Assembly: GCA_037576215.1 (NCBI GenBank)
Contig: JBANDB010000005.1
Location: 3,844,001-3,908,000, forward strand
Direction of reading: 5' to 3'
From: Armillaria gallica
Taxonomy: Eukaryota; Basidiomycota; Agaricomycetes; Agaricales; Physalacriaceae
DNA: 64,000 nt
Numbering within the stretch: the stretch's first letter is position 1; each line of letters opens with the position of its first letter. A program made the translations under genes and the position numbers. The notes under the pieces are model-generated. The model worked only from the letters and a program-made list of their open reading frames with translations, had not been told where the DNA came from and searched no databases. Shown here piece by piece: positions 1 to 64,000 of this stretch.

Positions 1-1615
1 GATCTGACTGCAATAATATTTCTACAATCTCCTTAGACCCCCGGCGCACAGCATAGAACAAGGGTGTATGTCCTGTGGAGTCCTTGCAATTCACATCAAT
101 CTGATCCAACTGTAATAACATCTCTACAATCTCTTTAGACCCACAGTGCACAGCATAGGACAAGGATGTACGTCCTGTGAAGTCCTTGCAATTCACATCA
201 ACCTGATCCAGCTGCAATAACATCTTTACAATCTCCTTAAACCCTCCGTGCACAGCATAGAACAAGGGTGTACATCCTATGGAGTCCTTGCAATTCACAT
301 CAATGTGATCCAACTGCAATAACATCTCTACAATCTCCTTAGACCCCCAGTGCACAGCATAGGACAAGGGTGTATATCCTGTGGAGTCTTTGCAATTCAC
401 ATCAACCTGATCCAATTGCAATAACATCTCTACAATCTCCTTAGACCCCCAATGCATAGCATAAGACAGGGGTGTACATCCTGTGAAGTCCTTGCAATCT
501 ACATCAACATAATCTGACTGCAATAACATCTCTACAATCTCCTTAGACCCTCTTTCTGCAGCATAGGACAAGGGTGTACGTCCTGTGGAGTCCTTGCAAT
601 CTACATCAACATAATCTGACTGCAATAACATCTCTACAATCTCCTTAGACCCTCTTTCTGCAGCATAGGACAAGGGTGTATGTCCTGTGGAGTCCTTGCA
701 ATCTACATCAACATAATCTGACTGCAATAACATCTCTACAATCTCCTTAGACCCTCTTTCTGCAGCATAGGACAAGGGTGTATATCCTGTGGAGTTCTTG
801 CAATCCACATCAGCCCAATCAAACTGCAATAACATCTCTACAATCTCCTTAGACCCCTGAAGCACAGCATAGGACAAGAGTGTATGTCCTGTGGAGTCCT
901 TGCAATCTACATCAACATAATCTGACTGCAATAACATCTCTACAATCTCCTTAGACCCTCTTTCTGCAGCATAGGACAAGGGTGTACATCCTGTGGAGTT
1001 CTTGCAATCCACATCAGCCCAATCAAACTGCAATAACATCTCTACAATCTCCTTAGACCCCTGAAGCACAGCATAGGACAAGAGTGTATGTCCTGTGGAG
1101 TCCTTGCAATCTACATCAACATAATTTGACTGCAATAATATCTCTACAATTTCCTTAGACCCCCTTTCTGCAGCATAGAACAAGGGTGTATGTCCTGTGG
1201 AGTCCTTGCAATCTACATCAACCTGATCCAGCTGCAATAACATCTCTACAATCTCCTTAGACCCTCTTTCTGCAGCATAGAACAAGGGTGTACGTCCTGT
1301 GGAGTCCTTGCAATTCACATCAACATTATCTGACTGCAATAACATCTCTACAATCTCTTTAGACCCCTGGTGCATAGCATAGGACAAGGGTGTATGTCCT
1401 GTGGAGTCTTTGCAATTCACATCAACCTGATCCGTCTCCAATAACATCTTTACAATCTCCTTAGACCCCTGATGCACAGCATAGGACAAGGGTGTACGTC
1501 CTGTAGAGTCCTTCCAATCTACATCAACATCATCTGACTGCAATAACATCTTTACAATCTCCTTAGACCCCTGGTGCACTGCATAAAACAAGGCTGTCCA
1601 TTGTTTCTCAGAGTC
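1..1615 (-). repeat. Coding tandem array of 102-bp (34-aa) ankyrin units
   Basis: About 16 head-to-tail units, each 102 bp, read on the minus strand as ankyrin repeats of the type TPLSYAAERGSKEIVEMLLQ followed by SDYVDVDCKDSTG. The spacing is exactly 102 where measured (TCCTTGCAAT at 81, 183, 285). Units are nearly identical. Most change lies just after the YA dipeptide (AERG, VLQG, MHWG, VHGG, VHCG, VRRG) and just before the VDV motif. A two-unit segment (204 bp) is duplicated in tandem: GTTCTTGCAATCCACATCAG recurs at 794 and 998. The array continues beyond the window. Confidence 0.93.
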
Positions 1616-4140
1616 TCAGATATTTAAATCAATCTTGTCTTGATCCAGGAGCAGTTTCACCATCTCAAGATTCCTTCTTTTTATGGCCAATACCAACAAT
1701 GGTGGATAGCACCACATCAGATTATCCCCTCTGTTCAAAAGCACTTTTGTAATATGCAAAAGGCCATAGTTAACAGCCAATTGAAGTGGAATGGGCTTCT
1801 TGATGGGCAACTCCATATAATTGACAAGCTTCTTAACTGTGCTGCAACATACTGAGTCAAGAAAATCAATGATTCTCTCTTCCATTGAATGTTGCACTTT
1901 GTTGGCATGGTATTCCCAGTAAATAAATGAGTAGCAAAGGAATGGGTACATTTTAAACAGCCAGTTGTCAGGGTAGGTTCGGCTGAACAACATATATGTC
2001 AGGGAGGTGCACATGATGGTCTCTTGGTAGTCAGGAAAGAATTTGTCTTTCTGAGATATAAAATACTCTTGTGTTGTATAATCTAAATAAGTTTTATCTT
2101 CAGCTTATTATGTAGTAAGGATTAGATCATGTGCACTTATGCACAAACCTCACTAGAGGCTCATTATGCTACTGTTCTGTCTGGTTTGTAATGACAACAA
2201 GTCCACCACAGACACTTCCCAAAAGGTCTTCACTGCATAAATTATCTGGGTCTAGGGTTGTTGTATCTGGTTCCACAGCCAATGCATGCCACAGTTCCAA
2301 CACAGTCAAAGAGTGCCTTGTAAATGCTATCCAGCCAAATATGCGATATGCAAGCTCTCTATCATGCTTGCCTTGACTATTGATCCTCTCCAGTGTCTTA
2401 TCATATGCACTTGGCATATTGTCAGGCAGTTTTCCAAGTGCAACTCAAAGTAGTTTGGGAGTGGTGGTCTGAGCAAGTGAGTCCATGTGTACCCTTGCTA
2501 GAAGGAACCTACAGATATTCAGTCAATAGTTTCAACATGTATGATGACATGAGTAACGCACATGCTATCAGCCTTTTCTGTTACTCCATTGAGTATTTCC
2601 TGTTGCAGATCATCTCGCCTCTTGATGAGGCTGGCAAGACAGCCACAAGAGAACTTGCTCATGATATATGAACTGATATCCTTGTTGTCAGCTTGGATAT
2701 CCAGCCTGATATCTGCCTTGAACAATGATCCAATCATGGCGATGTCTCTTGAGGTCACAAGGAGATGGATATTATCACCTAATGACCTCATTGTATTGAT
2801 AAGCCTTTCTTGCCCTCCATTATCATCACTGAACTCATCTAGTGCATCAAGTACAATGTAGACACAGTAGAATGATCTCAACTCTTGTGACAGTATTTTG
2901 GTAAGGACATTAAAGGAAGGCCATGTTCCATCACGATAACACGTGTTATAGAGTGATGTGATTGGGTCGGAGAGGCCATTGTCTTGAACCAGCTGTTTCA
3001 AGAGGCTACAAAGAAGGTTGGGTAAGGTTTGTGCAGCTGCAGATTGGTAATCACAGAAGATACAGAGGATGAGTGTCTTCCTCTCATGATCCAGCGACTG
3101 CAGATAGTCAATGATGATAGCGGCCAGGATGGTCTTTCCGACACCCGCTGAGGGGATGTGTCAGGGCCAAGAAAACAATGAAGCTATTTAGCGAAACGAC
3201 TCACGATTGCCGGGACACCACAGGCATGATGATGCTGCTGGACCATCCACCCACTTTTGGAATTCTTTGGACTCAAGAAACCAACCTCCAGTATCCCCCA
3301 CCTGCTGGCTCAGCTTCTCAGCTTGTACAGACTTGAAATTCAAGTCAGTAAGCCAAGCAATTATGCGTAAAAGTGTTTCATCTGTCTAACCATCAGTAAC
3401 AGGCTGGGGATGTTAATAAAAGGTGAGCACCATCCTGAGCCTTCTTCCCCTCACTTTGTATCTGTGATACACCATCCCTTATATGCGCCACTTGGCCATG
3501 GATTTCAAGGATGTTCGTGTCTACACGACCTGTGACTTGTTCGACCCGGTTGGTACTATCCAAAATGTCATCCATCTTTGTGTCAACGATAGCCAACATT
3601 TCATTGATTGCTTGAGATAAGGCGCTGTATTTTATGCTTAGCATTGACTTGCTGGAGCACAAAAAACACCTACAAATGATCATGCTGTTCAGCGACAATC
3701 ATCAAAGACTTGATCCTCTCAATCTTCTTCAAAGCATCCTCTACACTCTCCTTTTTGAACTTCCACAATACTCTGTGCGTCGCCTCTGTGACCTTCCCCA
3801 ACAGTTGGCTCTTCGCCTTGTTTATGCTAGGCTTGATTATCTTTTCCGGCGTACCATTCGGTGCAAGCTTGAACTCCTTTTTGAGATCCTTGAGTAACGC
3901 GGTAAGTTGCTCGACAGGACCGGACAGCCTTTGCATCGTCACCAGCCACGGATCATTTGGTCGTGCTGTCTTGGTGAATAGTTTCACCTCATTCAGCCAA
4001 ACCACCAGATCTGAAAGCTCCGTGGAAAGACTGTCGCGTTCTTTGGGTGCCTCTTTGACATCCTTGAGATATTTGTAGATAGTCCAGGAGACATCGACGA
4101 GGGCGACAATGGACGAAGCAATTCCTAGAGCCTCTGCCAT
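1..4140 (-). pseudogene. NLR-1: HeLo-like / NACHT / ankyrin receptor, decayed
   Basis: STAND-type receptor gene running off the left edge. Starts at ATG 4140 (MAEALGIASSIVALVDVS), a position shared with the start codons at 63222 and 25560. Exons inferred by alignment with its two paralogues: 4140-3674, 3624-3431, 3381-3205, 3147-2562, 2508-2141, 2082-1. Domains in order: helical HeLo-like N-terminal domain (fungal STAND/cell-death type), NACHT with Walker A GNPGVGKT spliced across the third intron and Walker B YIVLDALDEF, a winged-helix-like segment (ELAYRIFGWIAF), a linker, then ankyrin repeats. Lesions: in-frame TGA at 2445-2447, TAG at 2169-2171, TGA at 1616-1618, and a mutated donor (AT instead of GT) at 2140-2139. 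The ankyrin frame is otherwise open to position 1. By family it would be a cytosolic sensor of non-self leading to cell death; as read it is a pseudogene unless spliced unusually. Confidence 0.85.
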
Positions 4141-5360
4141 GGTTGGTGGTCAAGAGCAAGGTTGTACGCAGGCAAGCCGCACGGTACGTCGCCTCGTGGT
4201 CGAATTCAAAGTCAGCCCTACAGCCACCAGCCGATGATGCTGTGCTGCATTCCTCTGTGATGATGTGAAACAGATCATTTGCGTTACGTTCTTGAGAATC
4301 GCGAGTCCCCGGATCGTAACTGGCACACGTCCTCTTCAGTCATATTCAGAGGGACGTAAGAGACTCGTAGCCGATATATTGTATGCAGAGAAGAAACATT
4401 AACCCTGTTCGCGCTAGTGCTACCCTTGCAGAGGAGCCTGCATGCACGGAAGTAATAACGTCCTTCACAGAATCACACAGCCTGGCTACCGCCGATGACA
4501 GGCGCTTAGCGTCAAATCATGCTGTGCGAAGCTCCGGTATCAGTTTTATCGATGCCTGGGTTTTGGGCGCGAACCCGAAAGAGGCAGGTCGATGATTGCT
4601 ATCATGAACTCGATCTAGTGATAGGTGAGCAGGTAGCTACAAGGCGAAGGGCTAAACTGACTTTGATGTTCGTCGCATATGGATACGTATTGACAGTATT
4701 TCTCATCATCGTCCGTGCTTCCATATTCTGTACCGCAGATATTGGCATTGAATCCGACTTCCTCGCGGTGGTGATTGTTGCGCTGTGCTACTTTTAGTTG
4801 ATTATTTGTATCGGCGTCCCGAGATCCGAGTATAAGTTTCTAGGCTCTCTATTGATGGGATAAACTAGAACGGCAGGCGTGTAAGCCAAGATGAGATAAG
4901 AAATTTTTGAGGAACGCGAACCTTCACGAACCTATCCTCACGTATACCTGGCAGTTATGCTACCTGTTTCCAGAGAATGCCCGATGACGAGACTAGTGGG
5001 GGGAGACACCGTCGCAGGAGAATACTGACGATCCGAGAGCTAGTCGACTCGGAACCAGAAATGTTCCGAGAAGATATTTGCTGTCGAGTTGGAGTGATTA
5101 TGTAGTACTGCAAGTCGTCCGGAAAATCCGTTCCAGGATTAACCAACGAAAAGGATAAGGGAGACAACTATTTGGAGAAACATCAGTCGGTGATTAAGGG
5201 GTAAAGGATCAAACGAACATGAGGATGAATCGTAGTAGACACTTCATATCGCGTTTGTTTTGTACGAAGATATGGTCATGATATCGTATCCAACGTCACG
5301 GTGTCACGTACAAAACTGAATATCGCACACTTCGCAATGGCACGGCAGTTGTATATGGGA
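4141..5360. repeat. NLR upstream block, inverted duplicate of 24330-25559
   Basis: The sequence upstream of the NLR-1 start is repeated in inverted orientation at 24330-25559. Examples are the stretch around CGTTGGTTAATCC (about 5130-5150 on the minus strand, 24535-24550 on the plus) and the ACCAACCATGG start context. The block contains AG/GT intron-like signals and fragments of open frame in both copies, each interrupted. One readable remnant is the minus-strand ORF at 4955-5167. I do not recognise a family. The 130 bp nearest the start codon is also shared with NLR-3 (63223-63350), so it probably includes the NLR promoter and 5' UTR. Confidence 0.7.
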
Positions 5361-5379
5361 GGGCTCGTGGCAGTCTGTG

Positions 5380-6480
5380 ACACTGTTGAAATATGGGTTT
5401 GTTGTAGAATTTACAACAGAGAAAATCCACATACGATGGCATATCGGAGCATAATCGTGAAGCGGTACTAATATTTATCATTCAGGTTGAGCTTGATCGC
5501 GTAAGTCTGCAGACGTTTGCAAGGCGTGACATCATTAGATAAATATGAGAAAGTAACGGTGATATCGAAGAGGGCGACGAGGCGAGGCGAGGCGGGTAGT
5601 AGGGATGGTAGACAAGTTTTGGATGTAGGGAGCCACCGTCATCGTCGTTGGCTACCACTGGCGTCTTGAGGAATAGCGCTGAGTTTGAAGTCTGAGATTG
5701 GATGTTTGAACGTTAAACCCAAGCTTGGGGCGCGAAGAGAGAAGAATACTTTGTGGTGAAGTTGACGGTCGCAATGAAAGCGTTGATTGTAAGTCTGCTA
5801 CTTTACTCCTTTTCTTCTTTCACCTGAAGACTCTTCTACAGGTCTGACGTAATTCTTAAGAGGAGAGCCTAAGTACCGGGTTCGACATTTTTTCAAAGGT
5901 TCGTATGCTACGACCATTTTAGTAACTTAGTCATGTCAGAGATATACAGAGACTGACCAGCCTCGCTCACTCGTTCTCGAAATCGTGGAGCAAGATGTTG
6001 ATTATTGGGACACGGTGGTGTGGTTGTACCCACTGTGAAGTTCTATGTCCGCTATGAAAACCCTGCACGTAGATACTTCAACCATTTCTGAGCTCGTCTA
6101 ACGATAAAGCACGTACCAGGGGGGACCCGATCGCATATGGTCCTAGTAGCAAATAGTCGCCGGTCGACGAGAGGGCACATAGCAGCATGCGACGCTGTTG
6201 AAAGATGTTGTAGTTGTAGTACACGCAACTGAGAAGATACACATACGACATCGGAGTAGAGCCTTACTCACGATCATCGTCTAGAGGGAGGACCTGGTAC
6301 CGTAAATCTGCGACCATTTGAGAGGGGCGACATTATCTAATTATCAGAGAGCAATGGTGGCATCGAAGAGGGCGACAAGTTGGGTGTAAGGAACCGCTGT
6401 CGTCAGATGATGCTAGCGTCTCAAGGCTCCGAGGTGCGAAGGAAAGAAGAATGGCTTGCGATGGGCGAGAGACTGAGAAT
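5380..6480. repeat. Diverged tandem duplication
   Basis: Two related segments, about 5380-5760 and 6190-6480, share several blocks in the same order: a GACACTGTTGAAA / GACGCTGTTGAAA start, CACATACGA(T)..ATCGGAG, GTAA(G/A)TCTGC, GGCGTGACATCATTAGATAA / GGGCGACATTATCTAATTA, and ATCGAAGAGGGCGAC. The first copy carries a short GGCGAGGCGAGGCGAG run near 5580. No supported gene is seen. The open frame at 6380-6721 has no recognisable domain. Confidence 0.5.
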
Positions 6481-6749
6481 TTGGCGCATCGGGAACGTCG
6501 TCAATGCCTACGAAGATGACCTCGCGATGACAAGCGCATATGGTCACTGTGCTGAAGGACTTCCACGCCAGCTGGTCTACCGTATTCATTCTTTGCCTCA
6601 AGACATCCGGTGGCGCCAAGCTTGTCTCCTACCATCATGGATGACTTGCATCGCTCGAAGCCCTCGCACCATCAATATTGCTCGTCTGGAGACACGCACC
6701 CTACAGAAGCCCCTTCACTGAGCTTCAAATTTTGGGCACGGAGATTTTC

Positions 6750-9540
6750 CTTCAGGGTAGCGGTTCCTCAATCTGAATGGGACACGGACGGCCAGTCAAC
6801 GCGACAGTTTTTGCCTGGGGAAATGTGGAGATGTGCTGAGAGGAAGGGAGGCGTATCGTGCAGATGGAGGAGACATGTCCATGACTGCTCGTCTTCTTGT
6901 AGACTTGAAAGAGTGTTTGTGATGGGAAGGGTTCGGAATCCTCTTGTGGAAGATGTAGTATAGAGAGACTGGAATGGTGGTGGTCGAAACTTGAAACGCC
7001 TGTTGTACGGAGAGAGAACGAAGTCGTTGGGCATCTCGTCGTCATTTGCTTGGGAAACTGAGTCTGATATCTGGGAAAGTTGGACCGCGAAGGCGTAGTG
7101 GGGAGAACGGCGAAATCAGTAGTGTTGATAGTGAGATGTTCGTCTTGGAAAGTTTCGGCGGTGCAGAACACGGCAGCTGTCGGTGAACGTTTAATGTCAA
7201 TAAAAGAGTTCAGAGTGGCCGACATACTCAGGACGCCAATAGCACGGTCAGCCCTCTCTCTGCCTGTGAAATACTACATTCTGTTCCTCGTCGACGCGTC
7301 GCGCTATGCGAACCAAATCTGAACGTTGTTCAAGTTGACGTTGATCGAGGAATCGCTATGCCAAGAAATCAAACGAGGCTTAAGACATTTTGACGAGGAG
7401 TGCTTCAAGGCTTTGAATGTGGGCGCATGCTGACAGTCGGACGGAGAGGGCGATCCGAAACACCGATCACAGGTTCCCTTCCGTCTCCCACCGTCGTCAA
7501 TGACTACTGTCACTACGAAAGCCCTCATCCATTGCCTGTTCAGCTAGCAAAATTTTGCATGCATGCCACGGAAACCCCTTTCCTCGTCGATGTCATGGCC
7601 AATTTCTGGACGCGGAGTCCTCCATGGGTAGTGTCTCTTCATCAATGCAATGGGAGAAGGGAGGCTTAGGATTCGGCAGCGTGTAGGCGGAGGGCTGAAG
7701 AGAAGAACGTGTCCATGATCGTTGTCAGAGCTGCTAGTTGCAAGCAGTTCTCTTGGTTCAATGTAAGTCTACCATCCGTACCCGGCTGAGCTTGTACTGA
7801 TGGTCACCAAGAAGCTTGAGCCGTCCACCGAACCTTTGCTATCCTTTTTCACGCGTCTTCTGTTATTCGCGTCGTCTCTTTGTCCTCTGCTTCTTGCATG
7901 TGCCAAAATCCGCGCGCCATATACGACCAGCCTCCTACTAGATGTACCAGCCGTCGATCGTCTTCATACCAACGCCGACCTCCTCCCTCCGATGTACGTT
8001 TACGGCTCCCAGCGTTTTACGCTGGGGAGTCGGGACTTGATTGGGCCACACGCGACAAAGCGGCTGAAAATGAAAGACATAGTAGGATGAATAGAGGATC
8101 CAACTGGTTTACAGATTGTCGCCCTTTTTTCGACGGACCATGACCGTGAAAATCACTCTCATGCCAATCACCAGAAGTCAGTGAAGGAAGCGAGTCATGT
8201 TTCGGTGACTGCGAGAGTCGCAAGCAGGGTAGCGCATCACCGTCCAGCGTGTTACGACGACGCCAGGGTATGTCTGCCGTCGTCATCTCGAACATCGAAT
8301 TCATATTGACGCTACTGTCATCTGCAGTTTGCTCGTCGAGAGGAGGAGGAATTCTTCGGCCTCAAACAACTCTTGTTAATCGGCAATGTTGGTGGAACCC
8401 CCGTCGTGCCCATCTCTGCATCTTCCTTCTCCATTTCTCACCCTGGTCTTTGGTTCACCTTCGCTTACAACCCCGATGCACACAATCCTGACTACTCGAG
8501 ACCGCGTACTTCCTTCTGGATTAGCCTGCAGGTGGCGGTGGCTGCAAGATATGGTATGACTCAACAGCAGGAATATTGACACCTCAGAAGGTTCACTACT
8601 CTGCTTTTCACTTCGAATCTGCTTCGTACGGCGTATACAAGCAATACGAAGCAATACGTATGATCATTATTTCCCGTCTACTTCTGTATGCATGTCGGAG
8701 GTCCGAGCTAGAGTTGCAGCATCATTCCTTGTTCCACTCATCAGCCAAGAGTTTTCCTCCGAGTCTACACGAAGTCGCCGTCGCCGTCGCCGTCGCCGTG
8801 GAGATCCCCAATCCGAAGTCGATTTCAATACCGGATATGGGAGATAGGATGGAGTACGTCTGTCTTGAACCCTCCCAGGAAGGAAGGAACCCGCTTCTCC
8901 TTGATTATGCGTCTGGTAGAGAGGAGGGGACGTTTCCATCATCATATATGATATTCGCTGTGGGACTGCTAGTTCTAATGCTACGATGGACGCATGCAAG
9001 GTTTGGCGGCCCACAAAATGGAGACGGTCAGCAATTACCGCGCCGCTAGTTGTTGCAATTCCATTCCCATTCTCCAACGCGCCTACTTATCGTCCAATTC
9101 GTCCAATGTGCTCATATCATCCTCTGTACTCACCGATTCCAACCCGGGGGTGGGCGCTCATACTGCAAACAAATCTCCGCGGACAGTGGGCGAAGGTCCA
9201 CAGTCGTAGAGCTCATTCTGCTACCATCGCCACAGAATCCAGACCCTTCCGACTAGCCTGAGATGGTCCTGAATCTGTACATCCGAACTGTGACACCACT
9301 TCTACTTGGACAACTCTCGGAGTCTGGATGACGCGCCACCAAGACAACTTTGGAGGACAGACCTGGGGGAGAGCTTGGGAAGAACATCGTGCTACGACTC
9401 CAGTATGTTCACGATCCTCGTTCTGTTGACCTTGTACTGATATCAATCTTCTCTGCAGTTCATGATGGATAATCTCAAAAAGCACGAGTCCCTCACACGT
9501 GTATTTCTATCCTCCTTTCGCGTGATGTAGGTGGTGAACC
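6750..9540. repeat. R-family block, copy A (inverted relative to 18.6-20.9 kb)
   Basis: Member of a low-copy dispersed family found several times in the window. Reading left to right it matches, in reverse, 18590-20900 and 56100-58300. Landmarks: a minus-strand segment beginning TAAVFCTAETFQDEHL at about 7180 (plus-strand homologue near 20510 and 58210), a GATCCGAAAC..GATCACAGG..CTTCCGTCTCCCACC segment at 7450-7490, and a segment reading SFSISHPGLWFTFAYNP at about 8425-8475. Some similarity is visible at protein level, so the ancestor was probably coding and spliced, but every copy is broken. Family unknown; I see neither transposase nor terminal repeats. A GTCGCC hexanucleotide run lies at 8774-8797. 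Confidence 0.6.
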
Positions 9541-10289
9541 CTCATCAGGGTACAAGAACGTCGAAGTCATCCCGCTGGCTCTCTGTCCTTCGCTTCCTAG
9601 CCACCGCCGGCTACTGCCGAGAGCCCCCGACGAGGCAAAATTGTTCAGCCCTATACGTGGAAGCTAGCGTGCTTGCTAAATCGAGAACATCAAGTACTGC
9701 AGAATGAACGGGGCGGGAAATGCAACCATGGCTTCTTACACGACTTTACGTGAGTTTGGTCTATTACCTTCCGATTACTTACTGATCTTTTGTGAGATAG
9801 TTCTCTCGACTTCATTTCGGTACACCGGTTAGTCATCATTGGCATTGATGCCACTGCGTGCATTCTCCGGCCCATATATGTGTGATAGGAGCGGTAGGAA
9901 TGGTTGGTACATCGATTCATGCAAATGGGGAGATACCGTGTAAGGTAGGGTCTTATCAATCACGACCCCAAGGCCATCGTTTTAATAGGATATTTAACCC
10001 TTTATTGAAATTCTCGCACTGCGAGCCTTGGACATGACTTCGAAGGACCAAAACTCACGAGAAGCTTCATATATTGGGTGATCTCACGAAGGTGGAAATA
10101 ACTGGCTCCGGCCATAATGTAATGCTCCAATGGATGTTTCGTGAAGATTATCTTCCCTGTGTGCATTATAGCCGTGAATCTCTCCTGATTTGTTACACCA
10201 AGTCACTAGCAAACTATATTTAGTATGCAACTTATTTTTGATTGTTGGCCTGTGTGGAAGTGAAATATCTAAGTTATCAGTAAAGCAGT
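9541..10289. other. Intergenic, nothing recognised
   Basis: No open frame with a recognisable domain and no repeat shared with the rest of the window was seen here. Confidence 0.4.
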
Positions 10290-10760
10290 GTTCAGCGCGT
10301 TGCCTCATCTGAAGGGGAGCCTTCTGATGGAAGGGAAAATCAGTTCTGAAGGCCAAATTCCACCGATCGAGAGCGGGATCAAAAACTCTTCTTATCGTCT
10401 CCCACCACGCCATCGACTCGGACATGCACATGCAAAACTTCAACCGACCACCAGTGTTCCCTGTCTGCTTGTCTTTGCTCGACTAAGGATGTGTACGCAA
10501 ATGGAAGCTGTTTGCTTCAGATTTCTTGGCACGGCGACTCATCCATTTTGCATTGCCAACGGTGGTTGCACCTCAACCTGAACGACGTTTTGACTTGGGC
10601 GATGCATGGAGCGAGGCATAGGGTTTAACATTTTGCTAGCGGAGGGAGGCGTAATAATGGCCGTAGAGTCAGAGAGCCATGCATGGTTCAACTGGGAGGC
10701 TTTGCTCTTGCAGGTACCTCTCGTACGTCTACTATTCTCATCTCGTCGAAATCTTATTGA
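10290..10760 (+). repeat. R-family fragment
   Basis: Partial copy in direct orientation with about 20200-20520 and 57900-58200. Shared blocks include the TTCTTGGCACGGCGA and CAACGGTGGTTGCACCTCAACC stretches (the second in parts only) and a segment resembling an intron, with TACGTCTACTATTCTCATCTCG followed by TTATTGA. No intact frame. Confidence 0.5.
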
Positions 10761-10998
10761 TATCTAGTTGTACAGTCTATAGTGGTACCTGGAAGCCATC
10801 GGGTCGCTGACAACTCCAAGGAGCTGGCGATCGCGTCGTTGTCAGCACAACAAAAAATAGCTTTACGGCCCTTCAACCGCGTCAGGACCCATTACCGGTG
10901 GTTTTGTGTCCCCATAAGACATCTACATTTGTCAGTGGCAGTGTGCTCTGGGTCGGTCATCAAGGGCGCACGAACGCAGTCATTTTTTCCCCCGCACT

Positions 10999-13141
10999 AT
11001 GACTGGGAATGCAGAACCTCCTACTCCGAGTCACGACTTTGACTTTGACTCCGACTCCGACTCGTCTGGCACCCCAACGTCGACAATTCCTCCAGCGAAG
11101 CCTATACCGGCCCCTCCAGAAATACATAACCTAGTCTGCGAAACCTGCTGGTATACACTCTTCTCTCCCGACTCTTTCCATACAGCATGGGTATCCCAAT
11201 CCGAGACGATCTTCTCTGAATCGGCGGACTTTTCATATACCACGCCTACGTGGGGGCAGATGCAACGACGGCCGACGTGCCAGTGGTGCACGCTGCTCTG
11301 CAGAGAAGTCGAGAGGTACCGGGATATCTACGAAAACACGACACAGCCGCCGCCCAAGATGAGGAAGTTCCAGGTGGGGATGCGGTTCGCGCGGGAGTCA
11401 GAGCTGGATGACTCGGTGACCCTTCTCCTCGTTATAGACAACACCTGGAAGACTATATTCCAGGTATATACTACAGAAGGTCAGCCACGCGTGTATCATG
11501 GATGAGTACATGTTCTGATTATACCTAGACGATCCGGCGGCGAGATTTATTCACGACCGTGAGGTCTTTTGCGATGTCGATTCTCCCGAGAGCTACGATC
11601 TGATCAAGAAACGTATCAACGAGTGTTCACGCCATGACCGCTGTCCTCCACCCCGGCATCAAGGTGTCCGTTTACCGACTCGGGTTATAGATTGTGCCGA
11701 TGAAGGCCAGCCTCGCCTTTTCGTTAGCCAAGGCGCCGAGGGCAATTACGTCGCACTCAGTTACATGTGGGGCGAGAACCAACCCGACTGCACGAAGACC
11801 ACGAATTTGGACTCATACACCGAAGCGATTCCCTTGCAGAATATCCCCAAAACCATCTCGGATGCCATCACAGTGACTCGGAAACTGGGATTACGTTTCC
11901 TCTGGGTGGATGCCCTGTGCATCCTCCAAGATTCGAGAGAGGACAAGGCGCAGGAGATCGCACAGATGCGAAGGATATTCCATGATGCGTATGTGACTAT
12001 CATTGCGGCTTGTGCGCACAAGGTCAGCGATGGGTTTCTACATGATCGGAGGGTGACTATGGCTGAGTGGGGTTCCTCGGAGAGCATATTGCTTCCCTTT
12101 CGCTGTCCCGATGGGGTCATTGGAACGATGCAACTCCGAGGTTTACGCACTGCCCCGGAGGAACCTGTCGACAAGCGTGCATGGTGCTTGGAGGAACGCG
12201 CACTCTCACCGCGCCGACTCATCTACGCGACGCACACACTCTTATATGAGTGCCAGACATTGCATGACAACATAAACGGCGCCCCCAACTTTGTCGAGCT
12301 GTGCGATGCAGAAGATATCCCTCGGCTTCCTGACAGTGTTTTCCTTGCATCGCATCGGTCCGAGTTAGGTTCGGTGGAACTGGGCCAGACGAGCCTCAAA
12401 GACTGGTGTGATATCCTAGAGACCTACACCCTGCGCGCTCTCACGAGGCCGCGGGACCGGCTCGTTGCCCTTTCAGGCATCGTCGAGCAGTTCCAACGCT
12501 TCTGGCCTCAAAGTCGGTACCTCGCAGGCCTGTGGGAGCACCACCTCCCCGGGACGCTGCTATGGTTTAATCGTGGGAAGCTCCAGCGCCATCGCAGAGA
12601 AGGACATCGTTACCGTGCACCCTCGTGGAGTTGGGCGTCGATGGACGGGGGAATCTTCACGGGCTTGTGCGCCAATGAGGATATTTTGTGCAGCGTTGTG
12701 AGATGCGAGGTAGTTGAGGTTAATCCCTATGGCGAGGTTGTGGATGGTGAACTCGTTCTCGATGTGATCTTACAGCCTGCAGTATGGGATCCGGTAGTTG
12801 CGGGGTCAGAGGAGGGGCACTTGTTTGATCTCCAGACTGATCCTCTGGAGTCAGACGATTACAAGCATGGAAGCCGGATTGGAGATGTGATGCCTGATGC
12901 CATAGAACCAGTCTCAGAGGCGATGGGCGATGTTCAGCTTGCGCTGGTGAAGCTGCTGCAGCAAGCTGGCGATTTTGTATTGCATGGCCTCGTTCTTGTT
13001 CCCAGCCAAAGTCAAGGTTCAAATGCAGAATGTGTTTACCCTGTTTTCCGCCGTGTTGGTTGGTTCAGTGCTCCGTTCCACCGCAGCGCCAACACGAAAG
13101 CATGGTTGGACTCGAGACGGCAGCGTATTATGATCGTTTAG
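10999..13141 (+). CDS. HET-domain (heterokaryon incompatibility) protein
   Basis: Two-exon gene, 697 codons plus stop: exon 1 10999-11479, intron 11480-11528 (49 bp, GTCAGC..CTAG), exon 2 11529-13141. Splicing there keeps frame and restores VYTTEDDPAARFI, the usual joint in agaricomycete HET proteins. The HET domain lies in exon 2: YVALSYMWGENQ, then IPKTISDAITVTRKLGLRFL, WVDALCILQDS and IFHDAYVTIIAACA. The N-terminus has an acidic DFDFDSDSDSS stretch and paired cysteines (CETCW; CQWCTLLC) that could bind a metal. HET proteins in ascomycetes trigger cell death on contact with a non-self partner; the partner here is unknown. No lesion seen and composition is normal, so it is probably intact. 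The ATG is the first in frame after a stop-containing leader. Confidence 0.9.
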
Positions 13142-13169
13142 CAGTCGGTATTGGTGGACAAAAGTACTG

Positions 13170-13690
13170 AGGGTTAGGTCTTTGAGGTGCGTATCGTAGA
13201 TGCCGGCTCCTGTTGTGATGGTGCAATAGCCTGATACCAACTCCTAGAGGAATATCCAACGAAGTGTAGTATGGAGTGCATCCGTAGACTAAGACTCGAT
13301 TCCCAAGACATTGCATGTGAGAGCATCTGTAGCTTTCGTCCAAGTTCGCTCGCCCTCCGTAGGCTTGTCCCACTGAAATATGTCACGAAATTTGTGAAGT
13401 AATACGAACTCTTCGCTCATATTTTGCTGGATTTTTTGATGAGGAGATTCCTCAGTTTTCAACGGTGGCGTCTCCAGCGTAACTTCAACGACTCCCAGAC
13501 TGTATTCGCCAAGATGGCGCGTCAACGTGACAAGAACGACGGTATCTGTGTGAGACGAGGAAGGTGATAAAGAGCGGAGATCAGTGAGGAGGACTATCAC
13601 GGCCTTCCGAGTACGTTACGTCCGCCATCTCATCATGCTGAACTCTTATTGACATTACTTGCATTCAGCACAGTTCAAAATCCGGTGCCC
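13170..13690. repeat. R-family-related fragment downstream of the HET gene
   Basis: Contains GTACGTTACGTCCGCCATCTC..TGAACTCTTATTGACATTA..CAG at about 13610-13675, the same intron-like segment seen at 20440 and 58150 in R blocks. A minus-strand open frame at 13289-13600 (103 aa) includes LVTLTRHLGEYSLGVVEVTL, which has the look of a beta-strand-rich domain, but I cannot assign it. Nothing further is recognised from 13690 to 14340, apart from a short plus frame at 13960-14202 without a known domain. Confidence 0.4.
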
Positions 13691-14395
13691 TGCTCATTTT
13701 TATTGGAAAAGGTCGTCATGTTTGAGTCTTCACCATATTCCAACGACTTCAACCATCGGTCGGTCCTTATTCAATTAGTCCTGATACCAGACTCACCAAA
13801 ATGACACTTTTGATCAGACATCAACGAAACTTTCCCAAGCGCTTAACATTACCCGCATTTTTATTCATGGAGTATGTCGAAGTAAACTTTGATGAGGGTG
13901 CTCACTGACCTTCGTGTAGAGTGTAGAACTATTTTAAGGTTTTCCGCTGCGGCATATAGTTGTGTCCTACTGCAATAGATGCTCTTGTTGCATCCGACTT
14001 CGAGCTTCATCGCTGGCAAGCCGGAATTCAAATATGCGCTGAGACTTTCTTGTTGTATGCCACAACAAGAGCGTTGGAAATAGTTTGTACTATGTTAGAT
14101 CCCGTTGCTTTATACCGTATATGGTGGGAGAGAGATATCAAGCAGACCATTTGGCCATTGTATAATCTCGTAAAAAGTAAACAGAAAAGTCGTCGGGCTT
14201 AACGGCGCCCTTAGTATGGTGGTGAAAGTGTACAAGAAGATGGGAGTCAATGTGATTCGTGCAACAGCCAGCCCCGCAGGAATTCGGATCTATAATATGC
14301 GGAAATTTTTAGTATATCATAACGTAAATAAAGAGACGAAAAGGCATTACCTTTTCTCAAAATGATCAACATCCGAAGGAGTCAAGAGAAGCCAA

Positions 14396-16150
14396 TCACT
14401 CCTCAGAAATGGCAAGCTGACCGCCCACCCGGCCCCCAGAAACAGCCTCTCTGTCACGAAGGACAAGACCATCAGCGATTGCTTCATCAAGCCGTGCACT
14501 GTGGCCTGGGTACAGCCCAACGACCACTTGTCCAAATCCCACCTGGACCTCCTTGAGCCTCGAACAGGTCAGTGAATCACCTGGCCGGTGATCGTCCCGT
14601 CCATATCGTGTTACTGAGCGTGATCTGACCATCTCGACAAACCGTTTGTAAATATTGTTGATAATGATATTCGCAATAGGGAGCTCGAGGATTTCGAGGC
14701 GCGGGAGCATATTTAGGTGATTTATGTGATTGCAGCGATTCCCCTGTGCATGGTATGTCAATAAGACGTACAAACTTGCAGGCACATCTTTGACTCGTAA
14801 AATGAGGCGATGGAGATTGTGGAATGAGCGCAGGAAGTCGTAGATAGAATGTCTACCTTGCTCGATTTTGAGGTGGCCGCTAAGTTCTAGGGTGGTGACG
14901 GTGTGTCGGTTGGAGTCAGAGACAATGGGTAGGTCATAGCCTTGCGCGTCGTTCTCGAAATGGAAATGGAGATAATTAAGGGAAGGTAAATTAAGGTCAG
15001 AAAAAAGACGCGCCAATGCCTGGGGCCCATTAACATGTTGATGCATATGAAGAGAGGTTACTGAGCCCAGAGTTCGGTACGGGTTGGGGCGAATGGGACT
15101 TGGACCTTGTGCAGTCCATTGCGCATATAGATTTTGGGGAAATGAATCCACATAGCAATGAAGGGAGAGATCCTTCACGTTTGGGAGTAGCGTCAAAGAC
15201 GCGAGATCCTCCTTGCTGTCCACCCTCGACGAAAATATTTCGACACGATCCGACGGAAAGGCGAAAAAGTTACGTGCGTTATGAAGATCATCGCATCGTA
15301 CTTCTTGTAATTGCGGAGCTATGGAAAATACCGATACAACTTCAGTAGAAGCGATGATTGCGTTAACATTGGCGTGATCCTTGACTGATAGCCGCAGGAA
15401 CTGGAGACGGTCAAGGAATCCATGGCATATGGCAAGTTGATGATATGCGGAGAAGGGAACTCGTAGGGAGAGCTCAACCCAAGCACTGGATGTGGAGAGA
15501 AGAGGGGGAATCAAAGGAATTTGAGCGAAATTTGAGCGACCATTGATGCATACATGAAGAGGGACCTGACGGGCTCTTTGGAGATGAATGCAGAGAAGAT
15601 ATGAGCTCCGAGGGTCGTCGTGATTAGTATAGGGAGCCCCAGGATGATGTTCTCGGGTGACATAGTGGTTGTGCAAGTTAACAGATACACAGCGCCATAA
15701 AAGAGGCACCTGAATGGTTACGCGTCGCCAGCTTTGGCACACTTGAGATAGCGACAACGGCGCAGCATCGTGATGCAAAACACAACGCGTCTGTCCCGCG
15801 CGTAATGCCTCCACAACCTCATTGACGCAATGATAAAATATCTCCAATAGCACGTCCTCGGGAAGTCGGCGGGGAGAATGGGTGATAAATCTGGCATCAT
15901 CTAGCGCATCGGATGCGTAAGATTGCTGTGTGATTAAAACATCTAGGAGCTCCCGTGTCACCTCGATCCTCTGTCCGAGGTTAATGATATTTTGCGGGGC
16001 CTCAGCGACGGTTCTACGAAGTTCAGACAGCTCCTGTGGCGATGGCGTCTCGTTGACCTGGAGGAGCTGCGCTATCCGGAATGACCTAGGATTGTAACGA
16101 GGAATGGACTGTATCGGGGGGACAAGAGCTCCTTGAGATGACGTCGACAT
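14396..16150 (-). CDS. F-box domain protein (agaricomycete type)
   Basis: Single-exon frame of 584 codons from ATG 16150 (MSTSSQGALVPPIQ). After an N-terminal helical region with the usual spacing (VAEAPQNIINLGQRIEVTRE), the F-box lies at about residues 92-140: RRLPEDVLLEIFYHC, then PLSLSQVCQSWRRVTIQVPL and LWRCVSVNLHN. The remaining 400 residues have leucine-rich, repeat-like character (LRLSVKDH, LTLLPNVKDLSLHCY, HRLILRVKDVPASLYVLL), typical of the large F-box families in mushroom-forming fungi. By family it would be the substrate adaptor of an SCF ubiquitin ligase; its target is unknown. No lesion seen. Convergent with the HET gene, about 1.25 kb between their stops. Confidence 0.85.
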   Translation of the reverse strand: MSTSSQGALVPPIQSIPRYNPRSFRIAQLLQVNETPSPQELSELRRTVAEAPQNIINLGQRIEVTRELLDVLITQQSYASDALDDARFITHSPRRLPEDVLLEIFYHCVNEVVEALRAGQTRCVLHHDAAPLSLSQVCQSWRRVTIQVPLLWRCVSVNLHNHYVTREHHPGAPYTNHDDPRSSYLLCIHLQRARQVPLHVCINGRSNFAQIPLIPPLLSTSSAWVELSLRVPFSAYHQLAICHGFLDRLQFLRLSVKDHANVNAIIASTEVVSVFSIAPQLQEVRCDDLHNARNFFAFPSDRVEIFSSRVDSKEDLASLTLLPNVKDLSLHCYVDSFPQNLYAQWTAQGPSPIRPNPYRTLGSVTSLHMHQHVNGPQALARLFSDLNLPSLNYLHFHFENDAQGYDLPIVSDSNRHTVTTLELSGHLKIEQGRHSIYDFLRSFHNLHRLILRVKDVPASLYVLLTYHAQGNRCNHINHLNMLPRLEILELPIANIIINNIYKRFVEMVRSRSVTRYGRDDHRPGDSLTCSRLKEVQVGFGQVVVGLYPGHSARLDEAIADGLVLRDREAVSGGRVGGQLAISEE

Positions 16151-16656
16151 CTATGAATGAAGATAAGATTTCCGATTCTGGACATCAAAAAGGAGAAACA
16201 TACCAAGAATGAACGATTTTCGCTAAGCCAGATGCTCTATGGTAGCAGAAATGACAGTCCGGGAACTAGGGAAGTTGAAACCGGGACAAGAGAACTACGT
16301 GGCGAAAGGCAAGAGAATTTCCAACGACTTAATGAAGTTATATATGCCAGTGGTTCTCCCACGAAGTAAGGTTAGTACAGATTGAATAGAGATCTAGAGT
16401 TTAGAAAACCGGTATGCGGAGTCCCGTATGCGGGGTTCTGTGGCGCCACGAAAAGTGTCATAGACCGTAGCAACACTCTGCCGATCAATGATATCCACCA
16501 GGTGCGAACTTTCAACTGGGAACATCTCACGGGTTTAATGTCGCTACAGGGACCAACGGGAACAAGTAGATTGAGGCTCTCAGTAATTAGTCTCGCGACA
16601 GCCCGTAAAACCCATAAAGATGTGTATTCATACGATTAGAGCTGTGTGCGCCAGAG
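16151..16656. other. Upstream region of the F-box gene
   Basis: Probable promoter and 5' leader of the minus-strand F-box gene. Short plus-strand frames here have no recognisable domain. Confidence 0.35.
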
Positions 16657-17084
16657 TCATTGGGGAGGAATATACATGGCCACAGCCCTGAATGTCTCCA
16701 GTGACGTAAGTACATATTGCGCTAATCGACGCTCCAATGCTGGTAATTGTAACAAGCATGCGAAACGCTCCTCGTCATGTAGGCGTTCCCATATATCACA
16801 TGAGACATAGCATAGGCGTTGGCCAAGAAGAGACTGCGTAGCTGGACCAAACCTGGAGCAATGGTACAATGAAGAAGGGCATGAACCTAGGCCACGGCGA
16901 ACTTGCAAAACTGACACAACCGCCACTCGCGCGGGATCCTGAGGCGATAACATTCCCCTTCGACGGCAAGGCCATTAGAGGACAAGAAGAGACGCGCGAG
17001 AGCCGATGCAGAAGTATCAATGGAGTTCAACGTAGTCGCCGTGTGATGCAAACGGGCCGGAGTCACTGGCGGGCGAGATGACAT
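16657..17084 (-). pseudogene. Remnant of a retroelement reverse transcriptase C-terminus
   Basis: Minus-strand reading from 17084 gives ALARLFLSSNGLAVEGECYR, then LRIPREWRLCQFCKFAV, an in-frame TAG, and VHALLHC. After a frameshift comes YVSCDIWERLHDEERFACLL. The CxxC..HxxxxC arrangement after PREWRLC resembles the zinc-ribbon tail of RT proteins that are abundant in agaricomycete genomes. Only about 140 residues remain, with one stop and at least one frameshift. Assigned by pattern only; no catalytic RT motif is present in this piece. Confidence 0.45.
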
Positions 17085-17275
17085 TAACTACGGAGGTTGG
17101 ATGTGGTTTCCCACCCGGAAAAGTATTACAGCATTGGCGCCTCGATTCACCCTCTATTTCTCAGATCCATCGAGAGTTCAAGTACTGAGTCTGCGCTTCA
17201 AACCTCAGTGGAGTTTGAAGCAACTGTACGCACAAGATTTCATAGTTCTTTGTACTATTCAAGTGCTCACTCCAA

Positions 17276-17778
17276 TCAAAAGGATATGGAGCATCCGTTT
17301 CTAAAAAAGAGATTAGCGAGCAACAGCGCCGGACAGATCGCGAGACATACAAGTGAGGGCTCGTCTTTCTTGGTACTCTATACCCTTTACACTCGACCAC
17401 TCCATGGTACAGCGACGTCCCATCCTCCTCGTAGCCGCCCTTGATAGGCCTCCTGCCGTCTGGGACGCGTCCTTCAGACGTGCGTACAAGTTCCATGGTA
17501 TCGGGATTGAACGGGAGCAGATCGAAACGCCCCTTGGGGTGTATCTCGCGGCCTCGGAAGGCGACTGAGCAAGGTCCGACCTTGCATGGATGAACCGATT
17601 TATGGAAGATAGCGGACCCGATGTAGATGGGCTTGTTATCCCAATCACGGCATGGGGGTGATCCAAGAAGATCCTGTCGTGGGAAGGGATAGGATCCATT
17701 CAATGGAAAACGGAAGCCAGAGTCGGGCTGAAGCATCTGGGGCGTCGCCTGGGGAATCCTGGGGGGTGTTCCGGGCAT
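17276..17778 (-). pseudogene. DM9 (DUF3421) domain protein, frameshifted at its end
   Basis: Exon 1 17778-17351, intron 17350-17301 (GTATGT..TTTTAG), exon 2 from 17300. The DM9 module is clear: DWDNKPIYIGSAIFHKSVHP, CSVAFRGREIHPKGRFDLLP, then GRVPDGRRPIKGGYEEDGTS and LYHGVVECKGYRVP. After splicing, exon 2 has one extra T compared with the intact copy at 59707-60275 (TTTTGATTGG against TTTGACTGG), giving a stop at 17276-17278 and losing the last strand (NYEILC). Reading through the unspliced intron stays open to 17161. Upstream (17780-17880) matches the region upstream of the intact copy, but the NLR expected next to it is absent and an R block starts near 18050. Confidence 0.75.
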
Positions 17779-18049
17779 GTTCTTTCTCCCGTCATGACGG
17801 AGGAGGCCATTGCCAGGTTAATATTATAGGCCGGTTTCTGCATGGCTGCAGATTTGACTTCGACTGGCAACAAGTTTAGAGTTTCGAAAACCCAGGGTAG
17901 AAAACCGATATAGCCCCCACATGGGTTCCAAAAAAGCAACACTCTCTACCTAGCCCAGTCTAACCACGTCCCTCCCCGCCCGCAAAAACGCCAAACTCTG
18001 CGCCTCGCTTCTCCCGGGCTAACGTCTGCTCAAGACTAATATAGATACG

Positions 18050-21000
18050 TTGACGCGTCGTCTATGCGAACCAAGGTTGAAGTTGACAGTCGGGAGTCCA
18101 AAATCGATGAATCTCCACGTCAAGAAGCCTTGATGAACGAAGAACTTGTGTTGCATATCTTCAGTCAAGAAAAGACAAATAGATTAGAAATGCTGCTGGT
18201 TGATCGAGGCTTTGTATGGGCATGTCCGAGTCGATACCTATCGTCGACGGCGGTGGAAGACGAAAAAGCAGTGTTGGTCCCGGTCCCAATCGGAGCTTCG
18301 GAACTTCGGAGCTGATTGTCCTTTCCTACCGAAAACGCCAAGGGAGTCAAGATTATCATGAGATCGAGAGATCCATCTGGCGAAAGGTCAGTAAGTACCG
18401 GGAGGTAATGGACCAACTAACGTGAAGCTGCGCCATAAGCCATGGTTGTATTTCCTGTCACGTTCATTCCGCACTGGTTGATGCTCCGACGTTGCAATCA
18501 TCGCTGACTCTCACGTATAGAGCTGGATATTTTTGCATTAGCAAAAGGTTCTCCGCAGCAGTTGGAGGTGGATATCACTAAGGGAATGGAGGAAGCGAGG
18601 GATGACCTGGCGAGCTGACTTGGACGTTCTTGTACCGCTGATGAGGGTTCACCACATATAACACGTGAAAGGATAGCAATGCACATGCGAAGGACTCGTG
18701 CTTCTTGATGTTATCTGTTGTGAACTGCAGATGAAATTGATATCAGTACAAGGTCCACAGAACGGGGATCGTGAACATTCTGGAGTCATAACACCATGTT
18801 CTTTCCAAGCTTCCCTCCAGTTACGTCCACCAAGTTGTCATCCGCGCGAATCAAAAACGGACAGTCGTCAAACTTAAAGCATCGCCATTGTTGGGGTGTG
18901 AAAAGCAGAACCGTGGGGTGATACTTCGAACGATCCGACATCTAGGGAAAACGGACTCTGTATCTGTGGACCTTTTGCTCAGCCCAGGCTAGGCTCCTTG
19001 CGTTGCATTGCGATGGGAGCTGCCAGACAGAAATAAGCGAGTATGAGCACGACCCATCGACCAGGAGGATGATATATTCACATTTGACCAAATGATGATG
19101 GCTTTCGGTCGGGCGGTGCGCTGGCGGATGGGAAATGGAATAGTCCTGCATACATCCGTAATAGCATTAGGCGCAGCGGACTCTGCTAGCAGTGCTATCC
19201 CGAAATGAGCAGGTCATGCCGGTGCAACGAATACCGCAGATGAGGGCGGAAACGTGCATTTCTCTTTACTAGACGCGAAGTCGAGGAGAAACGAGTGAGC
19301 TTCTTCTTGGGAGTGGTCGAGACAGGCGTAATCCACCATCCCATCTCTGGTATTGAAACCAACTTCGGATTAATCATAAAGGTGTCTTCGTGTATATAGA
19401 CTCGGTGGAAGACGAGGTGAACAAGGAATGGTGCTGAAAACTCTAGCTCCGGACCTCTGATATGCATACAGAAGTAGAGAGGAAGAAATGGTACGCCTTG
19501 ATTGTACGCGCCCTACGAAGAGCTTTGAAGTGGCATTCCTGCTTTGGAGAGTCAAGCTGTTCGTTCCAGTCACCGCCTATATCGGAAGGAAGTACGTGTT
19601 CTCGGGTAGTCAGGATTTTATGTATCGGAGCGTAGGCGAAGCTGAACCGAAGACCAGGGAGGGAAACGGAGAAGGAAGATGTAGAGATGGGCACGATGGA
19701 ATGGCACCGAACTTGGCTTCGATGACATTGTCGACGAACAAGCTCTCCTTGGAGTCATCCATCGCCGAAGGACATCTCCTCCTCTAGACGAAGAAACTGC
19801 AGATGACAGTCGCGTCAATACGCATGTGGACCAACTAGGTCGTCAGCGTAGAACGCCGGAGGCCATAAATGTACATCAGAGGGAGGCGTTGGTATAAAGA
19901 CGATTGACGGCTAGTAGGAGCCGGTCGTGCATGGCGTGTGGGTTAAGAAATGGATAGCTGACTTGTGCGTAAAGGACAGGTTAAGCGTGAAAAGAGGATG
20001 GCGAAGGTTCGGTGAGCGACGACCATGGACACGTCCATTCTTGTCCTACCCGCAGCCAGTCCTACGCCTCCCTTCCTCCCATTGCATTGATGACGACTCG
20101 GAGCCACTCGGGAGAGGCTTTGTGCATGTCTTCAGAGGAGGGGAACGTAGACGAGGGTGTTGTTCTCGATGACGGTGGGAGACGGAAGGGAAGCTGTGAT
20201 CGGAGTTTCGGATCGTCCTCTCCATCCAACTCCGAGCATGCGCATGCATACAAAGCCTCAAGGCCTCAAGACTCGCTGGATTTCTTGACACGGCGATTCC
20301 TCGACTTTGCACCCCCAACGGTAGTTGCTCCTCAACATGAACGACGCTCAGACTTGGCTCGCATAGCCGACGCGTTGACATGCAGGGGATGGCCTAGCAT
20401 TTTGTAGGCCGAGAGAGGGGACCGTGCTATAGACGTTCTGAGTACGTCGGTCATTCTCATCTCGCTGAACTCTCTTATTGACATTTACATCTGCTACAGT
20501 TCACCGACAGCTGCCGTGTTCTACATCGCCGAAATTTTCCCTACTGGTTTCGCCGTTCTCCCCATTATGTCGCCGCGGTCCAATGTTTCCAGATATCAGA
20601 CTCAGCTTCCCAAGCCAAACAGCGACGAGTGATGTCCCACGACACTCCGTTCTCTCTCCGTACAACAGGTGCTTCATGCTTCGACCACACCATGCCAGTC
20701 ACTATATCCCCTTTATTTCAAGACGAGTTCTGCAGCCTTCCTAGCACAAACAGCTTACGACCGTTGTAAGCTTTCTGCCCAGCCGATTCTGACAGGCGAA
20801 GTGCTCACCAACCCCATGGCTGTGAACTCTGTAACGGACACAAGCATATCCTAGTCGATACTGGGTGTTATACGTGGAGAGTCGGACGTCTTGAAAAGCT
20901 GCCTAGCTCGACCATATGTCACCGTGAGTTCCCTCACCGAAAACGACCTTCAGAATTTGCTAATTCACCCCGCAGAAGTTCTCTTCTCCTCTTCCACGAC

Positions 21001-21500
21001 ATCTCACTAGCAAACATCCATGTCAAGCTGCCAGTGTTAACATTCAATCCCCAGCCTTGTCGAGTTGCAAGTCCCAACACAATAACTGTATGGACATCCC
21101 GAACTCGGATGACGGCGACATGGACGAGGATAAACGTCTTCCCACTGGCAGGTCCTTCGCATGCACTGTGTCTCCCTTCCTCCAGGCCATCCCCTGTTCC
21201 CGCTGAAACGCCTTTCAGGTTGAGGAGCCACTCCCGTTGAATGCAGTAGAATCTCCCAAAACGTTGACGAGCTTCTGCAAGCGTGTGTCTTCGAATGAAG
21301 ACAGGGTGAACAGACTAGGAAAATTCGTGGTTGAGAGGGCGTTGTGCACGAGTCCGGCTCGTTTCCCAGTCGTCTGTCTGTTGTCTTCCTTCGCACTGTC
21401 GGAGCATTTGTCGACGAGGCCGTCACTATACGCCAGTGTGTCCTACGAGAATGGCTGCCAGAAGCTCCTATGGTTCCGTTTCTTCCCCCATCGACCGGAT
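18050..21500 (+). repeat. R-family block, copy B (direct with 55.5-59.2 kb)
   Basis: Colinear with 55540-59210. Matches include GAGATCGAGAGATC(C/T)ATCTGGCGA (18360 and 55812), GTTCTCGGGTAGT near 19600 and 57050, GTGATCGGAGTTTCGGATCG near 20195 and 57847, ACAGCTGCCGT(G/A)TTCTACA near 20507 and 58209, and GTCCGGCTCGTTTCCCAGTC near 21354 and 59095. Candidate introns (GTACGTCGG..CTACAG near 20440-20500) indicate that the ancestor was a spliced gene. No copy has an unbroken frame. From 21500 to 22240 I see nothing recognisable. Confidence 0.6.
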
Positions 21501-22239
21501 TGTACTGCTCGTTTGCCATCTCGTTATTTATTCTGTGTACTCAACGCTCTCTCTTCTGTGTTTATTTCTTCGTATGTGATTTTGATCCTGGTTTATTGGG
21601 TACGTCGCTGTATAGAACACTTTTTAAATAAACAGGCGTTTTGTTGGCATCCATTTTCGTGCGCGCGATCCTTTACATGTTGCAGAGAAGATGTAGTAGA
21701 AAATGGAATAAGATATTGATAGATATGCAATTAGTAAGGGCCTTTTGGCGTAGTCGCATAAATACCAATTGGAAATTTATCGATCTCTGTTCGAATCCGA
21801 GAAGGTCCGTAGTAGCTTTGCCTAAGTTTCTTTGATTTTCCAATTGGGACTGAGACTCTGAGACTCTGAGCAGTGACATTGAGCACTGCGACGTGCGTAG
21901 TTAGTACTGGAATCTCGGGTTCTTCTGTTACTGCTCTCAATTTAGTGTCCCTACTGTCAAAAACAATACAACATGACACCAGCCTCTCGTTCAAGTCCCA
22001 GAGTCGTGAGATGGACGGCAAGGCCAAACGGGACTGCGAGCACGGATACAATTATCGTTCAATGATCAGGTAACATTCACACCTTCTGTTCAAAACAAAC
22101 AAAGTCGCCTCCGCTTGATTACTCCCAGCCCATGAGCATACAGTACGGGCATGAGTCAGTCACAGCAATGGTACATTGACTTTTCTACACAAGCTGAAAT
22201 ACGAAGAGGTGGATAGAGACGAAGGGGAGAGAAATATTA

Positions 22240-22700
22240 CAAAAAGAAAGATGAAGGCGACGATTTGCGTAGCGGCGAAGGGTAATGACACGCCGTGACT
22301 TCCACCCTGTAGCTGTTGATGTCCTCTACGTTGTAGGAACTGTGTAGCTGCCAGCTTGGGAAAGTTTGACGTTCGGGAAGGATAGACCGGTCAAAGGCGT
22401 GGCGGAGAGAACGGCAAACGCAGGATCTTTCTCGACGATGAGATAACTGTCTTCGAGCTGAACCGTAACGATGGCCGTATCCCCTAGCACACCGACTGCC
22501 CTCAGCGCGGAGACGCTGTTCAAGGGCATCTCTACATCCTTTTCCACTCAAAACCACCGGGTTGATGCGTCGTCTGAGTGAAGCCGCGGGTGCATCAAGA
22601 AATCAAACAAAACTGGGGTGAGGGGACATGCTCCTGTGCGTGTGCGTGTCTTCAGAGGAGGAATGTAAGCGAATGGGAGGGGCAGCGCTTCAAGTGACGG
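22240..22700. repeat. Fragment with partial R similarity
   Basis: Contains GTGTCTTCAGAGGAGGAATGTA (about 22648), parallel to TGCATGTCTTCAGAGGAGG at about 20123 and the equivalent near 57772. A minus-strand frame at 22326-22547 reads AVGVLGDTAIVTVQLEDSYL, which looks coding, but I do not recognise it. From 22700 to 23480 only a short acidic minus-strand frame (23151-23408) stands out, without an assignable domain. Confidence 0.35.
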
Positions 22701-23489
22701 TGGTGGTAAGGGCGAAGGGGGATGGTGGACATCTCTGTTGTCGTGGAGGGAGGAGGGTCAAACGTTAGACGTTGAACAAAGGGTCACCGCATGGAGGTGG
22801 GTCGATCCCAGCAATTTATTACGTCTATCAGGCGTCAGAGTCGTTCTGCAGAAACGCGTCGTCGATCCAGCGAAGTCTGTATGGTGTGAGATTATGCATA
22901 TTGGTACCTCCCAAAGCATCACCGAGCACAGTCGCTTGCATCGTGGAAAAAATGGGATCACGATTGGCCAAAGGGGGCGGGAGCTGGACACACGGCCACT
23001 CGGTGGATTGGTGAACGAGTCAGGGCTAGCACTGGGAGAGCTGAGATTCAGACACGAATCTGACAGACTGTTTAGTTTGTGACGAACAACAAACGACGTA
23101 GCGTATACACCTTGACAGACGTTGAACCCGGCAGTCTAACTCTCTGAGGGTTATGTTGCACCTGTTGGAGAGCCCAAGAAGAAAAGGAGTAAATCATCAG
23201 GTTCACTGTCGGTGTCATGGTTTCGGCGCGGAGGATGATGAAAATTTCTAGTCTTGTGAGTATCACGCGTAGGAACTGCCAATGGAGGGCTTTCCGTATA
23301 ATCGTCACTGGATTCTGCGCCCGTCTCGAATTCAAGTTCGGTTAACGATGCATTTTCCATGGTATGGGGTCCGGTGGTTTCTTCGACGCTTATGCGTTCT
23401 TCAGTCACGGGATGAGTACAGAGTAAACCCTCAATATTTCAATCAGGAAGACGGGGAGCGATATGGCCTGATAGTAACAAGCAAGAGTG

Positions 23490-24310
23490 GGTGCAGCACA
23501 GCCACTACCCATCAAGTCGAAAACGTGCATGCTCGCAGTCGGACGGTGGAGAGGTCGATCCGAAACTCTGATCACCGCTCCCCTTCCGTCTCCCACCATC
23601 ATCGAGGACTACGGAAGTCATCCATTCCCTGTTTACCTAGCAAAAGCTTGCATGCTTGCCACAGAAACCCCTTCCCTCGTCGATGTTATGGCAAATTTCA
23701 GGGCGCGGAGTCCTCCAAGGGTAGTGGCTCCCATCAACGCAATGGGAGAAGGGAGGCGTAGGATTCGGCATCGTGTAGGTGGAGGGCTGAAGAGAAGAGC
23801 GTGTCCATGATTGTTGTCAGAGCTGCTACTTGCAAGCAGTTTTCTTGGTTCAATGTAAGTCTACCATCCGTACCCAGCTGAACTTGTACTGATGGTCACC
23901 AAGAAGCTTGAGCCGTCCAGCGAACCTTTGCTATCCTTTTTCACGCGTCCTCTGTCATTCGCGCAGTCTCGTTGTCCTCTTCTTGCATATGTTTACATAA
24001 AATCCACGCGCCATATACGACCAGCCTCCTACTGGATGTACCAGCCGTCGATCGTCTTCATACTATTACCAACGCCTCCCTCCGACCTCCGATGTACGTT
24101 TACGGCTCCCAGCATTTTACGCTGGCGACTTGATTGGGCCACACGCGACAAAGCAGCTGAAAATGAAAGCCACGGTAGAACGAATAGAGGATCCATCCGG
24201 TTTACAGATTGTCGCCTTTTTCTCGACGGACCATGACTGCGAACATCACTCTCATGCCAACCACCAGAAGTCAGTGAAGGAAGCGAGTGATGTTTCGGTA
24301 AAATGCGATT
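23490..24310 (+). repeat. R-family block, copy C (direct copy of 7430-8215)
   Basis: Close direct repeat of 7430-8215. Shared stretches include GCATGC(A/T)TGCCAC(G/A)GAAACCCC, CCTCGTCGATGT(C/T)ATGGC, TGGTCACCAAGAAGCTTGAG and CAGATTGTCGCC. A GTAAGTCTACCATCCGTACCC segment after TTCTCTTGGTTCAAT / TTTTCTTGGTTCAAT looks like a conserved splice donor. The block leads directly into the duplicated NLR upstream region (24330 onward). Confidence 0.65.
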
Positions 24311-24329
24311 GAGTTAAGCTGGTCAGTAT

Positions 24330-25559
24330 CTGTACACGTATGCCGTGACTTTGCTAAGTGTAATATATTCAGCTTTGTACGCGACACTTCGGATACGACG
24401 TCAAGACCATCACTGCATACAAAACGGACGAGGTAGGAAGTGTTGTCTACTATGATCCATCGTCATGTTAGTTCGATCTTCTACCCCTTAATCGCTTACT
24501 AACGTCTCCACATAGTCGCCTCCTCTTATCCTTTTCGTTGGTTAATCCCGGAACGGATTTTCCGGACGACTTGCAGTACTGCATGATCACTCCAACTCGA
24601 TAGCAAATATTTTCTCGGAACATCTCTGATCCCGAGTCGACCAGCTCTCGGATCGTCAGTATTTTTCTGCGACGGTGTTTCCCCCCACCAGTCTCGTCCT
24701 CGTGCATCCTCCGAGAGCAAGTAGCATGACTGGAGATCTTACCGGGTATACGTTAGGATGGGTTCACGATCTAGACTGCTAGGTTCGTGTTCCTCAGAAG
24801 TGTCTTGTCTGATCTTGGCTTACACGCCTGCTTTCTAGTGTATCCCATCAATAGAGTGCCTTGAAACTTGTGCTCGGATCCCGGGACGCCGATACAGATA
24901 ACCAACTAAAAGTAGCACAGCGCAGCAATCACCTTCGTGAGGAAGTCGGATTCAACGTCAAGATCTGCGGTACATGGAAGCACGGATGGTGATGAGAAAT
25001 GTCGTTAACCGTATCAATATGCGGCGAACATCAAGGTTAGTTCAACCCTTGACCTTGCAGCTGTCTACTCACCTATCGCCAGATCGACTTCATGATAGCA
25101 ATCACGCCCCGAGTCTCGGGTTCGCCCCCAACGGCGAATAGGTTCGATAAAATTAGCACCGGAGTTTTACACAACATACGATTTGACGCTAATCATCGGC
25201 GGTAGAAAGCTAGAAGCCCAAGCTGTGTGATGTGAAGATCATTATTGCTTCCGTGCATGCATGCACCTCTGCAAGGGTAAGACTAGCGTGAACTGGGTTT
25301 ATGTTTCCTCTCTGCACACAATATATCGACTACGATTCTCTTACGTCCCTCTGAATATGGCTGGAGAGGATGCGGGCCAGTTAGGATTCGGGGCCCGCAA
25401 TTCTCAAGAATGTAACGCAAGTGACCTGTTTCCATGCCAGGCCAGGCCCCTGTTTCCCATTCACGGAGGAATTAAGCACGGCGTCATCGGCTAGTGGCTG
25501 TAAGGCTGATTTCCACGGGGCCGCTTACCTGCATACAACCTTGCTCTTCACCACCAACC
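24330..25559 (+). repeat. Duplicated NLR upstream region (inverted copy of 4141-5360)
   Basis: Matches the region upstream of NLR-1 in inverted orientation down to the start codon context CACCACCAACCATGGCAGAG. It contains an intron-like segment ending ATATTCAG near 24373 and another ending CCACATAG near 24515. The frames between are interrupted, so no gene is called. Confidence 0.65.
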
Positions 25560-25859
25560 ATGGCAGAGGTCCTAGGAGTCGCTTCGTCCGTTACCACCCT
25601 CATCGGAAACATAGTTACTCTCACCAAACATGTCAAGGACGTAATAAACGCGCCTGAAGAAATCACCCAGTTCTCGAAGGAGCTAGCGCGTCCGGAGATC
25701 TGTCTGACCGCCTTACGCGGCCTTATTCAGCTTTCGACCGAAGAGGACCCATGGCTAAAGACACTGAAGCAGTTGTTCGCTCCTCCGGTTGATGCTCCGG
25801 GCGCTGCTCCAGACGGTCTTTTCAAAGAGCTTGAAGAGCTGCTTGATGGACTCACTTAG
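25560..25859 (+). pseudogene. Truncated NLR N-terminal (HeLo-like) domain
   Basis: ATG at 25560 opens MAEVLGVASSVTTLIGNIVT, then VKDVINAPEEITQFSKELA and GLFKELEELLDGLT, where a TAG ends the frame at 25857-25859. It aligns with residues 1 to about 105 of NLR-3 (MADAVGVASSVAAFITNILT). The rest of the domain (PPQWK..TKTSVEEDLKKIE), NACHT and ankyrin are absent here. NLR-2, on the same strand at 47441, begins almost exactly where this piece stops, so this may be its displaced 5' end. Confidence 0.75.
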
Positions 25860-26084
25860 CCAAGAGGGCCGCTGCAAGCACGGCAGATACGAGTCCTGAA
25901 TAAATGTACAGGTTGTTCCTTCGAACGAAATCAATGCTCACGAGGATCCCGGTCCTTCGAGTGAGTTAACATGGCATCCCAGTGTGCTCTCTGTTCTGCT
26001 CTTACCGCAATTAGACCAGCATTAACTTCAAGTTAAGCAAGCTTTGGAGTTTAAAGTAACCCGATTTTTTGGAACTGACAAAAA

Positions 26085-26176
26085 TTATCGCACTCAAAAG
26101 AGTTCGAACCTCAAGGCCTCACATCTTAGGCTTAATTATGGTTAAGCAATGCAGATATCGACTAGACCACTCGCAC
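26085..26176 (-). other. tRNA-like or SINE-like sequence with A- and B-box
   Basis: On the minus strand a TGGTCTAGTCGA A-box-like motif (26172-26160) is followed about 50 nt later by AGGTTCGAACTC, a good B-box. A GCTTAA/TTAAGC hairpin lies between. The acceptor ends do not pair and the anticodon loop is not seven bases, so it is not an intact tRNA. A decayed tRNA or a tRNA-derived SINE head fits best. Confidence 0.35.
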
Positions 26177-26199
26177 ATTTCATAAACAGAAGTTGTATT

Positions 26200-27309
26200 T
26201 TATTTACAGGTGGACATATACTATATCAGAAAAAATAAATAAATATATATGCCTTTGCAGTGAACAATACCTGTACAGGCGTCATGGGAGGGCATGCTGT
26301 ATGTCCAAATGAACGGTCTGTGGGTCCTCGTGGTGGTCACAACGTCGATGGGATGGGGAAAACAGGTGTCGGTGCCACTTTCACAACGATGGAGAGGTCG
26401 GAGAGAAAAACGAACGCCACCACTAGATCCCCCGATGTCGAAAACTGGATAATAAGGCCCTGGCGGTGGTTGCTAGGCCATAGGGAAGGAAATGGGGTGG
26501 AAGGGGTTGAGATCAGAATAGGCTAGTGACCCGCGACGACCAGGACATTGGGGTCCCCATACATGGCAAGTGTGTAATCTCCCACCAAAATAATGGGGGA
26601 TTCTCCAATATGAGAAGGCTGGGGGAGATCCATGGTGCAGGGGACGCTGATGTTGATGTTCAGCAAGGTGGGCAGCAGTGGGTGAGGCAATGGTCGTGGG
26701 ATCATGGTTCTGGGCACATTCGTTGCACCCTCGAGTCGACCTTCGAAGCCTAAAATGGCGTGTCCATTGTTGTTGTTGTTGTTGTGTGCTGCCGGCGTCC
26801 CGATCTTCATCCTGCCATCCTCTTTGATGTCTCCCACTCTCCAGCGCGTTCCCTCCACGCTCCCTTTCCCCAGCATCCCTCCCCTAGATCGTCCCATAGC
26901 ACCGCAATGGAGTATAACGGCACCCACCCACATCGTTGTCGTTGCCATTGTCTCGTTGGTCATCGTCATCATGTCTATGTGTGCCTTTGGTAGCCCTTCC
27001 CATGCCGAGATAATGGCCAATGTCAAGTCCCAGGACGTGGCATACACTCTCGTAGTGTGCAGAAGTCATGTACGGCGACGATAGGCACCAATGTCGATGC
27101 CAGGGAGTACTGAGTGGGTGGGGATGGAGATGGGGTCAGATTTGTGGCCATGGCAGCGGTCGGCGTAGGTCGTTGTCATTGTGGAGCTTACTTGTGTCGT
27201 CATCGTCATCGTCTTCGTGAATGGATGAATTACAGTGCTGCCTCCACCGAGGGCTTACACGGGGGGTGGGGGCAGGATATATGCAATCCAGGGCTCTTGG
27301 GGCCACCGG
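26200..27309. other. Unassigned sequence left of the retrotransposon
   Basis: Includes a TTGTTGTTGTTGTTG run near 26770 and a minus-strand frame at 26523-27047 with an NNNNNN stretch. No domain recognised. The region ends at the CCGG (27306-27309) that is duplicated on the other side of the retrotransposon. Confidence 0.35.
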
Positions 27310-30300
27310 TGACGAGGCTGGTGACGGGCACCTGTGAAACTGAGCATGGCCTAGCGTGAACACACACCAAACCCAACTCAACCCCACTAAACACACAAAC
27401 ACACAATCTCTTTAAGTGCAGAGGGGAGTAAGGATTTTAATTCTACTTGCACGCCGACAGTATCCCAATTTCTCTCAGTGAGCTCGCTAGAACGATACGC
27501 ACAACAACGTAGTCTTTTCAAGCTAGTCTCAAATTCTCTAGCTCTTCGGAGCTTTTTACAAGAGAGCACGGTGCACCATGCAACCCTCGAGGCAAAATAT
27601 ATTTCAATAGCCAGAACACACAGATACACAGCTCCGCAAGTTGACCAAGTTCGGTCAGTGAGCTCGCTAAGTACGACTCGCCGCTAGATCTAATCTACAC
27701 GCAACGCCGCCTCTCTCTTAGTGGCTAAACCTGACTTCCAAACTCATCATGATGGAGGCCCTCAGCACTCCCACTCAAGTCTTAATTACTTTCAGAACCA
27801 TCCCCGCAAGTCCTCACACACAGTGCGCTCGCCCTAACAATGGTGCCGCGAGGTCCAACTGCGCACATCTGTCACACTTCATGCAACTGCTAGAACAGCT
27901 CAAGCTGGCTGATTCCCTTGCAACTACTCCTAGACCTACACAGAGGCCGACACAATGCAAATTCTCTTTTTACACTGAACCAGAAAAGGAACAGAGCTCT
28001 TCTCTCAGATTTATCTCAGCAAACTCTCAAGATGGGCACAGCGTCACTGCCCCGAATCTCTTTCTTGTCTCAAGTAAACCGAAGTTTTTATCCAAAATGT
28101 TTCTCTTGTTCTATTTCTCTGTGAGCTCGCTAAACTTGCGTTCTAGCTGAGACTCAAAGCTACTAACTCTTATGCGCCGCAACAAGTCCAGATCCAAACT
28201 GAAACTTTATTACTGTACGTGGGGGGTAGGTATCTTGCTTTTACTACGTGAAAATCTACTCTACTTATACTACGGAAGATTGATTGTTACAAACAGATTT
28301 TTAGTAATTTACTTCTTTTTCGGCCAGGTATCTCTTATCTGAGTTAGCCCAGCGCTCTAGGCAGCGCGCCACTTTTTCCTCTTTTTAGTATCCTCAAAGG
28401 GCTAAGCGATGTCTACGTCGCTTGCCCTAGCAGCAGAGTAGCTCGCACGTGTGCACTCAATAGCTGCTTAATCCTCAATCACCAATCACACTTCGTATTC
28501 GGCTTTCGGGTCTGCTCCGAAGGTGACAGTGCCATGTTCTAGACTCAGTAACCAGGAAATGCCTCGGCTTTCCAGTCCGCTCGCTACTTCTATTGGCTAA
28601 AGCCTGTTTCTAGGCCATGCCCGGGGTTCTCTTGATTACCCCATGTGTGATATCGTTTTTCTGGATCTCCAGGGACCACGCCAGCCTTAGCAGCCAAAAT
28701 TATATATCAATCACTGTCAATTGACAGACCAGCTGATAAATCCAGACTGTCAATTGACTGGCCACCTAAATAAAGTATTTTTGTCACTGTGACTAAAGCA
28801 GGACATTGTCACAGCCTCCCCTTTGATGGCTGTTGCACTGCCACCCTCCTCTCTGCTCATTGTCAGGGTCTCCCACTCTCCCTCCCATTGTTGTGCACTT
28901 TTTCCTTTTTGGGAAAGTTGCTTTCAATACCTCCAAAATGCTTGTGGGCCTCATTTCCGCCCTCCCGCTCACTGTTTTAGGCCGAAATTGGAGATTTGAG
29001 GTCTTCTAAAAATATATTATGGATTAGTAAGCTGACCGCGTGCCTCCCGAGCCCCTGGAGGCTGGATTCAGCCTCAGGAGACTGGATGTAGTGTGGCAGT
29101 GCAGCTAATTGATGGGATCAGCCATCAATATCAGGCCATTTTCGGAAAAATCTGGGATTGGGGTGGTTTCTGGGTACTGGATGGGCCAGGGGATGGTACT
29201 AGTATATGCCTAAATATAAATAACATAAAAGCGAACCCTCTGGTGAGATATGGGGGCCCTGGGGAGTGGGTAAAAAGGGTAAAATAGTAAAAAATAGCGG
29301 AAAATCGCACAAAATTCGCGTTTTGGGGTTGCTACGTGCATCAGATCGCTTCGAAAACTTGACCAATGAATTCCCTGGCCTTGAAAACCCTAAACCGACT
29401 CCTCTACAGTACATGTGGCGCATTTTATAGCTAGGCATAATCGGGAAAATTGGCTTTTCATGGTGCTGCGTACATTGGATCACTCCAGAGATGTTACCAA
29501 TCGATTTATACACCATGAAAACCCTAGAATACATCTTCATGTGCTATATATGACTGCTGGAATCCAATGAAAAATGGGGGATTGGGGGAGAAATACGGTT
29601 TATTTAGTTTTCTAGCCATCGTGTCTGTCCGGGGACATCACCAATCGATTCCTCGACCTTTAAAACCCCCAAACTACTCTTGGTTTCATTTGTGGGGTCT
29701 CAGTATTGATCATTATAATGATATAACTGTTTAGGAGGAGCACACATGGAAACTCGCATTTCTGAGCTTCGGAAAACTTCGGAGTTGTTGCCAATAGATT
29801 CCTTGACCTTGAAAACCCCCAGAACAGCCCAAGAACATAATACAAACCTTCATAATACAGGGAGAAAAGTGTGATAGTGAAAGTCTCCGAAATACCTTAT
29901 AGCTCGCATTTCTGAGAGTTGGGGAAGGTAATTCTGGTATAAAATACACTATATATATTGTATAATAGTGTGTACAAAAGATTAGGATGATCCGACATGT
30001 ATTGGTAGAGATATAAGGAGATCTTTCTGAAAATGAGAAGGAGCACCCCTCAGATTTTGATGTTCTGGTAATCCTATGGCCTGGGGACTATCAGATTTGG
30101 ATTCCTGGACCCAAAAACATAAGAATCACCAATCATCCATGGGGTTCATGTGTCAAAACTCCGAAGTAATGAGTATGCTCTCATTTATGCACAAAGTTAT
30201 GCTGTCTGCATGGATGATACACTAGTAAAAATTACCCCCATGGATAATAGATGAGTCTTATGTTTTTTGGGTCCAGGAATCCAAATCTGATAGTCCCCAG

Positions 30301-32044
30301 GCCATAGGATTACCAGAACATCAAAATCTGAGGGGTGCTCCTTCTCATTTTCAGAAAGATCTCCTTATATCTCTACCAATACATGTCGGATCATCCTAAT
30401 CTTTTGTACACACTATTATACAATATATATAGTGTATTTTATACCAGAATTACCTTCCCCAACTCTCAGAAATGCGAGCTATAAGGTATTTCGGAGACTT
30501 TCACTATCACACTTTTCTCCATGTATTATGAAGGTTTGTATTATGTTCTTGGGCTGTTCTGGGGGGTTTTCAAGGTCAAGGAATCTATTGGCAACAACTC
30601 CGAAGTTTTCCGAAGCTCAGAAATGCGAGTTTCCATGTGTGCTCCTCCTAAACAGTTATATCATTATAATGATCGATACTGAGACCCCACAAATGAAACC
30701 AAGAGTAGTTTGGGGGTTTTAAAGGTCGAGGAATCGATTGGTGATGTCCCCGGACCGACACGATGGCTATAAAACTAAATAAACCGTATTTCTCCCCCAA
30801 TCCCCCATTTTTCATTGGATTCCAGCAGTCATATATAGCACATGAAGATGTATTCTAGGGTTTTCATGGTGTATAAATCGATTGGTAACATCTCTGGAGT
30901 GATCCAATGTACGCAGCACCATGAAAAGCCAATTTTCCCGATTATGCCTAGCTATAAAATGCGCCACATGTACTGTAGAGGAGTCGGTTTAGGGTTTTCA
31001 AGGCCAGGGAATTCATTGGTCAAGTTTTCGAAGCGATCTGATGCACGTAGCAACCCCAAAACGCGAATTTTGTGCGATTTTCCGCTATTTTTTACTATTT
31101 TACCCTTTTTACCCACTCCCCAGGGCCCCCATATCTCACCAGAGGGTTCGCTTTTATGTTATTTATATTTAGGCATATACTAGTACCATCCCCTGGCCCA
31201 TCCAGTACCCAGAAACCACCCCAATCCCAGATTTTTCCGAAAATGGCCTGATATTGATGGCTGATCCCATCAATTAGCTGCACTGCCACACTACATCCAG
31301 TCTCCCGAGGCTGAATCCAGCCTCCAGGGGCTCGGGAGGCGCGCGGTCAGCTTACTAATCCATAATATATTTTTAAGACCTCAAATCTCCAATTTCGGCC
31401 TAAAACAGTGAGCGGGAGGCGGAAATGAGGCCCACAAGCATTTTGGAGGTATTGAAAGCAACTTTCCCAAAAAAAAAAAAAGTGCACAACAATGGGAGGG
31501 AGAGTGGGAGACCCTGACAATGAGCAGAGAGGAGGGTGGCAGTGCAACAGCCATCAAAGGGGAGGCTGTGACAATGTCCTGCTTTAGTCACAGTGACAAA
31601 AATACTTTATTTAGGTGGCCAGTCAATTGACAGTCTGGATTTATCAGCTGGCCTGTCAATTGACAGTGATTGATATATGAAAGTGGCTGCTACAGGTGAC
31701 CATGCGTCATAGATTACAGACACGTCATTATCTAAATTAGCCTCGGCCCGCGTACAAGCGCATCCCACTCCAGCTGAGTCCTCTATTGCAAACAGGTGGT
31801 TTGGCAATCTAGCTCACCCTTCGGCCTTGTTGCCGTGCATGCCTGTAAGGTACAGTGCAACGACAAAGTCCTTATGTTTTAATCCTGTTGCTTCTTTTTC
31901 TGTTATAGAGCTCTCTACCTCGGTGACCTTGCTTCTTCGCGTGCCACTTGCACTGTCAGCCCACTCACGATGCCTCTGCATTGCTAAAGTGTAAGGTATG
32001 ACATTTTGCAAAATTACACCCTTAGACACGCTGCGGGCATGACA
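27310..32044 (-). repeat. 3' LTR (left), interrupted
   Basis: Matches the right LTR from TGACGAGGCTGGTGACGGGC to CTGCGGGCATGACA, except for a 3016-bp insertion plus 8-bp target duplication. Removing these gives exactly 1711 bp, the length of the other LTR. Many differences from the right LTR are C/T or G/A changes at CG sites (for example GCGTGAAC against GTGTGAAC). Plus-strand frames inside (27749-28150) are also present in the other LTR and have no protein features. Confidence 0.9.
28682..31697. mobile_element. 3016-bp palindromic hAT-like non-autonomous element
   Basis: Two arms of 1463 bp (28682-30144 and 30235-31697) are near-perfect inverted copies around a 90-bp spacer. Terminal sequences are CAGCCTTAGCAGCC and, from the other end, (C)ACCTGTAGCAGCC. 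The flank GACCACGC (28674-28681) recurs as GACCATGC (31698-31705). The uninterrupted LTR has one copy (GGGACCACGCGTCAT), so this is an 8-bp target duplication with one transition. Eight-bp duplications and CA-starting ends suit hAT elements. No transposase is encoded; frames in the arms are mirror copies of each other. Each arm holds four diverged units of about 135-150 bp beginning GGTTTTCAAGGTC. Such long arms resemble foldback elements. Confidence 0.85.
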
Positions 32045-32060
32045 TATCCCCCTCACTAAG
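32045..32060 (-). other. Polypurine tract
   Basis: On the minus strand AGTGAGGGGGATA directly precedes the left LTR, in the position of the plus-strand primer of an LTR retrotransposon whose 3' LTR is on the left. Confidence 0.6.
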
Positions 32061-32353
32061 TGCTGACCGTCCTCGGTCACTTCGCGGGAGTGCAATCGCT
32101 TCTTTTCTTCTTAATTTCCCAGAAGTTCCGCGATAGTATGTTCCTGATACATTAATGTTATCAGAAGTTCTCACATGCGCTTCTTTTCTCGTAGCATGTT
32201 TCTTTCTGGAAGTCCCATAACATTTATATGTTGGTGACTTAGAGAATTTTTCGCCACCTTTCTTTCTTTCCACCCACATTTCAGTGAGCTCTCTGTTTCT
32301 TCACACCGCTGCTTTCCTCTTACTTGCCCTCCTTGTGCTGACATGTGTTTCAC

Positions 32354-35300
32354 ATGCGTTCTCGTTCCGACTACTGTCCCACCGTCTCCACGCTCTCCAC
32401 GATGTTGTCTCCTCTCGTGCCGCCCATCAAGACACTGACGCCTGTTCCTGAGGACGACGAAATGCCGAAGTACGAATACTTCATGCAGTTCGACCCCGTG
32501 GTGTATTACCGGCCTTATCGCGCTGTCATGGACCTTATCCTGCCTTATTGGTGCAACAAGGATGAGTACACTGGTGAAGAAGTTGCCGACCTGTTGAAGC
32601 AGGTCTCTAATCACTTGGTGCGTATTTCTCTTCTCATTTCTTCTCGTCGCTGGTTAACACCCCGCTAAATTACAGTTGCCCTGCATTGCTGCCCTCGAAC
32701 ACGAGGCTCTGATTGATTCGCGTGTCAGCGCAGCCATCCGTAATTGGGTGACGCATATTCACAACGCCTTGCCTTGCCAGTTTCGTATCAGCGACTGGCA
32801 TCGCACCGTCGCCCGTATGACGCCTGAGGCGCGCCCCTCTCATGTGAGCTCGCTACCCCCTTTTCTCTTTATTCCTTTTTCGACCTCTCCTTCACATGTC
32901 TACAGGTGCTGACCCATCTTTCTCCCAATGCGCCGTTTCCTGGGGAAGATGGTTTCAACATGGATGATCTGCCAGTACCTCTGGAGTCATACCTCCTTCA
33001 GCGCGCCATTCCCGAGGGAGCTCTGCTCCAGCCAGGTCTGGTCACCAATAACGAGGATTTCCCTGGTCATGTCTTTGACCGGTTTCCTACCCCACTCCCC
33101 GATGCTGCCGAAGACGAGGAGGTCATCGTCTTCGAGAGTCCTCCCAAAAAGGAGTCTCTCTCCACCCCAGCTTGTCCTCATGCCACTTCGTCTGTCACTC
33201 CGGCTCCGCCTGTCCCTCCTCGTAGTACGCGCCCTCAGCGGACTCCCATTTCTTTGGTGCCTCCAGTTGCAAATTCACCTGGAGTCTCTCCTTCTCTGTG
33301 TAACTTCCCGCGCGTTCATTCTCTAGGCACTGTATTGTCTTCGCTGGTTTTGCCCCCAAGTCCGCTTGCTGGTCGTCGGGCTCCCCCTTTGTGGAGCTCG
33401 TTTTCTCCTGTCAAGCCTCTCGGCTTGTATCGTCGTCCGGCTGGGCCAACTCCCGTTACTCCTTCACAGCGCGTCATGCCGGCTTCACAGAGCGCCTCTC
33501 TTAGTTGCGGCCTTCAGGACATGGCCAGCTCTATCCAAGATCTGCGCCAAGCTCTGCTCACTCCTGGCTCCAGTGTTGGTCTTCACGGTTCAGAGTAAGT
33601 CTCCACGTTTTTCTTCCTTTTCTTCTGCCTAACTCGGCTGTTTCTTTAGCTCCGCTGGTGCGACTGCACCAGCCACTAATAACCTCACTAGTCAGTGTTT
33701 TTCTACTGCCAGGGTTAGCGAGCTTGCTAACTCTTGGTCTTAATCCTTTTTAGCTCCTCATTCCAAGGCTCCGCGTGTCGATGTGAGTCGCCATATCTTT
33801 TCTCATTCGTTTTCTATTTACTGAGCGTCTTTGTTCTCAGCTTCTACCTTTGGTCACTACTGCACACCCTTTGGATGTCGTGAGTTCCTTCCAGTTTTTC
33901 CTCTTTTCTTCTTTTCTAATGTCGCGTTTTTTCTAGTTCGACACGCCCGGGTCTTCCTCGCGTTCCACACGTCGGCGACCGAATCCTCTCTTACAGCGCC
34001 ATCAAGTGCTGCCCTTGCCTCCCATTTCAGAACAAGGTGACTTCGCTGGTGTCCGAACCTTGTCACCCGTGCACGAGGAGCCTGCTGCTCCGACGACACT
34101 GCCACCTCCTCTTCCAGAGGAGGTGCAGCCGTCTACTATTGTTGAGGAGCTCCCTCCTCCCAGCAATTCTATGGATGTGGATGCGTCGCCTTCACCTCCC
34201 AGGGTTTATCACCTGGTGACTGGCACTCCGCTCCCTTCTCGTTCTTTAATCGTGCATTCTCCTTTGCCTGCAGCGTCGCCTTCCACTCGTGGTGACGAAG
34301 TTCAGCCACGCGAGAAGAGGAAGAAGAAGAAATCCAAAGGCAAGGGCCAGGCTGTTGTTCTCAGTCCTGACCCCTCTCCTCCCCCTGTTGCTGCTACATC
34401 CACTGACATCGTCACTACCCCTTCTCTTCCCAAAAAGGTGCTGAAGAGGAAGCGCGCTCCCTTGAAGACTGTTCCCTCTGAGCCTGGCCCCTCTAGGCCG
34501 ACTCGTGCTAGAGTTACCGCTCCCCCAGCCGCTGACATCCCCAGCGATGCTGAAGCCTCTAATGCCATTCATCCTACCATCAAGAAGCCTCGGTTTTCTC
34601 CTAAGAAGTCCTCCAAGAAGAAGTCCTCTCGCAAGGTTACTAAATCTGCCGTCTCTGACGCTCTGCAAGATTCTAATCGGATGTTCCTTGGTTGTCCCAA
34701 GCAGCAGTATCTGGCTGCCAAGCTCACCCAGGCCCAAGACCCTAGTCAAGAGGGTATCTCTATTGACAGGCACAACAGCTGCGCTGAATTGGAGAACTAC
34801 CGCTTCGAGGACTTAGTTACTGCGCCCGATGAATTCTTTGAGTGAGCTCTTTTCTTTTCTCATTTTATTTGCTTTTCTAACTTTTCCCCAGTCCTGTCCA
34901 TTATGGCCACAAGAATGGCACTTATGGTGCTCATTCTTCACGCTATGCCTACTACGCGTGCTCCTGATGTGAGCTTATCGTTTTTCTCTGTTTTTCTCTT
35001 CTAATTCCTTTTTCCAGCATTATGAGAAGACTTGCCTTCCTTGCACGCACCGTCAAGCTGATTGTACCTGGAACAACTGGTTCCCCGGTGCCGACTGCGA
35101 CTAGTGTCGGAAGGGGCATCATGGAGGCTGCTCCGCTCGTTATACCGCCCATGAGATGCACGAGATTACCTCGCGTCTCACGACTTTCGCGCGATATAAC
35201 ATTCCTGGTGAGTCTTTCCTTCTGATTTCTCTTCTCTATGCCTTTTGTTCATTAGCTTTTCTCCAGCTCTTCGTCGCAACATCATGCAGCTCCGCGGTAT

Positions 35301-35646
35301 CAACTGCGAGCTGGAGCACATTGACTACCTTTATTGGGGTCATCTTCGTGCTCATGACCATGTTGTTCATGATATCACCAAGAGTCTGGATCAGTTCACC
35401 AGTGCCGAGGGTGGCAACGAGCTCATCGAAGACCTATCCCACGCCTACCGTGAGGTTCGCAGCTTCATTGTTGATGACAGTCTCCGGCGCTCCCTCGGCC
35501 TCTCTCTCGATCTTCCTGAGGGTTCCGAGTATGTGCCTTCCGACAACAACGCTTCAATGTGGGATGAGGGCGAGGACGAGTCGGCCGCTGGTCCTTCTGG
35601 CATTCAAGGTGATGACGATGAGGGCAAAGCTGGAGCTTCTGAGTAG
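32354..35646 (+). pseudogene. Antisense spliced gene A inside the retrotransposon, Zn2Cys6-like motif
   Basis: Plus-strand gene lying between integrase and the 3' LTR, opposite to gag-pol. Supported exons: from 32354 (or ATG 32402) to 32617, 32676-32843, 32906-33594, then from 33650. All have GT..AG introns of about 55-65 bp that join frames (for example NHL|LPCIAALEHEALI and RPSH|VLTHLSP). Later exons include 34006-34838 (proline-rich, then basic KRKKKKSKGKG and KKSSKKKSSRKV stretches resembling nuclear signals), a cysteine-rich exon at about 35019-35211 and the last exon to TAG 35646. The cysteine motif is C-x2-C-x6-C-x10-C-x2-C-x7-C, the spacing of fungal Zn2Cys6 clusters, but an in-frame TAG (35102-35104) sits inside it. 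The tail is acidic. Function unknown; possibly DNA binding. The start is uncertain. Confidence 0.6.
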
Positions 35647-36537
35647 ATCCATGTATATACATCTTTCTTGGTAGTTTTCAGCTTGCTGGCTCTTTTCGTC
35701 CACCTTTCTTCTTCTTATTTTAAACAAAATGCGTTTCTCCTGGCCTTTGTTGTATCCCTGGGGCCCCTCATGGGCCCTTATTCAATATTATCATGTCTTC
35801 TTGTTCTCTCTTCATGTGATCGCATCTAAGTCTGCCAATGTTATCAAATCTAGGGTCTCGCTGTCAATCTCTGCAGACCCTGATCAGCATTAGTCACGCA
35901 TTATCTCCTTTGTAATGCATGCTCCCTGCTTCAGTTCATGCTCTTCTCTGGTCTCCGTTGTTAGTCTTCCTTGTACTTAGTCCGCGGGGTCCTGGCAGGC
36001 TTTTTCTTTGCTCCATACCAGTCTCTCCGCCACTTGTCTCTATTTTTGTTCTAGTTCTTCAGCATCAGGTGTCATCTTTTCTAAATCGCTGTCATTGCTA
36101 AGCAACCCTGATTCGGTCTGATCAGTCTCCTCTGTGTGGTATTCGTAGAATCGAAAATTTATTTCCTAATTTTCCACTTTAAATGTTAAAAGGTATGAAG
36201 GTATACTTGCGTATACCTACTATATCCCCCACACTAAAAAGAATTGACTGTCCCCAGTCATCAACACCACCCATCACTAAACTTTCTCTTGAATTTCAAA
36301 TCAATTTCTGACTTAGTCGCGTCTGCTGTTATTTTTAACATTCGCGGGCATGTACTTGTCAGAAATTTATTTTTCTTCTAACTCATGAATGGTCTTGGTT
36401 CAATATACCTATTTAGCTGCAGTTGCTGCGCTTCTGGTATAAAAACTGAGCGAGCTTGCTGGTATGTCCCATCCACCACTCAGTATCTCTGTTTTACTTG
36501 CATTCTAGCTTGCTTTTTGCCCAAACATTTTCCCAAA
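35647..36537. other. Spacer between the two antisense genes
   Basis: Pyrimidine-rich on the plus strand, with no frame that continues either neighbour. It probably contains the end of gene A and the promoter of gene B (AAAATG start context at 36535-36540). Confidence 0.35.
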
Positions 36538-38020
36538 ATGTCTTCTCCTGCTGCTCCCATTATGCCCTTTGTTGCCATCAAGGCTGTTATCATGCAGCTT
36601 TGCCAGAACCTCAGCACTACTGCATCTGATAATATGGCTCAGCTCCATGAGTATACAGTATGCCTTTTTATTGTGCTTGCTACCTTTCACAGTGATGCTG
36701 ATTTCCTCTTGCAGAAGTATCTCGAGGCCCACAAGGACGAGCTCCTCAAGGACAAGGAGTTCAAGGAGATCGTCTTCAAGGCTCGCAGCACCATCGAGAA
36801 GAAGTTTCACACCAACGCCTCGAAACAGCCGATTCACAAGGTTCTGAAAACCATCACTGGCTGGGTCCAGTCCAAACGGCATGTAGTCAAGTCGGGTCCT
36901 CCTGCTTCTGCTCCTACCGGTCCTCGTCGCAAGGTATTTCTTTTTCTTCCTTTTTCTTCTCTCATACTTATCTGGTTTCTTCTAGACTCCGATTACTCGT
37001 AGCAAGGGCAAAGGTCGTGCCCTCAAGAGGTCTCCTGCCGTCATTGATTCTGGTTCTGAATCCGCCGACGGGGAGCCTGACAAGGTAGCCGACCATTCTG
37101 ATTCTGAGTCCGAGTCCATTAAAGTATGCTTTTTCTTAGATTCCTCAAATGTCTCTGTTCCGCACGCTAACTGACAGTATCCTCAAGATGTCCATTGACG
37201 ATGACAACTCCAAACCAGCTCCTCCTAAGGCTACCAAGTCTTTTAAAAGCAAGTCTGGTGACGCTGTCGTCGGCGAGAAGCGTAAGGAGTCTTCCAAGGT
37301 GAGATATCTTGTCTTTCCTCAAGATATCCCCTACACTAAAAGCTCCTCGCTTTAGGACGAGCCCTCTGCCTGTTTCCATTGCGGAGGGAACGACCATTCT
37401 CTTCTAGACTGCCCTGCTGCTGGCACCGTAAGTTCTTTCTTCTTGCGAGCTTGCTAGCTTATCGCGCTAACTCTCAGTTTCCTAGTCTTCTCCTGCCAAG
37501 TGCCATCACCCAGATGCCGATCGTGATGCCAAGTGGTCTTGTCATGCCTTCCCGTATTCTTCAGCCCGTGAGTTCTATTCTTCTCGTCCTCGCGGCGGAT
37601 CCGATAGACGGGCGGCCTCTGTTCTTGGTCTGGTCAGCACCAGTGCATCTTCTCTTTCTCTTGTCTATCTCTTTTCTCACTTTTCCCCTTTCAGTTTCCG
37701 GGGAGGGTGGAAATGCTGCCCTTAGTGAGGCGCTTCACTCGTCTCCACAAGGGGCATCCCTGGACGGTCTTCGCATCGAGTCGCCTGAGTTCTTGGCCTG
37801 GCTCGAGAGTGCCATCCTGGGCGACCTCGTTGTGCTCCATCATACCATTTTTGCTGCAGAGAGACAGCGCACATTCCTTCTCAGCGAGCTCTCTGGAATC
37901 CAAGGGGCTCTATCTGCTTCCAGTACTGAAGCTGGCTCGCCTGATGGTGCTGCTTCTGCAGATCCCAGGCGCGGTGCCTCTGCTCCGACCCCGATTATCC
38001 TGGAGCCTTCATGTTTCTAG
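36538..38020 (+). CDS. Antisense spliced gene B inside the retrotransposon, CCHC zinc knuckle
   Basis: Starts at ATG 36538 (MSSPAAPIMPFVAIKAVIMQ). Small introns join frames cleanly: HEYT|KYLEAHKDELLKDKE, GPRRK|TPITRSKGKGR, SESIK|MSIDDDNSK and RKESSK|DEPSACFHCGGNDH. The zinc knuckle CFHCGGNDHSLLDC (C-x2-C-x4-H-x4-C, about 37373-37414) is of the retroviral Gag or nucleic-acid-binding type. Upstream there is a charged helical stretch (EAHKDELLKDKEFKEIVFKA) and basic segments. The last exon ends LEPSCF at 38020. Exons between 37430 and 37690 have more than one plausible splice choice. It runs antisense to gag-pol, which has its own zinc knuckle on the other strand. Function unknown; RNA or DNA binding is likely from the motif. 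No stop interrupts the joined model that I can read. Confidence 0.55.
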
Positions 38021-38351
38021 ACCCCGGCCCTTCATTGTTGATATTTCCAGTTCTTTTGTTGGTAATGGTCACGGTAACTCGGTTTCCTCATCTTCTCGCA
38101 TCTCTTTCCAGTTATCTGCTACTGATGTTGACTATCTGCTCCCTTACTGTTACTCTCTCTTAGCTTACTTTAGGAGTAGCATTCCGGGAGTCTCCAGGGC
38201 CTATCTCATCATCCAGTAGTTTTCATTTTGTGCTGTTTAGCTAGTTTTCCTTTACTGCCATTATTTAGTAATGGCTTCGCACTGTCTTTACACACCATAA
38301 TACACCACCCTCGGGGTGTCTTGTGCTTTCTTTGATGCGAGCTCTCTGAGT

Positions 38352-39635
38352 TTAATTGTCTAAGTTAATGTCTTTTGACACTTTAAGATTCTCTGTCTCT
38401 GGATAATCCTTTGTGAAGTTATCTGGTACTTTATCTTTAGGCTCTGGGGAGTCCATAAGTTTCTGTAACTCCTCATGTGACATATCCATGAGTTCAAGTA
38501 CCCACCCTTCCAAATCTATGGATTTTCGGGCTAGATATGGTACTACCCTAAACGTGGCTATCTTAGACCGAATTATAGCTCCATCTATCTCGGCTAAGAT
38601 GTAATTGCCGGCCTTGGTGCGATGCACGACTACTAGGGGCCCCAAGTATCGTGGTTTCATTTTTGTGTTTAATGAGCTCTCAATCTGACTGTTTCGCATC
38701 AAGACCAGATCACCGCACTTAAACTTGAACTCCTTGATCTTGTTGGCATTCATCTTAGCGTACTGCAGCATCCTTTCCCTCTTTGTCGTGTCTATATTCT
38801 GGTGCATTTCTTCCACCTTGTCTGCATGTTTCTGTAGCGCTATGGCTCTTAGTCCGCGGAGCTCCCAGTCTTCTAGGATTCTGCCAGGGTACTCCACTAG
38901 CCACGTCGCCTCTAGTACGTCTAATGGTAGGACCGGATGCACCCCTGTTACCGCAAAGAATGGAGAGCATCCCATCCTTTTGCATATGGTAACTCGGTCA
39001 GCCCACATTATGAGGATGAAGTAGTGATGCCACTGGTTTTCTACCCCACCGCACGCTTTATAGAGCACCTGACGGACGTCCCAGTGCAGTCGCTCGATCC
39101 TTCCATTAGCCTGAGAATTATAAGGCGATATTAAGATGCCCCTAATCCCATACTTTTTCTCTAGGTATTTGAGAGCTGCCTTGAAGGGCTTCCCATTATC
39201 CGTAACGATGAGGGACAAACATCCCCATCTACATATGATGTCTTCAAATAACCATTCCCCAATTGCTTGCACCATCTCATTCGCCAAAGTTCTGCCTTCC
39301 ATCCAACTAGTGAGCGTGCAATGGCCATGCACAATATATTTGTGGCCGTTCGAGGCCTTAGGCATGTGCATGGTGTCTGCATGCAGTACCTGAGAGACCG
39401 ACGGTGTGAATGATACTGTTGGCGGTGCTTTTATTACTGACTTCTGGCGTTCTTGACATATATGGCAAGTCCCGATGTACCACGCAATGTCTCTTTCCAT
39501 TTCTGGCCACCAGAACCTCTCCTTAATTAGCATCTTAGTAGCATACATCCCACGGTGGCCTAGCTGGTCATGTGCGGTTTTCATAATGTACATGCGGCAC
39601 TCAGGATAGATTACTAGCTTGTATTCTGATTCCAT
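38352..39635 (-). CDS. Integrase region of Ty3/gypsy pol
   Basis: Frame of 427 codons. N-terminal HHCC zinc domain (HDQLGHRG..CHIC), then the catalytic core with D in HADTMHMP, D in VTDNGKPF and E in NGRIERLHWDV. The spacing between the last two is 34 residues, matching DD35E integrases. A GPY/F-like module follows (YLGPLVVVHRTKAGNYIL). No clear chromodomain at the C-terminus. It is in the same frame as the RNase H ORF and separated from it only by a TGA (39642-39644), so this is the 3' part of one pol reading frame. The ORF start is nominal. Confidence 0.9.
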   Translation of the reverse strand: MESEYKLVIYPECRMYIMKTAHDQLGHRGMYATKMLIKERFWWPEMERDIAWYIGTCHICQERQKSVIKAPPTVSFTPSVSQVLHADTMHMPKASNGHKYIVHGHCTLTSWMEGRTLANEMVQAIGEWLFEDIICRWGCLSLIVTDNGKPFKAALKYLEKKYGIRGILISPYNSQANGRIERLHWDVRQVLYKACGGVENQWHHYFILIMWADRVTICKRMGCSPFFAVTGVHPVLPLDVLEATWLVEYPGRILEDWELRGLRAIALQKHADKVEEMHQNIDTTKRERMLQYAKMNANKIKEFKFKCGDLVLMRNSQIESSLNTKMKPRYLGPLVVVHRTKAGNYILAEIDGAIIRSKIATFRVVPYLARKSIDLEGWVLELMDMSHEELQKLMDSPEPKDKVPDNFTKDYPETENLKVSKDINLDN

Positions 39636-39641
39636 GTCCCG

Positions 39642-40850
39642 TCAGTACAATTTTCCTTTATCCACCATGAAATTCTTCGCATAGCGAATGAAGTTTCTAT
39701 ACTGGTTGTCGGTAAAGCCATCTAGACGTTCGGTAGGATTCGCATGCCATTGTCTGACCTTAATGAGCTGTCTATCCAACATCTTTGCATATCCACTCCT
39801 CCATTCCTCAGGGTAGTCTGCTGACTCCGTGAATCCCACTTCTGCTGGCAGGAACACTCCCTTGTTATATCTAACTGTGAGAACGTCGGCTGTGTCTAGT
39901 GCGCTTTTTATAACCTTTTCTTCATGGAAATCGTGTACCGCTCTGGCTATGGTTACGTAGCCATGCCACATGTCTATTCTTTCCTTGAAGTCTGCGATAT
40001 CTAGGACTTCTTCTTCTGTCTCATTGACTATCTCTACTTCCTCGTCAATGGGTTTGTACCCTTCCTCCGGATTCAAATATTCTTCGTCCCCAGGTTGGAA
40101 GTCTCGCCTCAAGAGTCCGTCTGGTGCGTGCCGCTCGCCAGGAATGTGTACTAACGTGAAATGAAACATGAGGATCGATTTGATCCATCTATTTATTGCG
40201 GCGTTGGGAACCTCGTCTGGGTTCCTTAGCATCCCTGCAATATATTTCACATCCGTTTCCACCACTAATTTCCTGACGCCGAATAGCCAGTGTCTGCAAG
40301 CGTGCAGTGCACGGAATAATCCATACAGCTCTCTCTTAGGTTGCGAGAAGCGAGCTTCTTGCTCGTTCAGCACGATCGACCCAAACCTCACATACCTCCT
40401 CCTCTTAGGGTTATCTGGATCGAGTTGACAGATATAAAATCCTATAGCTCTATATGAGGTATCTATGCCCAATATTACAGGCGAGTCTATCTCATAATCC
40501 AGTGGCATTAGCAAGGGGCAGTCTTGCAACGCATCTTTCAGCTTCTGCATTGCTTCTGCTTGGTCTTTTTCAAAGGTGAAGGGTTCCTTGAGCCGTGTGA
40601 GCTTGGTCAATGGCTCCGCTTTCTTCGCATAGTCCCTTATAAATATGCAATGCACTCCAACAGTGCCTAGAAACGAGCAGACATCGCCTAAGTCTTGGCA
40701 AGGTCCCCACCTCATGATGACCCCTACCCTATCGGTTTCTGGTTTCCTCCTGTCATAGGTGCATCTATGGCCAACCACCATGATTTCTGATGTGCACAGT
40801 ACTGCTTTGTGTCCTGAGAACGTGCCTCCTGCATATTTCATGCACTGCAC
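39642..40850 (-). CDS. RT thumb and RNase H region of pol
   Basis: Continues the RT frame after an in-frame TGA at 40878-40880. It carries the RT-RNase H connection (EPLTKLTRLKEPFTFEKDQA) and an RNase H domain with the acidic residues in ILGIDTSYRAIGFY, QPKRELYGLFRAL and VVETDVKYIAGML, plus a C-terminal HAPDGLLRRDF of the Ty3 type. It then extends about 130 residues before the TGA at 39642. Broken copy of a once-continuous pol. Confidence 0.85.
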   Translation of the reverse strand: MQCMKYAGGTFSGHKAVLCTSEIMVVGHRCTYDRRKPETDRVGVIMRWGPCQDLGDVCSFLGTVGVHCIFIRDYAKKAEPLTKLTRLKEPFTFEKDQAEAMQKLKDALQDCPLLMPLDYEIDSPVILGIDTSYRAIGFYICQLDPDNPKRRRYVRFGSIVLNEQEARFSQPKRELYGLFRALHACRHWLFGVRKLVVETDVKYIAGMLRNPDEVPNAAINRWIKSILMFHFTLVHIPGERHAPDGLLRRDFQPGDEEYLNPEEGYKPIDEEVEIVNETEEEVLDIADFKERIDMWHGYVTIARAVHDFHEEKVIKSALDTADVLTVRYNKGVFLPAEVGFTESADYPEEWRSGYAKMLDRQLIKVRQWHANPTERLDGFTDNQYRNFIRYAKNFMVDKGKLY

Positions 40851-40877
40851 AACTCTATTTACGTTCTGGAAGTGCTC

Positions 40878-42158
40878 TCATACGAATCTTCGTATGCCCT
40901 CATTCGCAGGGATGGTCTCATAACCCCCGTCTTTTGTCTCGTAGCGGGTTTTTGGTCCGCATACTGGTACATCGTCGACATATGGTATAGTTACATGTGG
41001 AACCTCCTCTTGCAGAATGTAGGTCACGTCGTCATGAAAGATGGGTACCGAATTGGTCCATCCCATAGGCAGTGTTACTAGCCACAGCGCCCCAAACAGT
41101 GTTTGGAATGTCGTCATATCTCTTGACTTCTTATCCAATGTCCTCTCATTGTATCCTACATATAAATCCAATGTAGCTCTGCAGGATCTACCAGCGAAGT
41201 GTTCAGCGAGCTTGTCAGTTGCTGGAGGTACCCCCGAGTGCTTTATTGTTACAGCGTTTAAGGGTTCCAGGCTATGTACGAGTCGGAGGCTCTTGCCGTC
41301 TTTCTTGACGACACAGAACCAGCGCGAGCGGTACGAGGAGTTTGAAGGCTCATACACGCCAGCCTGTATCTTTGTGTGTATGATCTTACAGACCTCATCA
41401 AATATTCCCGGTGGAATCGGTATGTTTTTCTGTACCCAGGGTGTATGCTCTATTATTGGGATAGTTACAGGTGGGAAGTATTCCTCCTTGAATGCCCCCC
41501 TTTCTGTATCGTCCCATGCAAAACCTGTGTTCTGTTCCATCATAAAATGATGCAGGAGCTTTCTCTCCTCAGGCCATAGGAATTCTTCCTTATGCACCTT
41601 ATCGATCTGTTCTTTCCTTTCTGCCGTGTACCTCCCGGTTGGTGTGAAGTCGGGAGGCCGCTCGCTAAGGGTCGGCATATCTTGTAGGAGATCTCCCTTG
41701 ATATTTTGCTCGATCCTGAATTCGGAGGGCAGCCCCCCTGTTACTGGCCTCACTTTCTGCACCACCGGTTTGTACTTCCTCATTGCAAACACATCTTTGA
41801 CCAACCCGACTGGAAGCGGGGTATACGATGGGTCAATTTCCCCGTGAAAATATGTTCTAATCCATCTACTTGGATTATCCTCCAGCATCCTGTCAGACTC
41901 CTCTACGTGTCTTCGTTGTTCACGAACGTCTCTGATATCTTTAAGCGCCCCAAAGTATGAAGACAATGTCCCACGTGCCTTTTTGTCTTCGCCTCTCACC
42001 AGTGAGCCCGCTACTGCATAGGTCGCCTGTAATTCTTCCCTTCTAAATGTTTTTGATCCTGTCGGTAGAGCATAGCCACCGATCAAGAAGTCTCTGTCAT
42101 ATTTTTCTTCTATTATTAGGGCCAGCTCTCCTTGATTGTCGATCAAATCATTGATCAC
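40878..42158 (-). CDS. Reverse transcriptase region of pol
   Basis: Frame of 426 codons. RT fingers and palm: AGVYEPSNSSYRSRWFCVVK, SLRLVHSLEPLNAVTI, FQTLFGALWLVTLPMGWTNS, with the catalytic box YVDD in IPYVDDVPVCGP. It ends at TGA 40878. It overlaps the end of the protease ORF in another frame (GTG at 42158 against TGA at 42157-42155), so either a frameshift joined them or one base has been lost. Confidence 0.9.
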   Translation of the reverse strand: MINDLIDNQGELALIIEEKYDRDFLIGGYALPTGSKTFRREELQATYAVAGSLVRGEDKKARGTLSSYFGALKDIRDVREQRRHVEESDRMLEDNPSRWIRTYFHGEIDPSYTPLPVGLVKDVFAMRKYKPVVQKVRPVTGGLPSEFRIEQNIKGDLLQDMPTLSERPPDFTPTGRYTAERKEQIDKVHKEEFLWPEERKLLHHFMMEQNTGFAWDDTERGAFKEEYFPPVTIPIIEHTPWVQKNIPIPPGIFDEVCKIIHTKIQAGVYEPSNSSYRSRWFCVVKKDGKSLRLVHSLEPLNAVTIKHSGVPPATDKLAEHFAGRSCRATLDLYVGYNERTLDKKSRDMTTFQTLFGALWLVTLPMGWTNSVPIFHDDVTYILQEEVPHVTIPYVDDVPVCGPKTRYETKDGGYETIPANEGIRRFV

Positions 42159-43909
42159 TGAAAACCCTGTTCAACCTCTCGCTGCGCTACGCGGTGCTGC
42201 CCACACAGGAATGTTGGCACCATTGTGCTCCATAGCAAGTTAGGGTCTCTTATTTTTATCACTTGGCTGCCATCCATATTATTATAGACCGTGCTCGAAG
42301 TTAACACATCGAACGGTCTCCCTAGCAATACGTCATATGCGGGATCACATATAATGTGTACTTGTAGATACACCATAATGTCACCAAATAAGAACGGCAC
42401 ATTCTTGGCCATGCCCAGCAATTTCTCCACTTGTTTGTTAGCAGACTGCATATTAATGATTATATCAGGATCATAAATCAGTCCTAGTTGGTCTGTGATA
42501 TGTTCAGACATCGATACTATTTGAGAGCCAGTATCATGCAAGCTCTCTAATTTCTCGACGCTGTTGATGAGTGGAAACACCGAGCGTATGGCTTGTGAAT
42601 CCTTGGCTACGTATACAGCCTTGGGTTCCTCACCGTGCTCAGCTGCCTCGTTCACGTACTGCAAGAACGGATCTTGCCAAACTAGTGAGCCTGCGGGCAT
42701 GCTGTTTCTTGTCTCAGTTGACACCATGAAACTACCGATGAAGGGCAGCTTCGAAATATGAATTGCTCCTTCTGGCAGCCCTTCCACCTCTTCTGTTTCT
42801 AATTCACTGAAGGGGAAGACTTGCTCCATTTCTTCATTTGCTTCTCCTTCCTCTTCTTTGTCTATATTCTCCTCGATGAAGTATCCAAATTGCTGCTTTC
42901 CTCCCCTTGCCTTTTTGCCAAATGCAATCCGTTTCAGGGTAAGCTCGCTCTTCACGTTGTCTCGCAATTTTGACAACGAGAGGAGCTCGCTGACGGTTAT
43001 CAGTACCTCTGTATTCATGACCCTTTCCATGACCTCGGCCCTATCACCTCGTTCTTGGATCGGTGCCCTGATCTTATACGTGGGTTCCTTTGAGTCTGGA
43101 TGGTACGGTGTGTACCCCTTTGCGATGTCCTTCTTTTTCGTGGGACCTCCCTCTCCTTCCGTTGTTGGTTTGCCACGTGCGTTAAAGAAGTCCTTAGGTA
43201 TGCATGGAACTACCACCTGCGGCATAGGTATGACCTTGGGTACGGGGTCCATCCGTACTTGCTTATTTTTCATCGTTTGCTCGTCATCTTCTGAATCCTC
43301 AACCTCTTCAACCGTTACTTTCTTCTTCTCGACCACTTCTCCCCTTGTTTTCTTTTGGTTTTTGTTTACGTCCTCTGGGGGTGATGGTGAACCAGACCTG
43401 GCAATTCCACTAGTCTTACTTTGGCTCCCACCCGCCTTCATTGAACGTTTATAAAAACCCTGCTTCCTTTCTTCTTCTGTAGGGAGCTCCTTGCCGGCTT
43501 CATCTAGTTCGTACCCTCTACTTCTCGTCCGAGGACCCGGTGCCATATTCACGTTTTGCGACCGCAGCTCATACAGTTTGCACTCCAAATCTTGTTTTTC
43601 TTGGAGCAACATTGCTAAAGAGCCAGTCACATTCAGGAGGCCAGGGGTCAGAGACCCAGTGATCAACACATTCTGGCTGACATTCTTCTCCTGTCGCGAA
43701 TAATACTCATCGATCTGGTTCTTGGAGAGGGGATCTTTTATATCCGCTGGGAATTCTCCTCCATCAGGAAGACGTGCCCTTCCTCGCACCATGACTATCT
43801 TCCCCGCATTAAGATAGTCCATCCTCGTTGGACAATCAGCATTCATGTGTCCATTTTCTCCACAGAACCAGCACTCCAGCCTGTTTAGCGGGCTCGCTCC
43901 AACATTCAT
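42155..43909 (-). CDS. Zinc knuckle and aspartic protease region of gag-pol
   Basis: Near the N-terminus is the nucleocapsid-like knuckle CWFCGENGHMNADC (C-x2-C-x4-H-x4-C). A long charged linker follows (KKKVTVEEVEDSEDDEQ). Near the C-terminus lies the retropepsin: active site LHDTGSQIVSMS and the later strand YDVLLGRPFDVL. It is in frame with the gag ORF, separated by one TGA at 43946-43948. The fusion knuckle-protease arrangement is usual for Ty3/gypsy. Confidence 0.85.
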   Translation of the reverse strand: MNVGASPLNRLECWFCGENGHMNADCPTRMDYLNAGKIVMVRGRARLPDGGEFPADIKDPLSKNQIDEYYSRQEKNVSQNVLITGSLTPGLLNVTGSLAMLLQEKQDLECKLYELRSQNVNMAPGPRTRSRGYELDEAGKELPTEEERKQGFYKRSMKAGGSQSKTSGIARSGSPSPPEDVNKNQKKTRGEVVEKKKVTVEEVEDSEDDEQTMKNKQVRMDPVPKVIPMPQVVVPCIPKDFFNARGKPTTEGEGGPTKKKDIAKGYTPYHPDSKEPTYKIRAPIQERGDRAEVMERVMNTEVLITVSELLSLSKLRDNVKSELTLKRIAFGKKARGGKQQFGYFIEENIDKEEEGEANEEMEQVFPFSELETEEVEGLPEGAIHISKLPFIGSFMVSTETRNSMPAGSLVWQDPFLQYVNEAAEHGEEPKAVYVAKDSQAIRSVFPLINSVEKLESLHDTGSQIVSMSEHITDQLGLIYDPDIIINMQSANKQVEKLLGMAKNVPFLFGDIMVYLQVHIICDPAYDVLLGRPFDVLTSSTVYNNMDGSQVIKIRDPNLLWSTMVPTFLCGQHRVAQREVEQGFQ

Positions 43910-43945
43910 TTGTCTGGGTGCACTGCTAAAGCCAGACGGTGCTGG

Positions 43946-45163
43946 TCATGCATTGTATGGATTATACTGCTGTGCCTGCATCTGTTGCTGCTGCTGCAAG
44001 AAGCTTGTGATCGTTTTCTGCTGCTCGACGAAAGCCTTTTCTAAAGCTGCAATCTGCTGCGACTCCTGTTGAGCTTGCAGTGCCTGCTGCTCAAATATAT
44101 CTTTCATCGAGGCCAGAATACCTCCTACATCTTCTTGTTTTACTGCAGTTTCATTCGCATTATTCCTCATGCTTGAGCGGACTCCATGCAATTCTCTCGT
44201 ACTGGAAGCGACCGTGTCTAGTCCACGCGCTTCATCTCGCTTTCTATCCATTGCTGAAAACACTCCTTGGAGTACGTCAAGGCCACTGGCCATGACTTCC
44301 TCTAAGGTATAGGGATTTGCAGGATCTCTGCTTGTTTTCCCCGCTGGTAGGTTCAACCGCTCCATCCTCAGCTTCATTGAGTTGTATAAACTGTCAGACA
44401 TTGGAGTAAGGAACTGATCCACCAGCTCTCTGTTTGAACATATGCCTTCACTCTTGAGAACCACTGCTAGGACTTGGAACTCTCGTTTGAATGACATATA
44501 ATCTGATCTTTCTTGGATCGGAGAGAGTCTGTATCGATGCACAAGTTGTTTCATTTCCTGCATAGTATCACGGTCGCCAGCCAGGGCGCCATCATAACTA
44601 CTCAGTATGTCCTTTTTAAACTCTGCGAATGTGCCGGTCACATAGTGCTCTAGAACTTTCCACTGCTTTTCCGTTTTGATGTCGGTGTAGCTAACAGCAT
44701 ACTTCTTCTTTTCTACATCAGTGACTACAGCACTTTTATCGAACAACTCCTCTAATCTCGAGAAGAATCTCTCTAGCTCTTCAGGATCTGTAGAGCTCTC
44801 AAATCTAGGTGCGGACTTTTCATTCGGTCCGGGCATAGATGGTGCCATGGTTGTATTACCACGGAATGGGGGTATGAAATATCTCAGGTTTGTATTAGGT
44901 TGTGAGCTCACAGTGGGAGCTCTGACGGTTCCTGTGGGACCAGGAATACCGGAGCTGCTCGAACACCTTCGATTAACGTGAACCGGAGCAGGTTCTTGCC
45001 ACGTTTGGATGTCTGCGTTGGATCTACCCTTCTTAGCTGTGGGTTCCGCTGCTGGATATGGGTATATCGGGGGAACACTTAATCCTCTCACTGCTTTCGC
45101 TGATCTAGTTTTCGGTTCTCTAGGCTGAGATGGTCCTTGTACTGGTGGTACGCAGATAGTCAA
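43946..45163 (-). CDS. Gag (capsid) region of the retrotransposon
   Basis: About 405 codons. The Ty3-type capsid core is recognisable by order and character (SSTDPEELERFFSRLEELFD, KQWKVLEHYVTGTFAEFKKD, LVHRYRLSPIQERSDYMSFK). The C-terminal part is a glutamine-rich coiled coil (QQALQAQQESQQIAALEKAF). The first codon at 45163 is TTG. The frame stays open upstream to a TAA near 45290 without an ATG, so the true start is unclear and may be the internal methionine in NTTMAPSMPGP. Confidence 0.75.
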   Translation of the reverse strand: MTICVPPVQGPSQPREPKTRSAKAVRGLSVPPIYPYPAAEPTAKKGRSNADIQTWQEPAPVHVNRRCSSSSGIPGPTGTVRAPTVSSQPNTNLRYFIPPFRGNTTMAPSMPGPNEKSAPRFESSTDPEELERFFSRLEELFDKSAVVTDVEKKKYAVSYTDIKTEKQWKVLEHYVTGTFAEFKKDILSSYDGALAGDRDTMQEMKQLVHRYRLSPIQERSDYMSFKREFQVLAVVLKSEGICSNRELVDQFLTPMSDSLYNSMKLRMERLNLPAGKTSRDPANPYTLEEVMASGLDVLQGVFSAMDRKRDEARGLDTVASSTRELHGVRSSMRNNANETAVKQEDVGGILASMKDIFEQQALQAQQESQQIAALEKAFVEQQKTITSFLQQQQQMQAQQYNPYNA

Positions 45164-45332
45164 TCTCTTTTGTGAGGTAGTACCCTCGATGTCGGAGTCG
45201 TTCTGGTTAGGAACTCGTCCAACGGATTTACTCCTTGGCGGAATTTTTGATAAGCTTAATGTAGCTTTGTTGTACCGAGTAGCGAGTTGTTAAAACAAAT
45301 CACAATACTATCGATGCACAATTGAAGACTCC

Positions 45333-45350
45333 CCCTCGCGGTGGGCTCCA
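45333..45350 (-). other. Primer binding site
   Basis: On the minus strand, two bases after the end of the 5' LTR, the sequence TGGAGCCCACCGCGAGGG begins with TGG, the complement of a tRNA CCA end. The matching tRNA cannot be named from this window. Confidence 0.5.
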
Positions 45351-45352
45351 AA

Positions 45353-47063
45353 TGACGAGGCTGGTGACGGGCACCTGTGAAACTGAGCACAGCCTAGTGT
45401 GAACACACACTAAACCCAACTCAACCCCACTAAACACACAAACACACAATCTCTTTAAGTGCGGAGGGGAGCAAGGATTTTAATTCTACTTGCACACCGA
45501 CAGTATCCCAATTTCTCTCAGTGAGCTCGCTAGAACGATACGCACAACAACATAGTCTTTTCAAGCTAGTCTCAAATTCTCTAGCTCTTCAGAGCTTTTT
45601 ACAAGAGAGCACGGTGCACCACGCAACCCTCAAGGCAAAATATATTTCAATAGCTGGAACACACGGATACGCAGCTCCGCAAGTTGACCAAGTTTGGTCA
45701 GTGAGCTCGCTAAGTACGACTCGCCGCTAGATCTAATCTACACACAACGCCACCTCTCTCTTAGTGGCTAAACCTGACTTCCAAACTCATCACGATGGAG
45801 GCCCTCAGCACTCCCACTCAAGTCTTAATTACTTTCAGAACCATCCCTGCAAGTCCTCACACACAGTGCACTCGCCCTAACAACGGTGCCGCAAGGTCCA
45901 ACTGTGCACACCTGTCACACTTCATGCAACTACTAGAACAGCTCAAGCTGGCTGATTCCCTTGCAACTACTCCTAGACCTACACAGAGGCCGACACAATG
46001 CAAATTCTCTTTTTACACTGAACCAGAAAAGGAACAGAGCTCTTCTCTCAGATTTATCTCAGCAAACTCTCAAGATGGGCACAGCGTCACTGCCCCGAAT
46101 CTCTTTCTTGTCTCAAGTAAACCGAAGTTTTTATCCAAAATGTTTCTCTTGTTCTATTTCTCTGTGAGCTCGCTAAACTTGCATTCTAGCTGAGACTCGA
46201 AGCTACTAACTCTTACGCGCTGCAACAAGTCCAGATCCAAACTGAAACTTTATTACTGTACGTGGGGGGTAGGTATCTTGCTTTTACTACGTGAAAATCT
46301 ACTCTACTTATACTACAGAAGATTGATTGTTACAAACAGATTTTTAGTAATTTACTTCTTTTTCGGCCAGGTATCCCTTATCTGAGTTAGCCCAGCGCTC
46401 TAGGCAGCGCGCCACTTTTTCCTCTTTTTAGTATCCTCAAAGGGCTAAGCGATGTCTACGTCGCTTGCCCTAGCAGCAGAGTAGCTCGCACACGTGCACT
46501 CAATAGCTGCTTAATCCTCAATCACCAATCACACTTCGTATTCGGCTTTCGGGTCTGCTCCAAAGGTGACAGCGCCATGTTCTAGACTCAGTAACCAGGA
46601 AATGCCTCAGCTTTCCAGTCCACTCGCTACTTCCATCGGCCAAAGCCTGTTTCTAGGCCATGCCTGGGGTTCTCTTGATTACCCCACACGTGATATCGTT
46701 TTTCTGGATCTCCAGGGACCACGCGTCATAGATTACAGACATGTCGTTATCTAAATTAGCCTCGGCCCGTGTACAAGCGCATCCCACTCCAGCTGAGTCC
46801 TCTATTGCAAACAGGTGGTTTGGCAATCTAGCTCACCCTTCGGCCTTGTTGCCGTGCATGCCTGTAAGGTACAGTGCAACGACAAAGTCCTTATGTTTTA
46901 ATCCTGTTGCTTCTTTTTCTGTTATAGAGCTCTCTACCTCAGTGACCTTGCTTCTTCACATGCCACTTGCACTGTCAGCCCACTCACGATGCCTCTGCAT
47001 TGCTAAAGTGTAAGGTATGACATTTTGCAAAATTACACCCTTAGACACGCTGCGGGTGTGACA
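45353..47063 (-). repeat. 5' LTR (right), 1711 bp
   Basis: Intact LTR from TGACGAGGCT (45353) to GGGTGTGACA (47063) on the plus strand. It includes three copies of GTGAGCTCGCTA. It is followed by CCGG, matching the left flank. Confidence 0.9.
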
Positions 47064-47440
47064 CCGGATGCGTGGAAAGAAACTAAAAAGCAATTAGAAG
47101 TAATAAGATAAATAAATCATACCTTTTATGCTAAGAGAGAGCACAATTTACGTGCTATATGGGCATGGAGGCGAGACTCAGTGGTGGTCAAAGGGAGAAA
47201 AGAAATTGCACAGCCACTCGATCACTGCTCACTTGGTTGGACCGCAGCGATCGAGTGCGCAGAATAAGTATCTACGAAAGGAACATGAAAAGTACTAGTA
47301 GTAGAATGAAGAAAATGTGCCTTTTGTGTACCATTCAGCTTTGTATTGGCACACAATTTGGCATGGTAAAGGTTGACATGAGCATTGAAGGCGGAAGTTA
47401 AGTTGTTGCCATAAAAGGGCCAATGTTTGTCACTGTTGAA
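47064..47440. other. Unassigned spacer between retrotransposon and NLR-2
   Basis: A-rich sequence without similarity to the upstream regions of NLR-1 or NLR-3. A plus frame at 47159-47401 has no recognisable domain. A TAA just before 47455 closes the frame of the following NLR exon, so the NLR start is missing here. Confidence 0.4.
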
Positions 47441-50400
47441 TTCTAAGGTATAACTTAAGAATGCTCAGGGTCCTACCCACAAAATCGCTCAGAAAAGGAC
47501 GAATCCTCATTACCTCAGACTCGTAAAGGAAAAGGTGAACAATGATCCACCTCAATGGAAGACGGTGAAAAAGAGATTGCTGTGGACGCTTACTAAAACA
47601 AGCGTGGAGGATGATCTGAAGAAGATCGAACGTTTCAAGACCTTAGTCATGAGCGCTGTGCAACTTGATGCCATGTAAGTGACTCCTGCTTTCACCTCTC
47701 CAAGGCTAAGTTTAGTATACAGCAAATTATCTCATGCAATTAAGGACATGCTAGGTGATTCCAAGCGCACCACTGAGGAAACTCTAGGTATAATCAAGAA
47801 GCAACAGATGGGTATGTTCGCACCTAAATTTTACCGTCGGATGGTATACTGATGCAGGGACATGTTACAGATGAAGACACTGCAGAGGTAGTAAAGTGGC
47901 TCACCTCCAACACTGTGGACTACAATGATGTTCAGCTCGAGACACTGAAAAAATGTGTCAGCAATACTGAACAGTGGATCCTCAAGTCGCCGGAGTTTCT
48001 AACTTAGGTAGATGGTTCTGGGAAGTCTCGTACTTTGTGGTGTCAGGGAGGTCATGAGTCATTTTGGCCAGTCTCTTCATTGATTTCTTGAGGCCAATAC
48101 ATCTCTTCAGCTGGTGTTGGCAAGACCTTCCTGGCCTCAATCATTGTTAACCATTTGCATTCATTGCCAGTGGTCAAAGAGGGAAAGGCACTTGTCCTGA
48201 GTATCTTTTGTGATTACAAATCTACGGTTGAACAGACCATAGAGAATGTTCTTCATAGCCTCCTGAAACAGCTGGTTCAAGACTATGGCCTTTTTCCCTT
48301 GACTGAGACACTTCATGCTGACCAGAAAACAAAACGCCCCTCTCATGATGACCTTACCAAATGTCTGTCAGAAGTGCTGCAATATGTTTCTTCTCATGTC
48401 TACATTGTTCTTGATGCACTGGATGAGTTTGCTAATGACCATCAAGCACATCTCATCAATGTGATTCGGGGGTCATTGGGAGATAATATCCATCTTCTTG
48501 TGACATCAAGATCTGATATTGCACTAGATTCATTCTTTGAGGCAGATACCACATTGAATATTGAAGCTTCTGTTGATGATATCAAGTTATATATTGTAGA
48601 CAGATTCTCTCAAAGTTCACGTCTTGCCAGCCATATCATGGGGAAAGATGGCACAATTTTGCAAGAGGAAATACTTAGTAAAGTAACAGAAAAATCTTAT
48701 AGCATGTATGTTACTCATGCAGGCATGCTTGTTGCACCTATTGACTAACTCTCTGTAGGTTCCTTCTGGCAAGACTGCACATGGATTCACTTGCTCAGAC
48801 AGCAACTAGAAGAAAACTTAAAGATGCACTTGCTAAGCTGCCAGAGAATATAATGGGTGCATATGCTGAAATACTGGAGAGTCAGATCAATAGTCAAAAT
48901 GATGATGATAGAGTCCTTGCATTTTGCATATTTGGCTGGATAGCCTTTGCAAAGCGTTCTTTGACTGTGTTGGAACTGCAGCATGCATTGGCTGTGGATC
49001 TTGACTCAGATATGATGGCTTTCAATCCTGATAATCTCTACAGTGAAGACATTTTGGGAAGTGTCTGTGGTGGACTTGTCATTACTAGTGGTGTAGACCA
49101 GAGGGAATGGCCTAGGAATCCTATAGTGAGGTTTGCACGTAAGTAAAATGATCTGATTCTTTCTATTGAAGCTAAAGATGAATTTATTTAGATTATACAA
49201 CACAGGAGTATTTTATGTCTCAGAAAGACAATTTATTTCCTCAACTCCAAGAGACCATTGCACACACCTGCCTGACATATATGTTGTTCAACAACTTTAG
49301 GCATCAGTATTATGTTGATTATAATGATAAAATCAGGCTATACTATGATAATAGCAACAACAGCAATGACAACATCCAATCAATAAATACTCCTCACTTC
49401 CAATTTCCTTATAGAGGTCAATATGTTTCTGTTCAGGAGCACCATCCAGTTCTTCCCATCCATCTTTCCTATCCTTTCAATGGAAGTTATAGAATCTATG
49501 CATTTCTTCACTACTCACTTGATCACTGGATCTACCATGCCACAAAACTACAACACTCAATAGTAAATAAAATTATTGCATTTCTTGACTCTGCATGTCG
49601 CAGAAAGATCAAAAAGACTTATCATGCTGTAATATCTACCAAAGCACCCACCCCACTTCATTTGGCTGTGCAGTATAATCTGTTGCATATTACAGAAGTA
49701 CTTTTAAAACGAGGAGATGATCCATGCCAGTGTGAGACACCATTGTTGATCACAGCCAGCAAAAGTAGGAATTCTGAGATGGTAAAACTGCTTCTTGATC
49801 AAGACAAAATTGATCCAAACACCCAGGACTCTTTGAAACAACAGACACCCTTGTCTTATGCTGCAGAAAGGGGGTCTATGCAAATTGTAGAGATGTTATT
49901 GAAGTCAGATCAAGTCAATGTGAATTGCAAGGACTCCATAAGATGTACACCCTTGTCCTATGCTGTGAAAAGTGGGTCTACACAGATTGTAGAGATGTTA
50001 TTGCAGTTGGACCAGGTTGATGTGAATTGCAAGGACTCCACAGGGTGTACACCCTTGTTTTATGCTGCAAAAGAGGGGTTTATGGAGATTGTAGAAATGT
50101 TGTTGCAGTTAGATCAGGTAGATGTGGATTGCAAGGACTCTAGAGGACATACACCCTTGTCCTATGCTGCAGAAAGGGGATCTATGGAGATTGTAGAGAT
50201 GTTATTGAAATCAGATCAAGTGGATGTGAATTGCAAGGACTCTAGAGGACATACACCTTTGTCCTATGCTGTAGAAAATAAGTCTACACAGGTCGTAAAA
50301 ATGTTACTGCAGTTAGATCAGGTTGATGTAAATTGCAAGGACTTTACAGGATGTACACCCTTGTTCTATGCTGCAAAAGGAGGGTCTATAGAGATTGTAG

Positions 50401-53240
50401 AAATGTTATTACAGTTGGATCGAGTAGATGTGGATTATAAGAACTCTAGAAAATGTACACCCTTGTCTTATGCTGCAGAAATGGAGTCTGTGCAGATTGT
50501 AGAGATATTGTTGAAATCAGATCAAGTCAATGTAAATTGCAAGGACTCCACAGGATGTACACCCTTTTCCTATGCTGTGGAAAGGAAATATACACAGGTT
50601 GTAGAAATGTTGTTGCAGTTGGATCAGGTCAATGTGAATTGCAAGGACTCCACAGGACATACACCCTTGGCCTATGCTGTGAAAAGGAGGTCCACACAGG
50701 TTGTAGAGATGTTATTGAAGTCAGATCGTGTCAATGTGAATTGCAGGGACTCCAGAGGATGTACACCCTTATCCAATGCTGTAAAAAAAGAGTACACAGA
50801 GATTGTAGATAAGTTATTGTGGTTGGCTGAGGTTGATGTGAATTGCAAGGACTCCTCAGGACGCACACCCTTATCCTATGCTGCAGAAAGGGGATCTATT
50901 AAGATTGTAAAGATGTTATTAGAGTTGGATGAGGTTGATGTGGATTGCAAGGACTCCAGAGGACGTACACCCTTCTCCTATGCTGTGGAGAGCTGGTCTA
51001 TGGAGATTGTAATGAAATTATTACAGTTTGATCAGGTTGATGAGAATTGTAAGGACTTCACAGGGCATACACCCTTGTCCTATGCTACAGAAAAGGGGTC
51101 AACAGAGATTATAGAGATGTTATTGCAGTTGGATCAGGTTGATGTAGATTGCAAGGACTCCAGAGGACGTACACCCTTATCCTATGCTGCAGAAAGAGGC
51201 TCTACACAGATTGTAGAGATGTTATTGCAGTTGGATAAAGTTGATGTGAATTGCAAGGACTCTATAGGATGTACACCCTTATCTTATGCTGTGGCGAGCT
51301 CATCTACACAGGTTGTAAAGATGTTATTGCAGCTAGATCAGATTGATGTGGATTGCAAGGACTTTACAGGATGTACACCTCTATCCTATGCTGTAGAGGG
51401 CTGGTCTACACAGATTGTAGAGATATTATTGCAGTTAAATCAGGTTGATGTGGATTGCAAGGACTCCAGAGGACGTACACCCTTGTCCTATGCTGTAGAA
51501 AGGGGTTCTACACAGATTGTAAAGATATTATTGCAGTTAGATCAGATTGATGTGGATTCCAAGGACTCAAGAGGATGTACACCCTTATCCTATGCTTCAG
51601 AAAGGGGGTCTACAGAGATTGTAGAGATGTTATTGCAGTTTGATCAGGTTGATGTAGATTGCAAGGACTCTAGAGGATGTACACCCTTGTCCTATGCTGT
51701 GGGAGAGGGGTCTACAGAGATTGTAGAAATGTTATTGCAGTTCAATCAGGTAAATGTGAATTGCAAGGACTCCACAGGATGTACACCCTTGTGTTATGCT
51801 GCAAAGGGAGAGTCTAAGCAGATTGTTGAAATGTTATTGCAATTTGATCAGGTAGATGTTAATTGCAAGGACTCTGCAGGATGTACACCCTTGTCATATG
51901 CTGCAAAAGGGGGATCTGTGGATATTGTAGAGATATTATTGCAGTTGGATAAGGTTGATATGGATTGCAAGGACTCCAGAGGACATACACCCTTGTCTTA
52001 TGCTGCAGAAAGAGGCTCTACACAGATTGTAGATTACAGGACGTACACCTTTGTCCTATGCTGCAGAAAGGGGGTCTACAGAGATTGTAGAGATGTTGTT
52101 GCAGTCAGATCATGTCAATGTGGATTGCAAGGATTCTACAGGATGTACACCCTTATCCTATGCTGCAAAAGGAGGGTCAACACAGATTGTAGAAATATTA
52201 TTGCAGTTAGATAGGATCAATGTGAATTGCAAAGACTCCAGAGGACATACACCCTTGTCTTATGCTGTGGCAAGCAGGTCTACTCAGATTGTAGAGATGT
52301 TATTGCAGTTGGATCAGGTTGATGTAAATTGCCAGGACTTCAGAGAACATACACCCCTTATGATAGCAGTCATATCTGGTGATATATTGACAGTTGAAAT
52401 CTTACTGAAGCACACACAAGTTGCTAAGTTAGCTAGAGACAATGAGGATAACACTGCATACAGTCATGCTTATTGGCGGATCCATCGAGAACTAGACTCT
52501 TCCAACAGTGATGTGATCATTGTACTTCTTGAGAAATATGGATGCAGGCCCCAGATCTTAAATCAATATGAACCTACCTATAGGTTGGCAGAAGACCTAT
52601 CCAGTGATGAGCATTTAAGCTCAAGCTCTGGTTTCTGTATTCAATTGTGTTCATCCTCTACTCCTTTTCCAACAGAGGATCTTACTGGACCACCCCCATT
52701 CCATGATACCAATGGAGACCCCATCTATATTGGTTCTGCCATCTTTGGAAAATCCATCCATCCATGCAAGATTGAACCTCATCTAGCTGTCCCTTGCTCA
52801 GTCTCCTTTAGTGGCAGAAAAATAGCTCACATGGGGTGTTATGATCTGCTCCCCTTCAATCCTGATACAATGGAATTTGTACTCATGTCTCAAGGGCACT
52901 TCCCAGCTGGAAGGAGGCTGGTTAAAGGTGGCTACAATCAGGATGGGACACCACTCTACCATGGTGTAGCTACACTCAATGGGATAAAAATACCTGGAAG
53001 CATCAGTCATCGCTGGTATGTGTTGTGATTTGTCAGGTGCCATAGCTAACTGATTTCTTCTTCTTTAGGCCTGGATGCAACATAACCTGGGGCAACACTC
53101 TATACCTGGTTCACTCTGACTATGAAATCTTGTGTGTACAAGTGATTTTTCACATTACTTTGAATATTATTTACATAACTATATCTCCAGGTGCTGGAAA
53201 TAATAATGGAAGTGTACAAAATGAACAATATAGTAAATAG
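47441..53240 (+). pseudogene. NLR-2: partial HeLo-like / NACHT / about 25 ankyrin repeats / DM9
   Basis: Begins mid-domain (VKEKVNNDPPQWKTVKK). Exons by alignment: to 47674, 47723-47811, 47871-48053, 48111-48705, 48759-49138, 49192-53015, 53069-53240. Walker A core GVGKT follows the intron ending 48110, and Walker B is YIVLDALDEF. The winged-helix-like part reads AFCIFGWIAFAKRSLTVLEL. Ankyrin flank repeats (PTPLHLAVQYNLLHITEVLL; TPLMIAVISGDILTVEILL) enclose the expanded array. The C-terminal DM9 domain (GDPIYIGSAIFGKSIHPCKI; GRRLVKGGYNQDGTPLYHGV) ends in a spliced last exon with DYEILC. Lesions: no start, TAG at 48005-48007, donor AT instead of GT at 48054, and a net 44-bp loss near 52034 that shifts frame inside the array. 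Most of the long frame (49215 to about 52034) is intact. Confidence 0.85.
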
Positions 53241-54825
53241 ATTTTGTTCAATGCAAATCATCTCAGCCAAACAGTATAACATAAACAGTGATGAACAGGT
53301 CAACCTGGGCATGAAAGAGGTGTGGTAATTCAGCCTGGATCATAGCAAGTGCCCACACTCACCAGACTCACTGTCAGGATTGGTAAGTATTACTCAGCTA
53401 TGTTTCTTTTCTCTGCACAAAATTTCTAGCAGTTTCTTTCAAAAGTAGTATATAAAGCTATGTGTAGAGCAGGACCCCTTGTGTATTTGCCTTCCAAAGG
53501 TTCCCTGTTGCTTGATAATTCACCCCTTAATCCAACAAGAGGAGCTTGCTGTGGTGCTGGTGAGGGCTCCCACCTACAGAGAATGCAGGTCACTGGAAAA
53601 TTTTCCTTAACATGTGCACAGAGATGTTGAAGTAAGAGAACATATTCACACCAAGCCAGACTATACAGTTATATCAGCTGTGAAACCATTCCACAGCCTA
53701 ATCCACCTCACTGTGCAAGCCAGATGTATGTCAAATTGTCAATGAATGATCAGCAACAGCACATGATCAAAGTAAACTGTTGATGGTCAAGATTCTAATG
53801 CTATCATCTGGCATTATTGATGACATTGACAAATCTGTAGGGTTGCCAAAAACATCACCCTAATTGAGAGTGCATAGTAAGCAACCCTGATTTGTGAATG
53901 TAATCACTGGAAAGATAAGGAATAACTGGGGTAAAGCCAGAAGCTCTAAGGGTTCAATGAGCGACTAGTAAGAGAACAGCTTTTAGCTGTCAGTCAATAT
54001 AAACAAAGCATCAATACATTCCAGGTGTTCATTGAAATATTGAGATGATGGATATCTTGAGTGACTTCAAACTTGGATCATCTCAACATATTATTATGTG
54101 TAACAATTGATACACAGTACAACATGTGACTTGCAGTAATATGGCTGGCAATGTATACCTGCAGAGTATTAGCTGAAGAAGCTGATAAAAGGGGTTAGCT
54201 TACAGCAGAGACAATCTGAGAGATTTGAATGATGACAATAGATATGACAATAACTCTGTTTTCTTATGCAGAACATGTCCCTGGATTTGGTGCAAGTAAT
54301 TTGTATGAGTAAGACAAAGACATCTAGGCAAACCTGAGGCAGACTGTGAAACCATGAAAGACCGCAGTCATTTGTATTATACACATCCCTCCCACCCTTT
54401 GTTTGTATGCCAGTTTGAGTCCAATAGAATCCACCCAAGGACATTCAAACATGACTGAGTGAACATTTACAGAAGTGGGTCCACAAGCCTGCTATCTTCT
54501 CCTTCTGTGATGAACATGCTTGAGAATGCAAGCATGCCACATTAATTGGAGATTGGATCACTTGAAAGTTGATAGACTATAGCAGAAGTGAGCATGGCTG
54601 AAAGTAGAACAGAGTGAAAGGTATAAACCATCCCAAGCATGTTCTCATCCCTCCGCTTAGCTTTGCTCATGTCACCAGCATCTGGGTCCCAGATGTGATC
54701 TGAGGTCAGACTGGCATCCTCTTGTTGTATAGTGCAGTAGGAATGGCAGGCATAGTGGTTGGGGTATCAATGCACTTCATCAGGTGAAAGTAGAACCGTA
54801 TTGCAAGGAGGGCACAGTCAGATTA
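48110..54825. other. CpG-depleted tract covering NLR-2 and its 3' flank
   Basis: CG dinucleotides are almost absent: none in 53101-53460 and none in 54001-54300. They become common again abruptly at about 54826 (AGCCGGCG). A similar tract covers positions 1 to about 3000 (NLR-1). From 53241 to 54825 no gene or repeat is recognised. This pattern fits long-term cytosine methylation with deamination. Confidence 0.8.
49850..52370 (+). repeat. Coding tandem array of about 25 ankyrin units (102 bp each)
   Basis: Units have the form TPLSYAAERGSTQIVEMLLQ LDQVDVNCKDSTGC, 34 residues long. Residues after YA and within the GSTQ/GSME positions vary most; TPL, IV.MLL and CKD are nearly fixed. One unit is truncated near 52034, where ATTGTAG joins ATTACAGGACGTACACC and 44 bp net are missing. 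The unrelated-looking frames in other phases (for example 50453-50812) are shadows of this array. Confidence 0.95.
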
Positions 54826-55539
54826 GCCGGCGTAATTTTATAGTCCTGTCGAGACCAAGTGAATCATATTATATTTAGACAAGGTAATATATTACATTGG
54901 ATTATTTAAAACTCGCAAAGGAAATTGTAGCGCGCTGGTCTAAGAAATCGTGGTTGGTGTCCAGTCTCATGGCACAGAGAGAGGACAGCGAACTTGACGA
55001 GTGGCGGGTAGGTATGCTGTTAGGAAAAAGGACATCGTAGTTTTCTCGCCGTCCATATCATGGTGCAACTCGTCGCTGTGACTTGTATTCAGAATGATCA
55101 GACGAGTCCATGGTGAATAACAACGTGGCGGGAGGCAGAGAATCATTTGATGGTGAGGTCGCCTCCAGATGTTTCAGTAATGCAGATCCAGTGAATGGAG
55201 GAAGCCAAGGATGACAATTGTCGCCGTCACTACCTCATGTTGTGCTGGTGATGGTCAACAACAGCATCCCATCGAGAGAGATCGCTGGCCAACACCCCCT
55301 GGAGCAATGATGTCGTCTAGCTTCTCGATGGCACTGAATGTCCTTTATGAACTGTAGATGGTAACACTAGATATCAATGAGAATTCAGCAAAGGATGTTC
55401 TCCGTGCACGGCTCTCTGACTGTACGGCCACCCTAGTCTCACGACCTGTTCCTCTCTTCGCCTACAAAATGCCAAAATCTATGCCTTGCTCCACCTTCTG
55501 CTGAATATATGACACCCTAACGCGAGCACTAGCGTAGTT
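54826..55539. other. Intergenic, nothing recognised
   Basis: Composition returns to the window norm. No coding frame with a known domain was seen before the R block begins. Confidence 0.35.
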
Positions 55540-58500
55540 CACGTTGAGAGACTGCCGCTGTTGGAGGTGCAAATCGAGGAATCCCAGTCCCAAGAGATCG
55601 AAGAAAACCATCAGAAGGGAAAGGGCTTCATCGTGCGTGCGTATCTTCAGTCAAGCAAAGACAAGCAGACGAGAAACGCTGCTGGTTGATCGATGGGCGA
55701 GACCTATCGTCAATGGTGATGGAAGACGAAAAAGGAGCTTTGGTCCCGGACCTTTCGAGTTGATTATCCTTTCTTACCGAAAACGCCAAGGGAGTTAAGA
55801 CTGTCATGAGGTCGAGAGATCTATCTGGCGAGATGTCAGTATGTCAGTAAATAATCGGGAGGTAAAGAACCAACCTACGTGAAGCAGTGTCATAAGCCAT
55901 GGTTACATTTCCTGTCGCGTTCATTCCGCACTAATTGATGTTCTCGACGTTGCAAGCGTCGTTCTTCAGTGCGGCGGCTTCCATGTATAGAGCCGAACAA
56001 TTTTGCATTAGCACAAAGTTCTCAGCAGCAGTCGGCAGTGGAAATTGCTAAGGACATGGGGGAAGCGAAGGATGAAGGACCGGCGAGCTGAGTTCGACGC
56101 TCTTGTAGTGCTGGTGAGGGTTCACCACCTGCGATACGTGAAAGGAGGATAGAGATACACAAGTGAGAGATTGGTGCTTCTTGATGATATCCGTTATGGA
56201 CTACAGAGAAAAGCGATATCAGAGCATGGTCAACAGAACGGGGATCATGAACATACTAGAGTCATAGGACAATGGTCCTCCCAAGCTCCACCCCTTTCCC
56301 CCCCCAGTTCTGCCTTCCAAAGTTGTCTTAGTGACCCGTCCTCTGGACCCCGATGGTCGTCCAAGTTGAAGTGTGAAAAGCAGGACCGTTGGCTGCTAGT
56401 TGGAAGGAGCCGAATCCTGGGTGAAGCGGAATGGGCTACGCGACTGGACCTTTTGTTCAGTCCAGAGTACGCTCGCTGGCGTTACATTGCGGTAAGAGCT
56501 GCTAGGCAGGAATAAGCGAGTATGAAACAGGGCTGTCGACCCAGAGGACGATGGCTTTCGGCCGGGAATTGGAAGGGAAATAGCCCTGCATGCATCCATA
56601 ATAATATCAGGCGTAGCGGCGGTTCCAAACCAAAACGACCAGGCCATGTCGGGGCACAACGAATACAGTAGATGGGGGCGGAAATGTTCCCTTCTCTCTA
56701 CCAGAGGCGAAATCAAGAGGAAACGAGCGAGTTCCTTCCTGGGAAGGTCAGGACAGACCATAGCATCTCCGGTATCGAAACCAACTTTAGACTAATCGTA
56801 ATGGCGTCTGAGTGTATGTAGACTCGGTGGAAGACGAGCGGGGTAAGGAATGATGTTGCAACGCTAGATCAGAACCTCTGATGTGCATACAGAAGTAGAG
56901 AGGAAGAAATGATGGTACGGCCTGCTTGTATACGCTATGCTAAGCAGACGAAGAGGATAGCGGAGTATTGGATTTTCTGAGGGTCAGTATTCCTGCTTTG
57001 GAGTCAAGCCGTACGTTCCAGCCACCGCCGCCTAGAAGGAAGTACGTGTTCTCGGGTAGTGAGGATTTTGTGCATTGCGGTTCCAGGGAGTGTAGGTGAA
57101 AGTGAACTGGGAAAGAAGCAGAGAAGGAAGATGAAGAGACGGGCACGACGGAATGGCGCTGAGGGCTCCCTGGACGACATTGCCGACAAACAAGCTCTCC
57201 TTGGGTTCGTTGCATCACCAAAACTGCAGATGACAGTCGCGTCAATACGAATTAGGCGTTCGAGATGACGACTGTAGACATACCCTGAAGACGTCCGTAA
57301 GACACTGGATGACGGCGACGCGACCCTGGCAGCACTCGCTCCCTTCACTGACTGCTGTGATTAGCATGAGGGTGATGTTCATAGCCGTGGTACGCTAAGA
57401 AAGTGACACCTTTTATGCGCTCTGCCGCGTCTTTTGCTTTCGGATTCTTGTTGCATGTAGGCCAGCCAGGTCATGAGCGTAAAACACCGGAAGCTATAAA
57501 CGTACAACGGAGGGAGGCGTTGATATGAAGACGATCGAAGGCTGGTGCAGTTACTAGTAGGAGGCCAGTCCTCCATGGCGCGTGAATTAAGAGACGGATG
57601 ATTGACTTGGGCGTAAAGGACAAGACACGCGTGAAAAGAGGATGGCGAAGGTTCAGTGAACAACGGTCAAGGACACGTCCCTTCTCCTCCTACCCACACC
57701 CAATCCTACGCCTCCCTTCTTCCCATTGCGCTGATGCCGACTCGGGGTCACTCGGGAGAGGCTTTGTGATGTCTTCAGAGGAGGTGAACAGACGAGGGTA
57801 TTGTTGATGTAGTCCCCGATGACGGTGGGATATGGAAGGGAGGCTGTGATCGGAGTTTCGGATCGTCCTCTCCACCCGACTGCGAGCATGCGCGCACGCA
57901 CAATGCCTTGACACATTCCTCGTCTGGACGCGTACACAAACAACAGCTCTTCCTCCAAGCCTCGCCTGATTTCTTGGCGCCGGCGAGTCCCCGACTTTGC
58001 ACCTCCAACGGTGGCGGCTCCTCAACCTGAACGACACTCAGACTTGTTCCGACGCGTCAACATGCAGGGGATGGCCTAGGAGAAGGCGAGGAACAGAATG
58101 TGGTATCTTGCAGGCGTAGAGAGGACTGACCGTACTATCGGTGTCCTTGAGTACGTCGGCCATTCTCATCTCGCTGAACTCCTTTATTGACATTATCGGT
58201 GTTCACAGACAGCTGCCGTATTCTACACCGCCGAAACATTCCAAGACAAAAATCTCACATTGAATACTACTGCATTTAATGTTCCCACACATGAAATTCA
58301 GCTTCCCAAGCAAACAACGACGAGCGATGTCCAACGACACTCCGTTCTCTCTCCGTACAACAGATGCTTCAAGCTTCGACCACCACCATGCCTGGCTCTA
58401 TATCACCTCTATTTCACAAGTTCCACACCCTTCCTAGCACAAACCTACCAAAGCTTATGACCATTCTAAGCTTTCCGCCCAGCCGACTTCGACAGGCGAA

Positions 58501-59210
58501 GTGCTCACCAACCCCAAGGTTGTGAATTCTGTAACGGCCACAAGGATATCCTTGTCGGTACCGCGTGTCACAGCGAATTGACATAGGAATGCGGACGTCT
58601 TGCAAAGCTGCCTTACCAGACCATATGTTATCGTGAGTTCCCTTTACCGAAAGTGACATTCAGAATTTACTGATTCACCTGCAGAAGCTCCACACGCAAA
58701 CTGCCCCTTCTCTCTGTTCCACGACATAAACATCCGCGTCAACCTGTCAACATTTATATTTATCCCCTACTTTGTCGAGGCTATGATTCTCATTGCACCA
58801 AGATCTGGAGCCCGGATGACAGCGACATAAGTGAAACTAAACGTCTTCCCACTAGACTAGCCTGTCCTCCACCTGCACCATATCTCTCTTCCTCCCACTC
58901 CATCCCCTCTTCCCGCTGAAGCGCCTTTCTAATCTAGGACCCGCTATCCTTAGATATAGCACCAACCAAGGATTCTCCGTGAAATGTCGACGAGAGAGAA
59001 GGGAGCTTCTGTAAGCGTGGGCGTCTTCGGATGAAGACAGCTTTCGCTGGGTGAACAAACCAGGAATATTCGTGTGTCGTGTACGCTATATGCGGTCCGG
59101 CTCGTTTCCCAGTCATTTCCTTCGCCTGTCTTGTCTTCCTTCGCGCTATTTGGAGTACCCGCCAACGATACATGTAGGCCGTCAACATACGCAAACCGAC
59201 CCCAATGCGT
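55540..59210 (+). repeat. R-family block, copy D (direct with 18.05-21.5 kb)
   Basis: Colinear with copy B over most of its length, with small indels. Contains the intron-like GTACGTCGGCCATTCTCATC..CACAG segment (58152-58208) followed by ACAGCTGCCGTATTCTACAC, and CEFCNGHKDILV-like reading near 58525, parallel to CELCNGHKHILV near 20825. Copies B and D lack about 100 bp found in copies A and C around 7715-7815. All frames broken; ancestor unknown. Confidence 0.6.
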
Positions 59211-59254
59211 CCTACGGTAATGGCTACGAAGCTCCTATGGTTCCGTTTCTCGTC

Positions 59255-59455
59255 CTGAAAAGTAACATACGTTCAGAAATCCAACGAAACGACTCAGATA
59301 GTGGGCAATTTCCCACATCACTATATGATCCAACGGACCCAAAAACGATAGAAGAACATAACAGGGCTCAAGCTCTTTTTCGCCGTGCTCGTGCCCGTGC
59401 AAGGGAGGATGAAGCCTCCGGTCGCGTTTCGAAGAGGGCTAGATTGGTTGAGTGA
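59255..59455 (+). CDS. Hypothetical exon with basic C-terminus
   Basis: End of an open frame whose first half lies in the R block. The unique second half reads YDPTDPKTIEEHNRAQALFR followed by an arginine-rich tail (RARAREDEASGRVSKRARL) and TGA. It looks coding by composition and could be the last exon of a gene, possibly nuclear from its basic tail. No domain recognised and no upstream exon confirmed. Confidence 0.25.
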   Translation: MKSNIRSEIQRNDSDSGQFPTSLYDPTDPKTIEEHNRAQALFRRARARAREDEASGRVSKRARLVE

Positions 59456-59706
59456 GGCATTTCGTATCTGGTAAACTCTTTCTCTAAAAGACTTGCTCCA
59501 CTTTTGATCTTAACGATTTCAACTCCTCATTATTATCCATCGTATGTTGTACCATATGACTGAAATACCATGCTTTGCAATGAAATAGATTCATTCTTAT
59601 GTCGAATTACACTAATTGTAGTACAAAATACTTTCAGATCAGTCTTCGCTCTTTCTATAATCAACTTATACACTTCCATCATTACTTCCAGCATCTGATG
59701 CTATGA

Positions 59707-60275
59707 TTAAGTAATATTTAAAGCAATCCGAAGAAACGACTGTACGCACAAGATTTCATAGTTCTTCGTCATCAAGTGCTCACTCCAGTCAAATGATATA
59801 ATACATCCGTTTCTAAGGACGAAGACGAAATCAGCCAACGACAGCACCTGACATATCGCAACACATACAAGTGAGGGCTCGTCTTTCCCGGTACTCTGTA
59901 CCCTTTATACTCGGCCACCCCATGGTACAACGACATCCCATCCTCCTCATAGCCCCCTTTGATCGGCCTCCTACCATCTGGGATGCGTCCCTCAGACGTG
60001 CGTACGAGTTCCATCGTCTCAGGATTGAACGGGAGCAGATCGAAACGCCCCTTTGAGTGTATCTCGCGGCCGCGGAAGGCGACTGAGCAAGGCAGGTGAG
60101 GTGCTACCTTGCACGGATGGACAGATTTGTCAAAGATGGCGGAACCGATGTAGACGGGCTTGTTACCCCAATCACGGCATGGGGGTGGTCCGAGAAGGTC
60201 CTGTGGTGGGAAGGGAGAGGATCCATCCAGCGGAAAGCGGAAGCCAGAGCTGGGGGGTTGCTCAGGCTGAGGCAT
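59707..60275 (-). CDS. DM9 (DUF3421) domain protein, stand-alone
   Basis: Two exons, 170 codons plus stop: 60275-59869, intron 59868-59813 (56 bp, GTATGT..CTTAG), 59812-59707. Starts MPQPEQPPSSGFRFPLDG. DM9 repeats: GNKPVYIGSAIFDKSVHPCK, CSVAFRGREIHSKGRFDLLP, ELVRTSEGRIPDGRRPIKGG, YEEDGMSLYHGVAEYKGYRV, then after splicing NGCIISFDWSEHLMTKNYEI and LC. Frame is intact across the joint. DM9 domains bind sugars in characterised oyster proteins and occur in natterin-like proteins; here a lectin-like ligand-binding role is an inference. It lies 232 bp downstream of NLR-3 on the same strand. The same domain is fused to NLR-2. Confidence 0.85.
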
Positions 60276-60506
60276 CGGTTAAGTAGGGGAATCCGGGGCT
60301 TGTTCTTTCTCCCATCATCACGGAGGATGCCAGCTTAGTATCATAGGCCGATTTCTGCATGACTGCAACTTTGGGCTTCGACTTCGACCACGTTGTAGAT
60401 CAAGCCTTCTGCCTGGTACGACCGATCAAGAAATGAGATAGAAAACCGAGACGTGTTATATTCCACATGAAACAATACTACCTAGATCGCAAGACCTGGT
60501 CAGTCA

Positions 60507-63222
60507 TTAGGTACGTAGGCGATTGCCAGGCGTGACGGTAAGATAGATAGGTTGGTAATTATCCATCTCAGCACTGTACCCATATTTCTCAAAAAGCGCA
60601 ATCATCTCAGGTCCTGAGTGACAAGCATGAGTGTACGCAGCTTTACCGTCGTCGTCTCTCACCAAAACCTCAATTCCAGGGTGCTTCAGCAAGGCTTCGG
60701 CAATCGGTATGATCCCATGACTGACCGCCACCATAAGGGGTGTCCGACCATTGCTGCCCTTGCTATTCACGTCAACCCGACTCGACCGCAATAGCATCTC
60801 CACGATATGCGTATGCTCCCGCCGTTCTGCAGCATACAACAAGGGTGTCTGTTGCGATGAGGGTGAACGGGCATTTGGGTTAACGTTATCTCGGTCCAGA
60901 AGTAGCTTCACCATCTTCAGATCTCCCCTTTGTACGGCTGTCAGCAACAATGGATCCTTGCACTCGCAATTTCCACGCAAGAGGAGAACGTCCATGATGT
61001 GCAACAGCCCATAATCCATAGCCAACTGAATTGGCATGGGTGCCTCGTTGGATATTGCTCTTCGATGAAAAATGTTCACAATCCTCCTGCGGTTCGCCGA
61101 GTCAACACCTCCAGTGAGAAATGCAATGATTTCATCTTCCATTGAATGTTCCACTGCTCCGCTAGCATGATACCCCCAGTGAACAGAGGAGTAGTGTAGG
61201 AACGGATGCTTTTCGGCCAGACCACGAAGCGGAAGGTCTTCGAGCGATGACATATACGACAGGCAGGTGCGCGTGATAGCCTCTTGGATGCGAGGAAAGA
61301 GTTCGGCGCATCGACGGTCATGAAAATACTCTCGGGTCGTATGATCTAGAGAAACCCATCATCAGCTTGTATAGAAAGGATAATCAAATCTTCCGCACTT
61401 ACGCATGAACTTCATTATAGCTCCGCTCGACCGAAAATCTTTGAACTCACTATAGGCGTCGTCCTTGACGACAAGCCCGGCACAGATATCCCCCAAAAAC
61501 TCCTCATCATCGAGGTCTACGGTCGTCATCCTCGATTCCACAGCCAATGCGTACCGCAATTCCAACACTGCCAAAGGACGCCTAGCAAAGGCTATCCACC
61601 CAAGTATACGATACGCAAGTTCCTTGCGATCTTTGCTTTGACAATTAACCCTCTCCAGCGCGTTGTCATACGCCTCCCATATATTGCTTGGCAGCTTTCT
61701 GAGTGCATCTCGACGTATTTTTCGACTTTTTGTCTCAGCAAGTGACGCCATATGCATGCGCGCCAGAAGGAATCTATAGTGAGTCGGTCAATAAGCACAA
61801 CACGCGTGACTGCAAGATGAACGCACACGCCGCCAGCCCTTGTTGTTACTCCGCTGAGTATCTCCCGACGCAGATAGTCTCGTCCCTTAATGTGGCGGGC
61901 AAGACGACCGGAAGAGAGTCTGCTCATGATATACGTCTTGATATCCTCATCGGCAGCTCGGTTATCTAACCTGGTATCGGTCCTGAATAGTGATGCCATC
62001 GTGGGTAGGTCTCTCGACATCACAAGAAGACGAGTTTTGCTGCCAGCATCCGGAGCGCATTAATCAGCTTCTCTTGACCTCCGTCATTTTCTGGAAATTC
62101 GTCCAGGGCATCAAGAATAATGTAGACGCGGTTGAATGATTGCAACTCTTCTACAAGGACTTCGATAAGATCGTCGAAGAAAAGGGGGGGTGTTATTGTC
62201 ATAGAAGAATGTGATCGAATCAGAGAGACCATGCACTTGGACTCGCTGTTTCAAGAAGCTGCGGAGAATGTTCTCCACGGTCTGTGTGTTCGCAGATTGG
62301 TGATCGCAGAAGACACTCAGCACAAGAGTCTTCTGTTGGACAAGTGTCTTCTCGCAAATCGGCGACTGCAAAGCATTGAGAATAATGGAGGCCAAAACGG
62401 ACTTTCCAACGCCCGCTAGAGATACTATGTCAGCTTTCAAGAAAACATTGAAAATATTTGACTCACGACCGCCAGGACACCACAAAGTACGAGACTCCGT
62501 AGAACCATCCTTCCAACATTTATACTCTGGCGACTCAAGAAGCCATTCTCCGGTGTTGCCAACACGCTCTCTCAGCTTCTCCTGTTGAACGGCGGTGGGA
62601 TCCGAAGGGGTCAGCCATCCCGCCACTTTCTCAGGTTTGTCGTCTGCTAGGTACATGTGCATCAGCGTTCAATACGGCGATAGACCTTGACTATGGACGC
62701 ACCTATCAAGACAACATCCACCGTGCCCTTGACATCTGCGATCATTGCATGAGATAATGTTCTGTATACCAAATTTAGCCTCCGAGAGGTGAACGCAGGA
62801 GTCGCTTACAGGTGGTCTACCTGCACAGCGCTCATAATCAAGGTCTTGAGACGCTCGATCTTCTTCAGATCCTCCTCCACACTCGTTTTGGTAAGCGTCC
62901 ACATCAACCTCTTTTTCACTATCTTCCACTGAGGTGGGGAAACGCACAGCTTTTTATCAAGCTCCTCGAGTAACTTCATAAGCTCTTTGAAAACACTGTC
63001 CTCGTCCAGCTGCTTCAAGGTCTTCAGCCACTGGCCATCTTCGGTCGATCGCGGTATAAGCTCGTCTACGGCAGATAGGTAGATCCTCAGATACTTTAGC
63101 TCCTTTAAGAACTGGGAAATTTCATTGGGGGCGTTGTATACGTCCTTGACATAGTTGATAAGCGTAAGGATGTTTGTAATGAAGGCAGCGACAGACGAAG
63201 CAACTCCCACAGCGTCTGCCAT
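60507..63222 (-). pseudogene. NLR-3: HeLo-like / NACHT / short ankyrin receptor, two frameshifts
   Basis: Start ATG 63222 (MADAVGVASSVAAFITNILT). Exons: 63222-62810, 62761-62703, 62646-62467, 62415-61827, 61773-61403, 61345-60507, all with GT..AG introns of 48-57 bp. Walker A GGPGVGKS, Walker B YIILDALDEF, winged-helix-like YRILGWIAFARRPLAVLEL. The ankyrin part has only about five repeats (MPIQLAMDYGLLHIMDVLLL to TPLMVAVSHGIIPIAEALLK) and ends GNRLRT. It matches the flanking repeats of NLR-2 with the expanded core missing. Two apparent frameshifts interrupt exon 4: one at a run of seven G (62185-62191) and one near 62038. Otherwise well preserved with normal CpG content. If those are assembly errors the gene would be intact. 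Confidence 0.8.
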
Positions 63223-63560
63223 GGTTGGCGGTGAAGAGGAGGGTTGTACGCAGGCAGTTCGCAAGGTACTATGGCCTCGTGGTAGAAATCGAAGTCACAA
63301 TTTCACTGTAACTGGCCAATGATGTTGCACGGTAATCCTCTGTGATGATGGGGGCGATCATGTTCTTGAGAATTGTACAATGTCGATTTATTGCATCCAG
63401 AAAAGTATTTAACCCGGTTCGTGTCAATCCTGCCCTTGCAGAGGAGTCTGCATGCACGGAAACAAAAGTAACCTTCACGACTCGTATGAAAGGCCAAGGT
63501 TGCCAACGAACATTAAAAGTCGTTCACCACTCAATGATTCCTTCTTCTGTCGACAAATGA
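63223..63560 (-). promoter_or_regulatory. Shared NLR 5' flank
   Basis: The sequence just upstream of NLR-3 (GGTTGTACGCAGGCA at 63242-63256, reverse of the transcript) is also upstream of NLR-1 (4160-4175) and, less well, of the truncated copy (about 25530-25545). A second shared element, CCCTTGCAGAGGAG(T/C)CTGCATGCACGGA, lies at 63431-63459 and 4420-4450, with a diverged inverted copy near 25250-25280. Conservation in otherwise diverging flanks suggests promoter or leader function, or simply recent duplication. Confidence 0.45.
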
Positions 63561-63779
63561 GTTAAGCGCTCGAGATGGACCGCAGAGATACCTTGAAGTC
63601 GCCTTTAACTCGCAGTCACCGTACGTCCTTCCTTTTCTTCCCACCTAAGGCTGGTTATTCGCCGGCACGACGCCAACTGTATATTCCTTCCTCCCATCCC
63701 ATCTCCATCAAAAGCTATCTCATGGACGTGTCATCCGAGTCCTTTTCCAGCTGGTTGTAACGATCAAGGAAATTTCGCA

Positions 63780-64000
63780 AAAGGAATGAAGGGGGTTTCT
63801 GTAAGGGCGCATATCTTCGGGTGTAGAAAGTTTTTGCTGGGTGGAGAAGGAATACTATCAGTCGTTAATGCACGTGTGACCGAGTCGATGCAGAGTCCTC
63901 GAAGGTCGCCAGACCCATCCTCGATGATGGGAGACGGAAAGAGAGTTCGATCTCACCCGGGTTCTGTCCGGCTCGTTTCCCCTGCCCGTCCCTTTTCGCT
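63780..64000 (+). repeat. R-family block at right edge (partial)
   Basis: GTTTCTGTAAGGGCGCATATCTTCGG corresponds in part to CTTCTGCAAGCGTGTGTCTTCGA at 21270 and CTTCTGTAAGCGTGGGCGTCTTCGG at 59005, and GTCCGGCTCGTTTCCC follows in all three. The block continues outside the window. Confidence 0.55.

What the first reader, a model, noticed from the sequence alone, without database searches (positions are those of the whole stretch)
47441..60275. DM9 domain fused to an ankyrin NLR in one locus and a separate neighbour gene in another
NLR-2 ends in a DM9/DUF3421 domain after its ankyrin array. NLR-3 stops after its ankyrin domain and the same DM9 module, with its own start, follows 232 bp downstream on the same strand. 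The joining stretch is conserved (SSSGF..PFPTEDLTGPPP in the fusion, PSSGFRFPL..PFPPQDLLGPPP in the split form). Fused and split forms of the same pair suggest that the two parts act together, with DM9 as a candidate ligand-binding or effector module of a fungal NLR. I do not know of a described DM9-linked fungal NLR.
Basis: partly seen in the sequence, partly recalled or inferred. Interest (0 to 1): 0.88.

Follow-up and report, generated by a model that had tools for sequence, protein, structure and literature searches.

The report
DM9 lectin-fold domain on fungal NLRs
In honey fungi (Armillaria), a small protein module that in oysters binds mannose sugars has been joined to the end of an immune-receptor-like protein, while sister copies of the module sit as separate genes in the same receptor cluster.

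Summary
NLR-2 carries DM9 after its ankyrin array; a DM9 gene starts 231 bp after the NLR-3 stop. Neither NLR is intact as assembled: NLR-2 lacks most of its N-terminal domain, has an in-frame TAG and a frame break; NLR-3 has two NACHT frameshifts. Yet five full-length NACHT-ankyrin-DM9 proteins are annotated in four named Armillaria species. Here 5 of 14 DM9 on the NLR-rich contig lie just downstream of a same-strand NLR (0.47 expected). The fused DM9 form one clade (100/99); the DM9 beside NLR-3 is in a sister clade of solo genes, so these are not fused and split forms of one pair. The 'joining stretch' is an ordinary part of the DM9 module. The predicted fold matches the oyster mannose lectin CGL1; the NLR-3 DM9 keeps the main site residues and is constrained. 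Best reading: one integration, seen only in Armillaria, of a lectin-fold recognition module into a fungal NLR. Ligand binding is inferred. My searches found no earlier description.

The parts
47523..47674 (+). NLR-2: remaining 3' part of the N-terminal-domain exon; most of its first part is missing
   Evidence: tblastn of P0081 residues 99-149; donor GTAAGT read
47849..48712 (+). NLR-2: NACHT/NPHP3_N region, with in-frame TAG at 48005-48007
48745..49146 (+). NLR-2: winged-helix (GPIID_WHD) exon
   Evidence: 27.5 bits against cut-off 27
49182..52214 (+). NLR-2: pre-ankyrin region and long ankyrin array; frame break near 52030
52621..53016 (+). NLR-2: fused DM9 module, first exon (Pfam match 52705-53013); critical site residues replaced
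53070..53135 (+). NLR-2: DM9 module, last strands after a small intron
   Evidence: tblastn 53073-53135, acceptor read
62809..63222 (-). NLR-3: N-terminal exon, weak SesA-like match below cut-off
61826..62668 (-). NLR-3: NACHT/NPHP3_N region with two frameshifts (about 62190 and 62045)
60507..61787 (-). NLR-3: winged helix, pre-ankyrin and short ankyrin domain, ending at stop 60507-60509
   Evidence: winged helix 23.3 bits, below cut-off 27
60276..60383 (-). Leader of the NLR-3-adjacent DM9 gene, shared with solo DM9 copies
   Evidence: blastn homology starts at 60383 in L010 and L011, at 60347 or 60332 in L013, L018, L019, L020
59868..60275 (-). DM9 gene beside NLR-3, first exon; 95% identical to A. 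ostoyae ARMOST_10314; constrained
59746..59811 (-). DM9 gene beside NLR-3, last strands after a small intron
17230..17727 (-). Third DM9 in the window: solo relative of the NLR-3-adjacent gene

Best explanation
These are members of a clustered, fast-turning-over family of fungal NACHT-ankyrin NLRs in an Armillaria-like genome, into which a DM9 (CGL1-like, N-type lectin fold) module was integrated, probably once. Shown: the architecture, the single fused DM9 clade, the clustering with solo DM9 paralogues, and the predicted fold. Inferred: the protein is a STAND switch in which the ankyrin solenoid and the DM9 tethered behind it by a flexible linker form the sensing end. Ligand binding by DM9, most likely a mannose-type glycan or a glycosylated or DM9-binding foreign protein, would release NACHT to oligomerise and let the N-terminal domain trigger cell death or alarm. 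The solo DM9 beside NLR-3 is a separate, constrained gene of the sister clade. Whether it works with NLR-3 is open; NLR-3 itself is broken as assembled.
For: Domain hits. Five full-length annotated NACHT-ANK-DM9 proteins in A. novae-zelandiae, ostoyae, borealis (two) and gallica, plus P0014 of A. luteobubalina, which starts in an ankyrin-like tail. Downstream placement 5 of 14, expected 0.47. Fused DM9 one clade 100/99. AlphaFold2 model of P0006 pLDDT 92.6, best PDB matches CGL1 with TM 0.72 (query) and 0.81 (target). Equivalents of CGL1 Asp22 and Lys43, essential for mannose binding (PMC5712788 passages), kept as D/E in 8 of 9 and K in 6 of 9 fused rows. The full-length model puts a low-confidence linker (residues 848-877) between the ankyrin solenoid and DM9. 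[quoted passage not shown]
Against: No ligand or expression data. Lys43's equivalent is Ser in 3 of 9 fused rows, including the annotated A. borealis P0005, and Glu in 3 of 13 solo-clade rows; the Glu59 equivalent is kept in only 3 of the 5 fused rows that reach it; Asp22 is Glu in nearly all solo fungal rows. High-mannose glycans are not expected in the cytosol (recalled). NACHT and DM9 histories partly disagree: holding NLR-2 and P0001 DM9 together is rejected (p-AU 5.8e-5) although their NACHT regions group at 100/100. The four fused copies of this genome that I read (NLR-2, L015, L016, L017) are damaged as assembled. SesA-like matches are below cut-off in 3 of 7 proteins scanned and absent in the other 4. 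The full-length model is poor overall (pLDDT 65.4, pTM 0.45).
Confidence: 0.5

Rival explanations
1. Integrated decoy: the fused DM9 is a bait copied from the fungus's own solo DM9 proteins, which are what a parasite or rival targets; binding or modification of the bait fires the NLR. Sugar binding by the fused copy is not needed.
For: Solo paralogues exist in the same genome and cluster. The mannose-site Lys is lost in 3 of 9 fused rows but kept in 46 of 46 rows of the ancestral and other-genus group. Extra C-terminal domains are proposed as integrated decoys in Sordariales NLRs (PMC12258605 passages).
Against: I know of no foreign protein that targets fungal DM9 (recalled, not searched). 6 of 9 fused rows keep the Lys and 8 of 9 an acid at the Asp22 place, which a pure bait would not need.
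Confidence: 0.25
2. The split DM9 is an effector or partner acting in trans with NLR-3, as HET-S does with NWD2.
For: Adjacent same-strand genes. The NLR-3 DM9 is under purifying selection, dN/dS 0.15-0.20 in 5 pairs.
Against: The two adjacent DM9 are in different subclades, and ARMOST_17807 has Glu at the Lys43 place (PGE). The closest A. ostoyae relative of the NLR-3 DM9, P0006, is on a contig with no NLR in my list. About 8% chance for one such neighbour in this cluster. NLR-3 is frameshifted while the DM9 is constrained, which suggests independence.
Confidence: 0.15
3. Neutral domain capture: an NLR stop was lost next to a DM9 gene in a cluster that duplicates and decays quickly; the DM9 tail has no function.
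For: Damaged copies; NLRs with and without DM9 are intermixed in the NACHT tree.
Against: Full-length fusions persist in four named species, with many invariant DM9 residues among the five.
Confidence: 0.12

Closest known systems
Fungal NACHT-ankyrin NLRs (STAND proteins)
   Same: NPHP3_N/NACHT, winged helix, C-terminal ankyrin repeats, clustered and variable
   Different: A DM9 domain follows the ankyrin repeats. DM9 and DUF3421 have 0 occurrences in the main text of the 2014 and 2022 surveys PMC4986451 and PMC9815663 (term searches)
Oyster CGL1 / CgDM9CP-1 (N-type, DM9 mannose lectin)
   Same: Predicted fold (TM 0.72/0.81) and equivalents of Asp22 (as Glu) and Lys43 in the NLR-3 DM9
   Different: Fungal; about 20% identity; fused to an NLR in one clade; sugar binding untested
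NLRs with integrated domains (SPRY, zinc finger, PKinase in Sordariales)
   Same: Extra binding-type domain at the C-terminus, SPRY always together with ankyrin repeats (PMC12258605 passages)
   Different: DM9 has 0 occurrences in that main text (its supplementary table of 185 domains was not available to me); here basidiomycete, with close solo paralogues in the same cluster
het-B (BH protein) of Podospora anserina
   Same: C-terminal lectin-fold domain in a recognition protein beside an adjacent partner gene (PMC10890737 passages)
   Different: HET domain, not NACHT; a fruit-body-lectin fold, not DM9; the partner is PII-like

Membership tests
Fungal NACHT-ankyrin NLR | STAND NTPase (NACHT/NPHP3_N) | tested here: met
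   NPHP3_N 81.3 bits (NLR-2) and 62 bits (NLR-3), cut-off 24.8
Fungal NACHT-ankyrin NLR | C-terminal superstructure-forming repeats | tested here: met
   Ank_2 654 and 141 bits
Fungal NACHT-ankyrin NLR | N-terminal effector domain | tested here: inconclusive
   SesA 16.8 bits in NLR-3, 16.0 in P0001, 26.0 in P0094, cut-off 26.3; none in P0002, P0004, P0076, P0080
Fungal NACHT-ankyrin NLR | Intact coding sequence (window copies) | tested here: not met
   TAG, missing N-terminal part and frame break in NLR-2; two frameshifts in NLR-3; assembly error not excluded
DM9 / N-type lectin | DM9 domain above Pfam cut-off | tested here: met
   72.5 and 83.9 bits, cut-off 26.2
DM9 / N-type lectin | CGL1 fold | tested here: met
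   Model of P0006, 95% identical to the NLR-3 DM9; Foldseek TM 0.72/0.81
DM9 / N-type lectin | Asp22 and Lys43 equivalents, NLR-3 DM9 | tested here: met
   Glu and Lys; Glu for Asp is conservative, not identical; mapping by alignment and residue count
DM9 / N-type lectin | Asp22 and Lys43 equivalents, NLR-2 DM9 | tested here: not met
   Asn and Ser
DM9 / N-type lectin | Mannose binding | not testable with these tools
   needs purified protein
NLR with integrated decoy | Non-canonical domain fused to an NLR, with solo paralogue in the genome | tested here: met
NLR with integrated decoy | The domain's solo form is a target of a foreign effector | not testable with these tools
   no interaction data
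HET-S/NWD2-type two-gene system | Adjacent effector gene sharing an amyloid motif with the NLR N-terminus | not tested
   adjacency seen; amyloid motifs not searched

The most novel reading that the evidence does not exclude
A single integration gave Armillaria a class of NLRs with a built-in lectin-fold sensor: the first fungal NLRs that read glycans, or glycan-bearing foreign surfaces, directly through a DM9 domain. The solo DM9 sister genes in the same cluster serve as a reservoir or as trans-acting partners.
Probability: 0.22. Interest if true: 0.82.

Novelty: new variant of a known kind. Interest (0 to 1): 0.58.

Why it matters
Ligands of fungal NLRs are largely unknown (recalled). A lectin fold with a solved relative at the sensing end, with known site residues, gives a testable ligand hypothesis. 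The solo and fused paralogues in one cluster would make a fungal test of the integrated-domain idea worked out in plants.

Tried and rejected
Joining NLR-3 and its DM9 by an unseen intron: rejected by reading the sequence by eye, since the only phase-0 donor that I saw shortly before the stop is a poor GTCACG, and because relatives end at the same stop. The 'joining stretch' as a sign of fission: rejected. Direction of change (fission or fusion): unresolved. The DM9 tree puts fused and solo clades as sisters, while the NACHT tree puts fused NLRs in two groups, the NLR-3 type lying with the first of them (94/94) (it warns of long branches). C-terminal exchange between NLR paralogues would explain the clash for P0001 and NLR-2, but NLR-2 and L035 agree in both trees.

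Rows dropped: the DM9 tree used 41 rows. Left out were own loci L014, L019, L020, L021 and L023, and of the 62 hits the unnamed ones but P0010 and the named P0021, P0031 and P0067. The NLR census used 23 of 25 matches (two weak ones on C16 and C12 dropped), and the placement tests used the 22 on C5. The permutation included three DM9 found only because I looked beside NLRs; one search repeats it without them. The L040 fragment is in no tree. One search keeps only rows over 250 residues; one search was capped at the 7994 candidates sharing most words.

Full report
What is there. Six-frame reading and Pfam place NPHP3_N/NACHT, winged-helix, ankyrin and DM9 (PF11901) modules in order on the plus strand at 47.5-53.1 kb (NLR-2). 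On the minus strand at 63.2-60.5 kb lies the same kind of NLR without DM9 (NLR-3), and a separate DM9 gene starts 231 bp further on. DM9 matches in 17 places in the 86-Mb genome at E<=0.001, 12 of them on contig C5 between 2.79 and 3.90 Mb; one of these is a third, solo DM9 in the window. A search with the NLR-3 winged-helix exon gives 25 matches, 22 of them on C5 between 2.30 and 3.91 Mb (the tool calls its counts lower bounds). The region is thus a 1.6-Mb NLR cluster with DM9 in it.

State of the two NLRs. NLR-2 has no good match to the first 98 residues of its relative P0081 in 7.6 kb upstream (weak matches of P0001 from residue 69 and P0076 from residue 50 reach about 47430), a TAG at 48005-48007 where P0081 has Trp, and a frame break in the ankyrin array near 52030. 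NLR-3 has two frameshifts that bracket the Walker-B stretch. As assembled neither makes a full receptor; I cannot exclude assembly error. The other fused copies in this genome that I read (L015, L016, L017) are also damaged.

The fusion is real elsewhere. A search with the DM9 part of an NLR of about 1,000 residues returned 5 proteins among 111 candidates, all of them NACHT-ankyrin-DM9 proteins of 1027-1085 residues from Armillaria: novae-zelandiae, ostoyae, borealis (two) and gallica. A sixth, P0014 of A. luteobubalina, starts in what looks like the ankyrin tail and runs into DM9. In a profile search with these NLRs 5 of 50 hits at E<=1e-30 carry PF11901, the same five; only the 7994 best candidates were scored. 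Short DM9 proteins are wider: 62 of 81 candidates at E<=0.001, named genera being Armillaria, Desarmillaria, Guyanagaster, Coniophora, Asterophora, Mycena, Tetrapyrgos, Leucoagaricus, Cyathus, Lactifluus and Lentinula, many others unnamed. DM9 is hence an older solo gene family, and the NLR fusion was seen only in Armillaria in this database.

Association beyond chance. Of the 14 DM9 on C5 found without reference to NLRs, 5 lie within 5 kb downstream of an NLR winged-helix exon on the same strand, against 0.47 expected under random placement inside the cluster; 6 of 100,000 random sets reached 5. Looking beside each NLR added three decayed copies (L033, L035, L040), so at least 8 of the 23 NLR loci kept have a DM9 behind them: 7 of fused type (L040 by BLAST alone) and 1 separate. 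Flanks fetched were limited, and one NLR's 3' end was not read. In named relatives 12 of 17 short DM9 proteins (P0014 among them) share a contig, judged by species and contig length, with an NLR of my list. For the split pair alone, the chance that one of 10 solo-type DM9 falls as close behind an NLR is about 8%, so this single case is weak. ARMOST_17806, an NLR-3-type NLR, and ARMOST_17807, a solo-clade DM9, have consecutive locus tags in A. ostoyae; distance and strand there are unknown to me.

Fused and split DM9 differ. In a 41-row tree the 10 fused DM9 form one clade (100/99), the NLR-3-adjacent DM9 lies in a clade of 18 solo-type rows (100/99), and these two with P0010 are set apart (98/95) from the solo genes of Guyanagaster, A. 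mellea and locus L009 and from the other genera. DNA comparison agrees: the NLR-3 DM9 is 77-82% identical to ten solo loci (L010 to L014, L018 to L020, L022, L023) and 71% to L009, but 65-70% to the fused ones, apart from one 65-bp piece of L016 at 77%. Among own-genome copies dN/dS is 0.15-0.20 between the NLR-3 DM9 and five solos, but 0.46-1.29 among those five (10 pairs) (pairwise NG86, 81-126 codons). I read this as a constrained gene with a burst of relaxed daughter copies.

The 'joining stretch'. In the model of P0006 the residues around it are well predicted (block means 89-93) and include strand 14-16. It belongs to the DM9 module. In the weaker full-length model of P0001 the linker proper is the low-confidence stretch 848-877.

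What DM9 probably does. The P0006 model (mean pLDDT 92.6) has CGL1 of oyster as its best solved match, with TM 0.72 and 0.81, followed by the nematode protein MFP2. In CGL1 Asp22, Lys43 and Glu59 hold mannose; in CgDM9CP-1 loss of Asp22 or Lys43 abolishes binding (passages of PMC4932603 and PMC5712788). Equivalent positions, by alignment and my residue count, are Glu/Lys/Glu in the NLR-3 DM9 and in P0001, Asp/Lys/Glu in P0004, and Asn/Ser/Leu in NLR-2. Over groups (P0014 and P0010 not counted): the Asp22 place is D or E in 8 of 9 fused rows, E in 12 of 13 solo-clade rows (1 gap) and E in 45 of 46 other rows (1 gap). The Lys43 place is K in 6 of 9, in 8 of 13 (3 Glu, 2 gaps) and in 46 of 46. 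The Glu59 place is E in 3 of 9 (4 gaps), 3 of 13 (3 gaps) and 22 of 46 (21 gaps). So the fused clade mostly keeps the two main residues but loses them in some members, and so does part of the solo clade, ARMOST_17807 included. Sugar binding is an inference. The N-terminal region has sub-threshold SesA matches in 3 of 7 proteins and none in 4, so the cell-death output is inferred from the family.

History of the fusion. One fused DM9 clade suggests one integration, but fused NLRs fall into two groups of the NACHT tree, and holding the DM9 of NLR-2 and P0001 together is rejected (p-AU 5.8e-5; with L035 5.4e-4) although their NACHT regions group. NLR-2 and L035 agree in both trees (99/96). Exchange of C-terminal ends between paralogues, plus losses, is the simplest account. 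Fission against fusion remains open.

Literature. Searches for DM9 with NACHT, ankyrin and fungi (0 papers), DM9 with Armillaria (0), DUF3421 with fung (7, by listing none on fungal NLRs), Armillaria with NACHT and ankyrin (2; the Armillaria paper PMC10269595 has no DM9 in its main text), and a mixed search (5,475 papers at 3 of 6 terms, 20 listed) gave no DM9-linked fungal NLR in what I saw. Main texts of PMC4986451, PMC9815663 and PMC12258605 hold no DM9 or DUF3421 (term searches). Supplements were not available, and most subscription papers are not in the library. DM9 proteins in fungi as such were noted before, in a figure legend of PMC5712788.

Verdict. A real new variant of a known kind: fungal NLRs with a C-terminal lectin-fold DM9, seen only in Armillaria and this genome. 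The window itself shows decayed examples. The 'fused and split forms of one pair' argument does not hold.

Noticed in passing
window 8-4140 (-): A further NLR of the same family with a long ankyrin array running to the left edge of the window; its 3' end was not read.
   Followed up: partly
window 49640-52500 (+): NLR-2 ankyrin array of many similar repeats with a 102-bp period (seen), reminding of the highly similar repeat arrays of hypervariable fungal NLRs, while the annotated fusions in other species are only 1027-1085 residues long.
   Followed up: no
window 17230-17727 (-): Solo DM9, nearly identical to a copy at C5:3.533 Mb (dS 0.034), a sign of recent duplication.
   Followed up: partly
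window 43946-45289 (-): 447-codon ORF that looks like a retroelement gag protein (by eye, no search).
   Followed up: no
G000 C5:2773937-2775138 (+): Truncated NLR-3-type copy: N-terminus, part of NACHT and the ankyrin tail, directly before another NLR.
   Followed up: no
L016 2054-2437: A stretch of about 380 bp interrupts the DM9 of this fused NLR; intron or insertion not decided.
   Followed up: no
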